A stretch of DNA of 64,000 nucleotides, taken from positions 50,761,019 through 50,825,018 of the forward strand of contig JAVGWX010000008.1 of assembly GCA_036924085.1 (NCBI GenBank), read 5' to 3'. The position numbers were made by a program, and so were the translations under genes. Shown here one piece after another: positions 1 through 64,000 of the stretch. Each line of letters opens with the position of its first letter. Within the stretch, counting starts at the first letter, position 1. The stretch comes from Ariolimax columbianus (taxonomy: Eukaryota; Mollusca; Gastropoda; Stylommatophora; Arionidae). The notes beneath the pieces were generated by a model. It had not been told where the DNA came from, did not search any database, and saw nothing but the letters and a program-made list of their open reading frames with translations.

Positions 1-59
1 ATTAATTTCTCACGTTATGCTCTGTCAAAAACCTTTTGACATCTCAACTAAAATGACAG

Positions 60-1110
60 ATAGAAAGAAGGCTAGAAGTACTCCTGCATATTTATCAATA
101 CACAAAGAGATACGCACAATGTGCAGGCTGGTCAAAGAACTGTGGTTGGAAAAAAATGCAAATTAATAGAAGACATAAGACTAAAACACAGTACCAGAGA
201 AATGCATTTAGAAATTAAAAAAACAGATAACCCAGAGTGGAGGATGCATTCAAGATAAGAATAGTGTCATTTTGATGAATTAGAATGACATATCAGATGG
301 GCGGAATATTCAAGAGAGCTTTTTGAGGAGAGTCGTGGGGCCAAACATCAACATGTGATAATAAAGGACCCAGCATCCAAAGATCAGAGGTGTAAATGTG
401 ATAAAAACTATGAGAAAAGGGAAAGCAACAAGGCGGGCCTCCATAAACATAGAAATGATAGAGGCCCTGGAGGAATTTGGTATAGATATACTTACTGATC
501 TGTGTAATGACATATACAATACTGGGTGCATACCAGCAGACCTGAAAACATCTACGTTTATACCACTCCCGGGGACGGAGTGGGCTAGTGGTTGAGTGAC
601 ACGACTCATAACCAGAATGTGCTGGGTTCGATCCCCATCACAACACCGGCCGTTACCCCGGGGAAGCAAACCCTTACAAAATGCAGAAGTAAGCAGACCC
701 TTACATAAAATGCATGCTGAAGTCGGATGCACTGGGACGACAGGCGCAAAATAAAAACCACAGTGCAACGCACACATTCGCATTGGGGAATGAAGAAATA
801 ATGCGAACGCCAAGAAAAAAAATACAACTCCCGAAAAAACCTCACCCAATAGAATGTTCAGACTTTAAAACAATAAGTCTAAATGAGTCATACAATTAAA
901 ATACTACTAAAGATCGCACAAGAGAGAATAAAAGGTAAAGAAACGAGGGAAGTTTCAAAAAAACAATTTGGTTTTCGAAAGTTTAATGGAACAAGGGAGG
1001 CAATTTTCTATTTGCGAATTCTGACAAGAGAAATATATAGAAAAACAAAATGACATTTATATTTGCTTTATATACTACCTTTGACAAAATAAGACAAACA
1101 ATCAATTATT
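60..1110 (+). mobile_element. RTE-like LINE reverse transcriptase remnant, split by a SINE
   Basis: Degenerate non-LTR retrotransposon. Around 398-571 the + strand encodes a fragment of the RT N-terminal region (KGKATR, then IEALEEFGIDILTDLCND and IPADLKTSTFIPLP). After an interruption at 572-833, the same frame resumes with KKPHPIECSDFKTISL and then a QFGFRK/NGTREAIF-like stretch up to about 1110, where similarity fades before the catalytic YADD box. Many stops and frameshifts are present, so it is not functional. The interruption is a SINE (next entry) flanked by a short TSD, and removing it restores the reading frame. The clade assignment is by general resemblance to RTE-type RTs. Nothing upstream of 60 is recognised. 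Confidence 0.7.
572..826 (+). mobile_element. SINE family A, copy 1 (tRNA-headed)
   Basis: The head GGGACGGAGTGGGCTAGTGG carries an A-box-like motif, and a B box GGTTCGATCCC follows at about 626. The body contains CCGTTACCCCGGGGAAGCAAA and a module around 710-760 (CTGAAGTCGGATGCACTGGG). The tail is A-rich. The flanks share ACTCCCG (565-571 and 827-833), read as a TSD. Copies 2-4 are at 15027, 28043 and 30005 (-). Confidence 0.85.
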
Positions 1111-1229
1111 GTGATACAAATTTCTCGTTTTATTTATGCCAGTACCCCAACTTCCGTCAACAAATCTCAACTAAGAGTTTGTGCATGAAGGGGTTGCATG
1201 TGTCATATGGGGAGGTTTGCTGCAAATAG

Positions 1230-1232
<3 letters not shown>

Positions 1233-1275
<43 letters not shown>
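1233..1275. repeat. (TA)n microsatellite
   Basis: About 21 uninterrupted TA dinucleotides. A second simple repeat, (TTA)n running into (TA)n, is at 1365-1396. The surrounding 1111-1600 is AT-rich and shows no gene. Confidence 0.95.
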
Positions 1276-1277
<2 letters not shown>

Positions 1278-1600
1278 GTATAGAGTCTAAAAGATATATA
1301 AATGATAATAGAAGTATAAATACAGATGTTCATTTAATTCAGCACGTATAGGCATTTTAAATTGTTATTATTATTATTATTATATATATATATATAATAC
1401 GCGTACATATATACATGTACATTGGCACACAAACATACATTTATCAGATCGAAATGCTCTCATAACAGATACGTACACGTGCACTCACATTCATTCTACT
1501 CACTCATATTTTCTTTCATATTGAACAGCAAACAGGTACACTGGAATGCAATTTGTACTGGATTTCTGGCAGATTGCCTTAATTGATTTCTGAGATGATA

Positions 1601-1730
1601 TGCGTAGGCTCAAAACCGAATTTGGTTTAACTAACCGACTTTTAGGAAAGGCTGATTATAGTCCCTCGTTGAAGCATAGGCCCAACACCGAATTTGGCTT
1701 ACCATATCCGACTTTTAGGAAAGACTGATT
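1601..1730 (-). repeat. Two isolated monomers of the 53-bp minisatellite family
   Basis: Two diverged units, each containing CCGACTTTTAGGAAAG preceded by an AACACCGAATTTGGCTTACC-like stretch. They are the reverse complement of the tandem monomer at 27088-27690 (TTTCCTAAAAGTCGGTTATG). The spacing of about 85 bp is longer than the array period, so they are diverged or ancestral units rather than a piece of the young array. Confidence 0.65.
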
Positions 1731-1843
1731 CCAGTTACTTTGCAGCGCGGTTTCTAAGCAACGATATTACATGGTGAAGTTGTCAGTCTCATGCACACGC
1801 CTTTTATGGCAAACAAGAGAGGGAGGCGGAGGGGAGGGGGAAG

Positions 1844-2080
1844 AGGCTGCGTGACCTAGGGAAGGGGAGGAGGAGCGTCCGTTTTACAATCCAAACGCAA
1901 CCGTTTTTAATCACGCTCTTGTACAGTTTGGCAGACATGGGCTGTTTTCGCTCCTCTGTGTACAGAAAGTATTGGCAACCTATCGTACTGCACACTTGCC
2001 AAGAAACTCATAACATCCAAATAGATTGGTGGTTGAAGAAAACGACGTTCTGCAAAGGACTTACTACTTATTTTTTAAGG
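1844..2080 (+). mobile_element. SINE family B, copy 1 (decayed)
   Basis: Begins GGCTGCGTGACCTAGGG (A-box region) and continues with CAGTTTGGCAGACA, GTACAGAAAGTA and CACTTGCCAAGAAACTCATA. These match in order the better-preserved copy at 6400-6612. The B box is degraded. Other copies are at 26640-26770 (-) and 36680-36910. Confidence 0.7.
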
Positions 2081-2272
2081 GGGGAAACAGTCATGCTATT
2101 CTTTTCTCTCCGTGAAACACTTGGGTTATAGGAATGTTATCTCGTACATATTTGAACTCGCTCCAGCTGAATAAGCGCAAATGCAAGCATGATCATATGG
2201 TGGTCATTATTAGTACTATCCTGTTCAGAGCTTAGAGAAGTGCCGAAAACATCCCAGGAAGCAAGTATTGCT

Positions 2273-2278
2273 TTTATT
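2273..2278 (-). promoter_or_regulatory. Poly(A) signal AATAAA for the profilin-like ORF
   Basis: TTTATT on the + strand reads AATAAA on the - strand, 53 nt beyond the stop codon of the profilin-like ORF. The position is typical for a cleavage signal. Confidence 0.5.
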
Positions 2279-2331
2279 GGTAACGCTGTTCGAATTCAAT
2301 GTCTGATTATTGGCAAAATCTAGTTAAATCA

Positions 2332-2733
2332 TCAGCAAGTTTTAAGTTCTAAGACTTTGGCCATCTCGCTAATTTCATAGATACATGACCCAGGCGAGTC
2401 AAGGTCGGAGAAACCAATTACTACACACTTGCTCGTCTTCATTGCAGCAAACATCAAGTTATCGGCCCTTCCAACCAACGGGCCAGGCAATCCGTTATAC
2501 GCAGCCTGGAACATGCACGTGAAAGTGGTATTTCGAAGCGGAATCTTCATCAAGTTGATTTGACCATTCGCGATGTCCCCGGCTTTCACTGCGCTTAGAA
2601 TAGTACGGACATCGCGTTCTGAAAGTTCAAGGTCTTCAGAGTGCGTCTTCACTGTTCCATCTAAATCCAATATGGCCACGCTCTCAACTTTTCCACGTTT
2701 CAGCAGACGGTTTATCAGTGCACGAAACAGCAT
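2332..2733 (-). CDS. Profilin-like protein, single exon
   Basis: A 133-residue ORF from ATG to stop, the usual size of a profilin (small actin- and poly-proline-binding cytoskeletal protein). Visible profilin features are an N-terminal amphipathic helix (LFRALINRLLKRG), then a strand VESVAILDLDGTVKTHSEDL with the typical hydrophobic-plus-DG turn, then SERDVRTILSAVK (helix 2, about residues 38-50). Near the C-terminus are a central-sheet strand KTSKCVVIGFSD (about 100-111) and a final helix CIYEISEMAKVLE. It resembles the divergent profilin-4 type more than canonical molluscan profilin. It is uninterrupted and has an AATAAA downstream, although animal profilin genes usually contain introns. 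It could be a retrogene or a naturally intronless paralogue. Its balanced base composition differs from the AT-rich flanks, which supports real coding. The family call is by eye. Confidence 0.55.
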   Translation of the reverse strand: MLFRALINRLLKRGKVESVAILDLDGTVKTHSEDLELSERDVRTILSAVKAGDIANGQINLMKIPLRNTTFTCMFQAAYNGLPGPLVGRADNLMFAAMKTSKCVVIGFSDLDSPGSCIYEISEMAKVLELKTC

Positions 2734-2734
2734 A

Positions 2735-3049
2735 GCTTCTCGCGTCCTCTATCAGTGGTTGAAATGGTTATCTGTGGATTTAGAAATGTTAACATTTAAA
2801 ATGTTGTAGCCTTTCTTCGCGCGACAGACTTGTAATCTCTATAGACTTTGAGATAAATGATTACGGTACTTGCGTCTTAATTCACCTCAAACAAAACTTT
2901 TAGTGCTGAATTTGAGGTAGTGACGCCACAGAATAGTCCACTTTTTAACTGTTAGGGGTTACAAACATTCTGCGAGATTAGACGAGAATTTCTTGAATAT
3001 GTCAACGTTGGTCCGTGATGAGGAGAGTAGCATCCAGGTTATACAGCAG
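2735..3049. other. No recognised feature
   Basis: Would contain the promoter of the profilin-like ORF. No clear TATA box or repeat family is recognised. Confidence 0.4.
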
Positions 3050-3165
3050 CATGACATTGGCCATACTGGCAGACAAAGTAATAACAACCATGTTTCTAAC
3101 CATAAACCTAACATTATATTGAACTGGCCTCCCCTTAACCCGAAATAGAATGTCCCGCTACGTAC
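3050..3165 (+). pseudogene. Possible Tc1/mariner transposase remnant
   Basis: A short + strand stretch reads H-I-G-H-T-G-R then NHKPNIILNWPPLNPK. This is reminiscent of the NWPPLSPDLNPIE-type signature before the last catalytic Asp of Tc1-like DDE transposases. It is followed at once by a stop. Only the motif supports this, and it could be chance. Confidence 0.3.
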
Positions 3166-3359
3166 GATGGGGGGCCCAGGGAACTCTGGGGTAAATGAAG
3201 TCGCAAGTGCCGTGATCAGTTTATAAGACCTTCTCGCATATTACTTGCTAACACGGCCTTCTTGCAGTCGCTTTAGACTTAGATATAATTGATTAGTTGA
3301 TCCGGCCTTTTCGATCCAGTTGGAGCATTAGGCCGCCACTACAGCTGTCCCCTATTCCG

Positions 3360-3480
3360 ACAGAAGTCACATGACGTCAACACTAGGTGTCGATCGTCTG
3401 ATTGGATTTCTTCACGTCTGGCATTCTGAGCACCCGGCAGAAGTCACTTGACATCAACACCATGTGTCGACCATCACGAT
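3360..3480 (+). repeat. Two diverged tandem units of about 77 bp
   Basis: CAGAAGTCACATGACGTCAA near 3361 recurs near 3438 as CAGAAGTCACTTGACATCAA, each followed by TGTGTCGA-like sequence. No coding potential is seen. Confidence 0.55.
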
Positions 3481-3669
3481 GGTTTGCTAATTGTTCATCC
3501 CAGCTCAGAAAGTCTCAGATTTAACACAATCAAGTCTTACACTTCATCCACCACGACAAAATCTGCTATAGGATCCTTTTTTCTTTTAGTTCTACCATGT
3601 TAATGTAGAAAAATGAGCCATTTGACATGTGTATTTCTTTATTATAAAAAGCTTCAGAGGGCTTTTTGC

Positions 3670-3897
3670 ATTAGTGTCAGCGGACCAGAGCTGACAAAGA
3701 CTCTATTTCATCTCCAAGTGGCGACCCTAGAAACAGGCTGCACTAGTGTAGTCTGATTAAGAGAATGTTGATGGCAGTGGGAAAGCAAACCTTGTAAACA
3801 AAAAAGTCAATTGATGTCTCCTGCTAAAATGCGCAGATATTGCATCCTCGCTATAAACTCCGACACAACATCAATTTAATGACGAATGTCGAAGACA
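3670..3897 (+). mobile_element. SINE family C, diverged copy
   Basis: Contains in order GACCAGAGCTGACAAAGACT, a CTCCAAGTGGCGACCCTAG block, AGAAACAGGCTGCA, and the distal TATTGCATCC...AAACTCCGACACAAC block of family C. Much diverged from the well-preserved copies at 9560 and 17470. The 3' tail is A/G-rich (AAGAAGAAGAGG). Confidence 0.65.
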
Positions 3898-3936
3898 AAG
3901 AAGAAGAAGAGGAAGAAGAAGAAAAGAAAGAAGAGA

Positions 3937-4200
3937 GGTCAGGTTAGGTCATCCCGTAACCGGTGATGCCGTTGGGACACCCATAAAGACATCCTCAAAA
4001 ACCAACGCCATCCCTTTCTGTCAGCGACCTCTGCCTGTGTCTCCTCTGGTCGGAAATTGGTCCATTCTTTTATGTTCTCTCACCTCTTTTTTGGACGACC
4101 TCTTCGTCATCTGCCTTGCACCTTTCCGTACAGGATTGTATTTGCAAGACCGTTTGATCTCGATGTGTGACCGTCCCAATCAAGTTTCCTTCTTTTGACA
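3937..4200 (-). mobile_element. LINE family Lb 3' end
   Basis: The + strand GTCAGGTTAGGTCATCCCGT, ACCAACGCCATCCC and TTGGTCCATTCTTTTATGTT blocks are the reverse complement of the 3' coding end and 3'UTR of a LINE. Its protein ends with a R-G-R-P-K-K-R-W-E-D-N-I-K-E-W-T type motif, which is clear in the copy at 18960. The tail here is a polypurine/polypyrimidine (AAG)n tract at 3895-3935. Confidence 0.7.
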
Positions 4201-4208
4201 GTTACCAA

Positions 4209-6195
4209 GACAGAGGAGTAAGATGAAAATAACCTACCAATTCATATGGATTATGTCATCACATAGCATGTCCTTTGTAGAACGTCGCTCCCATCACAGT
4301 CTGTCTGAAAGAAACTCTTTCCCTTGCCAAAACACCAGCTTCCGCCACTGTCATACTCAGGCACTCCTCGATATCTTGGTGCCATTGTCTTCTTGGTCTA
4401 CCCCTTCCTCTTTTGCCTGGCACCATACCTTCCATCACCGTTCTCTCGAGATCGCTGTGTCTCTTGATGTGACCAAAGTATTTGCATTTTCTAGCCAAAA
4501 TGGAATTGATAAACCAGTTCTCCTCTATGCTCAACTCTTGCCGAAAGTCTACATTTGTTCTTATCTCTGTTCAGGGCATTCTGAGGATCTTTCTGTAACA
4601 TTTTGACTCGAAGGATTCGATTCTTTGTCTAGAAGTTTTGGTAATCGTCCATGCTTCACAGCCATAAGCTGCCACAGGAAAAACACAGGCTCTCAAGACT
4701 TTTACTTTTATCGTTTTGTTGGTGCCCTGCCATAATTTCTTCAGGATGTTCAGTCTCTGCATTGCCATAGCTAGTCTTCTTCTGATTTCTTTCGAGCAGT
4801 CACCATTTTTTGTCGATTCTGGAGCCCAGATATTTAAAATGTGTAACCTGATCTATTTCCTCACCACCCACTGTAAATTTATGCTGACATTGTGTTTTAT
4901 CGGTGGTCATTATCTTTGTTTTGTTTATGTTTATGAACAGATTTAGATCTTTACTATGTCCATTAACGGCTGAAAGTAGCTGCTCTAGCCCTTCCGAACT
5001 TCTTGATAGTATCACTGTATCATCTGCGTATCGTAACTCTGGAATCTCGTACCCCCCAATCGTAAATGGGTCGAAACTTTCAATGTTCTCATCTTCTCGT
5101 ACATTTCTCATTATACATTCCGCATATATGTTGTACAGATAAGGTGAGAGGATACATCCCTGTCGGACTCCCTTTTGTACTGCAAACCAATCTGATGTTT
5201 GCCCAGATACTCGGACATCTGCTTGTTGATCTTGGTATAATGTTTCAATGAGATGGACTATATGCAAAGGAAACCCCATTTCCTTCATGATTCTCCACAG
5301 ATTTTGATGTTTTACCGTATCGAAGGCCTTGGTGTAATCAATGAAACATGTGTACAGGTCTACATTAAACTCCCTACATTTTTCATAGATACTCCTTAAA
5401 TTGAATATGTGGTCCCGGGTCCCTCTGTCTTTCCTAAAACCTGCCTGGACTACGTGAATTTCAGATTCAAATCTTTTCTTTATCCTTCTTAATAGGATTC
5501 GCAAGAGTGTCTTGCAAGCATGGCTGATCAGTGCGATAGTTCGGTAGTTCGTGCACAGCTTCAGGTTGTTTTTTTTTGGTTAGGGGAATATAAATTGATT
5601 TCTTCCATGCTTCTGGCCACTCTGCACTGTGCCATATCTGTTTACACAGCTTGTGATAGACTCGAGCACATGCCTCTCCTCCTGCTTGTATTAGCTCTGC
5701 TGGGATATCATCGCATCCTGGGGACTTTCCCTTTTTCAGGCTTTTAATTGCAGAGCGTACTTCTTTCAATGTTGGTTCAGGTTCTTTCTCATCCTTTGGT
5801 AGGATTGTAACTGCGCGCTTTGTGCTATCTCCATACATGGTTCTGTAGTACTCTCTCCATCTATTCAGTATGTCTTTGGTTGTTGTTAATGTGTTATCCT
5901 CTTTGTCATTTATGACATGTGGAACCGGACGGAATTCCCTTGTCAGTGTTCTTATTGCTTTGAATGCATCTCTTTCTTTGCCTTGTTGTTGTAGGTTTTC
6001 TATATCCTTACATGTTTCTACTATGTATCTTCTTCTATCTTTTCTTATTTCTCTTCTAAATGGATTATGTAGCTTAGTATTTTGTATATTTGTGTATGTG
6101 TCTCTTTTTGGTGTGTTCCTCTTTTCTACAAACGGTAGAGTCTTCTACCTTACTTATATTACCTTCCCTCTTCTACCTTGGCACGTATAGTCTCT
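4209..6195 (-). mobile_element. LINE family La, about 2 kb, 5'-truncated, frameshifted
   Basis: Non-LTR retrotransposon on the minus strand. Reading 5' to 3' from 6195 it has a pre-RT region (EYYRTMYGD near 5840), an RT N-terminal block at 5838-5590 (KSLKKGKSPGCDDIPAELI), the RT core (5504-4800), a C-terminal region with YGCEAWTITK (about 4700) and a basic tail KRGRGRPRRQWHQDIEECL (about 4400). Frame changes occur at about 5580-5510 and again between 4800 and 4534. No endonuclease domain is seen, so the copy is 5' truncated. The layout resembles RTE/CR1-type elements, but the clade is uncertain. Confidence 0.85.
4800..5504 (-). pseudogene. Reverse transcriptase core of LINE La
   Basis: A 234-residue open stretch containing the palm domain. 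CFIDYTKAFD (about residues 53-62) carries the first catalytic Asp, KGVRQGCILSPYLYNIY (about 111-127) is motif B, RYADDTVILS (about 158-167) has an intact YADD box, and the HFKYLGSRID thumb-side motif is near the end. Catalytic residues are preserved, so inactivation came from frameshifts and truncation rather than loss of the active site. The apparent start is only where the frame opens. Confidence 0.85.
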
Positions 6196-6399
6196 TCTAC
6201 ACCTCTCCTATAACTTAAGGAATCGTGTATATTCCATTCCTTGACACATAAAACACAACAGATGTTTTGGTTTATATGTGTTTTGTCTGTTGCCCATGAT
6301 GAAAACCTGTTGGCCACAACATAGCTGTCCTTCTGGTTATTGTTCCAGCGTAGTATCTAAACCATACTTACGTATATTTGCATACATACCTTAGCTTTT
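6196..6399. other. No recognised feature
   Basis: AT-rich spacer between La and a SINE-B copy. No gene or repeat family is recognised. Confidence 0.4.
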
Positions 6400-6612
6400 G
6401 GAGGCTGCGTGGCCTAGGGGTGAAACTCGCTCGGTTTTCACAATCCCAACGTTCCGGGTTCGATTCCCACTTGTGTCCAGTTTGGCAGACACTTGGTTTT
6501 TTTCTTGAGCGAATGCTCCTCCACGTACGGAAAGTAATGCCAGCCTACCGTACTGTACACTTGCCAAGAAACTTATAACAGCCAAATAGATGGCGACTTA
6601 CTTACCTTACCT
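6400..6612 (+). mobile_element. SINE family B, copy 2 (best preserved)
   Basis: tRNA-like head with A box TGGCCTAGGGG and B box GGGTTCGATTCCC, about 45 nt apart as in RNA polymerase III type 2 promoters. A body follows with CAGTTTGGCAGACACTTGG, GCTCCTCC, CACTTGCCAAGAAACTTATA and GCCAAATAGATGG. It defines the family; copies are at 1844, 26640 (-) and 36680. Confidence 0.85.
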
Positions 6613-6944
6613 TTTATACCACATATTATATATGTACTTACATAACAGCGTTATTTCACAAGAACAGATGTAATCTGCTTTAATAATGCCCAAATCACAT
6701 ACAGATCAACCGTTGGCTAAGTATTAAGCGAGATGGGAATGTGGTGTTGACAACATCCGAGATAAATAAAGTAGCGAACTGTCTCTCGTTTTATAGTCTA
6801 GGGTGTGCCAATTATTGCCCGACGCGAACAGGGTGACACCAGGTGAAGGATATCCTTAGAGGATTAGATAAACACGACGTACACAGGTAGAGTGACAGCC
6901 GAGTTACGTCAATATTTTGTTACCTAGTCAATTGCATATATAAT
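6613..6944. other. No recognised feature
   Basis: No ORF, tandem repeat or recognised repeat family in this stretch. Confidence 0.4.
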
Positions 6945-7245
6945 ATATAGTAAGTGTAAAGGTCAGTCCCATGGCAAGAATATCCGTCGGGGGATGAAGA
7001 TAACTCGTCATGTACTAAGCCGCAGCTTATGTGAGGTAGGTAGCCCAGTTCCCTTCCTTGCTGTTCACATCTTCCCCAACTCATAGGTCGGGTACTCATT
7101 TACAGCTGAGTCGACTGGAAGATATGTCGTATCAGGAACGAGCCACACCCGAATTTGTTTTCTGTTCGTCCGTGATTTCGAAAGCTGGCGCGTAGTAATT
7201 TCAGTCTTAGCAAGCCAGTTCACTGTCGGCTATGCTACACGCTCC
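6945..7245 (-). mobile_element. SINE family E, copy 1
   Basis: Reverse complement of the element at 34255-34560. Shared blocks are AAAGGTCAGTCCCATGGCAA, GATGAAGATAACTC and GTACTAAGCCGCAGC, then GGGAACTGG-type sequence. A third copy, lacking the first about 80 bp, is at 8621-8840 because it lies inside the tandem duplication. Confidence 0.65.
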
Positions 7246-7440
7246 ATATATATATATATACAGGTCAGGTCAGATCATCCCATAACCGGTGAGGTCGTTG
7301 GGGCACACATGAAGACATCCTCACAACGCCACGCCACCCTTCTCTTTCAAAAGCCGCTGCCTGTGACTCTTCTGGTCGGAGATTGGTCCATTCTTTTATG
7401 TTGTCCTCCTATCTCTTTTTGGGACGGCCTCTTCGGGGTG
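7246..7440 (-). mobile_element. LINE family Lb 3' end with (TA)n tail
   Basis: The minus strand encodes a frame-broken version of the Lb C-terminus (RGRPKKR-like), followed by the CCGGTTATGGGATGATCTGA terminal block and a (TA)n run at 7246-7260. The same arrangement occurs at 8841 and 18960. Confidence 0.75.
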
Positions 7441-7489
7441 CACACTCGGAAACTATGGCCGTGAGACTGTAGGCAAACGAGGCAATGGC

Positions 7490-8425
7490 TCGCCTGGGGT
7501 GGCAGCATTGGAAGCTGGCTGCTTGCATCATGGCCAGGCAACCACAGCTGATCAAAACCATATTCCGCCTCAGGTGGCGGCCCTGGAAGCTGGCTGCTTG
7601 CATCATGGCCAGACAACCACAGCTGATCAAAACCATATTCCGCCTCAGGTGGCAGCATTGGAAGCTGGCTGCTTGCATCATGGCCAGGCAACCACAGCTG
7701 ATCAAAACCATATTCCGCCTCAGGTGGCGGCCCTGGAAGCTCGCTGCTTGCATCATGACCAGACAACCACAGCTGATCAAAACCATATTCCGCCTCAGGT
7801 GGCGGCCCTGGAAGCTGGCTGCTTGCATCATGGCCAGACAACCACAGCTGATCAAAACCATATTCCGAATCAGGTGGTGGCCCTGGAAGCTGGCTGCTTG
7901 CATCATGGCCAGACAACCACAGCTGATCAAAACCATATTCCGCCTCAGGTGGCGGCCCTGGAAGCTGGCTGCTTGCATCATGGCCAGGCAACCACAGCTG
8001 ATCAAAACCATATTCCGAATCAGGTGGTGGCCCTGGAAGCTGGCTGCTTGCATCATGGCCAGACAACCACAGCTGATCAAAACCACTTTCCGCCTCAGGT
8101 GGCGGCCCTGGAAGCTGGCTGCTTGCATCATGGCCAGACAACCACAGCTGATCAAAACCATATTCCGCCTCAGGTGGCCGCCCTGGAAGCTGGCTGCTTG
8201 CATCATGGCCAGACAACCACAGCTGATCAAAACCATATTCCGCCTCAGGTGGCAGCCCTGGAAGCTGGCTGCTTGCATCATGGCCAGACAATCATAGCTG
8301 ATCAAAACCATATTCCGCCTCAGGTGGCGGCCCTGGAAGCTGGCTGCTTGCATCATGGCCAGACAACCACAGCTGATCAAAACCATATTCCGCCTCAAGT
8401 GGCGGCCCTGGAAGCTGGCTGCTTT
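7490..8425. repeat. 75-bp minisatellite, about 12.5 copies
   Basis: The monomer contains GGCGGCCCTGGAAGCTGGCT, GCTTGCATCATGGCCAGACA and CTGATCAAAACCATATTCCG. Because 75 is a multiple of 3, several frames on both strands stay open (for example SGHDASSQLPGPPPEAEYGF on the minus strand). Variant sites (CCGCCTC/CCGAATC, CCAGACA/CCAGGCA, GCAGCATTG/GCGGCCCTG) recur, suggesting partly higher-order spread. Not treated as coding. Confidence 0.95.
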
Positions 8426-8840
8426 AGTCACTAGTGTAGTTTGGCCAGCGGTAGGGATGGAATGTAGTGGCAAGGCAAACCGGGTATTCAAAATAGCCGG
8501 GTCAAGATGCTGAGCAGCGCATGAGCTGCAGTGGTCAGCTTAGGAACGTAGGGCGTCCACAAACAATTGCCTTCGTCGCATACTTCTTGTCAGATTGTCA
8601 AATGAAATAACAAAAACAGACTTATGTGAGGTAGGTAGCCCAGTTCCCTTCCTTGCTGTTCACATCTTCCCCAACTCATAGGTCGGGTACTCATTTACAG
8701 CTGAGTCGACTGGAAGATATGTCGTATCAGGAACGAGCCACACCCGAATTTGTTTTCTGTTCGTCCGTGATTTCGAAAGCTGGCGCGTAGTAATTTCAGT
8801 CTTAGCAAGCCAGTTCACTGTCGGCTATGCTACACGCTCC

Positions 8841-9060
8841 ATATATATATATATATATAGGTCAGGTCAGATCATCCCATAACCGGTGAGGTCGTTGGGG
8901 CACACATGAAGACATCCTCACAACGCCACGCCACCCTTCTCTTTCAAAAGCCGCTGCCTGTGACTCTTCTGGTCGGAGATTGGTCCATTCTTTTATGTTG
9001 TCCTCCTATCTCTTTTTGGGACGGCCTCTTCGGGGTGCACACTCGGAAACTATGGCCGTG
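8841..9060 (-). mobile_element. LINE family Lb 3' end with (TA)n tail (duplicated copy)
   Basis: Paralogue of 7246-7440 created by the segmental duplication. The TA run is slightly longer (8841-8859). Confidence 0.75.
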
Positions 9061-9091
9061 AGACTGTAGGCAAACGAGGCAATGGCTCGCC

Positions 9092-9272
9092 TCAGGTGGC
9101 GGCCCTGGAAGCTGGCTGCTTGCATCATGGCCAGACAACCACAGCTGATCAAAACCATATTCCGCCTCAGGTGGCGACCCTGGAAGCTGGCTGCTTGCAT
9201 CATGGCCAGACAATCACAGCTGATCAAATCCATATTCCGCCTCAAGTGGCGGCCCTGGAAGCTGGCTGCTTT
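9092..9272. repeat. 75-bp minisatellite, about 2.4 copies
   Basis: Short allele of the array at 7490, in the second duplication unit, with the same flanks on both sides. Confidence 0.95.
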
Positions 9273-9559
9273 AGTCACTAGTGTAGTTTGGCCAGCGGTA
9301 GGGATGGAATGTAGTGGCAAGGCAAACCGGGTATTCAAAATAGCCGGGTCAAGATGCTGAGCAGCGCATGAGCTGCAGTGGTCAGCTTAGGAACGTAGGG
9401 CGTCCACAAACAATTGCCTTCGTCGCATACTTCTTGTCAGATTGTCAAATGAAATAACAAAAACAGACTTGAAGTAAACAACCGGCCATCAATCAAATCA
9501 TGAGGGATTATGGAGAGAAGATATTAGTATCATCATCATCATGTGCTTGACACTCCAGA

Positions 9560-9890
9560 TGGTGTTCATATCTATAGCTGACTGCTAGGGTTAGGGCCAG
9601 CGAACCAGAGCTGCCAAGACCCTTCTACACCTCCACGCGGTGATCCTGGATAACAGACTGTAGCAGGGCAGACTAGCCAAGGAGAAGGGATCGAAGAGGG
9701 AATGCTAATCCGGTACTCAAAAAATGCTTGCTGAAGTCAGATGAAGTTGGACCGAAATGTGCAAATATCGCAGTCAAGCTGTAAACTACGACACAACGCA
9801 TTCCGTTCTCTGGACTACATTCTGCTACTTAAGCCCTTTCAGGGTTTGGTAGCGAGAGATTGAGAACGAACGAAGCCAAGCCAAGACAAA
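9560..9890 (+). mobile_element. SINE family C, well preserved
   Basis: Contains GCCAGCGAACCAGAGCTGCC, AAGACCCTTCTACACCTCCA, GCAGGGCAGACTAGCCAAGG, ATGCTTGCTGAAGTCAGATG and CTGTAAACTACGACACAACG, ending GAGAACGAACGAAG. A partial second 3' module follows at 9895-9990 (AATCGGATGTGTCAGACCGA). Confidence 0.8.
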
Positions 9891-10029
9891 ATAGCCAGCT
9901 AAAATCGGATGTGTCAGACCGAAAGGTGTAAATATGAAAACCTCGCTGTATACTACGACACAACCTCCTGTTTCATGACGAACGCCAAACAAGAAGGAAA
10001 ACAAACTCCAGTCCGTAGTAATCTGACAG

Positions 10030-10499
10030 GAAAATATGTATAGTCTTGAACTGAACTCTGCAGAGTCTGTACACAACCAACTTTTTATACTCTACTTGAT
10101 TTAAAAATAACTATTTGCATCTAATCTATTCTTGAATGTATAGACTGACCCTGCCTCCAACAGAGACAATTTAATGTTGCAATGCATTCCAAGCATTGCA
10201 CCACTCTTTGAATAATAAAATGTTTCCTAATATCTAATATGGACCTTTCTTTAATTAATTTGTAGCTGTGCCCTCTTGTTATTGTAGGTGGCTGTATTTT
10301 GAAGAAGAAAAAAAATCATTATAGTCTAATTTATCCTTTCCCTGCCCTTGATTATCTTATAAACCTGTATTGTCACCTCGAATTCTTCTCTTATCTAGAC
10401 ACGGTTTTCCGGTTTTCTGAGTCTTTTCTAATAACAATAATTCTGGAATCCCACTATCAGTTTTGTCGCTTTTATTTGTATCCCTCCGAGCATGTTTAT
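10030..10499 (-). mobile_element. LINE family Lc 3' fragment (CR1-like)
   Basis: Colinear with the 3' end of the element at 11665-14420. Shared blocks are CTCTGCAGAGTCTGTACACA (terminal), ATTCTTGAATGTATAGACTG, CAATGCATTCCAAGCA and GTAGGTGGCTGTATTTTGAA. Several indels break the frame. It stops abruptly at about 10499, where the mariner-like sequence begins. Confidence 0.85.
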
Positions 10500-11265
10500 A
10501 CTATGCGTGTTCAAATGAAACCGGACCTAGCTGCACCAAGTGAACATACGTAGGATGCGCATGATGACGTCCCTTCTGGTGTATACAGCAGATACCAGCC
10601 ATAAATTTTGCAAAATTTCATTATCCTCCGACTCATATTTTCCTCTGCAGACCGTTGAAAACATGGCGGGTGTGATACGGAAGTAATCCAGAGTTAATCA
10701 GTGAGCGTTGATTCCGTTTTTAACAGCTGAAGGATGTCGACCGAGCCATGTTCACCTGTAACTATGAGCAAAAGAAACGAATTACCCATGATACACTTCT
10801 TCGTATTTCAGCAAGTGGTTCAAACGCCGTCCCATACGTTCCTCCTAATGGTGGTTGGTCAGCAACCAAGGAAACCATTGTGAACACATCTTCTGATACT
10901 TCAGTTTCTTGTTTACCATCATTTGAACTGTCCCAAGCATCAATTTTGGCGATGGCATCTTCGTTAACTCCCGTCTTTCTTTAAACATCGTTGTCCAGAT
11001 CTTCACTGTTGTCTTCGACACACTTTTGTCACGATAAACTGCCTGCATTCTGCGATGAATGTCAACTTGTCGACATCCTTCAGTTTGTTAGAAACCGAAT
11101 CACCGTTCGCTGGTCAACTCTGGACGGATTCCGTATCATAATCGCCATATTTTCAACGGTCTGTTCAAGAACCTATGAGTCGGAGGATAATGAAATTTTG
11201 CAAACTTTACGGTTGGTATGTGACGTCATCGTGCGCATCGTAGGTATGTGCACTTTGTGAGTTTA
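10500..11265. mobile_element. Mariner-like palindromic derivative with about 200-bp inverted repeats
   Basis: 10545-10745 and 11075-11250 are long imperfect inverted repeats. Both contain TTTCATTATCCTCCGACTCA, CAGACCGTTGAAAA and GAAGGATGTCGAC. Each arm encodes, reading inward, a mariner-type transposase N-terminus (IRFLT, with AEGCRP on the left arm). On the minus strand the right arm continues into RRMQAVYRDKSVSKTTVKIW (about 11048-10990), resembling the mariner helix-turn-helix region. No DDE catalytic domain is seen. Outer termini are not perfectly matched and no TA duplication was confirmed. Confidence 0.65.
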
Positions 11266-11442
11266 GAAGATTTGAGGGACACTCTTGTAATAACCAAACC
11301 CTTTCATCTGTCTGTCTTAATACGTCATGGACTACATTGTTCCGCCTTGATTTAATAATTGTTCACTCTGTGTCATAGTGACCCTGACCTACTATGTGAA
11401 TCAGATATATGACAGGTAAATAAGATGACCCCACCCAAACTG
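11266..11442. other. No recognised feature
   Basis: Spacer between the mariner-like palindrome and the duplicated flank. Nothing recognised. Confidence 0.35.
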
Positions 11443-11640
11443 CAGGGCGTCCACATACAATTGCCTTCGTCGCATACTTCGTGTCATATTGTCAAATGAA
11501 ATAACAAAAACAGACTTGAAGTAAACAACAGGCCATCAATCAAATCATGAGGGATTATGGAGAGGATATTTTAGTGTCATCATCATCATGTGCTTGACAC
11601 TCTATATGGTGTTCATATCTATATTGTATGTATTCATCTC
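11443..11640 (+). repeat. Third copy of the segmental-duplication flank
   Basis: GGGCGTCCACATACAATTGC through TGGTGTTCATATCTATA matches 9397-9580, including AAATAACAAAAACAGACTTG and the (ATC)n run, with a few substitutions. It shows this flank has been copied beyond the tandem pair. Confidence 0.85.
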
Positions 11641-11664
11641 TACGTTGTGATTCGCTAGCTCAAA

Positions 11665-14420
11665 TTCTTGTTAACTTAACTTAACGTCTTTATACTGGTT
11701 TAGAAGACCCTGCAGAGTCTGTATACAACCAGTTACATTTACATCATCTTGCTATAAAAGCTATGCGCATCCAGTTTATTCTTAAATGCATTAACTGTCC
11801 CTGCCTCCACTACCTCCCCTGGCAATGCATTCCAAGCAGACACCACTCTCTGACTAAAAAAATATTTCCTAATATCTAATCTGGACCTCTCTTTAATCAG
11901 CTTGTAGCTATGCCCTCGTGTTATTGTAGGTGGCTGTATTTTAAAAAACTTGTTATAGTCTAATTTATCCATTCCTCTGATCATCTTATAAACCTGTATT
12001 TAGTCACCACGTATTCTTCTCTCTTCGAGACACTGTAGGCCGGTTTTTCTGAGTCGTTCCTCATAACTGTAATTCTGGAATCCCACTATCATCTTTGTCG
12101 CTCTTTTTTGTATTCTTTCCAGCATGTTTATGTCCCCTCTATGATAAGGACTCCACACCTGTACACAGTACTCCAATCTAGGTCTAACTAAAGCTTTATA
12201 CAGTTTGGCGATCACTTCCTTGCTCCTATGTTTAATGTTTCTTTTTATCATACCTAACACTGCATTTGCCTTTTTCACTGCTACCTTAACTTGCTCACTC
12301 ACCTTTCCTGTATGATCTATTAAAACCCCTGGGTCCCTTTCCTTATCTATCTTTCTAATATTGTTTTCTCCCATTCTGTAATTATGTTCCATATTGGATC
12401 TGCCCATGTGGATGACTGTACATTTATATACATTAAACTCAATTTGCCAGCTTACAGACCACTCTCGAATTTTATCTAAATCCGACATCAATATATCCAC
12501 TTCCGCTTTAGATGAGACACTACTGCATAGTTTTGTGTCATCAGCAAATTTTGCAATCATGGATCCCATATCAATGTCCAAATCATTTATATATATCAAG
12601 AACAAAATTGGTCCCAAAACCGAGCCCTGTGGCACACCACTTTTCACTTCACACCACTCAGAGTACTCCTTATTTATGCCCACCCTCTGCCTTCTTCCCG
12701 TTAACAAATTTTCAATCCATTTGGCAACTTCCCCACCTATTCCATGTGATTTTAACTTTCGAAATAATATTTGATGAGGTACTCTATCAAAGGCCTTTGC
12801 AAAGTCTAGATAAATAACGTCCACTGGCTCCCCTTTATCTATGATTTTAGTAACCTCCTCCATGAATTCTAACAGATTTGTTAAGCATGATCTCCCTCTA
12901 GTAAACCCATGCTGACTATTTCTAATTAGATTAAATTTGTCTAAATGCATTACAATGTTTTCTTTGATTATTGACTCTAACAATTTACAGAATATGCTCG
13001 TTAAACTCACCGGTCTATAATTTGCTGGATCTGATTTTTGCCTTTTTTTTAATAAGGGGATCACTCCTGCATCTTTCCAATCCCGTGGAGCAATCCATTT
13101 TGTAAGTGATTGAGAATATAATGTAGCCAAGGGTTTTGCTAGCTGGTCTCTAATCTCATACAGCAATTTTGGATGAATACCATCTTGACCTGGACATGTA
13201 TTCACTTTCAACCCCTCCAATTTTTTTTAAACCATTTCCTCTGTAATACAGATTGATCTTAATCCCGCTGTATCAATGTCTCTTTGAAAAATATTTAAAG
13301 GCTCTGTGATCTCGGAGCAGTCCTCTTTTGTGTAGACTGTGCCAAAGTACTGATTGAGCAGATTAGCTGCCTCCCTATTTTCACTTATTATTTTCCCTGT
13401 ACTGTCTATGAGAGGGCCTACTTTGTCTTTCGTTCTTTGTTTATTTCTCTGAGTAAGTTTTTTTTCGAAGTCTATTTTTGCTGTTTTATTCGCTTTCTGA
13501 GATATGTTCTGCTTATCCAAATATTTAACATATGTTTCTTTTGATTTACCTGCCTCTATAAATTTTTTCCATGCTTTGTTTTTTGCTCTTCTACATTTCA
13601 CTACAAATCTAGTTATCCACTTTTTACGCTTGGGGTTTACCTCCCTACATGGAACACATTCCTCTTTTAGCGTTTCTAGAACTGTTTTAAAACTCTCCCA
13701 CTCCTGTTCAACATCTGTTCCTACGACAATATCTTTCCAGATTATGTGGTTCGCTGCCTCTTTCATCCTCTTAACATCTGCCTTAGAGTAGTCGTATGTT
13801 CGCGTGTTTATGTTTACTTCTTTCCCTTCAATAAGATCCCAACGGATGATTTGATGGTCACTTGAGCCAAACAGTTCCCCAACGGTAACGTTTTCAATCA
13901 TATTTTCTTCTGTAGTAAAAACTAGGTCAAGTATGTTTTTGCCTCTGGTGGCTGCTTGTACGTGTTGAATTAAAAAATTGTCAGTTATGCACTTAACAAA
14001 AGGTTTTGACTCTACAAGTGCTTCTGCCATATCCCATTTTATTTCTGGAAAGTTGAAATCTCCCATTAATAATAATTTCACTTCACTTGCCTAATCAGCT
14101 CCTCATCTTCCTCTTTTTGACTTGATGGACATCTATAGCACACTCCGATCACTGTTTTTTCACCCCCACTTTCTATTTCTCCCCATACACTTTCATTTTT
14201 GTTAACACATGATAAATAATCTTTAATCGTTATATTAACAGAATTTATACAGTATAATAAAACGCCACCTCCCTTAGCCTTGTCTCCAACTATCCTATCC
14301 TTCCTTAACATTGTATATCCCTCAATTTCAAGTTCACTATCTGCAATCTCCCCATATGTCCAAGATTCTGTTAATCCTATTATATTTGGTTTTTCTTCTT
14401 CTACATACAGTTCCAATGTC
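11665..14420 (-). mobile_element. LINE family Lc, near full length (CR1-like)
   Basis: Best retroelement in the window. From 14420 downward on the minus strand it encodes an apurinic-type endonuclease, a linker, a reverse transcriptase with FADD box, and a C-terminal region ending near 11739. A short 3'UTR follows with GTATACAGACTCTGCAGGGT and ends TTAAGTTAAGTTAACA (about 11665). Only three lesions are visible: a frameshift near 14080, an in-frame TAA at 13227-13229, and an in-frame TAA at about 11998. The 5' end appears truncated in the endonuclease. Other copies are at 10030 (-) and 23690 (+). Confidence 0.9.
11739..13220 (-). pseudogene. Lc reverse transcriptase and C-terminal region, one internal stop
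   Basis: RT of a non-LTR element (copies its own RNA onto nicked target DNA). Residues counted from 13220: CPGQDGIHPKLL (9-20), ANYRPVSLTSIFCKLLE (66-82), VIYLDFAKAFDRV (135-147, first catalytic Asp), SGVPQGSVLGPILFLI (194-209, motif B), and AKFADDTKL (223-231, intact FADD form of YADD). The thumb and a QVWSPY motif follow. A TAA interrupts at about 11998. The same frame then continues as [18 protein letters not shown], with RGHSYKL and [17 protein letters not shown] downstream, to the true stop at 11739. One base change appears to have made the stop. Confidence 0.9.
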
Positions 14421-14422
14421 AC
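13227..14422 (-). pseudogene. Lc AP-endonuclease domain and linker, one frameshift
   Basis: The upstream part (14422-14078) has NIIGLTESWT, with the catalytic Glu of the APE-type endonuclease fold, and GGGVLLYCIN. After a frameshift near 14080 the domain continues with LLLMGDFNFPEI (conserved GDFN), NILDLVFTT and SSDHQIIRWDL (catalytic SDH motif), then a basic linker rich in Lys/Arg. It ends at a TAA in a run of A (13227-13229) in the same frame as the RT. Endonuclease residues visible here are intact. Confidence 0.85.
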
Positions 14423-14660
14423 TGGTGAAAGCAGTTCGGTCGTTACGTATGCTACGTTTTTGTTTCCGTCTTAGCGCGATATCTGGCAATAAATGCTTTT
14501 TACACTTAAAAACTAATTCTCAGTGCCACCAGTCTTGCGTTATTTTGAAGTATGAGTCAAAGACTACACTTGTTTTACTCTTAACGTCTTTTAGGGAATC
14601 CTGAAGCTATTTGTTTGCAGTTTGATTTAAGTAGCAATGGTTTTTAACATGGTGAGGCTG

Positions 14661-14888
14661 CTAGCTCCATGCACAACATTCCATTTTTTCAGCCCATTTT
14701 ACCCTAAAGTTGGCTTTAATTATGGTCTTGGCCTCATTATATGTGATACTCAGGTCTGTTTGTGGGGATGCTCCTCCACTCTTCGCTAGTTTGTCTGCAG
14801 CTTCATTGCCTTCAATATTGTAGTGGGATACGATCCACTGTATGACCAACCTTGGGTGTTCTGCTGAGAGCTGTGTCTGGGAGAACAT
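14661..14888 (-). pseudogene. RNase H fragment of LINE family Le
   Basis: About 75 residues: RLVIQWIVSHYNIEGNEAAD, then KLAKSGGAS, then YNEAKTIIKANFRVKW. The QWI-x-SH-x-x-x-x-GNE-x-AD pattern is the C-terminal part of LINE RNase H domains. The GNExAD acidic residue is present; the usual HCG is HYN here. No RT is attached. Related pieces are at 28425, 35470 and 38224-39091. Confidence 0.8.
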
Positions 14889-15026
14889 ACATTGCTAAAG
14901 ATCTTCATCTTTGTGTTGTTTTAGCGCTGCTAATACAGAGTCTGTATTCAACCAATTTCTTCGACTCCTAGTCTTGTCTGGTCTTTCTCGACACCACAAG
15001 GTGGTAGGGACATCACTCGGCGTGTG

Positions 15027-15270
15027 GGGACGGCGTGGGCTAGTGGTTAAGTGACACGGCTCGCAACCCGAAGGTGATGGGTTCGATCCCCATCACATCA
15101 CCGACCGTTACCCCGGGGAAGCAAACCCTTAGAAAATACAGGAGGCAGCAGACCCTTACATAAAATGAATGCTGAAGTCGGATGCACTGGGTCGACAGGT
15201 GCAAAATAAAAACCACAGTGCAACCCACACCGCCTTGGGGAATAGAGAAATAAGGCGAACGCAAAAAAAA
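15027..15270 (+). mobile_element. SINE family A, copy 2
   Basis: GGGACGGCGTGGGCTAGTGG head, B box GGTTCGATCCCC, body and A-rich tail as in copy 1. Just upstream, 14925-14960 (ACAGAGTCTGTATTCAACCA) resembles the Lc terminal block. Confidence 0.85.
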
Positions 15271-15299
15271 AAAAAAGAACAAAACAAAAAAAATCCATT

Positions 15300-15660
15300 C
15301 AAAACACAAAATGGTATACTATCAAATGTTGTTATAAGAAAAGATCCCGAAACGACCACCACATCTGCAGTTAACTCGTGGCCAATGTTTCTTTCTTAAC
15401 GGATTACAGGCGTATTTGAGAAGGTGGAATGTGGTCTTTCTGGTTGTAGTGTGAAGCTATTAGGTATGCTCTCCATTATGGGAATTAAAGAATCCGTCCT
15501 CGACTCTTCATCACCATGTTTCACCCGATCCTGATTACTCTTCGCTTCCCTGTGATTGAAACAGCAGTCTGCATGAGTTGATCACAAAAAGTAGGTAGAA
15601 TGGCATGAACATTTTGATAACAAATGATAAAGATCGAAAGATGTTATAAAAAACAATAGA
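15300..15660. other. No recognised feature
   Basis: No convincing ORF or repeat family. Unit sequence like the 50-bp minisatellite only appears from about 15690. Confidence 0.4.
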
Positions 15661-15689
15661 AAAACTGACAGAAAAGATCTGAGATGGTT

Positions 15690-16035
15690 TGATATAATGA
15701 CTAAAGAAACAGTTAGCAAAATATGTTATGTTCGTGTAGTTTGACAAGATGACTGGAGAGATATAACAAAATATGTTATGTTCGGGTGGTTTGATAAGAT
15801 GATTGGAGAGATATAACAAAATATGTTATGTTCGGGTGGTTTGATAAGATGACTGGAGAGATATAACAAAATATGTTATGTTCGGGTGGTTTGACATGAT
15901 GACTGGAGAGATATAACAAAATATGTTATGTTCGGGTGGTTTGACATAATGACTGGAGAGATATAACAAAATATGTTATGTTCGGGCGGTTTGACATGAT
16001 GGCTGAAGAGAGATAGCAAAATATGTTATGTTCAG
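15690..16035. repeat. 50-bp minisatellite, about 6.5 copies
   Basis: The monomer contains ATGTTCGGGTGGTTTGATAA and GACTGGAGAGATATAACAAA. The central period is exactly 50 (TTCGGGTGGT at 15781 and 15831). Outer copies are more diverged. Confidence 0.95.
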
Positions 16036-16209
16036 ATGGTTTCCATGAGATTAGTGTGACACAATAATTAGACCAATGCCACACTGAGATCATTTCGTAA
16101 GAGATGACTAACAGTGCGGTTCTACACATTAATAGCAGAAGTATCCTCAAATCATAGCGGTTGTACGATCTTTTATTCACAAGCCAAAATGGCATAGAGT
16201 AGTCTTCTT

Positions 16210-17348
16210 GGATTGAAAGAAAGCTTCTAAGAAGAATACTTTAAATACGGCACGTTAATAAATGTGTGAATACTCATTTTCTTAGGGATCAGAAGAAGAC
16301 TGAAGAAGTAACAGGTGCACTGGAAAATTCAAAGTCAAAATAACAATTAAAAAGAGGGAACTAATAGTCAATAACAGTCTCGAGCAAAATTTGTGCGAAG
16401 ATTCAGTTAGTATAGTTGTACATGACGGAGTGCTGGCTGACAGCTTCGGGGACAAACAGAGGGGATTCATGTCTGCTCTCGCCATTCCTATTCTTCGTTG
16501 ACTATAGATTGTAGATAATGAAGACTTCAGTCGAGGGGGAAAAGCTGGTATTCAGTGGACACCGTCATCACAATTGGAGGACCTGGACTACGCAGATGGT
16601 TTGGTGCTTTTGCCACACAGTCATAGCCCAATGCAAGAGAAACTTGTTAGGGAGAAAGAACAATCAGCCAAATTGGGATTGAATAACAACATGAGGGAAA
16701 TTAAGTCCATTAAACTCAACACTATCAGCAAAGAACCAACCATGTTGGATGGAGAGCAGTTGGATGAAGTGGATATGTTTACTTATTTGGGCAGCACAAT
16801 AGACACATCAGGAGGTACAGATGCAGATGTAAGGATCATAATTGGAAAGGCTAGAGGGGCATTTCTGACGCTAAACAACATGTGGAGATCCAGAGGAATT
16901 CTCACCAATGTGAGAATATTCAACGCCAATGTCAAGTCAGTGTTGCTGTATGGAGAACAAACATGGAGAACGACCAAGGCCATACAAGTAAGACTCGAGT
17001 CCTTCGTTAACAGATGCCTACTAAGGAATATGGGCATAAAGTGGCAGGACATGATAAGTAATGAAGATATGTGAAAAGGAAGCCAATAACAGACACTGGA
17101 ACTACAAATTACTCGAAGAAAATGGGACGGGAGAGGACATACACTACGGAAGGTACCGTGGAATATAGCCAGATAGGTTCTTACCTGGAATCCTCATTGG
17201 AAGAGAAAGAGAGGTAGACCCAAAAATACATGGTTAACAGAAGTAAGATAAAAAGATTACACCTGGAGAGACGCAGAAAGAGCAGCGCAGGGCTGTCAAT
17301 GCTGACGAGATGTTGTCAGTGGCTTATGTAACAAGAGAAGCGACTAGC

Positions 17349-17389
<41 letters not shown>
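16210..17389 (+). mobile_element. LINE family Ld (RTE-like), 3' part with (TGAT)n tail
   Basis: A broken RT region (about 16210-16570, FLD-x-KKAF) is followed by an open stretch at 16574-17074 of 166 residues: LEDLDYADGLVLLPHS, DMFTYLGSTIDTSGGTDADV, FNANVKSVLLYGEQTW and NRCLLRNMGIKWQDMISNED. After a stop, the same protein continues in fragments (ITRRKWDGRGHTLRK, KRKRGRPKNTW, YTWRDAER) to about 17345 and ends in (TGAT)n at 17351-17389. The RT box reads YADG instead of YADD, so the second catalytic Asp is lost. The simple-repeat 3' tail fits RTE elements. Confidence 0.85.
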
Positions 17390-17390
<1 letters not shown>

Positions 17391-17469
17391 CAAAAAATTT
17401 AGGAGAAAAACTTTCTGATGATGTTGAAGTTGAACACGCAGCATTCACATCTTACAAAAGACATGAAAT

Positions 17470-17845
17470 ATTTTACCTGTGATCAAGATGCTGAACAGCG
17501 CATGAGCTGTAGTGGTCAGCGACCCATAGCTGACTGCTAGCGTCAGGGCCAGCGAACCAGAGCTGCCAAGACCCTTCTACACCTCCACGCGGTGATTCTA
17601 GATAACAGGCTGCAGCAGGGCAGACTGGCTAAGGAGAAGGGATCGAAGAGGGAATACTAACCCGGTACTCAAAAAATGCTTGCTGAAGTCGGATGTGTTG
17701 GACCGAAAGGTGCAAATATCGCATCCAAGCTGTAAACTACGACACAACGCATTCCGTTCTCTGAACTACATTCTGCTACTTAAGTCATTTCAGGGTTTGA
17801 TAGCGGAAGATTGAGAACGAACGAAGACAAGCTAAGCCAAATATT
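17470..17845 (+). mobile_element. SINE family C, longest copy
   Basis: Includes the 5' head ATCAAGATGCTGAACAGCGC and GTAGTGGTCAGCGACCCATA, the central GCCAGCGAACCAGAGCTGCC block, and the 3' module TGCTGAAGTCGGATGTGTTG to GAGAACGAACGAAG. No obvious tRNA B box in the head. Confidence 0.8.
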
Positions 17846-17964
17846 TTACCTGAGGTTGGGACAATCGTTGATTATCAAGACTAAGGGAAGGACAGGTAGT
17901 CTTGACCTAGATTTAATATGTTCCTAAAAGTAGGATTGTCGCTTTAAAATAATTGTTTATCCAT

Positions 17965-18142
17965 CAGTTCAGTTCATTCCGTTACCCATCAGGTCGTTGG
18001 GACACACAGGAAGACATGAAAATCCCACGCCAACCCTCTCTGTCTGTCGCCGCCTGACGTATCTCACCGGGACGAAGGCCTGACCACTCAGTGATGTTGT
18101 CCACCCATCTCTTCCTTGAACGTCCACGCCCTCTCTGTCCCG
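17965..18142 (-). mobile_element. LINE family Lb 3' end, diverged
   Basis: The minus strand reads a frame-broken RGRSRKRWVDNITEWSGL motif, then the terminal GTGTGTCCCAACGACCTGAT block shared with other Lb copies. Confidence 0.7.
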
Positions 18143-18429
18143 GTACGGACCCAAAGAAACAAAAATAAATGTCTCACTTATATGTAAAGATGCAATTTAT
18201 CAACGAAGCATACTTAGAAGGCTTCAGAACGTCAAGATGTTATGGGGAGCGGGGCATAAAAGATAAGAAGAAGAGAGAGCAAAAGAGAGAGAGAAAGAGA
18301 GGTCAATAAAAAAGTTAAGGATTTGCGTGGAAAGGCGTGGACGGAATATGACTTGCACGGTGGCGTATGACGCAAAGACAGTGATAGTGATCGCTCGTCT
18401 GTCACAGTGCATTCTGACATGTCACCGAT

Positions 18430-18735
18430 AGCAGCAGTGTTAGGGAGCGATGAGTAATCAGAGTCAGGTGGAACATACTGATTAAGACACACCCCCCCCC
18501 CCACCTCTCGTCCTTGTTCGTACTCCTGCAAACAGGCTATGTAACAGCGGTCTGGCCATCAATTATGATCGTCACTGTAATCATCATAGTGGTAACTGTA
18601 CCGAAACGCCTCGCATTGCACTACAGCCAGGACCCTGCTCCAACTTGTCAAATACCCCTAGGGATATAAAATGAGTCATTGTACCCCGCTACCAAAGAAA
18701 CGCCGTCAGATTTAACTCAATATAACACGAATAGT
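18430..18735 (+). mobile_element. SINE family D, diverged copy
   Basis: GAGTCAGGTGGAACATACTG near 18459 matches the family-D unit that is amplified at 21760. Downstream TGTCAAATACCCCTAG, ACCAAAGAAACGCCGTCAGA and TTTAACTCAATAT blocks parallel the 23000-23120 end of that copy. A poly(C) run lies at 18492-18502. Confidence 0.55.
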
Positions 18736-18959
18736 TACCAAGAGAAAGGTACCAGTGTTTGTTATTGGGCCCCAGAGTTGATCCGGGTGTACATTTCTGT
18801 GCAAAAACATAATAGGGCATCTATATTTCCACGCATGTCGTAAATTGCGACTAAAGAATGTTGTGCATGGAGTTAGCAACTTCATCGGGCAAAACAAATT
18901 GCCACAGAAACCATCTTTGGAACATTGCAGTGCATTTATATATATTCGCTTTCTTACGG

Positions 18960-19171
18960 TCATATATCGACAAATGGTCTTGCAAATACGACCTGCACGG
19001 ACAGGTGCAAGGCAGACGACGAAGAGGCCGTCCCAAAAAGAGGTGGGAGGACAACATAAAAGAATGGACCTATCTCCGACCAGAAGAGGCACAGGCAGCG
19101 ACCGCTGGGTTCGTGGGCTTGTGAGGATGTCTTCATGTGTGCCCCAACGACCTCACTGGTTACGGGATGAC

Positions 19172-19173
<2 letters not shown>
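18960..19173 (+). mobile_element. LINE family Lb 3' end, best-preserved coding end
   Basis: Encodes GRRRRGRPKKRWEDNIKEWT followed by LRPEEAQAATAG and a stop, the basic C-terminal tail of an endonuclease/RT protein. The 3' block GTGTGCCCCAACGACCTCAC ends directly in the (TA)n tract. Confidence 0.8.

Positions 19174-19256
<83 letters not shown>
19173..19256. repeat. (TA)n microsatellite, about 41 units
   Basis: Uninterrupted AT dinucleotides starting at the LINE Lb terminus. 19257-19500 holds no recognised feature. Confidence 0.95.
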
Positions 19257-19260
<4 letters not shown>

Positions 19261-19528
19261 ATTGGGGCTTCAAATGAAATCATAAAAGTGTAACAGAAAT
19301 TAGAAAAACCATTCCTTTATATTGTAAATTGTTAATACGGTTGCTAAGGATGTCAAAAGTGTCCTACACGTGCCATCATGGTGCAGACGAACAACATAAT
19401 TGCAGTTATAAGATGGCTGTCTCACTATTGACATGCACAAAAAAGGAGCAGCTTTCTTTTATCCGTTTTTTTTAAGCAACGTAGAAATTTCATCGGCTGG
19501 TGAAGGTCAAGTTCGGTGACACAGTATA

Positions 19529-19529
<1 letters not shown>

Positions 19530-19589
<60 letters not shown>

Positions 19590-19800
19590 TGCGTGCGTGT
19601 TTGTGTGTGGGTGGGTTGTAGGTGGGTTGGTGTGTGTGTGTGGGTGTGTGTGGGTGGGTTGTGGGTGGGTTGTGGGTAGGTTGGTGTGTGGATGTTGGGT
19701 GGGTGTGTGTATGTTGGGTGGATGTGTGTGTGGGTGTATGTGGGTCGTTAGTTGGGTGTGTGTGGGTGAATGGGTTGGTTGGGTAAGTGGGTGTTTGTGT
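19530..19800 (+). repeat. (GT)n and G-rich variable repeat
   Basis: (GT)n passes into (GTGC)n and then GGGTGGGTT-type repeats. At about 19650-19685 four or more GGG tracts are spaced by short loops. Purely G/T on the + strand. Confidence 0.95.
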
Positions 19801-19814
19801 GTCATGAAAGGAGT

Positions 19815-20560
19815 TTAGGAGCTTTTCTTCTCAAATGTCGAAAATCCGCAGAGCTCTTCAAGTCACCCCTCTCTCATTTGCCATAACCTTTTTGGGCCTT
19901 ACAGGCTACCTTTCATAGTACGAAGGAGTAGTGGATAAATAAAACTGGATGACTAATGGAGAAGGGACGGATGTCCGAAATCAATTTTGTACCAAGTGAT
20001 AACATTCGTCCCGAAGGTCCTGTTTGTGGTCTTATGGTTCTCACAATACCAGTTCATGCTAGTGCCGTTAGTAGACAAGCAAACTGCGTAGGTCCAGTTT
20101 TCTTAAATAAAGGCAACTGTACTTGCTGGTCCTATGCTTCGGCTGGAGAGATGAAATAGACCACAAAAAAAAAGAAGTATGTTATTATGGTACCATTTTC
20201 TTTTACTAGAAACGTTAATGTCTAACCCGAGTGCTCTGCCACGGTCTTTGTGTATGACAAGGACAAGAATAGCACCACTGCCTCGTAGAAAGCAAGAGGC
20301 AACTAACTTAAGAGAACAACTGAACGAGTAGCATCACCAAGCCAACATCCACAAGCAAGCTGGAAACCAAAGACATGTGAATGAGAAGAAAGAATACAGG
20401 TTTACAAGTTAAGAGAGCCAGACGTTAGGAGCAGATGCCACAGCCTTACATCAACAGCGATGTGAAGTGCAGAAAATTTACGTCAAGACGTAGAAGCTCT
20501 TTGGTTAAAATTCAAGACTAAGTTCAAGGAAGCTGATTTCAGCATGGCATTTTTTAGTCC
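19815..20560. other. No recognised feature
   Basis: Short ORFs only, with no family resemblance. GTATGACAAGGACAAGAATA near 20251 recurs near 35855, so part of this is probably an uncharacterised dispersed repeat. Confidence 0.4.
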
Positions 20561-20569
20561 CTGGTTAGC

Positions 20570-20945
20570 CTTTCAACGTCTTCTTCTTCTTCGTTCGTTC
20601 TGAATCTCCCACTACCAAACCCTGAAAGGGCTTAAGTAGCAGAATGTAGTCCAGAGAACGGAATGCGTTGTGTCGTAGTTTACAGCTTGGCTGCAATATT
20701 TGCATCTTTCGGTCCAACACATCCGACTTCAGCAAGCATTTTTTGAGTATCGGGTTATCATTCCCTCTTCGATTCCTTCTCCTTAGCCAGTCTGCCCTGC
20801 TGCAGCCTATAATCAAGGATCACCGCGTGGAGGTGTAGAAGGGTCTTGGCAGCTCTGGTTCGCTGGCCCTGACGCTAGCAGTCAGCTATGGGTCACTGAC
20901 CACTCCAGCTCTTGCGCTGCTCAGCATCTTGATCCCGGTTAGCCT
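20570..20945 (-). mobile_element. SINE family C, well preserved
   Basis: Reverse complement of the 17470 copy over nearly its full length: TTCGTTCTGAATCTCCC (3' end), CATCCGACTTCAGCAAGCAT, GTCTTGGCAGCTCTGGTTCG, GCTGCTCAGCATCTTGATCC (5' head). Confidence 0.8.
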
Positions 20946-21189
20946 TTCAACTTCGATCTCTTCTCTTTAGCCAGTCTACTTGGTTTACATGGATGGAGTG
21001 AAGGAAAATAAAGTCTCAAATGTAGAAAATCAACAGAGCGTTCCATTCCACCTCTCTTTCTCTCTCTCTCTCTCTCATCTTACATTCTCTTATGTTTACT
21101 TTACATGCTACACTTGTACATCTCTTAAACTTAAATTTATCGTCATTATACTGGGAGAATATTCCTTCATCAACTTCCACTGATGGCTT
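20946..21189. other. No recognised gene; short (TC)n
   Basis: Contains a (TC)n run at about 21052-21075 and otherwise AT-rich sequence. Confidence 0.5.
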
Positions 21190-21355
21190 ACAACGCTGGT
21201 AGATCTGGCTAAAGGGCAAGAGGGCGACCGCGAGGCAGGTGGATTGATGACATTAGAGCGATTGTGCAGACACGGGCTCACATTGATCGACGCAACGCAC
21301 TTTACAAAGGACAGATGACCACGACGCTCAACGGCCCAAGTGGAAAGAAAACTAA
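21190..21355 (+). pseudogene. LINE RT C-terminal tail fragment
   Basis: The + strand reads RARGRPRGRWIDDIRAI, then TRAHIDRRNALYKGQMTTT. The RGRPR-x-RWIDDI motif is the conserved basic tail of RTE-like LINE proteins. It differs from Lb, La and Ld, so it is a further family. Confidence 0.6.
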
Positions 21356-21734
21356 CTAACTTTGCTGGTTTAGAAGACCTAGCAGTCTATGTCATAAAGC
21401 AGTAGTGGACAAAAGTGGGCTGACTGATGGATAACGGATAAAGGTATCCGAAAGAAACTTTCAATATCCGTAAAAATTCCTCTCTGAGGCTCTGCTCAGT
21501 TGTATAGTTGGAACAGAATTTGCGTAAGAGTTGATATACCTACAAGGACAAGGACAGGCCTAAACAAACAAAGAGTACTATTTTTACAAAGGAAACAGGC
21601 AAAACAAGATAATTGCCAAGAAAAGTACATAGCAATCAGTAAAAATTCTCTAGTTACATTCTGATGGGGAAGGGGGGAGAAGGTGAGAAAGAGAAGGGAT
21701 TGGATCGTCAAGGAAACATACATTAATGGTTCCC
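21356..21734. other. No recognised feature
   Basis: No gene or known repeat recognised. Confidence 0.35.
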
Positions 21735-23130
21735 AAGAATAGGGAGAGGAATCTAACGTCCGGTTAGGTGTAACATGCTGATCAGGTAATGTGAGTCAGG
21801 GTCAGGTGAAACATGCTGATCAGGTAATGTGAGTCAGGGTCAGGTGAAACATGCTGATCAGGTAATGTGAGTCAGGGTCAGGTGAAACATGCTGATCAGG
21901 TAATGTGAGTCAGGGTCAGGTGAAACATGCTGATCAGGTAATGTGAGTCAGGATCAGGTGAAATATGCTGATCAGACAATGTTAGTTAGGGTCAGGTAAA
22001 CATGCTGATCAGATTATGTAGGTTGGGGTCAGGTAAACATGCTGATCAGATTATGTAAGTTGGGGTCAGGTAAACATGCTGATCAGATTATGTAAGTTGG
22101 GGTCAGGTAAACATGCTGATCAGATTATGTAAGTTAGGGTCAGGTAAACATGCTGATAAGACTATGTTAGTTAGGGTCAGGTAAACATACTGATCAGACT
22201 ATGTTAGTTAGGGTCAGGTAAACATACTGATCAGACTGTGTTAGTTGTGGTCAAGTAAACATATTGATCAGACTATGTTAGTTAGGGTCAGGTAAACATA
22301 CTGATCAGACTGTTTTAGTTGGGGTCAGGTAAACATACTGATCAGACTGTGTTAGTTGGGGTCAAGTAAACATATTGATCAGGTAATGTGAGTCAGGGTC
22401 AGGTAAACATACTGATCAGACTGTGTTAGTTGGGGTCAGGTAAACATACTGATCAGACTGTTTTAGTTGGGGTCAGGTAAACATACTGATCAGACTGTGT
22501 TAGTTAGGGTCAAGTAAACATATTGATCAGACTATATTAGTTAGGGTAAGGTAAACATACTGATCAGACTGTGTTAGTTGGGGTCAGGTAAACATACTGA
22601 TCAGACTGTTTTAGTTGGGGTCAGGTAAACATACTGATCAGACTGTGTTAGTTAGGGTCAAGTAAACATATTGATCAGACTATATTAGTTAGGGTAAGGT
22701 AAACATACTGATCAGACTGTGTTAGTTGGGGTCAGGTAAACATACTGATCAGACTGTTTTAGTTGGGATCAGGTAAACATACTGATCATACTGTGTTAGT
22801 TGGGGTCAAGTAAACATATTGATCATAATATATTAGTTAGGGTCAGGTAAACATACTGATCAGACTGTGTTAGTTGGGGTCAGGTAAACATACTGATCTT
22901 GACACCACCTCATATCCAAGCAGTTCTCCATAGAAACACTCTGTTTTATTGCAGACACACTAGGTGAGGATCGGCATTGTGATCCACTTGGTGGTGAGCT
23001 TACTGAGGAAGATCGCATTACTCAACAGGAGGACTCCTTCTCAAATACACCTCGTGAAATGAGGTAAGCCACTGTAACCTTACACCAAAGAAAGCCATCA
23101 AGAGTACCTAACTCAAGTATAAGAGTCATT
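21735..23130 (+). mobile_element. SINE family D copy inflated by an internal minisatellite
   Basis: The start (GGAATCTAACGTCCGGTTAG) and end (22905-23130, including CTTGACACCACCTCATATCC, GATCGGCATTGTGATCCAC and a short (AAC)n tail) match in order the compact family-D elements at 29460-29815 and 32119-32450. Between them the unit GGTCAGGTAAACATACTGAT, present once in the compact copies, is amplified to about 1.1 kb. Confidence 0.75.
21760..22905. repeat. 37/38-bp minisatellite, about 30 copies
   Basis: The left part has a 38-bp form (GTCAGGTGAAACATGCTGAT + CAGGTAATGTGAGTCAGG). The right part has a 37-bp form (GTCAGGTAAACATACTGATC + AGACTGTGTTAGTTGGG). Variants recur in blocks. TGATCA occurs in almost every unit. 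Confidence 0.95.
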
Positions 23131-23689
23131 AACAACAACAAGAAGCATTTATAACAGCAAAGCCAAGATCTGGGACCGTGTTACAAAATAAATCGACACC
23201 AAACTAGGAGTAACGGAGGTAATGGAATGTCCAAATGACTGGCAAAACCCTAACCAACAAAAACACGGGACATTTATTCTAATCACAAGAGCAGCAACAA
23301 TGAACAGTCTATCCACAGGGCACTCGCGTACCATTCAGGATGTTACAACAAAAACTTTGGTCTGTTAAACCTCTTGACATTATATGGGTCACCACCCCAT
23401 CCCGCCCCACCCGTCCTTTTTCAGTTAGGCGGAAATATCTGCGGTTCAAGTAGATCACGTGCAGGATTGTTGCCTTGTCACCTGTATTTGTCTTTCGCAA
23501 TTCCTGGTCCAAGCTATGGGTTACAAAATTTTCACATTTTCGTCAATTTGCCTTACCTTTGACCTCATAATAGATCAGAGCGTTCCTCGTAATTTCATTT
23601 GTTCTACTCGTTTTAATTTTCTAACCTCGGACTGAAAACTACGGCTCCCATAAGGCGCAGATCAAATAATGAATATACTTACATGATGG
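23131..23689. other. No recognised feature
   Basis: Neither strand shows a convincing gene or repeat family here. Confidence 0.4.
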
Positions 23690-23925
23690 AAGAGAACAAT
23701 ATTAGGACAATAAAAAAGGAAAGACCTAGGAGTTATAATAGATCATACAGGAAAGGCGCGGGAGGAAGTCCAGGTGGCAGTGAAAAAGGCTAATGCAATG
23801 TTGGGCATGATAAAAAGAAACATTTCATAAGAGCAAAGAAGTAATAGTCAAGTTATATAAATCATTAGTCAGACCTAAATTAGAGTACTGTGTTCAGGTG
23901 TGGAGTCCATATAATAGAGTGGATA

Positions 23926-23933
23926 TAAAGAGT

Positions 23934-24020
<87 letters not shown>
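23926..24020. repeat. (TA)n microsatellite inside the Lc coding region
   Basis: It sits between GAGTGGATATAAAGAG and AGAGTGGATTTGTTGG, so a short TA-rich spot within the RT reading frame (with GAGTGGAT duplicated around it) has expanded. Confidence 0.9.
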
Positions 24021-24024
<4 letters not shown>

Positions 24025-24158
24025 TGGATTTGTTGGAAATGGTACAAAGAAGAGCTACACAAATTATTGCGGGGTTTCATAATTATAGTTATGAGGAAAG
24101 ACTACAAAAAACTGGTCTTCAGTGTCTAGAACAAAGACGAATTCGAGGTGACTTAATA

Positions 24159-24941
24159 ATAGTTAACCATCACAAGTGATGAAGACCACTCTCTTTGTTC
24201 AGCCGTGTGGACAGTCGTATATCTTGCTGTGTCCATCCATCACAAGTGATGAAGACCACTCTCTTTGTTCAGCCGTGTGGACAGTCGTATCTCCTGCTGT
24301 GTCCGCTGAAATGGGTGACTTGCGCGGTGATTTGGATTAAAGTGAGGAAGAAACTGCGCCTTTTGTCAACCTCACGCACAGAGCCTAAGCTACCTTTTGC
24401 CAGTGGCAAGACATTCATCGAGACGACTGGAGATAGCATAGGATGCAGATTTTGCCTCAGGTTTACCACCGAAGCCTTTCCGTAAACATTTAACCCGCAG
24501 GGTAGAAAGGTGGGAAGGCATCTAACGCAGTTTGTCGTGCCTTTTCGATAACCACAAGAGGTCGTATGGACAACACTCAGCGTGTGAGTGACTCTGGCAT
24601 CTCTCCCCAGCTGTATTCAGCTCATCATAGTAGCAACTAAAATTCCCACACGCCAAATTCATGAAGGTGAACCGGCAGAACTAACCCGTGAAATACGACA
24701 CAGGTATAAGCATAGTGCCATTCAGCCGGCGTCCAGACCAGGATAAACGGATGGAAGAAATCACAAAAAAAGAACGAAATAACAAGTCCAGACGGAAAAC
24801 AGCACCACGTTTCCGTGAACACAAGTGTAAGTCGTCGACTAGTGTGAATTCCAGGCTAATCCGTGGTCTGGCGGCATCCATAATGATCCAAAACAGTAGA
24901 GAAATGTAGACTCACAGCCAGTTATGGCGCCATCTTTGCCA
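24159..24941. mobile_element. 783-bp insertion of unknown family with 14-bp TSD
   Basis: Flanked by perfect copies of GAGGTGACTTAATA (24145-24158 and 24942-24955). Removing the insert plus one copy restores the Lc reading frame. The left end holds two tandem 70-bp units (CACAAGTGATGAAGACCACT at 24171 and 24241). The right end read on the minus strand starts CTGGCAAAGATGGCGCCATA. No terminal inverted repeats, tRNA boxes or recognisable protein. The long TSD fits reverse-transcriptase-mediated insertion. Confidence 0.75.
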
Positions 24942-25290
24942 GAGGTGACTTAATACGAGTGTATAAAATAATAAATGGAAAGGATAAATTAGACTATACC
25001 AAGTTTTTCAAAGTACAACCGGCTACAAGAACAAGAGGACACAGCTACAAATTGTTTAGAAACAGGTCTAGATTAGGTATTAGGAAATATTTTTTTAGTC
25101 AGAGACTGGTGAATTCTTGGAATGCATTGCAGCAGGATGTAGTGGAAGCAGAGTCAGTTAATGCATTAAAAAATAGTTTGGATGCTCAAAGTATTGTTGG
25201 TATCCGCGGAGTGAAATAAAGTGGTTGTATACAGACTCTGTAGAGCTTTCCAAACTTGAATAACGAAGTTAAGTTAATTGGATGAGACAA

Positions 25291-25549
25291 GACAACGAAC
25301 AACAAAATGCAAACAAGTTCAACTATGGTTTAAGTCAAAGCTTTAATGCTAAATAATATTTCCCCAAGTTGATCGTGGAGCCCCTAAGGAGAACAGAAAG
25401 GAATCAGTGCATCTTCATGTAAAAGAGACAAATGAGAGAGCTATATATGCGACTAGCGACCTTATTGTGTAAAACAAATTGTTTCAGAAGCCCCCCAATG
25501 CAAAAAATGCGTTCCTGCAGAATTCCTAAAGGAAATCAACAGTTGTAAT
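25291..25549. other. No recognised feature
   Basis: No gene or repeat family is recognised between the Lc and Lf copies. Confidence 0.35.
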
Positions 25550-26300
25550 GGCGCTATGCTCTGGCTGGAGTGACAAAACAGGACAAGCAAGCAAAACCAA
25601 AATCGTTTTTTGTAGATCATTCATTTGTTTTATTTTGATATTTTTGCGTGATGAGCATTATATAACACAGAAATCTATCATGTATGGAAGCGAGACTTGG
25701 ATCACTTACATTAAGCAGGGACGGTGGCTCAACACCTTTCACATGAGGTGTCTACGGCGAATATTGATGATTGTGTGGCATATAATGTGGTCTTACAGTG
25801 AAGTAACACTCACCCTATGTACTCGTTGTTGAGTCAGCGACGTCTTCGGTGGCTGTGGCATGTTTACCGCATGGAAGATGAGAGGCTGCTAAACGATATC
25901 CTCTATCGACAGCTAGCTATTGTAGTTAGAATAATAGGCCGTCCCACGCTGCGAATCAAGGACGTATGCAAGTGGGACATGAAGTTATGCGACTTCCCAA
26001 CCGAGGGCTGGAAAATGATTGCTCAGGATCAAGCTGTTATGTGACAGTCAGCTGGATGGGGCACAGTGGCTGCTGATGCCTTCTGGCAAGAGAGAAAAGA
26101 TCAAGACTTAAGGGATGAAGGAACACTCCGGCAAGCCAGCCTCCTCATCATGGTTGTACAATCTGTGGCAAGGAATGTCACTCGCGGATCGGCCTTTACA
26201 GCCATAGCAAACAGTGTCGAAATAGACAGAGCTGGACAAAACTCACAGGGCGCCAGGCGCATGGTTTTCAGAGACGGAAACGTCAATAATGATACATAAC
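25550..26300 (+). mobile_element. LINE family Lf 3' part, unexpanded
   Basis: Encodes in pieces the post-RT region: YGSETWITYIKQGRWLNTFH, then in another frame MYSLLSQRRLRWLWHVYRME, IIGRPTLRIKDVCKWDMK and ESW-like sequence. After a stop come RQASLLIMVVQSVARNVTR and the terminal DRAGQNSQGARRMVF. The same order recurs at 32477-33657. In this copy the terminal DRAGQNSQ segment occurs once. Confidence 0.75.
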
Positions 26301-26469
26301 AAAATAAAAATGTGACAATTACTTATAAATCATGTCGTGTATACGACGGGAATCGGTTTACCATGAGTACAATGTAAGTAGCATGTCATTTTCAGAACGT
26401 CGTCCTCACAACTGCCAATCTATTCGGCTGTTATGAATTTTTTGGCAGGTGTGATGCACGTTACGTTGT

Positions 26470-26640
26470 CATTCTTCTTCTTCTTCTTCTTCTTCTGTGC
26501 TCGTTTTCCCGCTACGAAGCCCGGAACAGGGCTTTGCAAGTAGCAGGATGTAGTCCGGAGAACGCAATGCGCTGTGTCTAGTTTACAGCTTGGCTGTGTA
26601 ATTTGCACCTTTCGGTCCGACACATCCGTCTTCGCAGAAC
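26470..26640 (-). mobile_element. SINE family C 3' part
   Basis: CTACGAAGCCCGGAACAGGG, GTAGCAGGATGTAGTCCGGA, GTTTACAGCTTGGCTG and GCACCTTTCGGTCCGACACA match the 3' module of family C in reverse. Preceded by a (TTC)n run. Confidence 0.75.
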
Positions 26641-26770
26641 GTTGTCGTTATTTTCCGTATTAGGAGAAGCGATCGTACAAGAAAAAAACCGTCTGCCAAA
26701 CTGGACAGGGCGGGATTGGTCCTCGGTGAGTTGGGATCGTGAAACCGAGCGAGTTCCAAGTATTAAGCTC
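26640..26770 (-). mobile_element. SINE family B fragment
   Basis: AAAAAACCGTCTGCCAAACT and GGGATCGTGAAACCGAGCGAG are the reverse complement of blocks in the 6400 copy. It abuts the SINE-C fragment directly. Confidence 0.65.
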
Positions 26771-26779
26771 CAGCATATT

Positions 26780-27085
26780 ATCTAAAGAGAGAATTATAAT
26801 TGTTGTAACTGCGGATGAGTACCACGTGCTATTTTGTATAATTAGTAAGTCAACGTTCTCCTACTCCTTAAAAGAAAATCCAATATGGTTGAAAAAGATA
26901 GTCCACTGAAAAATGAAACGTTTTGCATTACTGTTTAGTGAGTTCGTGTATGTTAACATTCATCCAATTGGTTCCCAGGACATGCAGAAAGTGGCCCCTT
27001 TTTCTGTCATTACATCTGGTAAGAGGAGACTAATGAAGACTGTGACAACCATTGCAATACGGCATAGCAAATGAGTGGAATCAGG
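26780..27085. other. No recognised feature
   Basis: AT-rich, no ORF of note. Confidence 0.35.
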
Positions 27086-27087
27086 CT

Positions 27088-27690
27088 TTCCTAAAATTCA
27101 ATGTTGGACCTGTGCAGGATTTCCTAAAAGTCGGTTATGGTAAGCTAAATACAGTGTGGGCCCTGTGCAGGATTTCCTAAAAGTCGATTATGGTAAGCTA
27201 AATACAGTGTGGGCCCTGTGTAGGCTTTCCTAAAAGTCGGTTAGGGTGAGCTAAATACAGTGTGGGCCCTGTGTAGGCTTTCCTAAAAGTCGGTTAGGGT
27301 GAGCTAAATACAGTGTGGGCCCTGTGCAGGATTTCCTAAAAGTCGGTTATGGTAAGCTAAATACAGTGTGGGCCCTGTGCAGGATTTCCTAAAAGCCGGT
27401 TATGGTAAGCTAAATACAGTGTGGGACCTGTGCAGGATTTCCTAAAAGTCGGTTATGGTAAGCTAAATACAGTGTGGGCCCTGTGCAGGATTTCCTAAAA
27501 GCCGGTTATGGTAAGCTAAATACAGTGTGGGACCTGTGTAGGCTTTCCTAAAAGTCGGTTATGGTAAGCTAAATACAGTGTGGGCCCTGTGCAGGATTTC
27601 CTAAAAGCCGGTTATGGTAAGCTAAATACAGTGTGGGACCTGTGTAGGCTTTCCTAAAAGTCGGTTATGGTAAGCTAAATACAGTATTTG
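27088..27690. repeat. 53-bp minisatellite, about 11 copies
   Basis: The monomer contains CCTAAAAGTCGGTTATGGTA, AGCTAAATACAGTGTGGG and CCCTGTGCAGGATTT, with a period of exactly 53 (27123, 27176). Variant pairs (GTCGG/GCCGG, GCAGGATTT/GTAGGCTTT) alternate toward the right end, hinting at a 106-bp dimer. Confidence 0.95.
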
Positions 27691-27694
27691 ACCT

Positions 27695-28040
27695 TTGCTT
27701 CAACAAATGTAGCGACGGACAGAGGTTAAGTTAACATAATTTTATTTCAATAAATTTTAACGGTCATTTTTTTTTTCTTTTTTACTTTCGTTATCTCGAG
27801 TCGATACAGAGCTTCGTCAAAGTGTTGCCAGAGCCGAAACGGGTAGCAAGGAATAGCAACACTGTAAACCTACAATAAGTGTCATAAGAGGGGACTTAGG
27901 AGGTTTGGGTATGGGACTGGTTACCTCATACTACAAAAACTTTAAGGCACAAGAACATCAAATACGTACAAGTCAGCTAGTAAGAAAATTCAACTCAATC
28001 ATCCAAGAAAGAAAAACGGTCGTCTGTCTAGAATTCGAAT
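27695..28040. other. No recognised feature
   Basis: A poly(T) run at about 27768-27785; otherwise nothing recognised. Confidence 0.4.
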
Positions 28041-28042
28041 GG

Positions 28043-28285
28043 GGACGGCGTGGGCTAGTGGTTAAGTGACACGACTTACAACCACAAGGTGCTGGGCTCG
28101 ATCTCCATCACAGTACCGGCCGTTACCCTGGGAAAGAAAACCTTAAAAAATGCAGACCCTTACATAACATGCATGCTGAAGTCGGATGCACTGGGCCGAA
28201 AGGCGCAAAATAAAAACCACAGTGTAACGCACACCGCCTTGGGGAATAGAGAAATGATGCGAACGAAAACAAAATAAAAATTTGT
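28043..28285 (+). mobile_element. SINE family A, copy 3
   Basis: GGGACGGCGTGGGCTAGTGG head, B box GCTCGATCTCC (degraded), body and A-rich tail as in copies 1 and 2. Confidence 0.85.
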
Positions 28286-28424
28286 TTAAATTAAAATTCT
28301 AATATCACGGATGCAGAAAAAGGCGCAATAATCTGCATCGATGCCTTAACTGTTTATTTTAGGACATGAAGGAAACAGGAGACGTGGACAATGCTGGAAC
28401 GGATGGCCTAGGAGACAGGAGCAC

Positions 28425-29025
28425 TTGCCACGTATTTGCCACCAACTCCAAAGACACCAACAAACTACCCTGTTCCGCCACCAACTCCAAAGACACCAAC
28501 AAACTACCCTGTTTCCCCACCAACTCCAAAGACACCAACAAACTAATCTGTTCCGCCACCAACTCCAAAGACACCAACAAACTACCCTGTTCCCCCACGA
28601 ACTCCAAAGACACCAACAAACTACCCTGTTCCCCCACCAACTCCAAAGACACCAACAAACTAATCTGTTCCGCCACCAACTCCAAAGACACCAACAAACT
28701 AATCTGTTCCGCCACCAACTCCAAAGACACCAACAAACTACCCTGTTCCCCCACGAACTCCAAAGACACCAACAAACTACCCTGTTCCCCCACCAACTCC
28801 AAAGACACCAACAAACTAATCTGTTCCGCCACCAACTCCAAAGACACCAACAAACTACCCTGTTCCCCCACCAACTCCAAAGACACCAACAAACTAATCT
28901 GTTCCGCCACCAACTCCAAAGACACCAACAAACTACCCTGTTCCCCCACGAACTCCAAAGACACCAACAAACTACCCTGTTCCGCCACCAACTCTAATGA
29001 CACCAACAAACTGCCCTGTACCGCC
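28425..29025. repeat. 39-bp minisatellite, about 15 copies
   Basis: Monomer CCACCAACTCCAAAGACACC + AACAAACTACCCTGTTCCG. Being 13 codons long, it keeps several frames open (TNSKDTNKLPCSA; HQLQRHQQTTLFR). Two main variants (ACCCTGTTCC, ATCTGTTCC) alternate in a block pattern. Confidence 0.95.
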
Positions 29026-29290
29026 TGAGAATAGGGCACTGTATACTGTTAGGTCACCTCTACTGGCTCAAGATACCCATAAAAACTAGTGCCCATGTCC
29101 AACCGGAAATCAGACCCCTGAACATGTTCTACAAGACTGCCCACCCGGCAAAGACCTACGACGCCAAATATGACCAGAGAGGGTGGAACTGCGTCACAAG
29201 CTATTAGGCTGCCGCACAGACCTGGAAAAAAACCGAGCTTCGTCTTTTCGACGGGACTGCAGATCAGATCTAGCATGACTAAATACATGA
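28425..29290 (+). mobile_element. LINE family Le C-terminal region containing an expanded minisatellite
   Basis: Downstream of the array, 29010-29290 encodes a decayed Le tail: HQQTALYRLRIGHC, LLGHLYWLKI, then a degraded Cys/His stretch. Intact relatives at 35655-35936 and 38726-39091 show RLRTGxxRLxxHLFxKLKI followed by C-x-C-G-T-G and a downstream H/C pair. The minisatellite lies exactly where those relatives have a single KRNQQTTLFRLRTG-type segment. Confidence 0.75.
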
Positions 29291-29459
29291 GCGCAGAAGA
29301 GATCCAGTGAAGCAGGGACAGGTGCCCAATTTACTGATTCCTCATTCATTCATCATTTTGCTTCTATGTGAAGCATGAGCGAATACTGCAGCTGGCACTT
29401 CTTAAAGGAAGCCTGTTTCCGAGCATTTACGACCAATCACCTTTTCGATCCAATGTGAG

Positions 29460-29815
29460 GCACAAATTTTAACTGATGCTGGTTTGGGAGGAAGACTAAC
29501 GTCTGACCAGACATGTTAGTCAAGGTCAGGCAAAACATACTGGCCAAGACCCTTACCTCTGCTTCCAAGTAGCCCTCCCTGGAAACGGGCTGTTTTCATG
29601 GCAGCCTGGCTAATGAGGTGAGGGATCGACGTGATCCCCGTAGTAGTTAGTGACACGCAGATGACACCAGGCATAGCACAACCACCTGGACGACCCCGGT
29701 CCACCTTCATCAGTACACTCGGAATGTGAGGAAAGCTACTGGAACCCGTCACTTAACGTTCTCTTCAGGGCGCACAAAAGAGTAACCTACTCATTGTGGG
29801 CATTCGCAAATAACA
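29460..29815 (+). mobile_element. SINE family D, compact copy
   Basis: Runs from GAAGACTAACGTCTGACCAG through GGTCAGGCAAAACATACTGG, CCAAGACCCTTACCTCTGCT, GATCGACGTGATCC and CATTGTGGGCATTCGCAAAT to an (AAC)n tail. A single copy of the unit expanded at 21760 is present. Confidence 0.75.
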
Positions 29816-30004
29816 ACAACTGATGCTAATCCCTTCACGGGATCCGAGCTTATCCAGTGCCAAATTATAATGACAATGACTTGATTTTTAAATGATGAGG
29901 TAGCCAGTCACAGCATAAGCTTTTTTTAGTCTTTTTACGACATTGCTTGGGATTTTCTTGCGTAGTCCTGGAAAGGGTTGAGCATTAAACAACCAAAGGG
30001 CTAT

Positions 30005-30248
30005 CAGGCGTTTTTTTTGTGTTCGCCTTATTTCTCTTTTCCCCAAGGAGGTGTGCGTTGCTCTGCGGTTTTTATTTTGCGCCTGTCGGCTCAGTGCACC
30101 CGACTTCGCCATTCATTTTATGTAAGTGTCTGCTTCCTCCATTTTCTAAGGGTTTGCTTCCCCGGGGTAACGGCCGGTGCTGTGGTGGGGAACCCAGCAA
30201 CTATGGGTTGTGTGTCGTCCCCATTAACCACTAGACCACGACGTCCCA
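30005..30248 (-). mobile_element. SINE family A, copy 4
   Basis: Reverse orientation: poly(T) at 30010, then CGCCTTATTTCTCTTTTCCC, GCGCCTGTCGGCTCAGTGCA, GCTTCCCCGGGGTAACGGCC and ending CCATTAACCACTAGACCACG. The B box is disrupted. Confidence 0.85.
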
Positions 30249-30839
30249 TGTAAGACGTATGAAGAAGACTAGTGCAGGAGCATAAAATCAGCAAGTATTG
30301 TGGTCTATTTACAACAATGTTTGGTTTAATATAAGGGTATCCTGTATCAATGGCTAGAGTTCTAACTTATTGATCCATCGTGCTTATTTAGTTAAATTGT
30401 TTACAATTCAATCTGTCTATACGCACCAGTAGCCTATCCTAAAGTACATATTTATACCTTTGATCTGCAATGCAATTAAAACACATTACAATTATGACAA
30501 TGCTTTCATTTAATCGCCTGCCGTCATTTTTTATGTTTATCTGGCCTTACGAAACGAAGTTAAACGATAGATAAAGTTCGTCTAAACGAAATCGCGCAAA
30601 CGTCATTCTTAAACTCTCTAAGTTTTTGTTGGGCTAAATCAACCGCCACATAAATGAGACAAAAAACCAATGTGAGTTTGTTCTGCTTTGGGTAGCCATC
30701 TTGTTTGAAAGAAAAAGGCCTATATCTTTCCCTCTTATTCCAAGGAAAACAAGTTATTTACTGTATTTTTGTTGTATCTTCTACTTTTACGTTCGTTTGA
30801 ACAGAACATTGTGATGATGTGTCGTAATTACAGCGAGAC
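30249..30839. other. No recognised feature
   Basis: AT-rich sequence. No gene, tandem repeat or recognised family. Confidence 0.4.
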
Positions 30840-31030
30840 TACGATATCTACGCCTTTCTGTCCACATATCCGATTTCAGCTGGCTTTTTTGGGGGAACAG
30901 AGTTTGCCTTCCGACTGCAATCCCTATTCTCTAAGCCAGACTATACTAGTGCAGCCTGGGCCTCTGCTTGGAGGCGAAATGGGGTCTTGGTCAGCTCTGG
31001 TTTGTTGACCCTGGTGCAAGCAGCTATCTA
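30840..31030 (-). mobile_element. SINE family C, diverged
   Basis: TCCGATTTCAGCTGGC, TCCCTATTCTCTAAGCCAGA, GGTCTTGGTCAGCTCTGGTT and AGCTATCTAAGAGTCGCTGG follow the order of family C in reverse. Its head end merges into the 43-bp array. Confidence 0.6.
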
Positions 31031-31550
31031 AGAGTCGCTGGCTGCTGTTAGCTCATTCCCTGTGCTGTAGCTACGAGTCGTTGGCTGCTGTCAACTAATT
31101 CACTGTGCTGTAGCTACGAGTCGCTGGCTGCTGTCAACTCATTCACTGTGCTGTAGCTACGAGTCGCTGGCTGCTGTCAACTCATTCACTGTGCTGTAGC
31201 TACGAGTCGCTGGCTGCTGTCAACTCATTCACTGTGCTGTAGCTACGAGTCGCTGGCTGCTGTCAACTCATTCACTGTGCTGTAGCTACGAGTCGCTGGC
31301 TGCTGTCAACTCATTCACTGTGCTGTAGCTACGAGTCGCTGGCTGCTGTCAACTCATTCACTGTGCTGTAGCTACGAGTCGCTGGCTGCTGTCAACTCAT
31401 TCACTGTGCTGTAGCTACGAGTCGCTGGCTGCTGTCAACTCATTCACTGTGCTGTAGCTACGAGTCGCTGACTGCTGTCAACTCATTCACTGTGCTGTAG
31501 CTACGAGTCGCTGGCTGCTGTCAACTCATTCACTGTGCTACATTTCCGAC
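31030..31550. repeat. 43-bp minisatellite, about 12 copies
   Basis: Monomer CTACGAGTCGCTGGCTGCTG + TCAACTCATTCACTGTGCTG + TAG, very homogeneous. It directly continues the head end of the adjacent SINE-C, whose GCTATCTAAGAGTCGCTGGC is the first diverged unit. Confidence 0.95.
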
Positions 31551-31574
31551 TCCATTCTTTTGTATCATGTTCAG

Positions 31575-31580
31575 TTTATT
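31575..31580 (-). promoter_or_regulatory. Possible poly(A) signal for the candidate terminal exon
   Basis: AATAAA on the minus strand about 208 nt after the stop of the candidate exon at 31788-31885. It could be chance in AT-rich DNA. Confidence 0.25.
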
Positions 31581-31787
31581 GTTTCTAGAACTATCTTTCA
31601 AATTCAGAAGGACAGTCCATACTTGGCATTGTTTTGATTTGTGCAAGTGGCACAGCAGTAACCATTGGAGATGCTTCTATTCTGTAGACTATGCAGAAAA
31701 AAAAACTCGCCTTGAGGTCTTCCACGTGCAAAACCAACAATGCATCCTGACAGAATCTAGTCCCAAACACTGAGGTCATCCAACTGA

Positions 31788-31885
31788 CTAATCTCGAGAG
31801 CGTTTCTTTAAAGCTGGATTGACGTCTCCTTTCTTTCTTCGGCCATGTGGCCCACCTCTCACAATACGTCCTGGCCCGCCAACTT
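31788..31885 (-). CDS. Candidate 3'-terminal coding exon, unknown gene
   Basis: On the minus strand an acceptor-like TTACATGCAG precedes 98 nt that read, in the frame leaving two bases at the 5' end, 31 codons to a TAG: VGGPGRIVRGGPHGRRKK then GDVNPALKKRSRD. A Gly/Arg-rich, strongly basic C-terminal tail is plausible for an RNA-binding or nucleolar protein, but I do not recognise it. No matching upstream exon was found between here and POLR1A. Support is only the splice-site-like boundary, open frame, composition and a downstream AATAAA. Confidence 0.3.
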
Positions 31886-31984
31886 CTGCATGTAATATAA
31901 ACATCACATAATTATTCAGTTTCTACTGCCAGACTCACACATTAACACATACATTCACATATGCCCAGCACAATTCCTCCTCAT

Positions 31985-32109
31985 TAACTGCACTCCATAA
32001 CTGAAGTCAATCGTGTTTGTTGTAACAAATCCAAAACTCAACATAGTCAGCTGCTAACACTAAGTTTAACAACTAAAATATAACCAAAAAATAACAAACT
32101 AACACATTA
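31985..32109. repeat. Repeat U, unit 1 (about 150-bp tandem unit, separated by insertions)
   Basis: CAGCTGCTAACACTAAGTTT and AACTAACACATTATTTTCTG match the units at 33665-34030. It was contiguous with them before SINE-D and LINE Lf inserted at 32119 and 32477. Confidence 0.75.
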
Positions 32110-32118
32110 TTTTCTGTT

Positions 32119-32450
32119 GTTGTTGAATGCCCACAATGAGTAGGATTTCTCTTTTGTGCGCCCTAAAAGGAGCGTTAAGTGGCAGGTTGTCGTAGCTTTC
32201 CTCACATCCCGAGCGTGCTGAAGAAGGTGGACCGGAGTCCTCCAGACGGTTGTGCTATGATTGGGTTCATCTGCATGTTGCTCACTACTATGAGGATCAC
32301 GTCGATCCCTCACCTTGTTAGCCAGGCTGCCATGATAACAGCCCATTTCCTGGAAAGACTATGAGGAAGCCGAGGTGAGGGTCTTGTCGAGTATGTTTTG
32401 CCTGAATCTGACCAGTATAATTTGCCTGACCAGACAGTCTTTTGTCCCAT
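32119..32450 (-). mobile_element. SINE family D copy with 9-bp TSD
   Basis: Reverse orientation with the (AAC)n tail at the left as GTTGTTG. TTTTCTGTT flanks it at 32110-32118 and 32451-32459. Internal blocks GATCACGTCGATCCCTCACC and AGGGTCTTGTCGAGTATGTT match the 29460 copy. Confidence 0.8.
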
Positions 32451-32476
32451 TTTTCTGTTATAAAACTCTTTAATTC

Positions 32477-33657
32477 ACTTATCTTGGGTCTGCTATCAAC
32501 AACAGTGTCTCACTCAAGATGGAGATACAATAGGCTTAGCAAGGTGAGCACCGCCATGGCCCACGAGACGAAGAGAGTCTGGGAGCGCAATGCTCTGTTT
32601 GACAACACCATGGTCCGAGTCTGTGTTCTTGGGACTCTCGTGTAAGGAAGTGAGACTTGAAGCACTTACACTAAGCAGGAGCTCAATGCCTTTCTCTTGA
32701 GGTGTCAACGGAGTATATTAGGGACTGAGTAGCAAGAGAGAGCGCCACATAATGTGATTTGACAGCGAGTAAACACTCCCTGCATGTATTCGATGTTAAG
32801 CCAATGATGTTTTCAATGGTTGGGACATGTTTACCGCATGAAAGATAAGAGGCTGCCAAAGGATATCCTCTATGGACAGCTAGCCATTGAAGCTAGAAGA
32901 ATCGGCCGTCTCATACTGCGATTCAAGGACATATTCAAGATGGACATGAAGTTTCGTGACATCCCACCCGAAGGCTGGTAAACAGCTGCTCAGGATGGAG
33001 CTGTTATGTGAGTCAGTTGGAAGGGGGATAGTAGCTGCTGACACTCGCAGAGATCTTCGGGCTTCAGGGAAAGACTGATGAGATCGGGGGACACCCCAGC
33101 AAGCTGACTCCCTCACCATGGTTGTATGATCTGTGGCAGGGACAGTCACTTGCGGACCGGCGTTTACAATCATAGCAGACTGTGTCAAAATACTGAAGAC
33201 AGAGCTGGACAAAACTCACAGAATGCCATGTGCATGGTCTACACAGACAGAGCTGGACAAAACTCACAGAATGCCATGTGCATGGTCTACACAGACAGAG
33301 CTGGACAAAACTCACAGGATGCCATGTGCATGGTCTACACAGACAGAGCTGGACAAAACTCACAGGATGCCATGTGCATGGTCTACACAGACAGAGCTGG
33401 ACAAAACTCACAGAATGCCATATGCATGGTCTACACAGACAGAGCTGGAAAAAACTCACAGAATGCCATGTACATGGTCTACACAGACAGAGCTGGACAA
33501 AACTCACAGGATGCCATGTGCATGGTCTACACAGACAGAGCTGGACAAAACTCACAGGATGCCATGTACATGGTCTACACAGACAGAGCTGGACAAAACT
33601 CACAGGATGCCATGTGCATGGTCTACACAGACTGAGCTGCCAATGATGATGATGATG
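32477..33657 (+). mobile_element. LINE family Lf 3' copy with 14-bp TSD and expanded end
   Basis: AAACTCTTTAATTC flanks it perfectly (32463-32476, 33658-33671). The interior encodes in broken frames HETKRVWERNALFDNTM, MYSMLSQ, WLGHVYRMKDKRLPKDILYG, then DSLTMVV and a terminal ELDKTHRMPCAW segment. It ends with an (ATG)n tail at 33642-33657. The last coding segment has been amplified into a 48-bp array. Confidence 0.85.
33193..33640. repeat. 48-bp minisatellite inside LINE Lf, about 9 copies
   Basis: Monomer ACAGAGCTGGACAAAACTCA + CAGAATGCCATGTGCATGGT + CTACACAG, 16 codons, so frames such as TELDKTHRMPCAWSTQ remain open throughout. Confidence 0.95.
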
Positions 33658-33664
33658 AAACTCT

Positions 33665-34030
33665 TTAATTCTGCAATTATGCCAATCATCAATGACATGC
33701 AAGTGTCCGTTTTAACAAATCCCAAACTAAACATGTTAACCTGTTAACACTAACTTTAGCAGCTAAATTATAACACAAAAATAACACACAACTAACACAT
33801 TATCTTCTGTTATAAACTTTAATTCTGCAATTATGCCAATCATTGATGATATGCAAGTGTGAGTTTTAACAAATCCCAAACTGAACATGGTGAGCTGCTA
33901 ACACTAAGTTTAACAGCTCAAAAATAACACACAACTAACACATTATCTTCTGTTATAAACTTTAATTCTGCAATTATGCCAATCATTGATGACATGCAAG
34001 TGTCAGTTTTAATCAATTCCGAACTCTAGA
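33665..34030. repeat. Repeat U, units 2-4
   Basis: TTTAATTCTGCAATTATGCC occurs at about 33664, 33818 and 33961 (spacings 154 and 143 bp), followed by TTTTAACAAATCCCAAACT and AACTAACACATTATCTTCTG. The last unit is partial. Confidence 0.9.
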
Positions 34031-34254
34031 TGGTAATCTTAGCTTATAATATATGTTATGCTGTGCAGAACCGATATCATTGTATTCTAAGCAGACTCAT
34101 AGGTCTCTTATATCAAATTGTAAAGGGTTTGGATACTGATAGCACCTATAGCTCACTGCTTGTACACACTCCTCCATTCTTACAGGCGTCATCCGCAACA
34201 GATTGACCCTTGTTTAATTGGTTGCAATCAGTGTGTTCCTCTTATCAATGGAGC

Positions 34255-34560
34255 TTGTAGTCTAGTCAACAGTCAGCTGGTTTATTAGACTGGGATTACA
34301 GCATGCCAGGAGTTCGAGTTCATGGACAGACAAACAAAACCCTGGCCGTGGTTCGTGCATGGTACGACTGCTCCTCAAGTTGACCCAGTTGTAAATAGGT
34401 ATTTGATGGCTGAGTTGGGGAAGGTAAAAACAGCAAGGAAGGGAACTGGCCACCTCACCTTACATAGGCTGCGGCTTAGTACATGAAGAGTTATCTTCAT
34501 CCTCAACTGCAATTGTTGCCATGGGACTGACCTTTACCGTATCAATATTAACCTTACATT
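34255..34560 (+). mobile_element. SINE family E, copy with tRNA-like head
   Basis: Head GTAGTCTAGTCAACAGTCAG (A-box-like), GAGTTCGAGTTC (B-box-like), then TGATGGCTGAGTTGGGGAAG, AGGAAGGGAACTGG and GTTGCCATGGGACTGACCTT. Matches 6945-7245 in reverse. Confidence 0.65.
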
Positions 34561-35460
34561 TCAATATATGAGATACAGCAGTGAAACTTAATACTTAACT
34601 TAACTTAGCTTAACTGAAAAACAAACAGTTAAATCAGTTTTACATTGCAACAGCAAATAGATGTGTACAAATGTTTCTACCTAAATATGTCTTTATCATG
34701 AGCTAGACAAATGAAAACAGCAAATTAAATTAATAAGTAAATACAAGTATCTAGTAAAATGATAATACTACTTCTTCCTCTTCTTGGTCGCTGCTCTTAT
34801 ACTGCTGAGAGTGCAGAAGCCTTTTTTTTGGTATATACTTGCACTGTGGAAGGCCATCTTCTTCTGGTTTTCATGAAGTCCACTATTTTTTGGGTGGGAA
34901 ATTTGGTACCTTTAGCATTTTTTCCTCAACAGCAGCGATCAGCTTGTTTCTTTCAATTTTTAACTGCCATGGGTATTTTGCATGCACAGCGTGTGCACAG
35001 GACCTCTGAGCTAATCATCCATCTCTGATAGGACTTGGCACCTCCCTTGAAACCAGGGGACGCTTGAAACTTGCAGGACTCCAGCATTTCTCACTTTTGT
35101 TTGTTAATTTCTTGAGAGCCAAGCAAGCAACTTATCCCACTCAACTATAGCGACCCTCAATGATAATACGTAATGCTGATCTTCGTTTAACTTAGTTTCA
35201 AGAATTTATGTATTCTGTTTCTGTTTTTCAAGTCCTTGAAAAAAGTTAGAACATTGTATCAATGTTCTTATGTGATACTTTACAATAACCTTGCTCGTCT
35301 TTCAGTCAATATTAATCTTAGACCAAGTCTGTTCAACTAGCCTAAACAGAGCACAAAACATCCTCGTACAAAATATTGTTATAACTTAACTTTACAAATA
35401 ATGATCACAAACTACATGTAGAATATCAAATAATACAACAACCAGATCAGCTAACCTCAA
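34561..35460. other. No recognised gene
   Basis: AT-rich. An 89-codon open stretch at 34759-35028 (+) has no family I recognise and no supporting signals. Confidence 0.4.
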
Positions 35461-35469
35461 GTTTCACCA

Positions 35470-35940
35470 TTCTTCTTCTCCTTTGCGTTCAAGATCTTTG
35501 GTCATGCTATATCCGCAGGCCAGTCCCGATGATGCAGTTTGTAGTCTTCACCAGGTCGGAGCGGCTGCCCCACAGCTTTTATCTTAGCTTCTCACCCTCT
35601 GGCCAGGTCTGGTATCTCATTTCCCTATAGAGTGGGCATTCCTGTAGAATTTGTTCAGGATTCTGGCCCCCCTGTTCTACAGAGACATTCATCGATGTGT
35701 GAGATCTTTAGTCGGAATAGATGTTCTAGTAGCCTGCACTGACCAGTTCTCAGGCGAAATAAGGTAGTTTGTTGATTTCTTTTTGAGTTAGTGAATTGGG
35801 TCTGGTCTGGTCTGCTGCTTATGGTTATCCGAGTGGTTTGCCAGGGTCTAAATGTATGACAAGGACAAGAATAACACCACTGCCACACAGAGAGCATGTC
35901 ATAAGAAGCGATTAACCGTGTGACATGGCATAACACCGGC
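35470..35940 (-). mobile_element. LINE family Le C-terminal end
   Basis: Minus strand: KRNQQTTLFRLRTGQCRLLE, HLFRLKISHIDECLCRTG, then a frame-broken tail (EDYKLHHRDWPAD). The RLRTG...C-x-C-x-T-G motif is the zinc-knuckle-like end that follows RNase H in these elements. It is the unexpanded counterpart of the 28425 array. Confidence 0.8.
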
Positions 35941-35969
35941 CATTGTTAGGTGGTGTTAAGAGCAGCATA

Positions 35970-36145
35970 GATGATGTTTTTTCTTTTGCGCTCGTTCTCA
36001 ATCTCCCGCTACCAAGCCCTGAACAGAAGTTTGCGTGTAGCGGGATGTAGTCCGAAGAACGGAATGCATTGTGTCACTAGTTTACAGCTTGACTGCGATA
36101 TTTGCACCTCTCGGTCTGACACATCTGTCTTCAGCAGGGTATAGA
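35970..36145 (-). mobile_element. SINE family C 3' part
   Basis: CTCAATCTCCCGCTACCAAG, GTAGCGGGATGTAGTCCGAA, GTTTACAGCTTGACTGCGAT and CTCTCGGTCTGACACATCTG match family C in reverse. Confidence 0.75.
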
Positions 36146-36679
36146 TGATATATAACAGGCTGCGGGTCTACTTTGCTCTAGTGTTTGAGTCTATTAAGAT
36201 GGACTCGCACATCAGTTAACCACCCTCAATAGTAGAGTAATAAGCTGCTCGAGCATAGCCCGCTCAGCAGGAAATCCTCCTACTGGCTACATCCAGCTCA
36301 CATCAGAGATGGGACCTGCACAGCGGCAGAAGTAGAAGCACAGGTCGACTAAGACTACTACTTATGTTTCTGTCTTCTCTCCATTGGTGTATATATTGAT
36401 TTCTGATGATGTTCTTGATTTCTCTGTATGGTACTTGATTCCCCACTAAATTATGAAATCCATTTCAATTCTAAGTTCCTCAAATGATGTCAATCACCTA
36501 TCACATGGATGTACCAGTTTCTGCGATTCTAGATATTATATGGTAATCTTACACCAACTTTCATCATAAGCAACGCTGATTGGTGTGTGTGATCATCAAT
36601 TAATCAAATCATAACCGTTCAGTTCTCTGTGGAGCACAGATCAATAAATACATGCCAAGTCACCCTGTTCTGGACTATC
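36146..36679. other. No recognised feature
   Basis: Nothing recognised on either strand. Confidence 0.35.
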
Positions 36680-36910
36680 CATCCAGCTATGGGTGAAACA
36701 TCCGCTCCCCAATCTAAAACACACGGGTTCGATTCCTGTCGTGTCCAGTTTGGATGACACTGGTTTATTTTTCCTCAGTGCGATTGCTCCTCCCTGTACA
36801 GAAAGTAATGGCAGCCTACGATACTACACACCTGCTAGAAACTTATAACAGCCAAATAGGTTGGCAGTTGTAAGAAGCGACATTCTGCAAAGTACTTGCT
36901 ACTTACTTCA
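36680..36910 (+). mobile_element. SINE family B, copy 4
   Basis: B box GGGTTCGATTCCTG, then GTCCAGTTTGGATGACACTG, GTACAGAAAGTAATGGCAGC, AGAAACTTATAACAGCCAAA. The A-box half is degraded. Confidence 0.8.
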
Positions 36911-36999
36911 CTCAGTCTCTTTTCTCTATGTGTGTTTCAGTCTGCCTTTACTTTTCTTGCCTTGGGGATTTCAGAAAAGAGACTGTCTTGTAATGCTGG

Positions 37000-37620
37000 T
37001 TTCTTGTGTGTCCTATCCAACATCAGCACCTTCTTCTCATATCATTATTGACTGATAACTGTTGGGTTCTTTCCAACAGTTTCACATTAGTGATCTTATC
37101 ACACCATTTCAATCTCTCTATTCTGTGCATATTATCAACCATTTATGAAAGTATATACCTATTTATTGTTGTTAATGTTTCAGAGACATACAATAGAACA
37201 GACTTTACATTAGAGTTGGGGATTTTTATTTGTGTTGGACTTAACTTCTTTTAATTTTCTCAAGTTCTTCAATGTAATGAAAAAACCTCTCGCCTTTTGT
37301 ATTATTATTTTGATATCTTCATCTTATTTTGTCTATATTACTATCAAGATATATGAATGATTCCATATTATTTAGAAATATGTTTCCCAATGTAGTTAGT
37401 TGCATTTATTATCACAACCTTTGTTTTTTTAATGTGTATTTTCAGTCCCAATTTGTGTAAGTTTCAACAAGATCGTAATCCTGAATCATCCAAATTTCCT
37501 GTCCTGAAGTTTATCAGTTTTGTCACTGCTTGTAGTCCATGCCACAATATTAAATCACCCAGCATTTTCTCTCGATATCACTCTGTATTCTTTTATCCAG
37601 TAACTTATCTCCACACATAG
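37000..37620 (-). mobile_element. LINE family Ld (RTE-like) remnant
   Basis: Reading the minus strand, fragments parallel the Ld protein in order: LGLKIHIKKTKVV (37450), YLDSNIDK, IIIQKARGFFITLKNLRK (about 37290), then RIERLKWCDKITNVKLLERT (about 37110) and MRRRC. Heavily mutated. It starts about 140 bp downstream of the POLR1A stop codon. Confidence 0.65.
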
Positions 37621-37762
37621 GTACTCCCTCAGCGCAACCTCACAATCTCCCCTGAAGAAAAAAAACACACACTGACACACATCATCAACAAGCACATAAA
37701 CTGTTAGAAATATTAGCACATCAAATTACACATCATAACATTACACATCATAATACACCGCA

Positions 37763-38053
37763 TCATAACACATCTAGAACATCGAAACATCCTGTGCCCA
37801 CCCTCACTTGCTTCCCTACCACCAATCTCGAGCTCGGTGACTCGAGCTGATCTTTATGTCCTGAAACACAAGCATTGAGCAGAAAGTTCATTGTCGTCTC
37901 AAACGTCATCTTCTGTAGAGGTGATGTGTTGTACACGATGTCACGTCTGTTGAAGGCATCGTACTGGCCACGACTTGTCATGTAGTCTGCCAGAAGGGAC
38001 AGGTGACGGTAGTCCACAGTGATACCATACACACCAAATACATTCTGAATTTC
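37763..38053 (-). CDS. POLR1A: RNA polymerase I largest subunit, last coding exon
   Basis: 96 residues to a TAA stop, opening after a good acceptor (TTTATTGTAAAACAG). The protein reads EIQNVFGVYGITVDYRHLSL, LLADYMTSRGQYDAFNR, SPLQKMTFETTMNFL, SSRLVVGKQVRVGTGCFDVL. This is the conserved C-terminal end of the Pol I A190 subunit: the RHLSLLADYM segment, the invariant MTFETT stretch and the SPS-x-RLVVG-type ending belong to this subunit rather than to RPB1 or RPC1. Pol I transcribes pre-rRNA in the nucleolus. Phase 0 joins the upstream exon exactly. No damage is seen. Poly(A) signal not identified; an Ld LINE lies just downstream. Confidence 0.88.
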   Translation of the reverse strand, partial: EIQNVFGVYGITVDYRHLSLLADYMTSRGQYDAFNRRDIVYNTSPLQKMTFETTMNFLLNACVSGHKDQLESPSSRLVVGKQVRVGTGCFDVLDVL

Positions 38054-38223
38054 CTGTTTTACAATAAAAAAAAGGCCACATCATTTTCACTTTCAAAACA
38101 AGATCTATTTACTCTTCAGGATCAAATGTAATCAAAATTATGAAATCTGAGATACAGCACACAATTTGGATAAAGGTCTCATTGTCTTGAGACATGAGTT
38201 CTTCTTCTGAGATCGTTGCTCAT

Positions 38224-38720
38224 TTAGACTGGGACTCTCGATTCTTCAATACATTCAGCTGTCTTCTTCAGGGTTTCAATAGCGCAGTACAGTTTCTCCT
38301 CGAGGAGAGTTGGCATGGGCCACACCCTTCTCCTTAGATCTGTGTGCTGGCTTGAAATACATGTGTTGTTGTCATATAGGCTGGTGGTACCTATCTTGAA
38401 TTTGGTGTACAGATGATGTCTCATTCTGTTGTGGCCAATTCGGAGATGTGATATGATAACATGCGTCTTTTCTGGATAGCTGATAGTATCTGTCCTCTTT
38501 GGGGTGTTTTCCCTTCCATTTTACATTGTTTTGCACTTTGATTTTGACTTTTGCTTCTTCATAGTTGACCAGGTATTCTTCCTGTAACAGTTGTACTCCC
38601 TCTTTGGCTAGACTGTCAGCCTTCTTGTTTCCTTTGATGTTACATTGCGATGGTATCCACTGTATCACTGCTTTCTGAAAACCAGTGATATCTAGAAACT
38701 TCTTCTTCTTCTTCATCGTA
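38224..38720 (-). pseudogene. LINE Le RNase H fragment in a POLR1A intron
   Basis: Minus strand: AVIQWIPSQCNIKGNKKADS, LAKEGVQLL, EDRYYQLSRKDACYH (residues of the RNase H C-terminus and downstream linker), then in another frame MRHHLYTKFKIGTTSLY to 38224 with the Le tail. It abuts a second Le fragment at 38726. Confidence 0.8.
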
Positions 38721-38725
38721 CGCAG

Positions 38726-39091
38726 TCAGACACCAACCTTTATTTTTTCGAAAAAAGCAGCGGTCATCCTGAGGCTGTCGACACTGCCATAGAGCTTGTC
38801 TAGTGTTGCCACTGGTGATGGCCACATCTGCTCTCTCTGATCCTCGTATGTCGGGCAGTTTTGCAGCAGATGTTCAGCGGTCATTTTCCCGGTACCACAC
38901 AGGTATTTGTCAGTGCCACCTATCTTCAATTTGTTGAATAGGTGGTACCTCAGTCTATTGTGGCCAGTGCGAAGTCTGAAGACCACGACCTGCTCTCTTC
39001 TGTTCAACTGGTAATAGGCATCGTTTTTTGTGTAGCCAGTATGTTCGGTTTCCCATTTGGTCATGTAATATCTAGAAACAATACCCCACAT
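38726..39091 (-). pseudogene. LINE Le zinc-knuckle C-terminus in a POLR1A intron
   Basis: Open for 121 residues: YYQLNRREQVVVFRLRTGHN, HLFNKLKIGGTDKYLCGTG, AEHLLQNCPTYEDQREQMWP and a C-terminal VDSLRMTAAFFEKIKVGV. This is the best-preserved Le tail here. The C-G-T-G...H-x4-C arrangement is complete. Confidence 0.85.
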
Positions 39092-39129
39092 ATGATACAG
39101 AAATAAAAGAAAGATCTAGCAACAATACC

Positions 39130-39300
39130 CCATATATTCTTCTTCTTCAACTGCGTTCATTTTCAATCTCTCGCTACCAATCCCTAAACAGTGCTTTGCA
39201 AGTAGCAGGATGTAGTCCGGAGAACGGAATGCATTGTGTCGCTAGTTTACAGCTTCACTGTGATATTTGCACCTTTCGGTAGGACAAATTAGTCTTCGTC
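39130..39300 (-). mobile_element. SINE family C 3' part in a POLR1A intron
   Basis: CATTTTCAATCTCTCGCTAC, GTAGCAGGATGTAGTCCGGA, GTTTACAGCTTCACTGTGAT match family C in reverse. The flanking ACCCCATATNTGATACA-like sequence recurs several times between 39080 and 39450 as a loose local repeat. Confidence 0.75.
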
Positions 39301-39554
39301 AGCACCCCATATTTGATACATGAATAAAAGAAAGCTCTAGCAATAATACCCCACATATGATACACAAGTAAAAGAAAGCTCTAAAACCAATACCCCATAT
39401 ATGATAATATAACAAAGCTATAGAAACAGTACCCCATATTTGACACAATAATTAAACAAAACGTGACTAACTCATTTTCAAAAGGAACAGAAGAAGAAGA
39501 AATATATCAGACAAGTCCATACTCAACTATGACTGTCAATGACTGACATCTCAC

Positions 39555-39665
39555 CTTGATGATAACTCTGTTAGCTGCCTCAATCCCGTAGGTGTTGGCC
39601 ATCGTGTGTATACAGTTTGAGTACATTCTATTTAGGTCAAGGATTTCCGGGTGCTTAAACATTTC
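39555..39665 (-). CDS. POLR1A: RNA polymerase I largest subunit, penultimate coding exon
   Basis: 111 bp, exactly 37 codons, phase 0 at both ends. Acceptor ...CCTTCTAG and donor GTGAGA are in place. It reads [20 protein letters not shown] then [17 protein letters not shown]. The [21 protein letters not shown] stretch is the conserved segment preceding the VFGVYGI region of A190, and it joins in frame to EIQNVFGVYGI of the last exon across a 1.5-kb intron (38054-39554). The preceding exon is not found between 39666 and 64000, so it must lie beyond the window on the far side of the tandem array. Confidence 0.88.
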
Positions 39666-39910
39666 CTAGAAGGACAGAAGAGACATGCTTTCATTCTTCT
39701 TTGTCACTGAACTAATCGTACTGTTTACAACAAAATCATTTGATACCCCCATAAAAAAACTAAATTTAACACTCTTGAAATAACATCCTTGTCTTACAAA
39801 GACAACATCATTCTGTATTGGGCGTTATATACCATAACATTTACTAATAGCGGAGCACGAAAACTAGCAATAGGACGATGTGACACATGGCAGCCATGTC
39901 CCAGGTATGT

Positions 39911-40159
39911 TTGGTTTTGTTTTTTGTTTTTTTTATTTTTTCCTATCATATGACATTTTACCCATTGCTGGTGTAGTTGAGGGGTTTAGAAGGCTGAAGA
40001 CTACAGGCCGCTTCGCCACTGCTGTCGCCATGTCATGTGCTGGCTAATTTAACTTATTTCACCCCCAAAAGAAAAACAACATATGCCATACCAGGGATTC
40101 GAGCCCCTGCCCTCCTTGTCAGCAGGTAGGCCTTGAAATTATTTGGCCATGCACTCCTC
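39911..40159 (-). mobile_element. SINE family F with 11-bp TSD
   Basis: CCCAGGTATGT flanks it perfectly (39900-39910, 40160-40170). The minus strand starts GGAGGAGTGCATGGCCAAAT (A-box region), has a B box GGGCTCGAATCCC near 40095, and ends in a T-rich stretch on the + strand, the reverse of an A-rich tail. A single copy in the window. Confidence 0.85.
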
Positions 40160-40540
40160 CCCAGGTATGTATTTGAGAGAAAATCACAATCACATTTGGA
40201 GGACTTCACTGTGTATAATTCATATATAGCACTTCATTCCTCAAAACTTAAATTAACTGTAAAAATAGACAAATATATTTATTAAGCTCAAGGTTATAAA
40301 AGGCAGAGATGTTATAGCATTTGTATCTTACAGTAAAAGGACAGGGTTCAAGACTTGGTCACAGCACCTGTTTGGTCAGCTACAAAAAAAAGTAACTTAA
40401 CAAACAATGAAGTCTCTAAAACAACACACCCTGTGGTCTCTAATACTCCAACAATGAAGTCTCTAAAACAACACACCCTGTGGTCTCTAATAACTCCAAC
40501 AATGAAGTCTCTAAAACAACACACCCAGTGGTCTCTAATA

Positions 40541-40830
40541 ACTCCAACAATGAAGTCTCTAATAACTCCAACAATGAAGTCTCTAATAACTCCAACAATG
40601 AAGTCTCTAATAACTCCAACAATGAAGTCTCTAATAACTCCAACAATGAAGTCTCTAATAACTCCAACAATGAAGTCTCTAATAACTCCAACAATGAAGT
40701 CTCTAATAACTCCAATAATGAAGTCTCTAATAACTCCAACAATGAAGTCTCTAATAACTACAACAATGAAGTCTCTAATAATTCCAACAATGAAGTCTCT
40801 AATAACTCCAACAATGAAGTCTCTAAAACA
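40541..40830. repeat. Pure 24-bp X run
   Basis: About 12 consecutive X units with no Y or Z. Smaller X runs recur at about 40955-41075 and 41940-42010, each containing the same 2-nt deletion (GAAGTCTAATAAC at 41031 and 41966), so they are duplicates of one another. Confidence 0.95.
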
Positions 40831-41075
40831 ACACACCCTGTGGTCTCTAATAACTCCAACAATGAAGTCTCTAAAACAACACACCCAGTGGTCTCTAATA
40901 ACTCCAACAATGAAGTCTCTAAAACAACACATCCAGTGGTCTATAATAACTCCAACAATGAAGTCTCTAATAACTCCAACAATGAAGTCTCTAATAACTC
41001 CAACAATGAAGTCTCTAATAACTCCAACAATGAAGTCTAATAACTCCAACAATGAAGTCTCTAATAACTCCAACA

Positions 41076-44000
41076 ATGAAGTCTCTAAAACAACACACCC
41101 AGTGGTCTCTAATAACTCCAACAATGAAGTCTCTAAAACAACACACCCAGTGGTCTCTAATAACTCCAACAATGAAGTCTCTAAAACAACACACCCAGTG
41201 GTCTCTAATAACTCCAACAATGAAGTCTCTAAAACAACACACCCAGTGGTCTCTAATAACTCCAACAATGAAGTCTCTAAAACAACACACCCAGTGGTCT
41301 CTAATAACTCCAACAATGAAGTCTCTAAAACAACACACCCAGTGGTCTCTAATAACTCCAACAATGAAGTCTCTAAAACAACACACCCAGTGGTCTCTAA
41401 TAACTCCAACAATGAAGTCTCTAAAACAACACACCCAGTGGTCTCTAATAACTCCAACAATGAAGTCTCTAAAACAACACACCCAGTGGTCTCTAATAAC
41501 TCCAACAATGAAGTCTCTAAAACAACACACCCAGTGGTCTCTAATAACTCCAACAATGAAGTCTCTAAAACAACACACCCAGTGGTCTCTAATAACTCCA
41601 ACAATGAAGTCTCTAAAACAACACACCCAGTGGTCTCTAATAACTCCAACAATGAAGTCTCTAAAACAACACACCCAGTGGTCTCTAATAACTCCAACAA
41701 TGAAGTCTCTAAAACAACACACCCAGTGGTCTCTAATAACTCCAACAATGAAGTCTCTAAAACAACACACCCAGTGGTCTCTAATAACTCCAACAATGAA
41801 GTCTCTAAAACAACACACCCAGTGGTCTATAATAACTCCAACAATGAAGTCTCTAAAACAACACACCCAGTGGTCTCTAATAACTCCAACAATGAAGTCT
41901 CTAAAACAACACACCCAGTGGTCTATAATAACTCCAACAATGAAGTCTCTAATAACTCCAACAATGAAGTCTAATAACTCCAACAATGAAGTCTCTAATA
42001 ACTTCAACAATGAAGTCTCTAAAACAACACACCCAGTGGTTTCTAATAACTCCAACAATGAAGTCTCTAAAACAACACACCCAGTGGTCTCTAATAACTC
42101 CAACAATGAAGTCTCTAAAACAACACACCCAGTGGTCTCTAATAACTCCAACAATGAAGTCTCTAAAACAACACACCCAGTGGTCTCTAATAACTCCAAC
42201 AATGAAGTCTCTAAAACAACACACCCAGTGGTCTCTAATAACTCCAACAATGAAGTCTCTAAAACAACACACCCAGTGGTCTCTAATAACTCCAACAATG
42301 AAGTCTCTAAAACAACACACCCAGTGGTCTCTAATAACTCCAACAATGAAGTCTCTAAAACAACACACCCAGTGGTCTCTAATAACTCCAACAATGAAGT
42401 CTCTAAAACAACACACCCAGTGGTCTCTAATAACTCCAACAATGAAGTCTCTAAAACAACACACCCAGTGGTCTCTAATAACTCCAACAATGAAGTCTCT
42501 AAAACAACACACCCAGTGGTCTCTAATAACTCCAACAATGAAGTCTCTAAAACAACACACCCAGTGGTCTCTAATAACTCCAACAATGATGTCTCTAAAA
42601 CAACACACCCAGTGGTCTCTAATAACTCCAACAATGAAGTCTCTAAAACAACACACCCAGTGGTCTCTAATAACTCCAACAATGAAGTCTCTAAAACAAC
42701 ACACCCAGTGGTCTCTAATAACTCCAACAATGAAGTCTCTAAAACAACACACCCAGTGGTCTCTAATAACTCCAACAATGAAGTCTCTAAAACAACACAC
42801 CCAGTGGTCTCTAATAACTCCAACAATGAAGTCTCTAAAACAACACACCCAGTGGTCTCTAATAACTCCAACAATGAAGTCTCTAAAACAACACACCCAG
42901 TGGTCTCTAATAACTCCAACAATGAAGTCTCTAAAACAACACACCCAGTGGTCTCTAATAACTCCAACAATGAAGTCTCTAAAACAACACACCCAGTGGT
43001 CTCTAATAACTCCAACAATGAAGTCTCTAAAACAACACACCCAGTGGTCTCTAATAACTCCAACAATGAAGTCTCTAAAACAACACACCCAGTGGTCTCT
43101 AATAACTCCAACAATGAAGTCTCTAAAACAACACACCCAGTGGTCTCTAATAACTCCAACAATGAAGTCTCTAAAACAACACACCCAGTGGTCTCTAATA
43201 ACTCCAACAATGAAGTCTCTAAAACAACACACCCAGTGGTCTCTAATAACTCCAACAATGAAGTCTCTAAAACAACACACCCAGTGGTCTCTAATAACTC
43301 CAACAATGAAGTCTCTAAAACAACACACCCAGTGGTCTCTAATAACTCCAACAATGAAGTCTCTAAAACAACACACCCAGTGGTCTATAATAACTCCAAC
43401 AATGAAGTCTCTAAAACAACACACCCAGTGGTCTATAATAACTCCAACAATGAAGTCTCTAAAACAACACACCCAGTGGTCTATAATAACTCCAACAATG
43501 AAGTCTCTAAAACAACACACCCAGTGGTCTATAATAACTCCAACAATGAAGTCTCTAAAACAACACATCCAGTGGTCTCTAATAACTCCAACAATGAAGT
43601 CTCTAAAACAACACACCCAGTGGTCTCTAATAACTCCAACAATGAAGTCTCTAAAACAACACACCCAGTGGTCTCTAATAACTCCAACAATGAAGTCTCT
43701 AAAACAACACACCCAGTGGTCTATAATAACTCCAACAATGAAGTCTCTAAAACAACACACCCAGTGGTCTCTAATAACTCCAACAATGAAGTCTCTAAAA
43801 CAACACACCCAGTGGTCTCTAATAACTCCAACAATGAAGTCTCTAAAACAACACACCCAGTGGTCTCTAATAACTCCAACAATGAAGTCTCTAAAACAAC
43901 ACACCCAGTGGTCTCTAATAACTCCAACAATGAAGTCTCTAAAACAACACACCCAGTGGTCTCTAATAACTCCAACAATGAAGTCTCTAAAACAACACAC

Positions 44001-46019
44001 CCAGTGGTCTCTAATAACTCCAACAATGAAGTCTCTAAAACAACACACCCAGTGGTCTCTAATAACTCCAACAATGAAGTCTCTAAAACAACACACCCAG
44101 TGGTCTCTAATAACTCCAACAATGAAGTCTCTAAAACAACACACCCAGTGGTCTATAATAACTCCAACAATGAAGTCTCTAAAACAACACACCCAGTGGT
44201 CTATAATAACTCCAACAATGAAGTCTCTAAAACAACACACCCAGTGGTCTATAATAACTCCAACAATGAAGTCTCTAAAACAACACACCCAGTGGTCTAT
44301 AATAACTCCAACAATGAAGTCTCTAAAACAACACATCCAGTGGTCTCTAATAACTCCAACAATGAAGTCTCTAAAACAACACACCCAGTGGTCTCTAATA
44401 ACTCCAACAATGAAGTCTCTAAAACAACACACCCAGTGGTCTCTAATAACTCCAACAATGAAGTCTCTAAAACAACACACCCAGTGGTCTATAATAACTC
44501 CAACAATGAAGTCTCTAAAACAACACACCCAGTGGTCTCTAATAACTCCAACAATGAAGTCTCTAAAACAACACACCCAGTGGTCTCTAATAACTCCAAC
44601 AATGAAGTCTCTAAAACAACACACCCAGTGGTCTCTAATAACTCCAACAATGAAGTCTCTAAAACAACACACCCAGTGGTCTATAATAACTCCAACAATG
44701 AAGTCTCTAAAACAACACACCCAGTGGTCTATAATAACTCCAACAATGAAGTCTCTAAAACAACACACCCAGTGGTCTATAATAACTCCAACAATGAAGT
44801 CTCTAAAACAACACACCCAGTGGTCTATAATAACTCCAACAATGAAGTCTCTAAAACAACACATCCAGTGGTCTCTAATAACTCCAACAATGAAGTCTCT
44901 AAAACAACACACCCAGTGGTCTCTAATAACTCCAACAATGAAGTCTCTAAAACAACACACCCAGTGGTCTCTAATAACTCCAACAATGAAGTCTCTAAAA
45001 CAACACACCCAGTGGTCTATAATAACTCCAACAATGAAGTCTCTAAAACAACACACCCAGTGGTCTCTAATAACTCCAACAATGAAGTCTCTAAAACAAC
45101 ACACCCAGTGGTCTCTAATAACTCCAACAATGAAGTCTCTAAAACAACACACCCAGTGGTCTCTAATAACTCCAACAATGAAGTCTCTAAAACAACACAC
45201 CCAGTGGTCTCTAATAACTCCAACAATGAAGTCTCTAAAACAACACACCCAGTGGTCTCTAATAACTCCAACAATGAAGTCTCTAAAACAACACACCCAG
45301 TGGTCTATAATAACTCCAACAATGAAGTCTCTAAAACAACACACCCAGTGGTCTATAATAACTCCAACAATGAAGTCTCTAAAACAACATACACAGTGGT
45401 CTCTAATAACTCCAACAATGAAGTCTCTAAAACAACACACCCAGTGGTCTCTAATAACTCCAACAATGAAGTCTCTAAAACAACACACCCAGTGGTCTCT
45501 AATAACTCCAACAATGAAGTCTCTAAAACAACACACCCAGTGGTCTATAATAACTCCAACAATGAAGTCTCTAAAACAACACACCCAGTGGTCTCTAATA
45601 ACTCCAACAATGAAGTCTCTAAAACAACACACCCAGTGGTCTCTAATAACTCCAACAATGAAGTCTCTAAAACAACACACCCAGTGGTCTCTAATAACTC
45701 CAACAATGAAGTCTCTAAAACAACACACCCAGTGGTCTCTAATAACTCCAACAATGAAGTCTCTAAAACAACACACCCAGTGGTCTATAATAACTCCAAC
45801 AATGAAGTCTCTAAAACAACATACACAGTGGTCTCTAATAACTCCAACAATGAAGTCTCTAAAACAACACACCCAGTGGTCTATAATAACTCCAACAATG
45901 AAGTCTCTAAAACAACACACCCAGTGGTCTCTAATAACTCCAACAATGAAGTCTCTAAAACAACACACCCAGTGGTCTATAATAACTCCAACAATGAAGT
46001 CTCTAAAACAACATACACA
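41076..46019. repeat. 48-bp XY array, first block
   Basis: About 100 XY dimers. Runs of four consecutive dimers carrying TCTATAATAAC start near 43380, 44149 and 44677, spaced by 768 and 528 bp (16 and 11 dimers), showing intermediate-order duplication. Confidence 0.95.
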
Positions 46020-49000
46020 GTGGTCTCTAATAACTCCAACAATGAAGTCTCTAAAACAACACATCCAGTGGTCTCTAATAACTCCAACAATGAAGTCTCT
46101 AAAACAACACACCCAGTGGTCTCTAATAACTCCAACAATGAAGTCTCTAAAACAACACACCCAGTGGTCTCTAATAACTCCAACAATGAAGTCTCTAAAA
46201 CAACACACCCAGTGGTCTCTAATAACTCCAACAATGAAGTCTCTAAAACAACACACCCAGTGGTCTCTAATAACTCCAACAATGAAGTCTCTAAAACAAC
46301 ACACCCAGTGGTCTCTAATAACTCCAACAATGAAGTCTCTAAAACAACACACCCAGTGGTCTCTAATAACTCCAACAATGAAGTCTCTAAAACAACACAC
46401 CCAGTGGTCTCTAATAACTCCAACAATGAAGTCTCTAAAACAACACACCCAGTGGTCTCTAATAACTCCAACAATGAAGTCTCTAAAACAACACACCCAG
46501 TGGTCTCTAATAACTCCAACAATGAAGTCTCTAAAACAACACACCCAGTGGTCTATAATAACTCCAACAATGAAGTCTCTAAAACAACACACCCAGTGGT
46601 CTCTAATAACTCCAACAATGAAGTCTCTAAAACAACACACCCAGTGGTCTATAATAACTCCAACAATGAAGTCTCTAAAACAACACACCCAGTGGTCTCT
46701 AATAACTCCAACAATGAAGTCTCTAAAACAACACACCCAGTGGTCTCTAATAACTCCAACAATGAAGTCTCTAAAACAACACACACAGTGGTCTATAATA
46801 ACTCCAACAATGAAGTCTCTAAAACAACATACACAGTGGTCTATAATAACTCCAACAATGAAGTCTCTAAAACAACACACCCAGTGGTCTCTAATAACTC
46901 CAACAATGAAGTCTCTAAAACAACACACACAGTGGTCTATAATAACTCCAACAATGAAGTCTCTAAAACAACACACCCAGTGGTCTCTAATAACTCCAAC
47001 AATGAAGTCTCTAAAACAACACACCCAGTGGTCTCTAATAACTCCAACAATGAAGTCTCTAAAACAACACACCCAGTGGTCTCTAATAACTCCAACAATG
47101 AAGTCTCTAAAACAACACACCCAGTGGTCTATAATAACTCCAACAATGAAGTCTCTAAAACAACATACCCAGTGGTCTCTAATAACTCCAACAATGAAGT
47201 CTCTAAAACAACACACCCAGTGGTCTATAATAACTCCAACAATGAAGTCTCTAAAACAACACACCCAGTGGTCTCTAATAACTCCAACAATGAAGTCTCT
47301 AAAACAACACACCCAGTGGTCTATAATAACTCCAACAATGAAGTCTCTAAAACAACACACCCAGTGGTCTATAATAACTCCAACAATGAAGTCTCTAAAA
47401 CAACACACCCAGTGGTCTATAATAACTCCAACAATGAAGTCTCTAAAACAACACACCCAGTGGTCTCTAATAACTCCAACAATGAAGTCTCTAAAACAAC
47501 ACACCCAGTGGTCTCTAATAACTCCAACAATGAAGTCTCTAAAACAACACACCCAGTGGTCTATAATAACTCCAACAATGAAGTCTCTAAAACAACACAC
47601 CCAGTGGTCTATAATAACTCCAACAATGAAGTCTCTAAAACAACACACCCAGTGGTCTCTAATAACTCCAACAATGAAGTCTCTAATAACTCCAACAATG
47701 AAGTCTCTAAAACAACATACACAATAACATCTATAAAACTTTGAACCCTGTGGTCTCTAATAACTCCAACAATGAAGTCTCTAAAACAACACACCCAGTG
47801 GTCTATAATAACTCCAACAATGAAGTCTCTAAAACAACACACCCAGTGGTCTATAATAACTCCAACAATGAAGTCTCTAAAACAACACACCCAGTGGTCT
47901 ATAATAACTCCAACAATGAAGTCTCTAAAACAACACACCCAGTGGTCTCTAATAACTCCAACAATGAAGTCTCTAAAACAACACACCCAGTGGTCTCTAA
48001 TAACTCCAACAATGAAGTCTCTAAAACAACACACCCAGTGGTCTCTAATAACTCCAACAATGAAGTCTCTAAAACAACACACCCAGTGGTCTCTAATAAC
48101 TCCAACAATGAAGTCTCTAAAACAACACACCCAGTGGTCTCTAATAACTCCAACAATGAAGTCTCTAAAACAACACACCCAGTGGTCTCTAATAACTCCA
48201 ACAATGAAGTCTCTAAAACAACACACCCAGTGGTCTATAATAACTCCAACAATGAAGTCTCTAAAACAACACACCCAGTGGTCTATAATAACTCCAACAA
48301 TGAAGTCTCTAAAACAACACACCCAGTGGTCTCTAATAACTCCAACAATGAAGTCTCTAAAACAACACACCCAGTGGTCTCTAATAACTCCAACAATGAA
48401 GTCTCTAAAACAACACACCCAGTGGTCTCTAATAACTCCAACAATGAAGTCTCTAAAACAACATACACAGTGGTCTCTAATAACTCCAACAATGAAGTCT
48501 CTAAAACAACACACCCAGTGGTCTCTAATAACTCCAACAATGAAGTCTCTAAAACAACACACCCAGTGGTCTCTAATAACTCCAACAATGAAGTCTCTAA
48601 AACAACATACACAGTGGTCTCTAATAACTCCAACAATGAAGTCTCTAAAACAACACACCCAGTGGTCTCTAATAACTCCAACAATGAAGTCTCTAAAACA
48701 ACACACACAGTGGTCTCTAATAACTCCAACAATGAAGTCTCTAAAACAACACACCCAGTGGTCTCTAATAACTCCAACAATGAAGTCTCTAAAACAACAC
48801 ACCCAGTGGTCTCTAATAACTCCAACAATGAAGTCTCTAAAACAACACACCCAGTGGTCTCTAATAACTCCAACAATGAAGTCTCTAAAACAACACACCC
48901 AGTGGTCTCTAATAACTCCAACAATGAAGTCTCTAAAACAACACACCCAGTGGTCTATAATAACTCCAACAATGAAGTCTCTAAAACAACACACCCAGTG

Positions 49001-50261
49001 GTCTATAATAACTCCAACAATGAAGTCTCTAAAACAACACACCCAGTGGTCTCTAATAACTCCAACAATGAAGTCTCTAAAACAACATACACAATAACAT
49101 CTATAAAACTTTGAACCCTGTGGTCTCTAATAACTCCAACAATGAAGTCTCTAAAACAACACACCCAGTGGTCTCTAATAACTCCAACAATGAAGTCTCT
49201 AAAACAACACACCCAGTGGTCTCTAATAACTCCAACAATGAAGTCTCTAAAACAACACACCCAGTGGTCTATAATAACTCCAACAATGAAGTCTCTAAAA
49301 CAACACACCCAGTGGTCTATAATAACTCCAACAATGAAGTCTCTAAAACAACACACCCAGTGGTCTCTAATAACTCCAACAATGAAGTCTCTAAAACAAC
49401 ATACACAATAACATCTATAAAACTTTGAACCCTGTGGTCTCTAATAACTCCAACAATGAAGTCTCTAAAACAACACACCCTGTGGTCTCTAATAACTCCA
49501 ACAATGAAGTCTCTAAAACAACACACCCAGTGGTCTCTAATAACTCCAACAATGAAGTCTCTAAAACAACATACACAATAACATCTATAAAACTTTGAAC
49601 CCAGTGGTCTCTAATAACTCCAACAATGAAGTCTCTAAAACAACATACACAATAACATCTATAAAACTTTGAACCCAGTGGTCTCTAATAACTCCAACAA
49701 TGAAGTCTCTAAAACAACATACACAATAACATCTATAAAACTTTGAACCCAGTGGTCTCTAATAACTCCAACAATGAAGTCTCTAAAACAACATACACAA
49801 TAACATCTATAAAACTTTGAACCCTGTGGTCTCTAATAACTCCAACAATGAAGTCTCTAAAACAACACACCCAGTGGTCTCTAATAACTCCAACAATGAA
49901 GTCTCTAAAACAACACACCCAGTGGTCTATAATAACTCCAACAATGAAGTCTCTAAAACAACACACCCAGTGGTCTATAATAACTCCAACAATGAAGTCT
50001 CTAAAACAACACACCCAGTGGTCTCTAAAAACTCCAACAATGAAGTCTCTAAAACAACATACACAATAACATCTATAAAACTTTGAACCCTGTGGTCTCT
50101 AATAACTCCAACAATGAAGTCTCTAAAACAACACACCCTGTGGTCTCTAATAACTCCAACAATGAAGTCTCTAAAACAACACACCCAGTGGTCTCTAATA
50201 ACTCCAACAATGAAGTCTCTAAAACAACATACACAATAACATCTATAAAACTTTGAACCCA
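46020..50261. repeat. 4242-bp higher-order block, copy 1
   Basis: Mostly XY dimers with Z units in its right third. Landmarks (the ACATCC variant at 46061, the Z unit ending at 47739, the series of Z units at 49100-50250) recur 4242 bp later. Confidence 0.9.
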
Positions 50262-53200
50262 GTGGTCTCTAATAACTCCAACAATGAAGTCTCTAAAACA
50301 ACACATCCAGTGGTCTCTAATAACTCCAACAATGAAGTCTCTAAAACAACACACCCAGTGGTCTCTAATAACTCCAACAATGAAGTCTCTAAAACAACAC
50401 ACCCAGTGGTCTCTAATAACTCCAACAATGAAGTCTCTAAAACAACACACCCAGTGGTCTCTAATAACTCCAACAATGAAGTCTCTAAAACAACACACCC
50501 AGTGGTCTCTAATAACTCCAACAATGAAGTCTCTAAAACAACACACCCAGTGGTCTCTAATAACTCCAACAATGAAGTCTCTAAAACAACACACCCAGTG
50601 GTCTCTAATAACTCCAACAATGAAGTCTCTAAAACAACACACCCAGTGGTCTCTAATAACTCCAACAATGAAGTCTCTAAAACAACACACCCAGTGGTCT
50701 CTAATAACTCCAACAATGAAGTCTCTAAAACAACACACCCAGTGGTCTCTAATAACTCCAACAATGAAGTCTCTAAAACAACACACCCAGTGGTCTATAA
50801 TAACTCCAACAATGAAGTCTCTAAAACAACACACCCAGTGGTCTCTAATAACTCCAACAATGAAGTCTCTAAAACAACACACCCAGTGGTCTATAATAAC
50901 TCCAACAATGAAGTCTCTAAAACAACACACCCAGTGGTCTCTAATAACTCCAACAATGAAGTCTCTAAAACAACACACCCAGTGGTCTCTAATAACTCCA
51001 ACAATGAAGTCTCTAAAACAACACACACAGTGGTCTATAATAACTCCAACAATGAAGTCTCTAAAACAACATACACAGTGGTCTATAATAACTCCAACAA
51101 TGAAGTCTCTAAAACAACACACCCAGTGGTCTCTAATAACTCCAACAATGAAGTCTCTAAAACAACACACACAGTGGTCTATAATAACTCCAACAATGAA
51201 GTCTCTAAAACAACACACCCAGTGGTCTCTAATAACTCCAACAATGAAGTCTCTAAAACAACACACCCAGTGGTCTCTAATAACTCCAACAATGAAGTCT
51301 CTAAAACAACACACCCAGTGGTCTCTAATAACTCCAACAATGAAGTCTCTAAAACAACACACCCAGTGGTCTATAATAACTCCAACAATGAAGTCTCTAA
51401 AACAACATACCCAGTGGTCTCTAATAACTCCAACAATGAAGTCTCTAAAACAACACACCCAGTGGTCTATAATAACTCCAACAATGAAGTCTCTAAAACA
51501 ACACACCCAGTGGTCTCTAATAACTCCAACAATGAAGTCTCTAAAACAACACACCCAGTGGTCTATAATAACTCCAACAATGAAGTCTCTAAAACAACAC
51601 ACCCAGTGGTCTATAATAACTCCAACAATGAAGTCTCTAAAACAACACACCCAGTGGTCTATAATAACTCCAACAATGAAGTCTCTAAAACAACACACCC
51701 AGTGGTCTCTAATAACTCCAACAATGAAGTCTCTAAAACAACACACCCAGTGGTCTCTAATAACTCCAACAATGAAGTCTCTAAAACAACACACCCAGTG
51801 GTCTATAATAACTCCAACAATGAAGTCTCTAAAACAACACACCCAGTGGTCTATAATAACTCCAACAATGAAGTCTCTAAAACAACACACCCAGTGGTCT
51901 CTAATAACTCCAACAATGAAGTCTCTAATAACTCCAACAATGAAGTCTCTAAAACAACATACACAATAACATCTATAAAACTTTGAACCCTGTGGTCTCT
52001 AATAACTCCAACAATGAAGTCTCTAAAACAACACACCCAGTGGTCTATAATAACTCCAACAATGAAGTCTCTAAAACAACACACCCAGTGGTCTATAATA
52101 ACTCCAACAATGAAGTCTCTAAAACAACACACCCAGTGGTCTATAATAACTCCAACAATGAAGTCTCTAAAACAACACACCCAGTGGTCTCTAATAACTC
52201 CAACAATGAAGTCTCTAAAACAACACACCCAGTGGTCTCTAATAACTCCAACAATGAAGTCTCTAAAACAACACACCCAGTGGTCTCTAATAACTCCAAC
52301 AATGAAGTCTCTAAAACAACACACCCAGTGGTCTCTAATAACTCCAACAATGAAGTCTCTAAAACAACACACCCAGTGGTCTCTAATAACTCCAACAATG
52401 AAGTCTCTAAAACAACACACCCAGTGGTCTCTAATAACTCCAACAATGAAGTCTCTAAAACAACACACCCAGTGGTCTATAATAACTCCAACAATGAAGT
52501 CTCTAAAACAACACACCCAGTGGTCTATAATAACTCCAACAATGAAGTCTCTAAAACAACACACCCAGTGGTCTCTAATAACTCCAACAATGAAGTCTCT
52601 AAAACAACACACCCAGTGGTCTCTAATAACTCCAACAATGAAGTCTCTAAAACAACACACCCAGTGGTCTCTAATAACTCCAACAATGAAGTCTCTAAAA
52701 CAACATACACAGTGGTCTCTAATAACTCCAACAATGAAGTCTCTAAAACAACACACCCAGTGGTCTCTAATAACTCCAACAATGAAGTCTCTAAAACAAC
52801 ACACCCAGTGGTCTCTAATAACTCCAACAATGAAGTCTCTAAAACAACATACACAGTGGTCTCTAATAACTCCAACAATGAAGTCTCTAAAACAACACAC
52901 CCAGTGGTCTCTAATAACTCCAACAATGAAGTCTCTAAAACAACACACACAGTGGTCTCTAATAACTCCAACAATGAAGTCTCTAAAACAACACACCCAG
53001 TGGTCTCTAATAACTCCAACAATGAAGTCTCTAAAACAACACACCCAGTGGTCTCTAATAACTCCAACAATGAAGTCTCTAAAACAACACACCCAGTGGT
53101 CTCTAATAACTCCAACAATGAAGTCTCTAAAACAACACACCCAGTGGTCTCTAATAACTCCAACAATGAAGTCTCTAAAACAACACACCCAGTGGTCTAT

Positions 53201-54503
53201 AATAACTCCAACAATGAAGTCTCTAAAACAACACACCCAGTGGTCTATAATAACTCCAACAATGAAGTCTCTAAAACAACACACCCAGTGGTCTCTAATA
53301 ACTCCAACAATGAAGTCTCTAAAACAACATACACAATAACATCTATAAAACTTTGAACCCTGTGGTCTCTAATAACTCCAACAATGAAGTCTCTAAAACA
53401 ACACACCCAGTGGTCTCTAATAACTCCAACAATGAAGTCTCTAAAACAACACACCCAGTGGTCTCTAATAACTCCAACAATGAAGTCTCTAAAACAACAC
53501 ACCCAGTGGTCTATAATAACTCCAACAATGAAGTCTCTAAAACAACACACCCAGTGGTCTATAATAACTCCAACAATGAAGTCTCTAAAACAACACACCC
53601 AGTGGTCTCTAATAACTCCAACAATGAAGTCTCTAAAACAACATACACAATAACATCTATAAAACTTTGAACCCTGTGGTCTCTAATAACTCCAACAATG
53701 AAGTCTCTAAAACAACACACCCTGTGGTCTCTAATAACTCCAACAATGAAGTCTCTAAAACAACACACCCAGTGGTCTCTAATAACTCCAACAATGAAGT
53801 CTCTAAAACAACATACACAATAACATCTATAAAACTTTGAACCCAGTGGTCTCTAATAACTCCAACAATGAAGTCTCTAAAACAACATACACAATAACAT
53901 CTATAAAACTTTGAACCCAGTGGTCTCTAATAACTCCAACAATGAAGTCTCTAAAACAACATACACAATAACATCTATAAAACTTTGAACCCAGTGGTCT
54001 CTAATAACTCCAACAATGAAGTCTCTAAAACAACATACACAATAACATCTATAAAACTTTGAACCCTGTGGTCTCTAATAACTCCAACAATGAAGTCTCT
54101 AAAACAACACACCCAGTGGTCTCTAATAACTCCAACAATGAAGTCTCTAAAACAACACACCCAGTGGTCTATAATAACTCCAACAATGAAGTCTCTAAAA
54201 CAACACACCCAGTGGTCTATAATAACTCCAACAATGAAGTCTCTAAAACAACACACCCAGTGGTCTCTAAAAACTCCAACAATGAAGTCTCTAAAACAAC
54301 ATACACAATAACATCTATAAAACTTTGAACCCTGTGGTCTCTAATAACTCCAACAATGAAGTCTCTAAAACAACACACCCTGTGGTCTCTAATAACTCCA
54401 ACAATGAAGTCTCTAAAACAACACACCCAGTGGTCTCTAATAACTCCAACAATGAAGTCTCTAAAACAACATACACAATAACATCTATAAAACTTTGAAC
54501 CCA
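50262..54503. repeat. 4242-bp higher-order block, copy 2
   Basis: Directly follows copy 1. Every landmark I checked (ACATCC at 50303, Z at 51981, further Z units at 53335, 53640 and 54300) is at +4242 exactly, with the same variant series in between. Confidence 0.9.
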
Positions 54504-56265
54504 GTGGTCTCTAATAACTCCAACAATGAAGTCTCTAAAACAACACACCCAGTGGTCTCTAATAACTCCAACAATGAAGTCTCTAAAACAACACACACAA
54601 TAACATCTATAAAACTTTGAACCCAGTGGTCTCTAATAACTCCAACAATGAAGTCTCTAAAACAACACACACAATAACATCTATAAAACTTTGAACCCAG
54701 TGGTCTCTAATAACTCCAACAATGAAGTCTCTAAAACAACACACACAATAACATCTATAAAACTTTGAACCCTGTGGTCTCTAATAACTCCAACAATGAA
54801 GTCTCTAAAACAACACACACAATAACATCTATAAAACTTTGAACCCTGTGGTCTCTAATAACTCCAACAATGAAGTCTCTAAAACAACACACACAATAAC
54901 ATCTATAAAACTTTGAACCCTGTGGTCTCTAATAACTCCAACAATGAAGTCTCTAATAACTCCAACAATGAAGTCTCTAAAACAACACACACAATAACAT
55001 CTATAAAACTTTGAACCCTGTGGTCTCTAATAACTCCAACAATGAAGTCTCTAATAACTCCAACAATGAAGTCTCTAAAACAACACACACAATAACATCT
55101 ATAAAACTTTGAACCCTGTGGTCTCTAATAACTCCAACAATGAAGTCTCTAATAACTCCAACAATGAAGTCTCTAAAACAACACACACGATAACATCTAT
55201 AAAACTTTGAACCCTGTGGTCTCTAATAACTCCAACAATGAAGTCTCTAATAACTCCAACAATGAAGTCTCTAAAACAACACACACAATAACATCTATAA
55301 AACTTTGAACCCTGTGGTCTCTAATAACTCCAACAATGAAGTCTCTAATAACTCCAACAATGAAGTCTCTAAAACAACACACACAATAACATCTATAAAA
55401 CTTTGAACCCTGTGGTCTCTAATAACTCCAACAATGAAGTCTCTAATAACTCCAACAATGAAGTCTCTAAAACAACACACACAATAACATCTATAAAACT
55501 TTGAACCCTGTGGTCTCTAATAACTCCAACAATGAAGTCTCTAATAACTCCAACAATGAAGTCTCTAAAACAACACACACAATAACATCTATAAAACTTT
55601 GAACCCTGTGGTCTCTAATAACTCCAACAATGAAGTCTCTAATAACTCCAACAATGAAGTCTCTAAAACAACACACACAATAACATCTATAAAACTTTGA
55701 ACCCTGTGGTCTCTAATAACTCCAACAATGAAGTCTCTAAAACAACACACACAATAACATCTATAAAACTTTGAACCCTGTGGTCTCTAATAACTCCAAC
55801 AATGAAGTCTCTAATAACTCCAACAATGAAGTCTCTAAAACAACACACACAATAACATCTATAAAACTTTGAACCCTGTGGTCTCTAATAACTCCAACAA
55901 TGAAGTCTCTAATAACTCCAACAATGAAGTCTCTAAAACAACACACACAATAACATCTATAAAACTTTGAACCCTGTGGTCTCTAATAACTCCAACAATG
56001 AAGTCTCTAATAACTCCAACAATGAAGTCTCTAAAACAACACACACAATAACATCTATAAAACTTTGAACCCTGTGGTCTCTAAAAACTCCAACAATGAA
56101 GTCTCTAATAACTCCAACAATGAAGTCTCTAAAACAACACACACAATAACATCTATAAAACTTTGAACCCTGTGGTCTCTAATAACTCCAACAATGAAGT
56201 CTCTAATAACTCCAACAATGAAGTCTCTAAAACAACACACACAATAACATCTATAAAACTTTGAA
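54504..56265. repeat. 74/98-bp XZ and XXZ array
   Basis: XZ then homogeneous XXZ at a 98-bp period (for example 54903, 55001, 55099, 55197). One single XZ lies near 55710. Confidence 0.95.
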
Positions 56266-58310
56266 CCCTGTGGTCTCTAATAACTCCAACAATGAAGTCT
56301 CTAAAACAACATACCCAGTGGTCTATAATAACTCCAACAATGAAGTCTCTAAAACAACACACCCAGTGGTCTATAATAACTCCAACAATGAAGTCTCTAA
56401 AACAACACACCCAGTGGTCTCTAATAACTCCAACAATGAAGTCTCTAAAACAACACACCCAGTGGTCTCTAATAACTCCAACAATGAAGTCTCTAAAACA
56501 ACACACCCAGTGGTCTCTAATAACTCCAACAATGAAGTCTCTAAAACAACATACACAGTGGTCTCTAATAACTCCAACAATGAAGTCTCTAAAACAACAC
56601 ACCCAGTGGTCTCTAATAACTCCAACAATGAAGTCTCTAAAACAACACACCCAGTGGTCTCTAATAACTCCAACAATGAAGTCTCTAAAACAACATACAC
56701 AGTGGTCTCTAATAACTCCAACAATGAAGTCTCTAAAACAACACACCCAGTGGTCTCTAATAACTCCAACAATGAAGTCTCTAAAACAACACACACAGTG
56801 GTCTCTAATAACTCCAACAATGAAGTCTCTAAAACAACACACCCAGTGGTCTCTAATAACTCCAACAATGAAGTCTCTAAAACAACACACCCAGTGGTCT
56901 CTAATAACTCCAACAATGAAGTCTCTAAAACAACACACCCAGTGGTCTCTAATAACTCCAACAATGAAGTCTCTAAAACAACACACCCAGTGGTCTCTAA
57001 TAACTCCAACAATGAAGTCTCTAAAACAACACACCCAGTGGTCTATAATAACTCCAACAATGAAGTCTCTAAAACAACACACCCAGTGGTCTATAATAAC
57101 TCCAACAATGAAGTCTCTAAAACAACACACCCAGTGGTCTCTAATAACTCCAACAATGAAGTCTCTAAAACAACATACACAATAACATCTATAAAACTTT
57201 GAACCCTGTGGTCTCTAATAACTCCAACAATGAAGTCTCTAAAACAACACACCCAGTGGTCTCTAATAACTCCAACAATGAAGTCTCTAAAACAACACAC
57301 CCAGTGGTCTCTAATAACTCCAACAATGAAGTCTCTAAAACAACACACCCAGTGGTCTATAATAACTCCAACAATGAAGTCTCTAAAACAACACACCCAG
57401 TGGTCTATAATAACTCCAACAATGAAGTCTCTAAAACAACACACCCAGTGGTCTCTAATAACTCCAACAATGAAGTCTCTAAAACAACATACACAATAAC
57501 ATCTATAAAACTTTGAACCCTGTGGTCTCTAATAACTCCAACAATGAAGTCTCTAAAACAACACACCCTGTGGTCTCTAATAACTCCAACAATGAAGTCT
57601 CTAAAACAACACACCCAGTGGTCTCTAATAACTCCAACAATGAAGTCTCTAAAACAACATACACAATAACATCTATAAAACTTTGAACCCAGTGGTCTCT
57701 AATAACTCCAACAATGAAGTCTCTAAAACAACATACACAATAACATCTATAAAACTTTGAACCCAGTGGTCTCTAATAACTCCAACAATGAAGTCTCTAA
57801 AACAACATACACAATAACATCTATAAAACTTTGAACCCAGTGGTCTCTAATAACTCCAACAATGAAGTCTCTAAAACAACATACACAATAACATCTATAA
57901 AACTTTGAACCCTGTGGTCTCTAATAACTCCAACAATGAAGTCTCTAAAACAACACACCCAGTGGTCTCTAATAACTCCAACAATGAAGTCTCTAAAACA
58001 ACACACCCAGTGGTCTATAATAACTCCAACAATGAAGTCTCTAAAACAACACACCCAGCGGTCTCTAATAACTCCAACAATGAATTCTCTAAAACAACAT
58101 ACACAAAAACATCTATAAAACTTTGAACCCTGTGGTCTCTAATAACTCCAACAATGAAGTCTCTAAAACAACACACCCTGTGGTCTCTAATAACTCCAAC
58201 AATGAAGTCTCTAAAACAACACACCCAGTGGTCTCTAATAACTCCAACAATGAAGTCTCTAAAACAACATACACAATAACATCTATAAAACTTTGAACCC
58301 AGTGGTCTCT
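56266..58310. repeat. Third, shortened relative of the 4242-bp block
   Basis: XY dimers return. The variant order matches copy 2 at an offset of 3846 bp (57199 versus 53353), with one dimer missing near 58000. A 536-bp part (57905-58440) is repeated at 58441-58976, sharing the private variants CCAGCGG, GAATTCT and ACAAAAACATC. Confidence 0.85.
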
Positions 58311-61300
58311 AATAACTCCAACAATGAAGTCTCTAAAACAACACACACAATAACATCTATAAAACTTTGAACCCAGTGGTCTCTAATAACTCCAACAATG
58401 AAGTCTCTAAAACAACACACACAATAACATCTATAAAACTTTGAACCCTGTGGTCTCTAATAACTCCAACAATGAAGTCTCTAAAACAACACACCCAGTG
58501 GTCTCTAATAACTCCAACAATGAAGTCTCTAAAACAACACACCCAGTGGTCTATAATAACTCCAACAATGAAGTCTCTAAAACAACACACCCAGCGGTCT
58601 CTAATAACTCCAACAATGAATTCTCTAAAACAACATACACAAAAACATCTATAAAACTTTGAACCCTGTGGTCTCTAATAACTCCAACAATGAAGTCTCT
58701 AAAACAACACACCCTGTGGTCTCTAATAACTCCAACAATGAAGTCTCTAAAACAACACACCCAGTGGTCTCTAATAACTCCAACAATGAAGTCTCTAAAA
58801 CAACATACACAATAACATCTATAAAACTTTGAACCCAGTGGTCTCTAATAACTCCAACAATGAAGTCTCTAAAACAACACACACAATAACATCTATAAAA
58901 CTTTGAACCCAGTGGTCTCTAATAACTCCAACAATGAAGTCTCTAAAACAACACACACAATAACATCTATAAAACTTTGAACCCTGTGGTCTCTAATAAC
59001 TCCAACAATGAAGTCTCTAAAACAACACACACAATAACATCTATAAAACTTTGAACCCTGTGGTCTCTAATAACTCCAACAATGAAGTCTCTAAAACAAC
59101 ACACACAATAACATCTATAAAACTTTGAACCCTGTGGTCTCTAATAACTCCAACAATGAAGTCTCTAATAACTCCAACAATGAAGTCTCTAAAACNNNNN
59201 NNNNNNNNNNNNNNNNNNNNNNNNNNNNNNNNNNNNNNNNNNNNNNNNNNNNNNNNNNNNNNNNNNNNNNNNNNNNNNNNNNNNNNNNNNNNNNNATCTA
59301 TAAAACTTTGAACCCTGTGGTCTCTAATAACTCCAACAATGAAGTCTCTAATAACTCCAACAATGAAGTCTCTAAAACAACACACACAATAACATCTATA
59401 AAACTTTTGAACCCTGTGGTCTCTAATAACTCCAACAATGAAGTCTCTAAAACAACACACACAATAACATCTATAAAACTTTGAACCCTGTGGTCTCTAA
59501 TAACTCCAACAATGAAGTCTCTGAACTCCACAATGAAGTCTCTAAAACAACACACACAATAACATCTACTAAAACTTTGAACCCTGTGGTCTCTAATAAC
59601 TCCAACAATGAAGTCTCTAATAACTCCAACAATGAGTCTCTAAAACAACACACACAATAACATCTATAAAACTTTGAACCCTGTGGTCTCTAATAACTCC
59701 AACAATGAAGTCTCTAATAACTCCAACAATGAAGTCTCTAAAACAACACACACAATAACATCTATAAAACTTTGAACCCTGTGGTCTCTAATAACTCCAA
59801 CAATGAAGTCTCTAATAACTCCAACAATGAAGTCTCTAAAACAACACACACAATAACATCTATAAAACTTTGAACCCTGTGGTCTCTAATAACTCCAACA
59901 ATGAAGTCTCTAATAACTCCAACAATGAAGTCTCTAAAACAACACACACAATAACATCTATAAAACTTTGAACCCTGTGGTCTCTAATAACTCCAACAAT
60001 GAAGTCTCTAAAACAACAAACACAATAACATCTATAAAACTTTGAACCCTGTGGTCTCTAATAACTCCAACAATGAAGTCTCTAAAACAACAACACAATA
60101 ACATCTATAAAACTTTGAACCCTGTGGTCTCTAATAACTCCAACAATGAAGTCTCTAAAACAACATACACAATAACATCTATAAAACTTTGAACCCTGTG
60201 GTCTCTAATAACTCCAACAATGAAGTCTCTAAAACAACATACACAATAACATCTATAAAACTTTGAACCCTGTGGTCTCTAATAACTCCAACAATGAAGT
60301 CTCTAAAACAACATACACAATAACATCTATAAAACTTTGAACCCTGTGGTCTCTAATAACTCCAACAATGAAGTCTCTAAAACAACATACACAATAACAT
60401 CTATAAAACTTTGAACCCTGTGGTCTCTAATAACTCCAACAATGAAGTCTCTAAAACAACATACACAATAACATCTATAAAACTTTGAACCCTGTGGTCT
60501 CTAATAACTCCAACAATGAAGTCTCTAAAACAACACACACAATAACATCTATAAAACTTTGAACCCTGTGGTCTCTAATAACTCCAACAATGAAGTCTCT
60601 AAAACAACACACACAATAACATCTATAAAACTTTGAACCCTGTGGTCTCTAATAACTCCAACAATGAAGTCTCTAAAACAACACACACAATAACATCTAT
60701 AAAACTTTGAACCCTGTGGTCTCTAATAACTCCAACAATGAAGTCTCTAAAACAACACACACAATAACATCTATAAAACTTTGAACCCTGTGGTCTCTAA
60801 TAACTCCAACAATGAAGTCTCTAAAACAACACACACAATAACATCTATAAAACTTTGAACCCTGTGGTCTCTAATAACTCCAACAATGAAGTCTCTAAAA
60901 CAACATACACAATAACATCTATAAAACTTTGAACCCTGTGGTCTCTAATAACTCCAACAATGAAGTCTCTAAAACAACACACACAATAACATCTATAAAA
61001 CTTTGAACCCTGTGGTCTCTAATAACTCCAACAATGAAGTCTCTAAAACAACACACACAATAACATCTATAAAACTTTGAACCCTGTGGTCTCTAATAAC
61101 TCCAACAATGAAGTCTCTAAAACAACACACACAATAACATCTATAAAACTTTGAACCCTGTGGTCTCTAATAACTCCAACAATGAAGTCTCTAATAACTC
61201 CAACAATGAAGTCTCTAAAACAACACACACAATAACATCTATAAAACTTTGAACCCTGTGGTCTCTAATAACTCCAACAATGAAGTCTCTAAAACAACAC

Positions 61301-64000
61301 ACACAATAACATCTATAAAACTTTGAACCCTGTGGTCTCTAATAACTCCAACAATGAAGTCTCTAATAACTCCAACAATGAAGTCTCTAAAACAACACAC
61401 ACAATAACATCTATAAAACTTTGAACCCTGTGGTCTCTAATAACTCCAACAATGAAGTCTCTAAAACAACACACACAATAACATCTATAAAACTTTGAAC
61501 CCTGTGGTCTCTAATAACTCCAACAATGAAGTCTCTAATAACTCCAACAATGAAGTCTCTAAAACAACACACACAATAACATCTATAAAACTTTGAACCC
61601 TGTGGTCTCTAATAACTCCAACAATGAAGTCTCTAAAACAACACACACAATAACATCTATAAAACTTTGAACCCTGTGGTCTCTAATAACTCCAACAATG
61701 AAGTCTCTAAAACAACACACACAATAACATCTATAAAACTTTGAACCCTGTGGTCTCTAATAACTCCAACAATGAAGTCTCTAATAACTCCAACAATGAA
61801 GTCTCTAAAACAACACACACAATAACATCTATAAAACTTTGAACCCTGTGGTCTCTAATAACTCCAACAATGAAGTCTCTAATAACTCCAACAATGAAGT
61901 CTCTAAAACAACACACACAATAACATCTATAAAACTTTGAACCCTGTGGTCTCTAATAACTCCAACAATGAAGTCTCTAAAACAACACACACAATAACAT
62001 CTATAAAACTTTGAACCCTGTGGTCTCTAATAACTCCAACAATGAAGTCTCTAATAACTCCAACAATGAAGTCTCTAAAACAACACACACAATAACATCT
62101 ATAAAACTTTGAACCCTGTGGTCTCTAATAACTCCAACAATGAAGTCTCTAAAACAACACACACAATAACATCTATAAAACTTTGAACCCTGTGGTCTCT
62201 AATAACTCCAACAATGAAGTCTCTAATAACTCCAACAATGAAGTCTCTAAAACAACACACACAATAACATCTATAAAACTTTGAACCCTGTGGTCTCTAA
62301 TAACTCCAACAATGAAGTCTCTAATAACTCCAACAATGAAGTCTCTAAAACAACACACACAATAACATCTATAAAACTTTGAACCCTGTGGTCTCTAATA
62401 ACTCCAACAATGAAGTCTCTAAAACAACACACACAATAACATCTATAAAACTTTGAACCCTGTGGTCTCTAATAACTCCAACAATGAAGTCTCTAATAAC
62501 TCCAACAATGAAGTCTCTAAAACAACACACACAATAACATCTATAAAACTTTGAACCCTGTGGTCTCTAATAACTCCAACAATGAAGTCTCTAAAACAAC
62601 ACACACAATAACATCTATAAAACTTTGAACCCTGTGGTCTCTAATAACTCCAACAATGAAGTCTCTAATAACTCCAACAATGAAGTCTCTAAAACAACAC
62701 ACACAATAACATCTATAAAACTTTGAACCCTGTGGTCTCTAATAACTCCAACAATGAAGTCTCTAAAACAACACACACAATAACATCTATAAAACTTTGA
62801 ACCCTGTGGTCTCTAATAACTCCAACAATGAAGTCTCTAATAACTCCAACAATGAAGTCTCTAAAACAACACACACAATAACATCTATAAAACTTTGAAC
62901 CCTGTGGTCTCTAATAACTCCAACAATGAAGTCTCTAATAACTCCAACAATGAAGTCTCTAAAACAACACACACAATAACATCTATAAAACTTTGAACCC
63001 TGTGGTCTCTAATAACTCCAACAATGAAGTCTCTAATAACTCCAACAATGAAGTCTCTAAAACAACACACACAATAACATCTATAAAACTTTGAACCCTG
63101 TGGTCTCTAATAACTCCAACAATGAAGTCTCTAATAACTCCAACAATGAAGTCTCTAAAACAACACACACAATAACATCTATAAAACTTTGAACCCTGTG
63201 GTCTCTAATAACTCCAACAATGAAGTCTCTAAAACAACACACACAATAACATCTATAAAACTTTGAACCCTGTGGTCTCTAATAACTCCAACAATGAAGT
63301 CTCTAATAACTCCAACAATGAAGTCTCTAAAACAACACACACAATAACATCTATAAAACTTTGAACCCTGTGGTCTCTAATAACTCCAACAATGAAGTCT
63401 CTAAAACAACACACACAATAACATCTATAAAACTTTGAACCCTGTGGTCTCTAATAACTCCAACAATGAAGTCTCTAATAACTCCAACAATGAAGTCTCT
63501 AAAACAACACACACAATAACATCTATAAAACTTTGAACCCTGTGGTCTCTAATAACTCCAACAATGAAGTCTCTAATAACTCCAACAATGAAGTCTCTAA
63601 AACAACACACACAATAACATCTATAAAACTTTGAACCCTGTGGTCTCTAATAACTCCAACAATGAAGTCTCTAAAACAACACACACAATAACATCTATAA
63701 AACTTTGAACCCTGTGGTCTCTAATAACTCCAACAATGAAGTCTCTAATAACTCCAACAATGAAGTCTCTAAAACAACACACACAATAACATCTATAAAA
63801 CTTTGAACCCTGTGGTCTCTAATAACTCCAACAATGAAGTCTCTAAAACAACACACACAATAACATCTATAAAACTTTGAACCCTGTGGTCTCTAATAAC
63901 TCCAACAATGAAGTCTCTAATAACTCCAACAATGAAGTCTCTAAAACAACACACACAATAACATCTATAAAACTTTGAACCCTGTGGTCTCTAATAACTC
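58311..64000. repeat. Terminal XZ/XXZ array, unit lengths alternate 74 and 98
   Basis: From 59650 the array is nearly uniform. 60000-61150 is mainly XZ (74 bp), and after 61150 XZ and XXZ alternate, often giving a 172-bp dimer. It continues past the window end. Confidence 0.95.
59196..59295. other. Assembly gap, 100 N
   Basis: Exactly 100 N inside the array, the usual placeholder for a gap of unknown size, so true array length is unknown. Sequence just right of it (59400-59640) has irregular 1-3-nt indels not seen elsewhere. Confidence 0.99.

What the first reader, a model, noticed from the sequence alone, without database searches (positions are those of the whole stretch)
39555..64000. More than 23.5-kb minisatellite apparently inside an intron of POLR1A
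The penultimate POLR1A exon (39555-39665) is intact with a proper acceptor, so an upstream exon must exist. None is found between 39666 and the window end, and almost all of that space is tandem array. If the gene is complete, the essential Pol I large-subunit pre-mRNA must transcribe and splice across a very large simple array.
Basis: partly seen in the sequence, partly recalled or inferred. Interest (0 to 1): 0.8.

Follow-up and report, generated by a model that had tools for sequence, protein, structure and literature searches.

The report
Large minisatellite beside snail POLR1A exons
In what looks like a land-snail genome, the last two coding exons of the gene for the main subunit of RNA polymerase I are followed, on the side where the rest of the gene should lie, by a very long array of 24-base repeats, so the array probably sits in an intron; similar arrays are known in introns of other animals.

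Summary
The array and the two POLR1A coding exons are real. The minus strand encodes the last 133 residues of Pol I's largest subunit (human POLR1A 151 bits; 89% identical to the snail Bradybaena similaris) with canonical splice sites. Upstream of exon 39555-39665 lie 738 bases of non-array sequence, then array from 40404 to the window end, built from related 24-bp and 50-bp units. No other POLR1A exon was found in the window. Most likely this is a passive intronic minisatellite in a working gene. A detached gene fragment or wrong join is not excluded, because the window's genome could not be searched. Intronic minisatellites of this size are in print (CACNA1C TRACT, 30-bp unit, 3-30+ kb); Drosophila Y-gene introns are far larger. 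Tests for special features of the array (poly(A) and splice silence, RNA folding) gave nothing beyond shuffled-unit controls. A new member of a known kind.

The parts
37763..38053 (-). last coding exon of POLR1A (96 codons + stop)
   Evidence: 89% aa identity to Bradybaena similaris over this exon
38054..39554 (-). intron between the last two coding exons of POLR1A, 1,501 bp, GT...AG; carries ORF fragments that resemble retrotransposon-derived sequence (my reading, no Pfam hit)
39555..39665 (-). penultimate coding exon of POLR1A (37 codons)
39666..40403 (-). non-array 3' part of the presumed upstream intron, no POLR1A exon found
40404..59195 (.). minisatellite array, part contiguous with the exon (18,792 bp): mainly alternating 24-bp monomers A and B
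46018..54547 (.). exact tandem duplication inside the array, 4,288 bp at offset 4,242
56313..58058 (.). third copy, 1,746 bp exact, of 48225-49970 and 52467-54212
59196..59295 (.). assembly gap, 100 N, inside the array
59296..64000 (.). array beyond the gap (4,705 bp): A units and 50-bp D-type units, no exact B unit; runs off the window

Best explanation
This is the 3' end of a working POLR1A gene of a stylommatophoran land snail, with a minisatellite array of at least 18.8 kb (probably more than 23 kb) in the intron before the penultimate coding exon. The array grew from one ~24-bp ancestral unit: first divergence into related monomers (A, B and the 26+24-bp composite D), then repeated unequal exchange or slippage-like copying of blocks, including a 4.2-kb block recently. 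It is most likely a passive passenger that is transcribed as intron and removed by ordinary splicing to the strong acceptor before 39665. Shown: the exons, their splice-site sequences, the array, its unit types, its block copies in the assembly and the gap. Inferred: that upstream exons lie beyond 64000, that the gene is expressed, the host group, and the growth mechanism.
For: 32 of 32 columns that are at least 95% conserved among the 120 listed homologues carry the consensus residue, and 2 of 133 residues are unseen there. The array is joined to the exon for 18.8 kb without N. Units are related: B and D's second half 16 of 24 identical (0 of 20,000 shuffles), A and B 13 of 24 (p 0.007). Block copies. 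No AATAAA/ATTAAA occurs in the array on either strand, and its best sense-strand sites (acceptor 6.5 bits, donor 7.7) lie below the real ones (acceptors 12.2 and 6.8, donor 10.6).
Against: No upstream exon was seen, and a gap lies inside the array. A recent, undecayed gene fragment would look the same: of the 14 differences from Bradybaena 1 falls in the 32 conserved columns, where the window has the consensus and Bradybaena not, which by itself is no significant sign of constraint (about 0.10 for at most one, from the 0.017 for none). Lack of poly(A) signals is weak evidence: 266 of 400 unit-shuffled arrays also lack them. The best array acceptor is only just below the weaker real one, and weak donor-like sites are more frequent in the array than outside it (11.4 against 6.6-7.5 per kb).
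Confidence: 0.72

Rival explanations
1. The two exons are a detached 3' fragment (recent segmental-duplication pseudogene or translocation) or a contig misjoin next to a free-standing minisatellite; the real gene is elsewhere.
For: No upstream exon found in the window and an N gap in the array; the genome could not be searched; the constraint test on differences from Bradybaena is not significant.
Against: Intact exons and splice sites, consensus residue in 32 of 32 conserved columns, no gap between exon and array.
Confidence: 0.19
2. Not exclusive with the others: the array is real but its assembled length is not. The exact 4,242-bp duplication and the 100-N join are assembly products, so the true array may be shorter or much longer.
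For: 4,288 of 4,288 bases identical at offset 4,242 and a third exact 1,746-bp copy; 100 N, often used for gaps of unknown size (recalled).
Against: Exact block copies are also what recent unequal exchange gives; the sequences that flank the two copies differ.
Confidence: 0.3
3. The array has a role: its G/U-rich, wobble-paired sense transcript or its length tunes POLR1A expression, much as long CACNA1C alleles go with lower expression in fibroblasts and testis (abstract of PMC13131567).
For: Strand asymmetry (sense strand T 41%, G 27%, A 22.5%, C 9.5%); sense RNA folds far better than antisense (mean -80.8 against -17.9 kcal/mol over 58 pieces of 288 nt; 100 non-array minus-strand pieces -65.0).
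Against: Against arrays tiled from shuffled units the sense fold is unremarkable (12 of 200 as low for AB, 15 of 200 for AAD). No conservation or expression data.
Confidence: 0.07

Closest known systems
Human CACNA1C intronic 30-bp VNTR (TRACT), preprint PMC13131567 (abstract and the section on perfect repeat tracts read)
   Same: Intronic minisatellite of similar unit length and total length (3-30+ kb, long alleles ~24 kb), with variant monomers and perfect tracts.
   Different: Unrelated sequence and host gene; there the intronic position, length variation between people and expression associations are known, here none of these.
Satellite-filled giant introns of Drosophila Y genes kl-3 and kl-5, PMC6508621 (passages read)
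   Same: A gene transcribed through tandem repeats in an intron.
   Different: Megabases of simple satellite, Y-linked and expressed in spermatogenesis; here tens of kb of a 24-50-bp unit beside a housekeeping gene.
POLR1A (RPA1) of heterobranch snails, e.g. Bradybaena similaris BsWGS_02655
   Same: 89% identity over the 133 residues encoded here.
   Different: Only the last 133 of about 1,724 residues are in the window; intron structure of the relatives was not seen.

Membership tests
POLR1A (Pol I largest subunit) | Best match is Pol I RPA1, not RPB1 or RPC1 | tested here: met
   151 bits RPA1, 77 RPB1, 55 RPC1; PF04998, 70 bits
POLR1A (Pol I largest subunit) | Complete gene with all domains | tested here: inconclusive
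   only residues ~1588-1724 in the window; the rest may lie beyond 64000
Minisatellite array | Head-to-tail units of roughly 6-100 bp (range recalled) | tested here: met
   24-bp and 50-bp units, 857 tokens of 32 kinds (one of them the token that holds the gap)
Intronic VNTR | Exons of one gene on both sides | tested here: inconclusive
   exon on one side only; the array runs off the window
Intronic VNTR | Length differs between individuals | not testable with these tools
   one assembly only
Satellite giant intron (Drosophila Y type) | Megabase-scale simple satellite | tested here: not met
   unit is 24-50 bp and 23.5 kb are seen, though the full length is unknown

The most novel reading that the evidence does not exclude
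A housekeeping gene, the largest subunit of Pol I, must be transcribed in every cell through an unusually large and still fast-growing array whose sense transcript lacks poly(A) signals and strong splice sites; its length acts as a tunable brake on Pol I output that varies among snails.
Probability: 0.06. Interest if true: 0.6.

Novelty: new member of a known kind. Interest (0 to 1): 0.3.

Why it matters
If the intron is confirmed, it is a case outside mammals and flies of a housekeeping gene that carries a minisatellite intron of about 20 kb or more. It also shows how such arrays trouble assemblies (a gap inside the array, exact block duplication) and could make gene annotation lose most of a gene. 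As a phenomenon it has close precedents, so its weight is as an example, not as a new kind.

Tried and rejected
RNA structure: the sense strand gave z -7.1 and -3.6 against whole-sequence shuffles. That control is wrong for tandem repeats; against arrays tiled from shuffled units it falls to z -1.6 for both unit types, so no special structure is claimed. The antisense strand folds less well than most of its shuffled-unit arrays (186 of 200 and 200 of 200 as low or lower); not followed further.

Poly(A) and splice silence of the array: true, but 266 of 400 arrays with base-shuffled units also lack poly(A) signals on the sense strand and 195 of 400 also lack donors of 8 bits or more, so it is not evidence of selection.

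Constraint on the exons: I first wrote that all 14 differences from Bradybaena avoid the 32 conserved columns (0.017). The check found 1 of 14 in them, so that claim is dropped and the confidence of the intron reading lowered from 0.74 to 0.72.

Origin of the unit: neither A, B nor D occurs in 1-40400 with up to 6 mismatches. No Rfam match at gathering score in the window. The 24-bp A unit has no exact match in the viral contigs. A 450-aa reading frame through the array had no protein relative at E <= 0.001. Long reading frames in the array (up to 2,236 aa) are not taken as genes.

Neighbour-gene order test: the profilin-like frame at 2335-2748 (-) had one relative, without a name, so gene order against Bradybaena could not be checked.

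Papers, listings only: 'POLR1A / intron / minisatellite', at least two of three (20 of 789 listed), 'land snail / genome assembly / tandem repeats / intron' (9 listed of 10), 'Bradybaena similaris / genome' (20 of 20), 'intronic / satellite array / essential gene' (2 of 2) and 'minisatellite / intron / gastropod' (7 of 7) listed no title about this array. Of PMC12042801 I saw passages; its main text holds 'tandem', 'satellite' and 'intron' 0 times. The two precedents come (20 of 33 listed; 9 of 9).

Full report
What is there. On the minus strand, 39665-39555 and 38053-37763 encode 37 + 96 codons that end in a stop codon. The joined peptide matches human POLR1A at 151 bits, the two yeast Pol I subunits listed next at 134 and 117, RPB1 at 77 and RPC1 at 55, and Pfam RNA_pol_Rpb1_5 at 70 bits. 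A search with the last exon gave 158 proteins at E <= 0.001, of which 120 were listed. The best is from the land snail Bradybaena similaris: 89% over the 133 residues, against 80% for Lymnaea and for Biomphalaria. From this I infer a stylommatophoran host (Bradybaena's order); the species is not known.

Is the gene fragment under constraint? All 32 columns that are at least 95% conserved among the 120 listed homologues carry the consensus residue, and 2 of 133 residues are unseen in them. Of the 14 differences from Bradybaena, 1 falls in those columns, and there the window has the consensus. That distribution alone is not significant (none would be 0.017; at most one is about 0.10). Splice sites are canonical and score 12.2 and 6.8 bits for the two acceptors and 10.6 for the donor with a rough matrix. 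This argues against an old pseudogene, not against a recent fragment.

Is the rest of the gene here? tblastn with 27 of the 120 relatives (output cut, rows read as far as part of P0013) placed only residues ~1588-1724 (Bradybaena numbering). Apart from these two exons the lowest E seen was 0.076. Some alignments ran past 39665 into the intron (for example P0003 and P0006), but an in-frame TAG lies directly before the exon (sequence), so I take these as over-extension.

The array. From 40404 to 64000 the sequence is split at its repeat anchor into 857 tokens of 32 kinds, one of them the token that holds the gap. The commonest are a 24-bp A (363), a 24-bp B (253), a one-base variant of A (78) and a 50-bp D (65). 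96.7% of the called bases lie in a few exact token forms. B and the second half of D share 16 of 24 bases (0 of 20,000 shuffles), A and B 13 of 24 (p 0.007), so the units probably share an ancestor. None occurs in 1-40400 with up to 6 mismatches.

There is a run of 100 N at 59196-59295, inside the array. The part joined to the exon is 18,792 bp and holds A, B and D. The 4,705 bp beyond the gap hold A and D-type units but no exact B; the last exact B before the gap starts at 58743, so the make-up on the two sides of the gap is alike. The join is plausible but not proved. Inside the first part, 46018-50305 is repeated exactly at 50260-54547, and 1,746 bp of it a third time at 56313-58058. With the observed mix of 48-mers such a match is not expected by composition (rough estimate 10^-40). 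It is either a recent block duplication or an assembly product; the flanks of the two copies differ.

How it most likely works. The simplest account is an intron that gained a minisatellite, which grew by slippage and unequal exchange. The transcript meets no AATAAA/ATTAAA in the array, and the best array sites (acceptor 6.5, donor 7.7 bits) lie below the real ones, though the acceptor only just below the weaker real one, so ordinary splicing into 39665 should suffice. These absences are common for short units: 266 of 400 shuffled-unit arrays lack poly(A) signals and 195 of 400 lack donors of 8 bits or more. The sense RNA's apparent extreme folding disappears with a proper tandem control.

Against known things. 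The human CACNA1C intronic 30-bp repeat spans 3-30+ kb, with long alleles of about 24 kb (preprint PMC13131567, abstract and one section). Drosophila kl-3 and kl-5 introns hold megabases of satellite (PMC6508621, passages). Size and type are therefore not new; the host gene and lineage differ from these. What stays open is whether upstream exons lie beyond the array. That needs the rest of the assembly, which could not be reached.

Noticed in passing
7491-8424, 9088-9271, 15717-16042, 21772-22898, 27094-27685, 28438-29025, 31028-31539, 33197-33639: Eight further minisatellite arrays with seven different units (37-75 bp), the longest 1,127 bp, all on the 3' side of POLR1A (three rows of about two copies or simple GT-rich sequence left out). 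The large array is about 17-21 times longer than the longest of them.
   Followed up: no
7347-8539 and 8944-9386: The 75-bp array occurs twice with near-identical flanks (shared reading-frame ends on both sides): a duplicated segment whose array differs in copy number.
   Followed up: no
2335-2748 (-): Profilin-like reading frame (PF00235, 37 bits) with one unnamed 133-aa relative at 80% identity.
   Followed up: partly
4800-5579 (-) and 12000-14090 (-): Remains of two retrotransposons (reverse transcriptase PF00078 in both; endonuclease PF14529 in the second); neighbouring frames 5467-6144, 11739-11999 and 14078-14470 had no Pfam hit.
   Followed up: partly
16508-17074 (+): Reading frame with a DUF6451 match (PF20049, 39 bits).
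   Followed up: no
38224-39115 (-): The last POLR1A intron carries ORF fragments that share a motif (LRTGHNR-like) with 35655-35945; probably retrotransposon remains, but no Pfam hit.
   Followed up: partly
41034-47744 (+) and others: Open frames of up to 2,236 aa run through the array, which I put down to 24- and 48-bp units being multiples of 3 without stops in some frames; gene finders could annotate these wrongly.
   Followed up: partly
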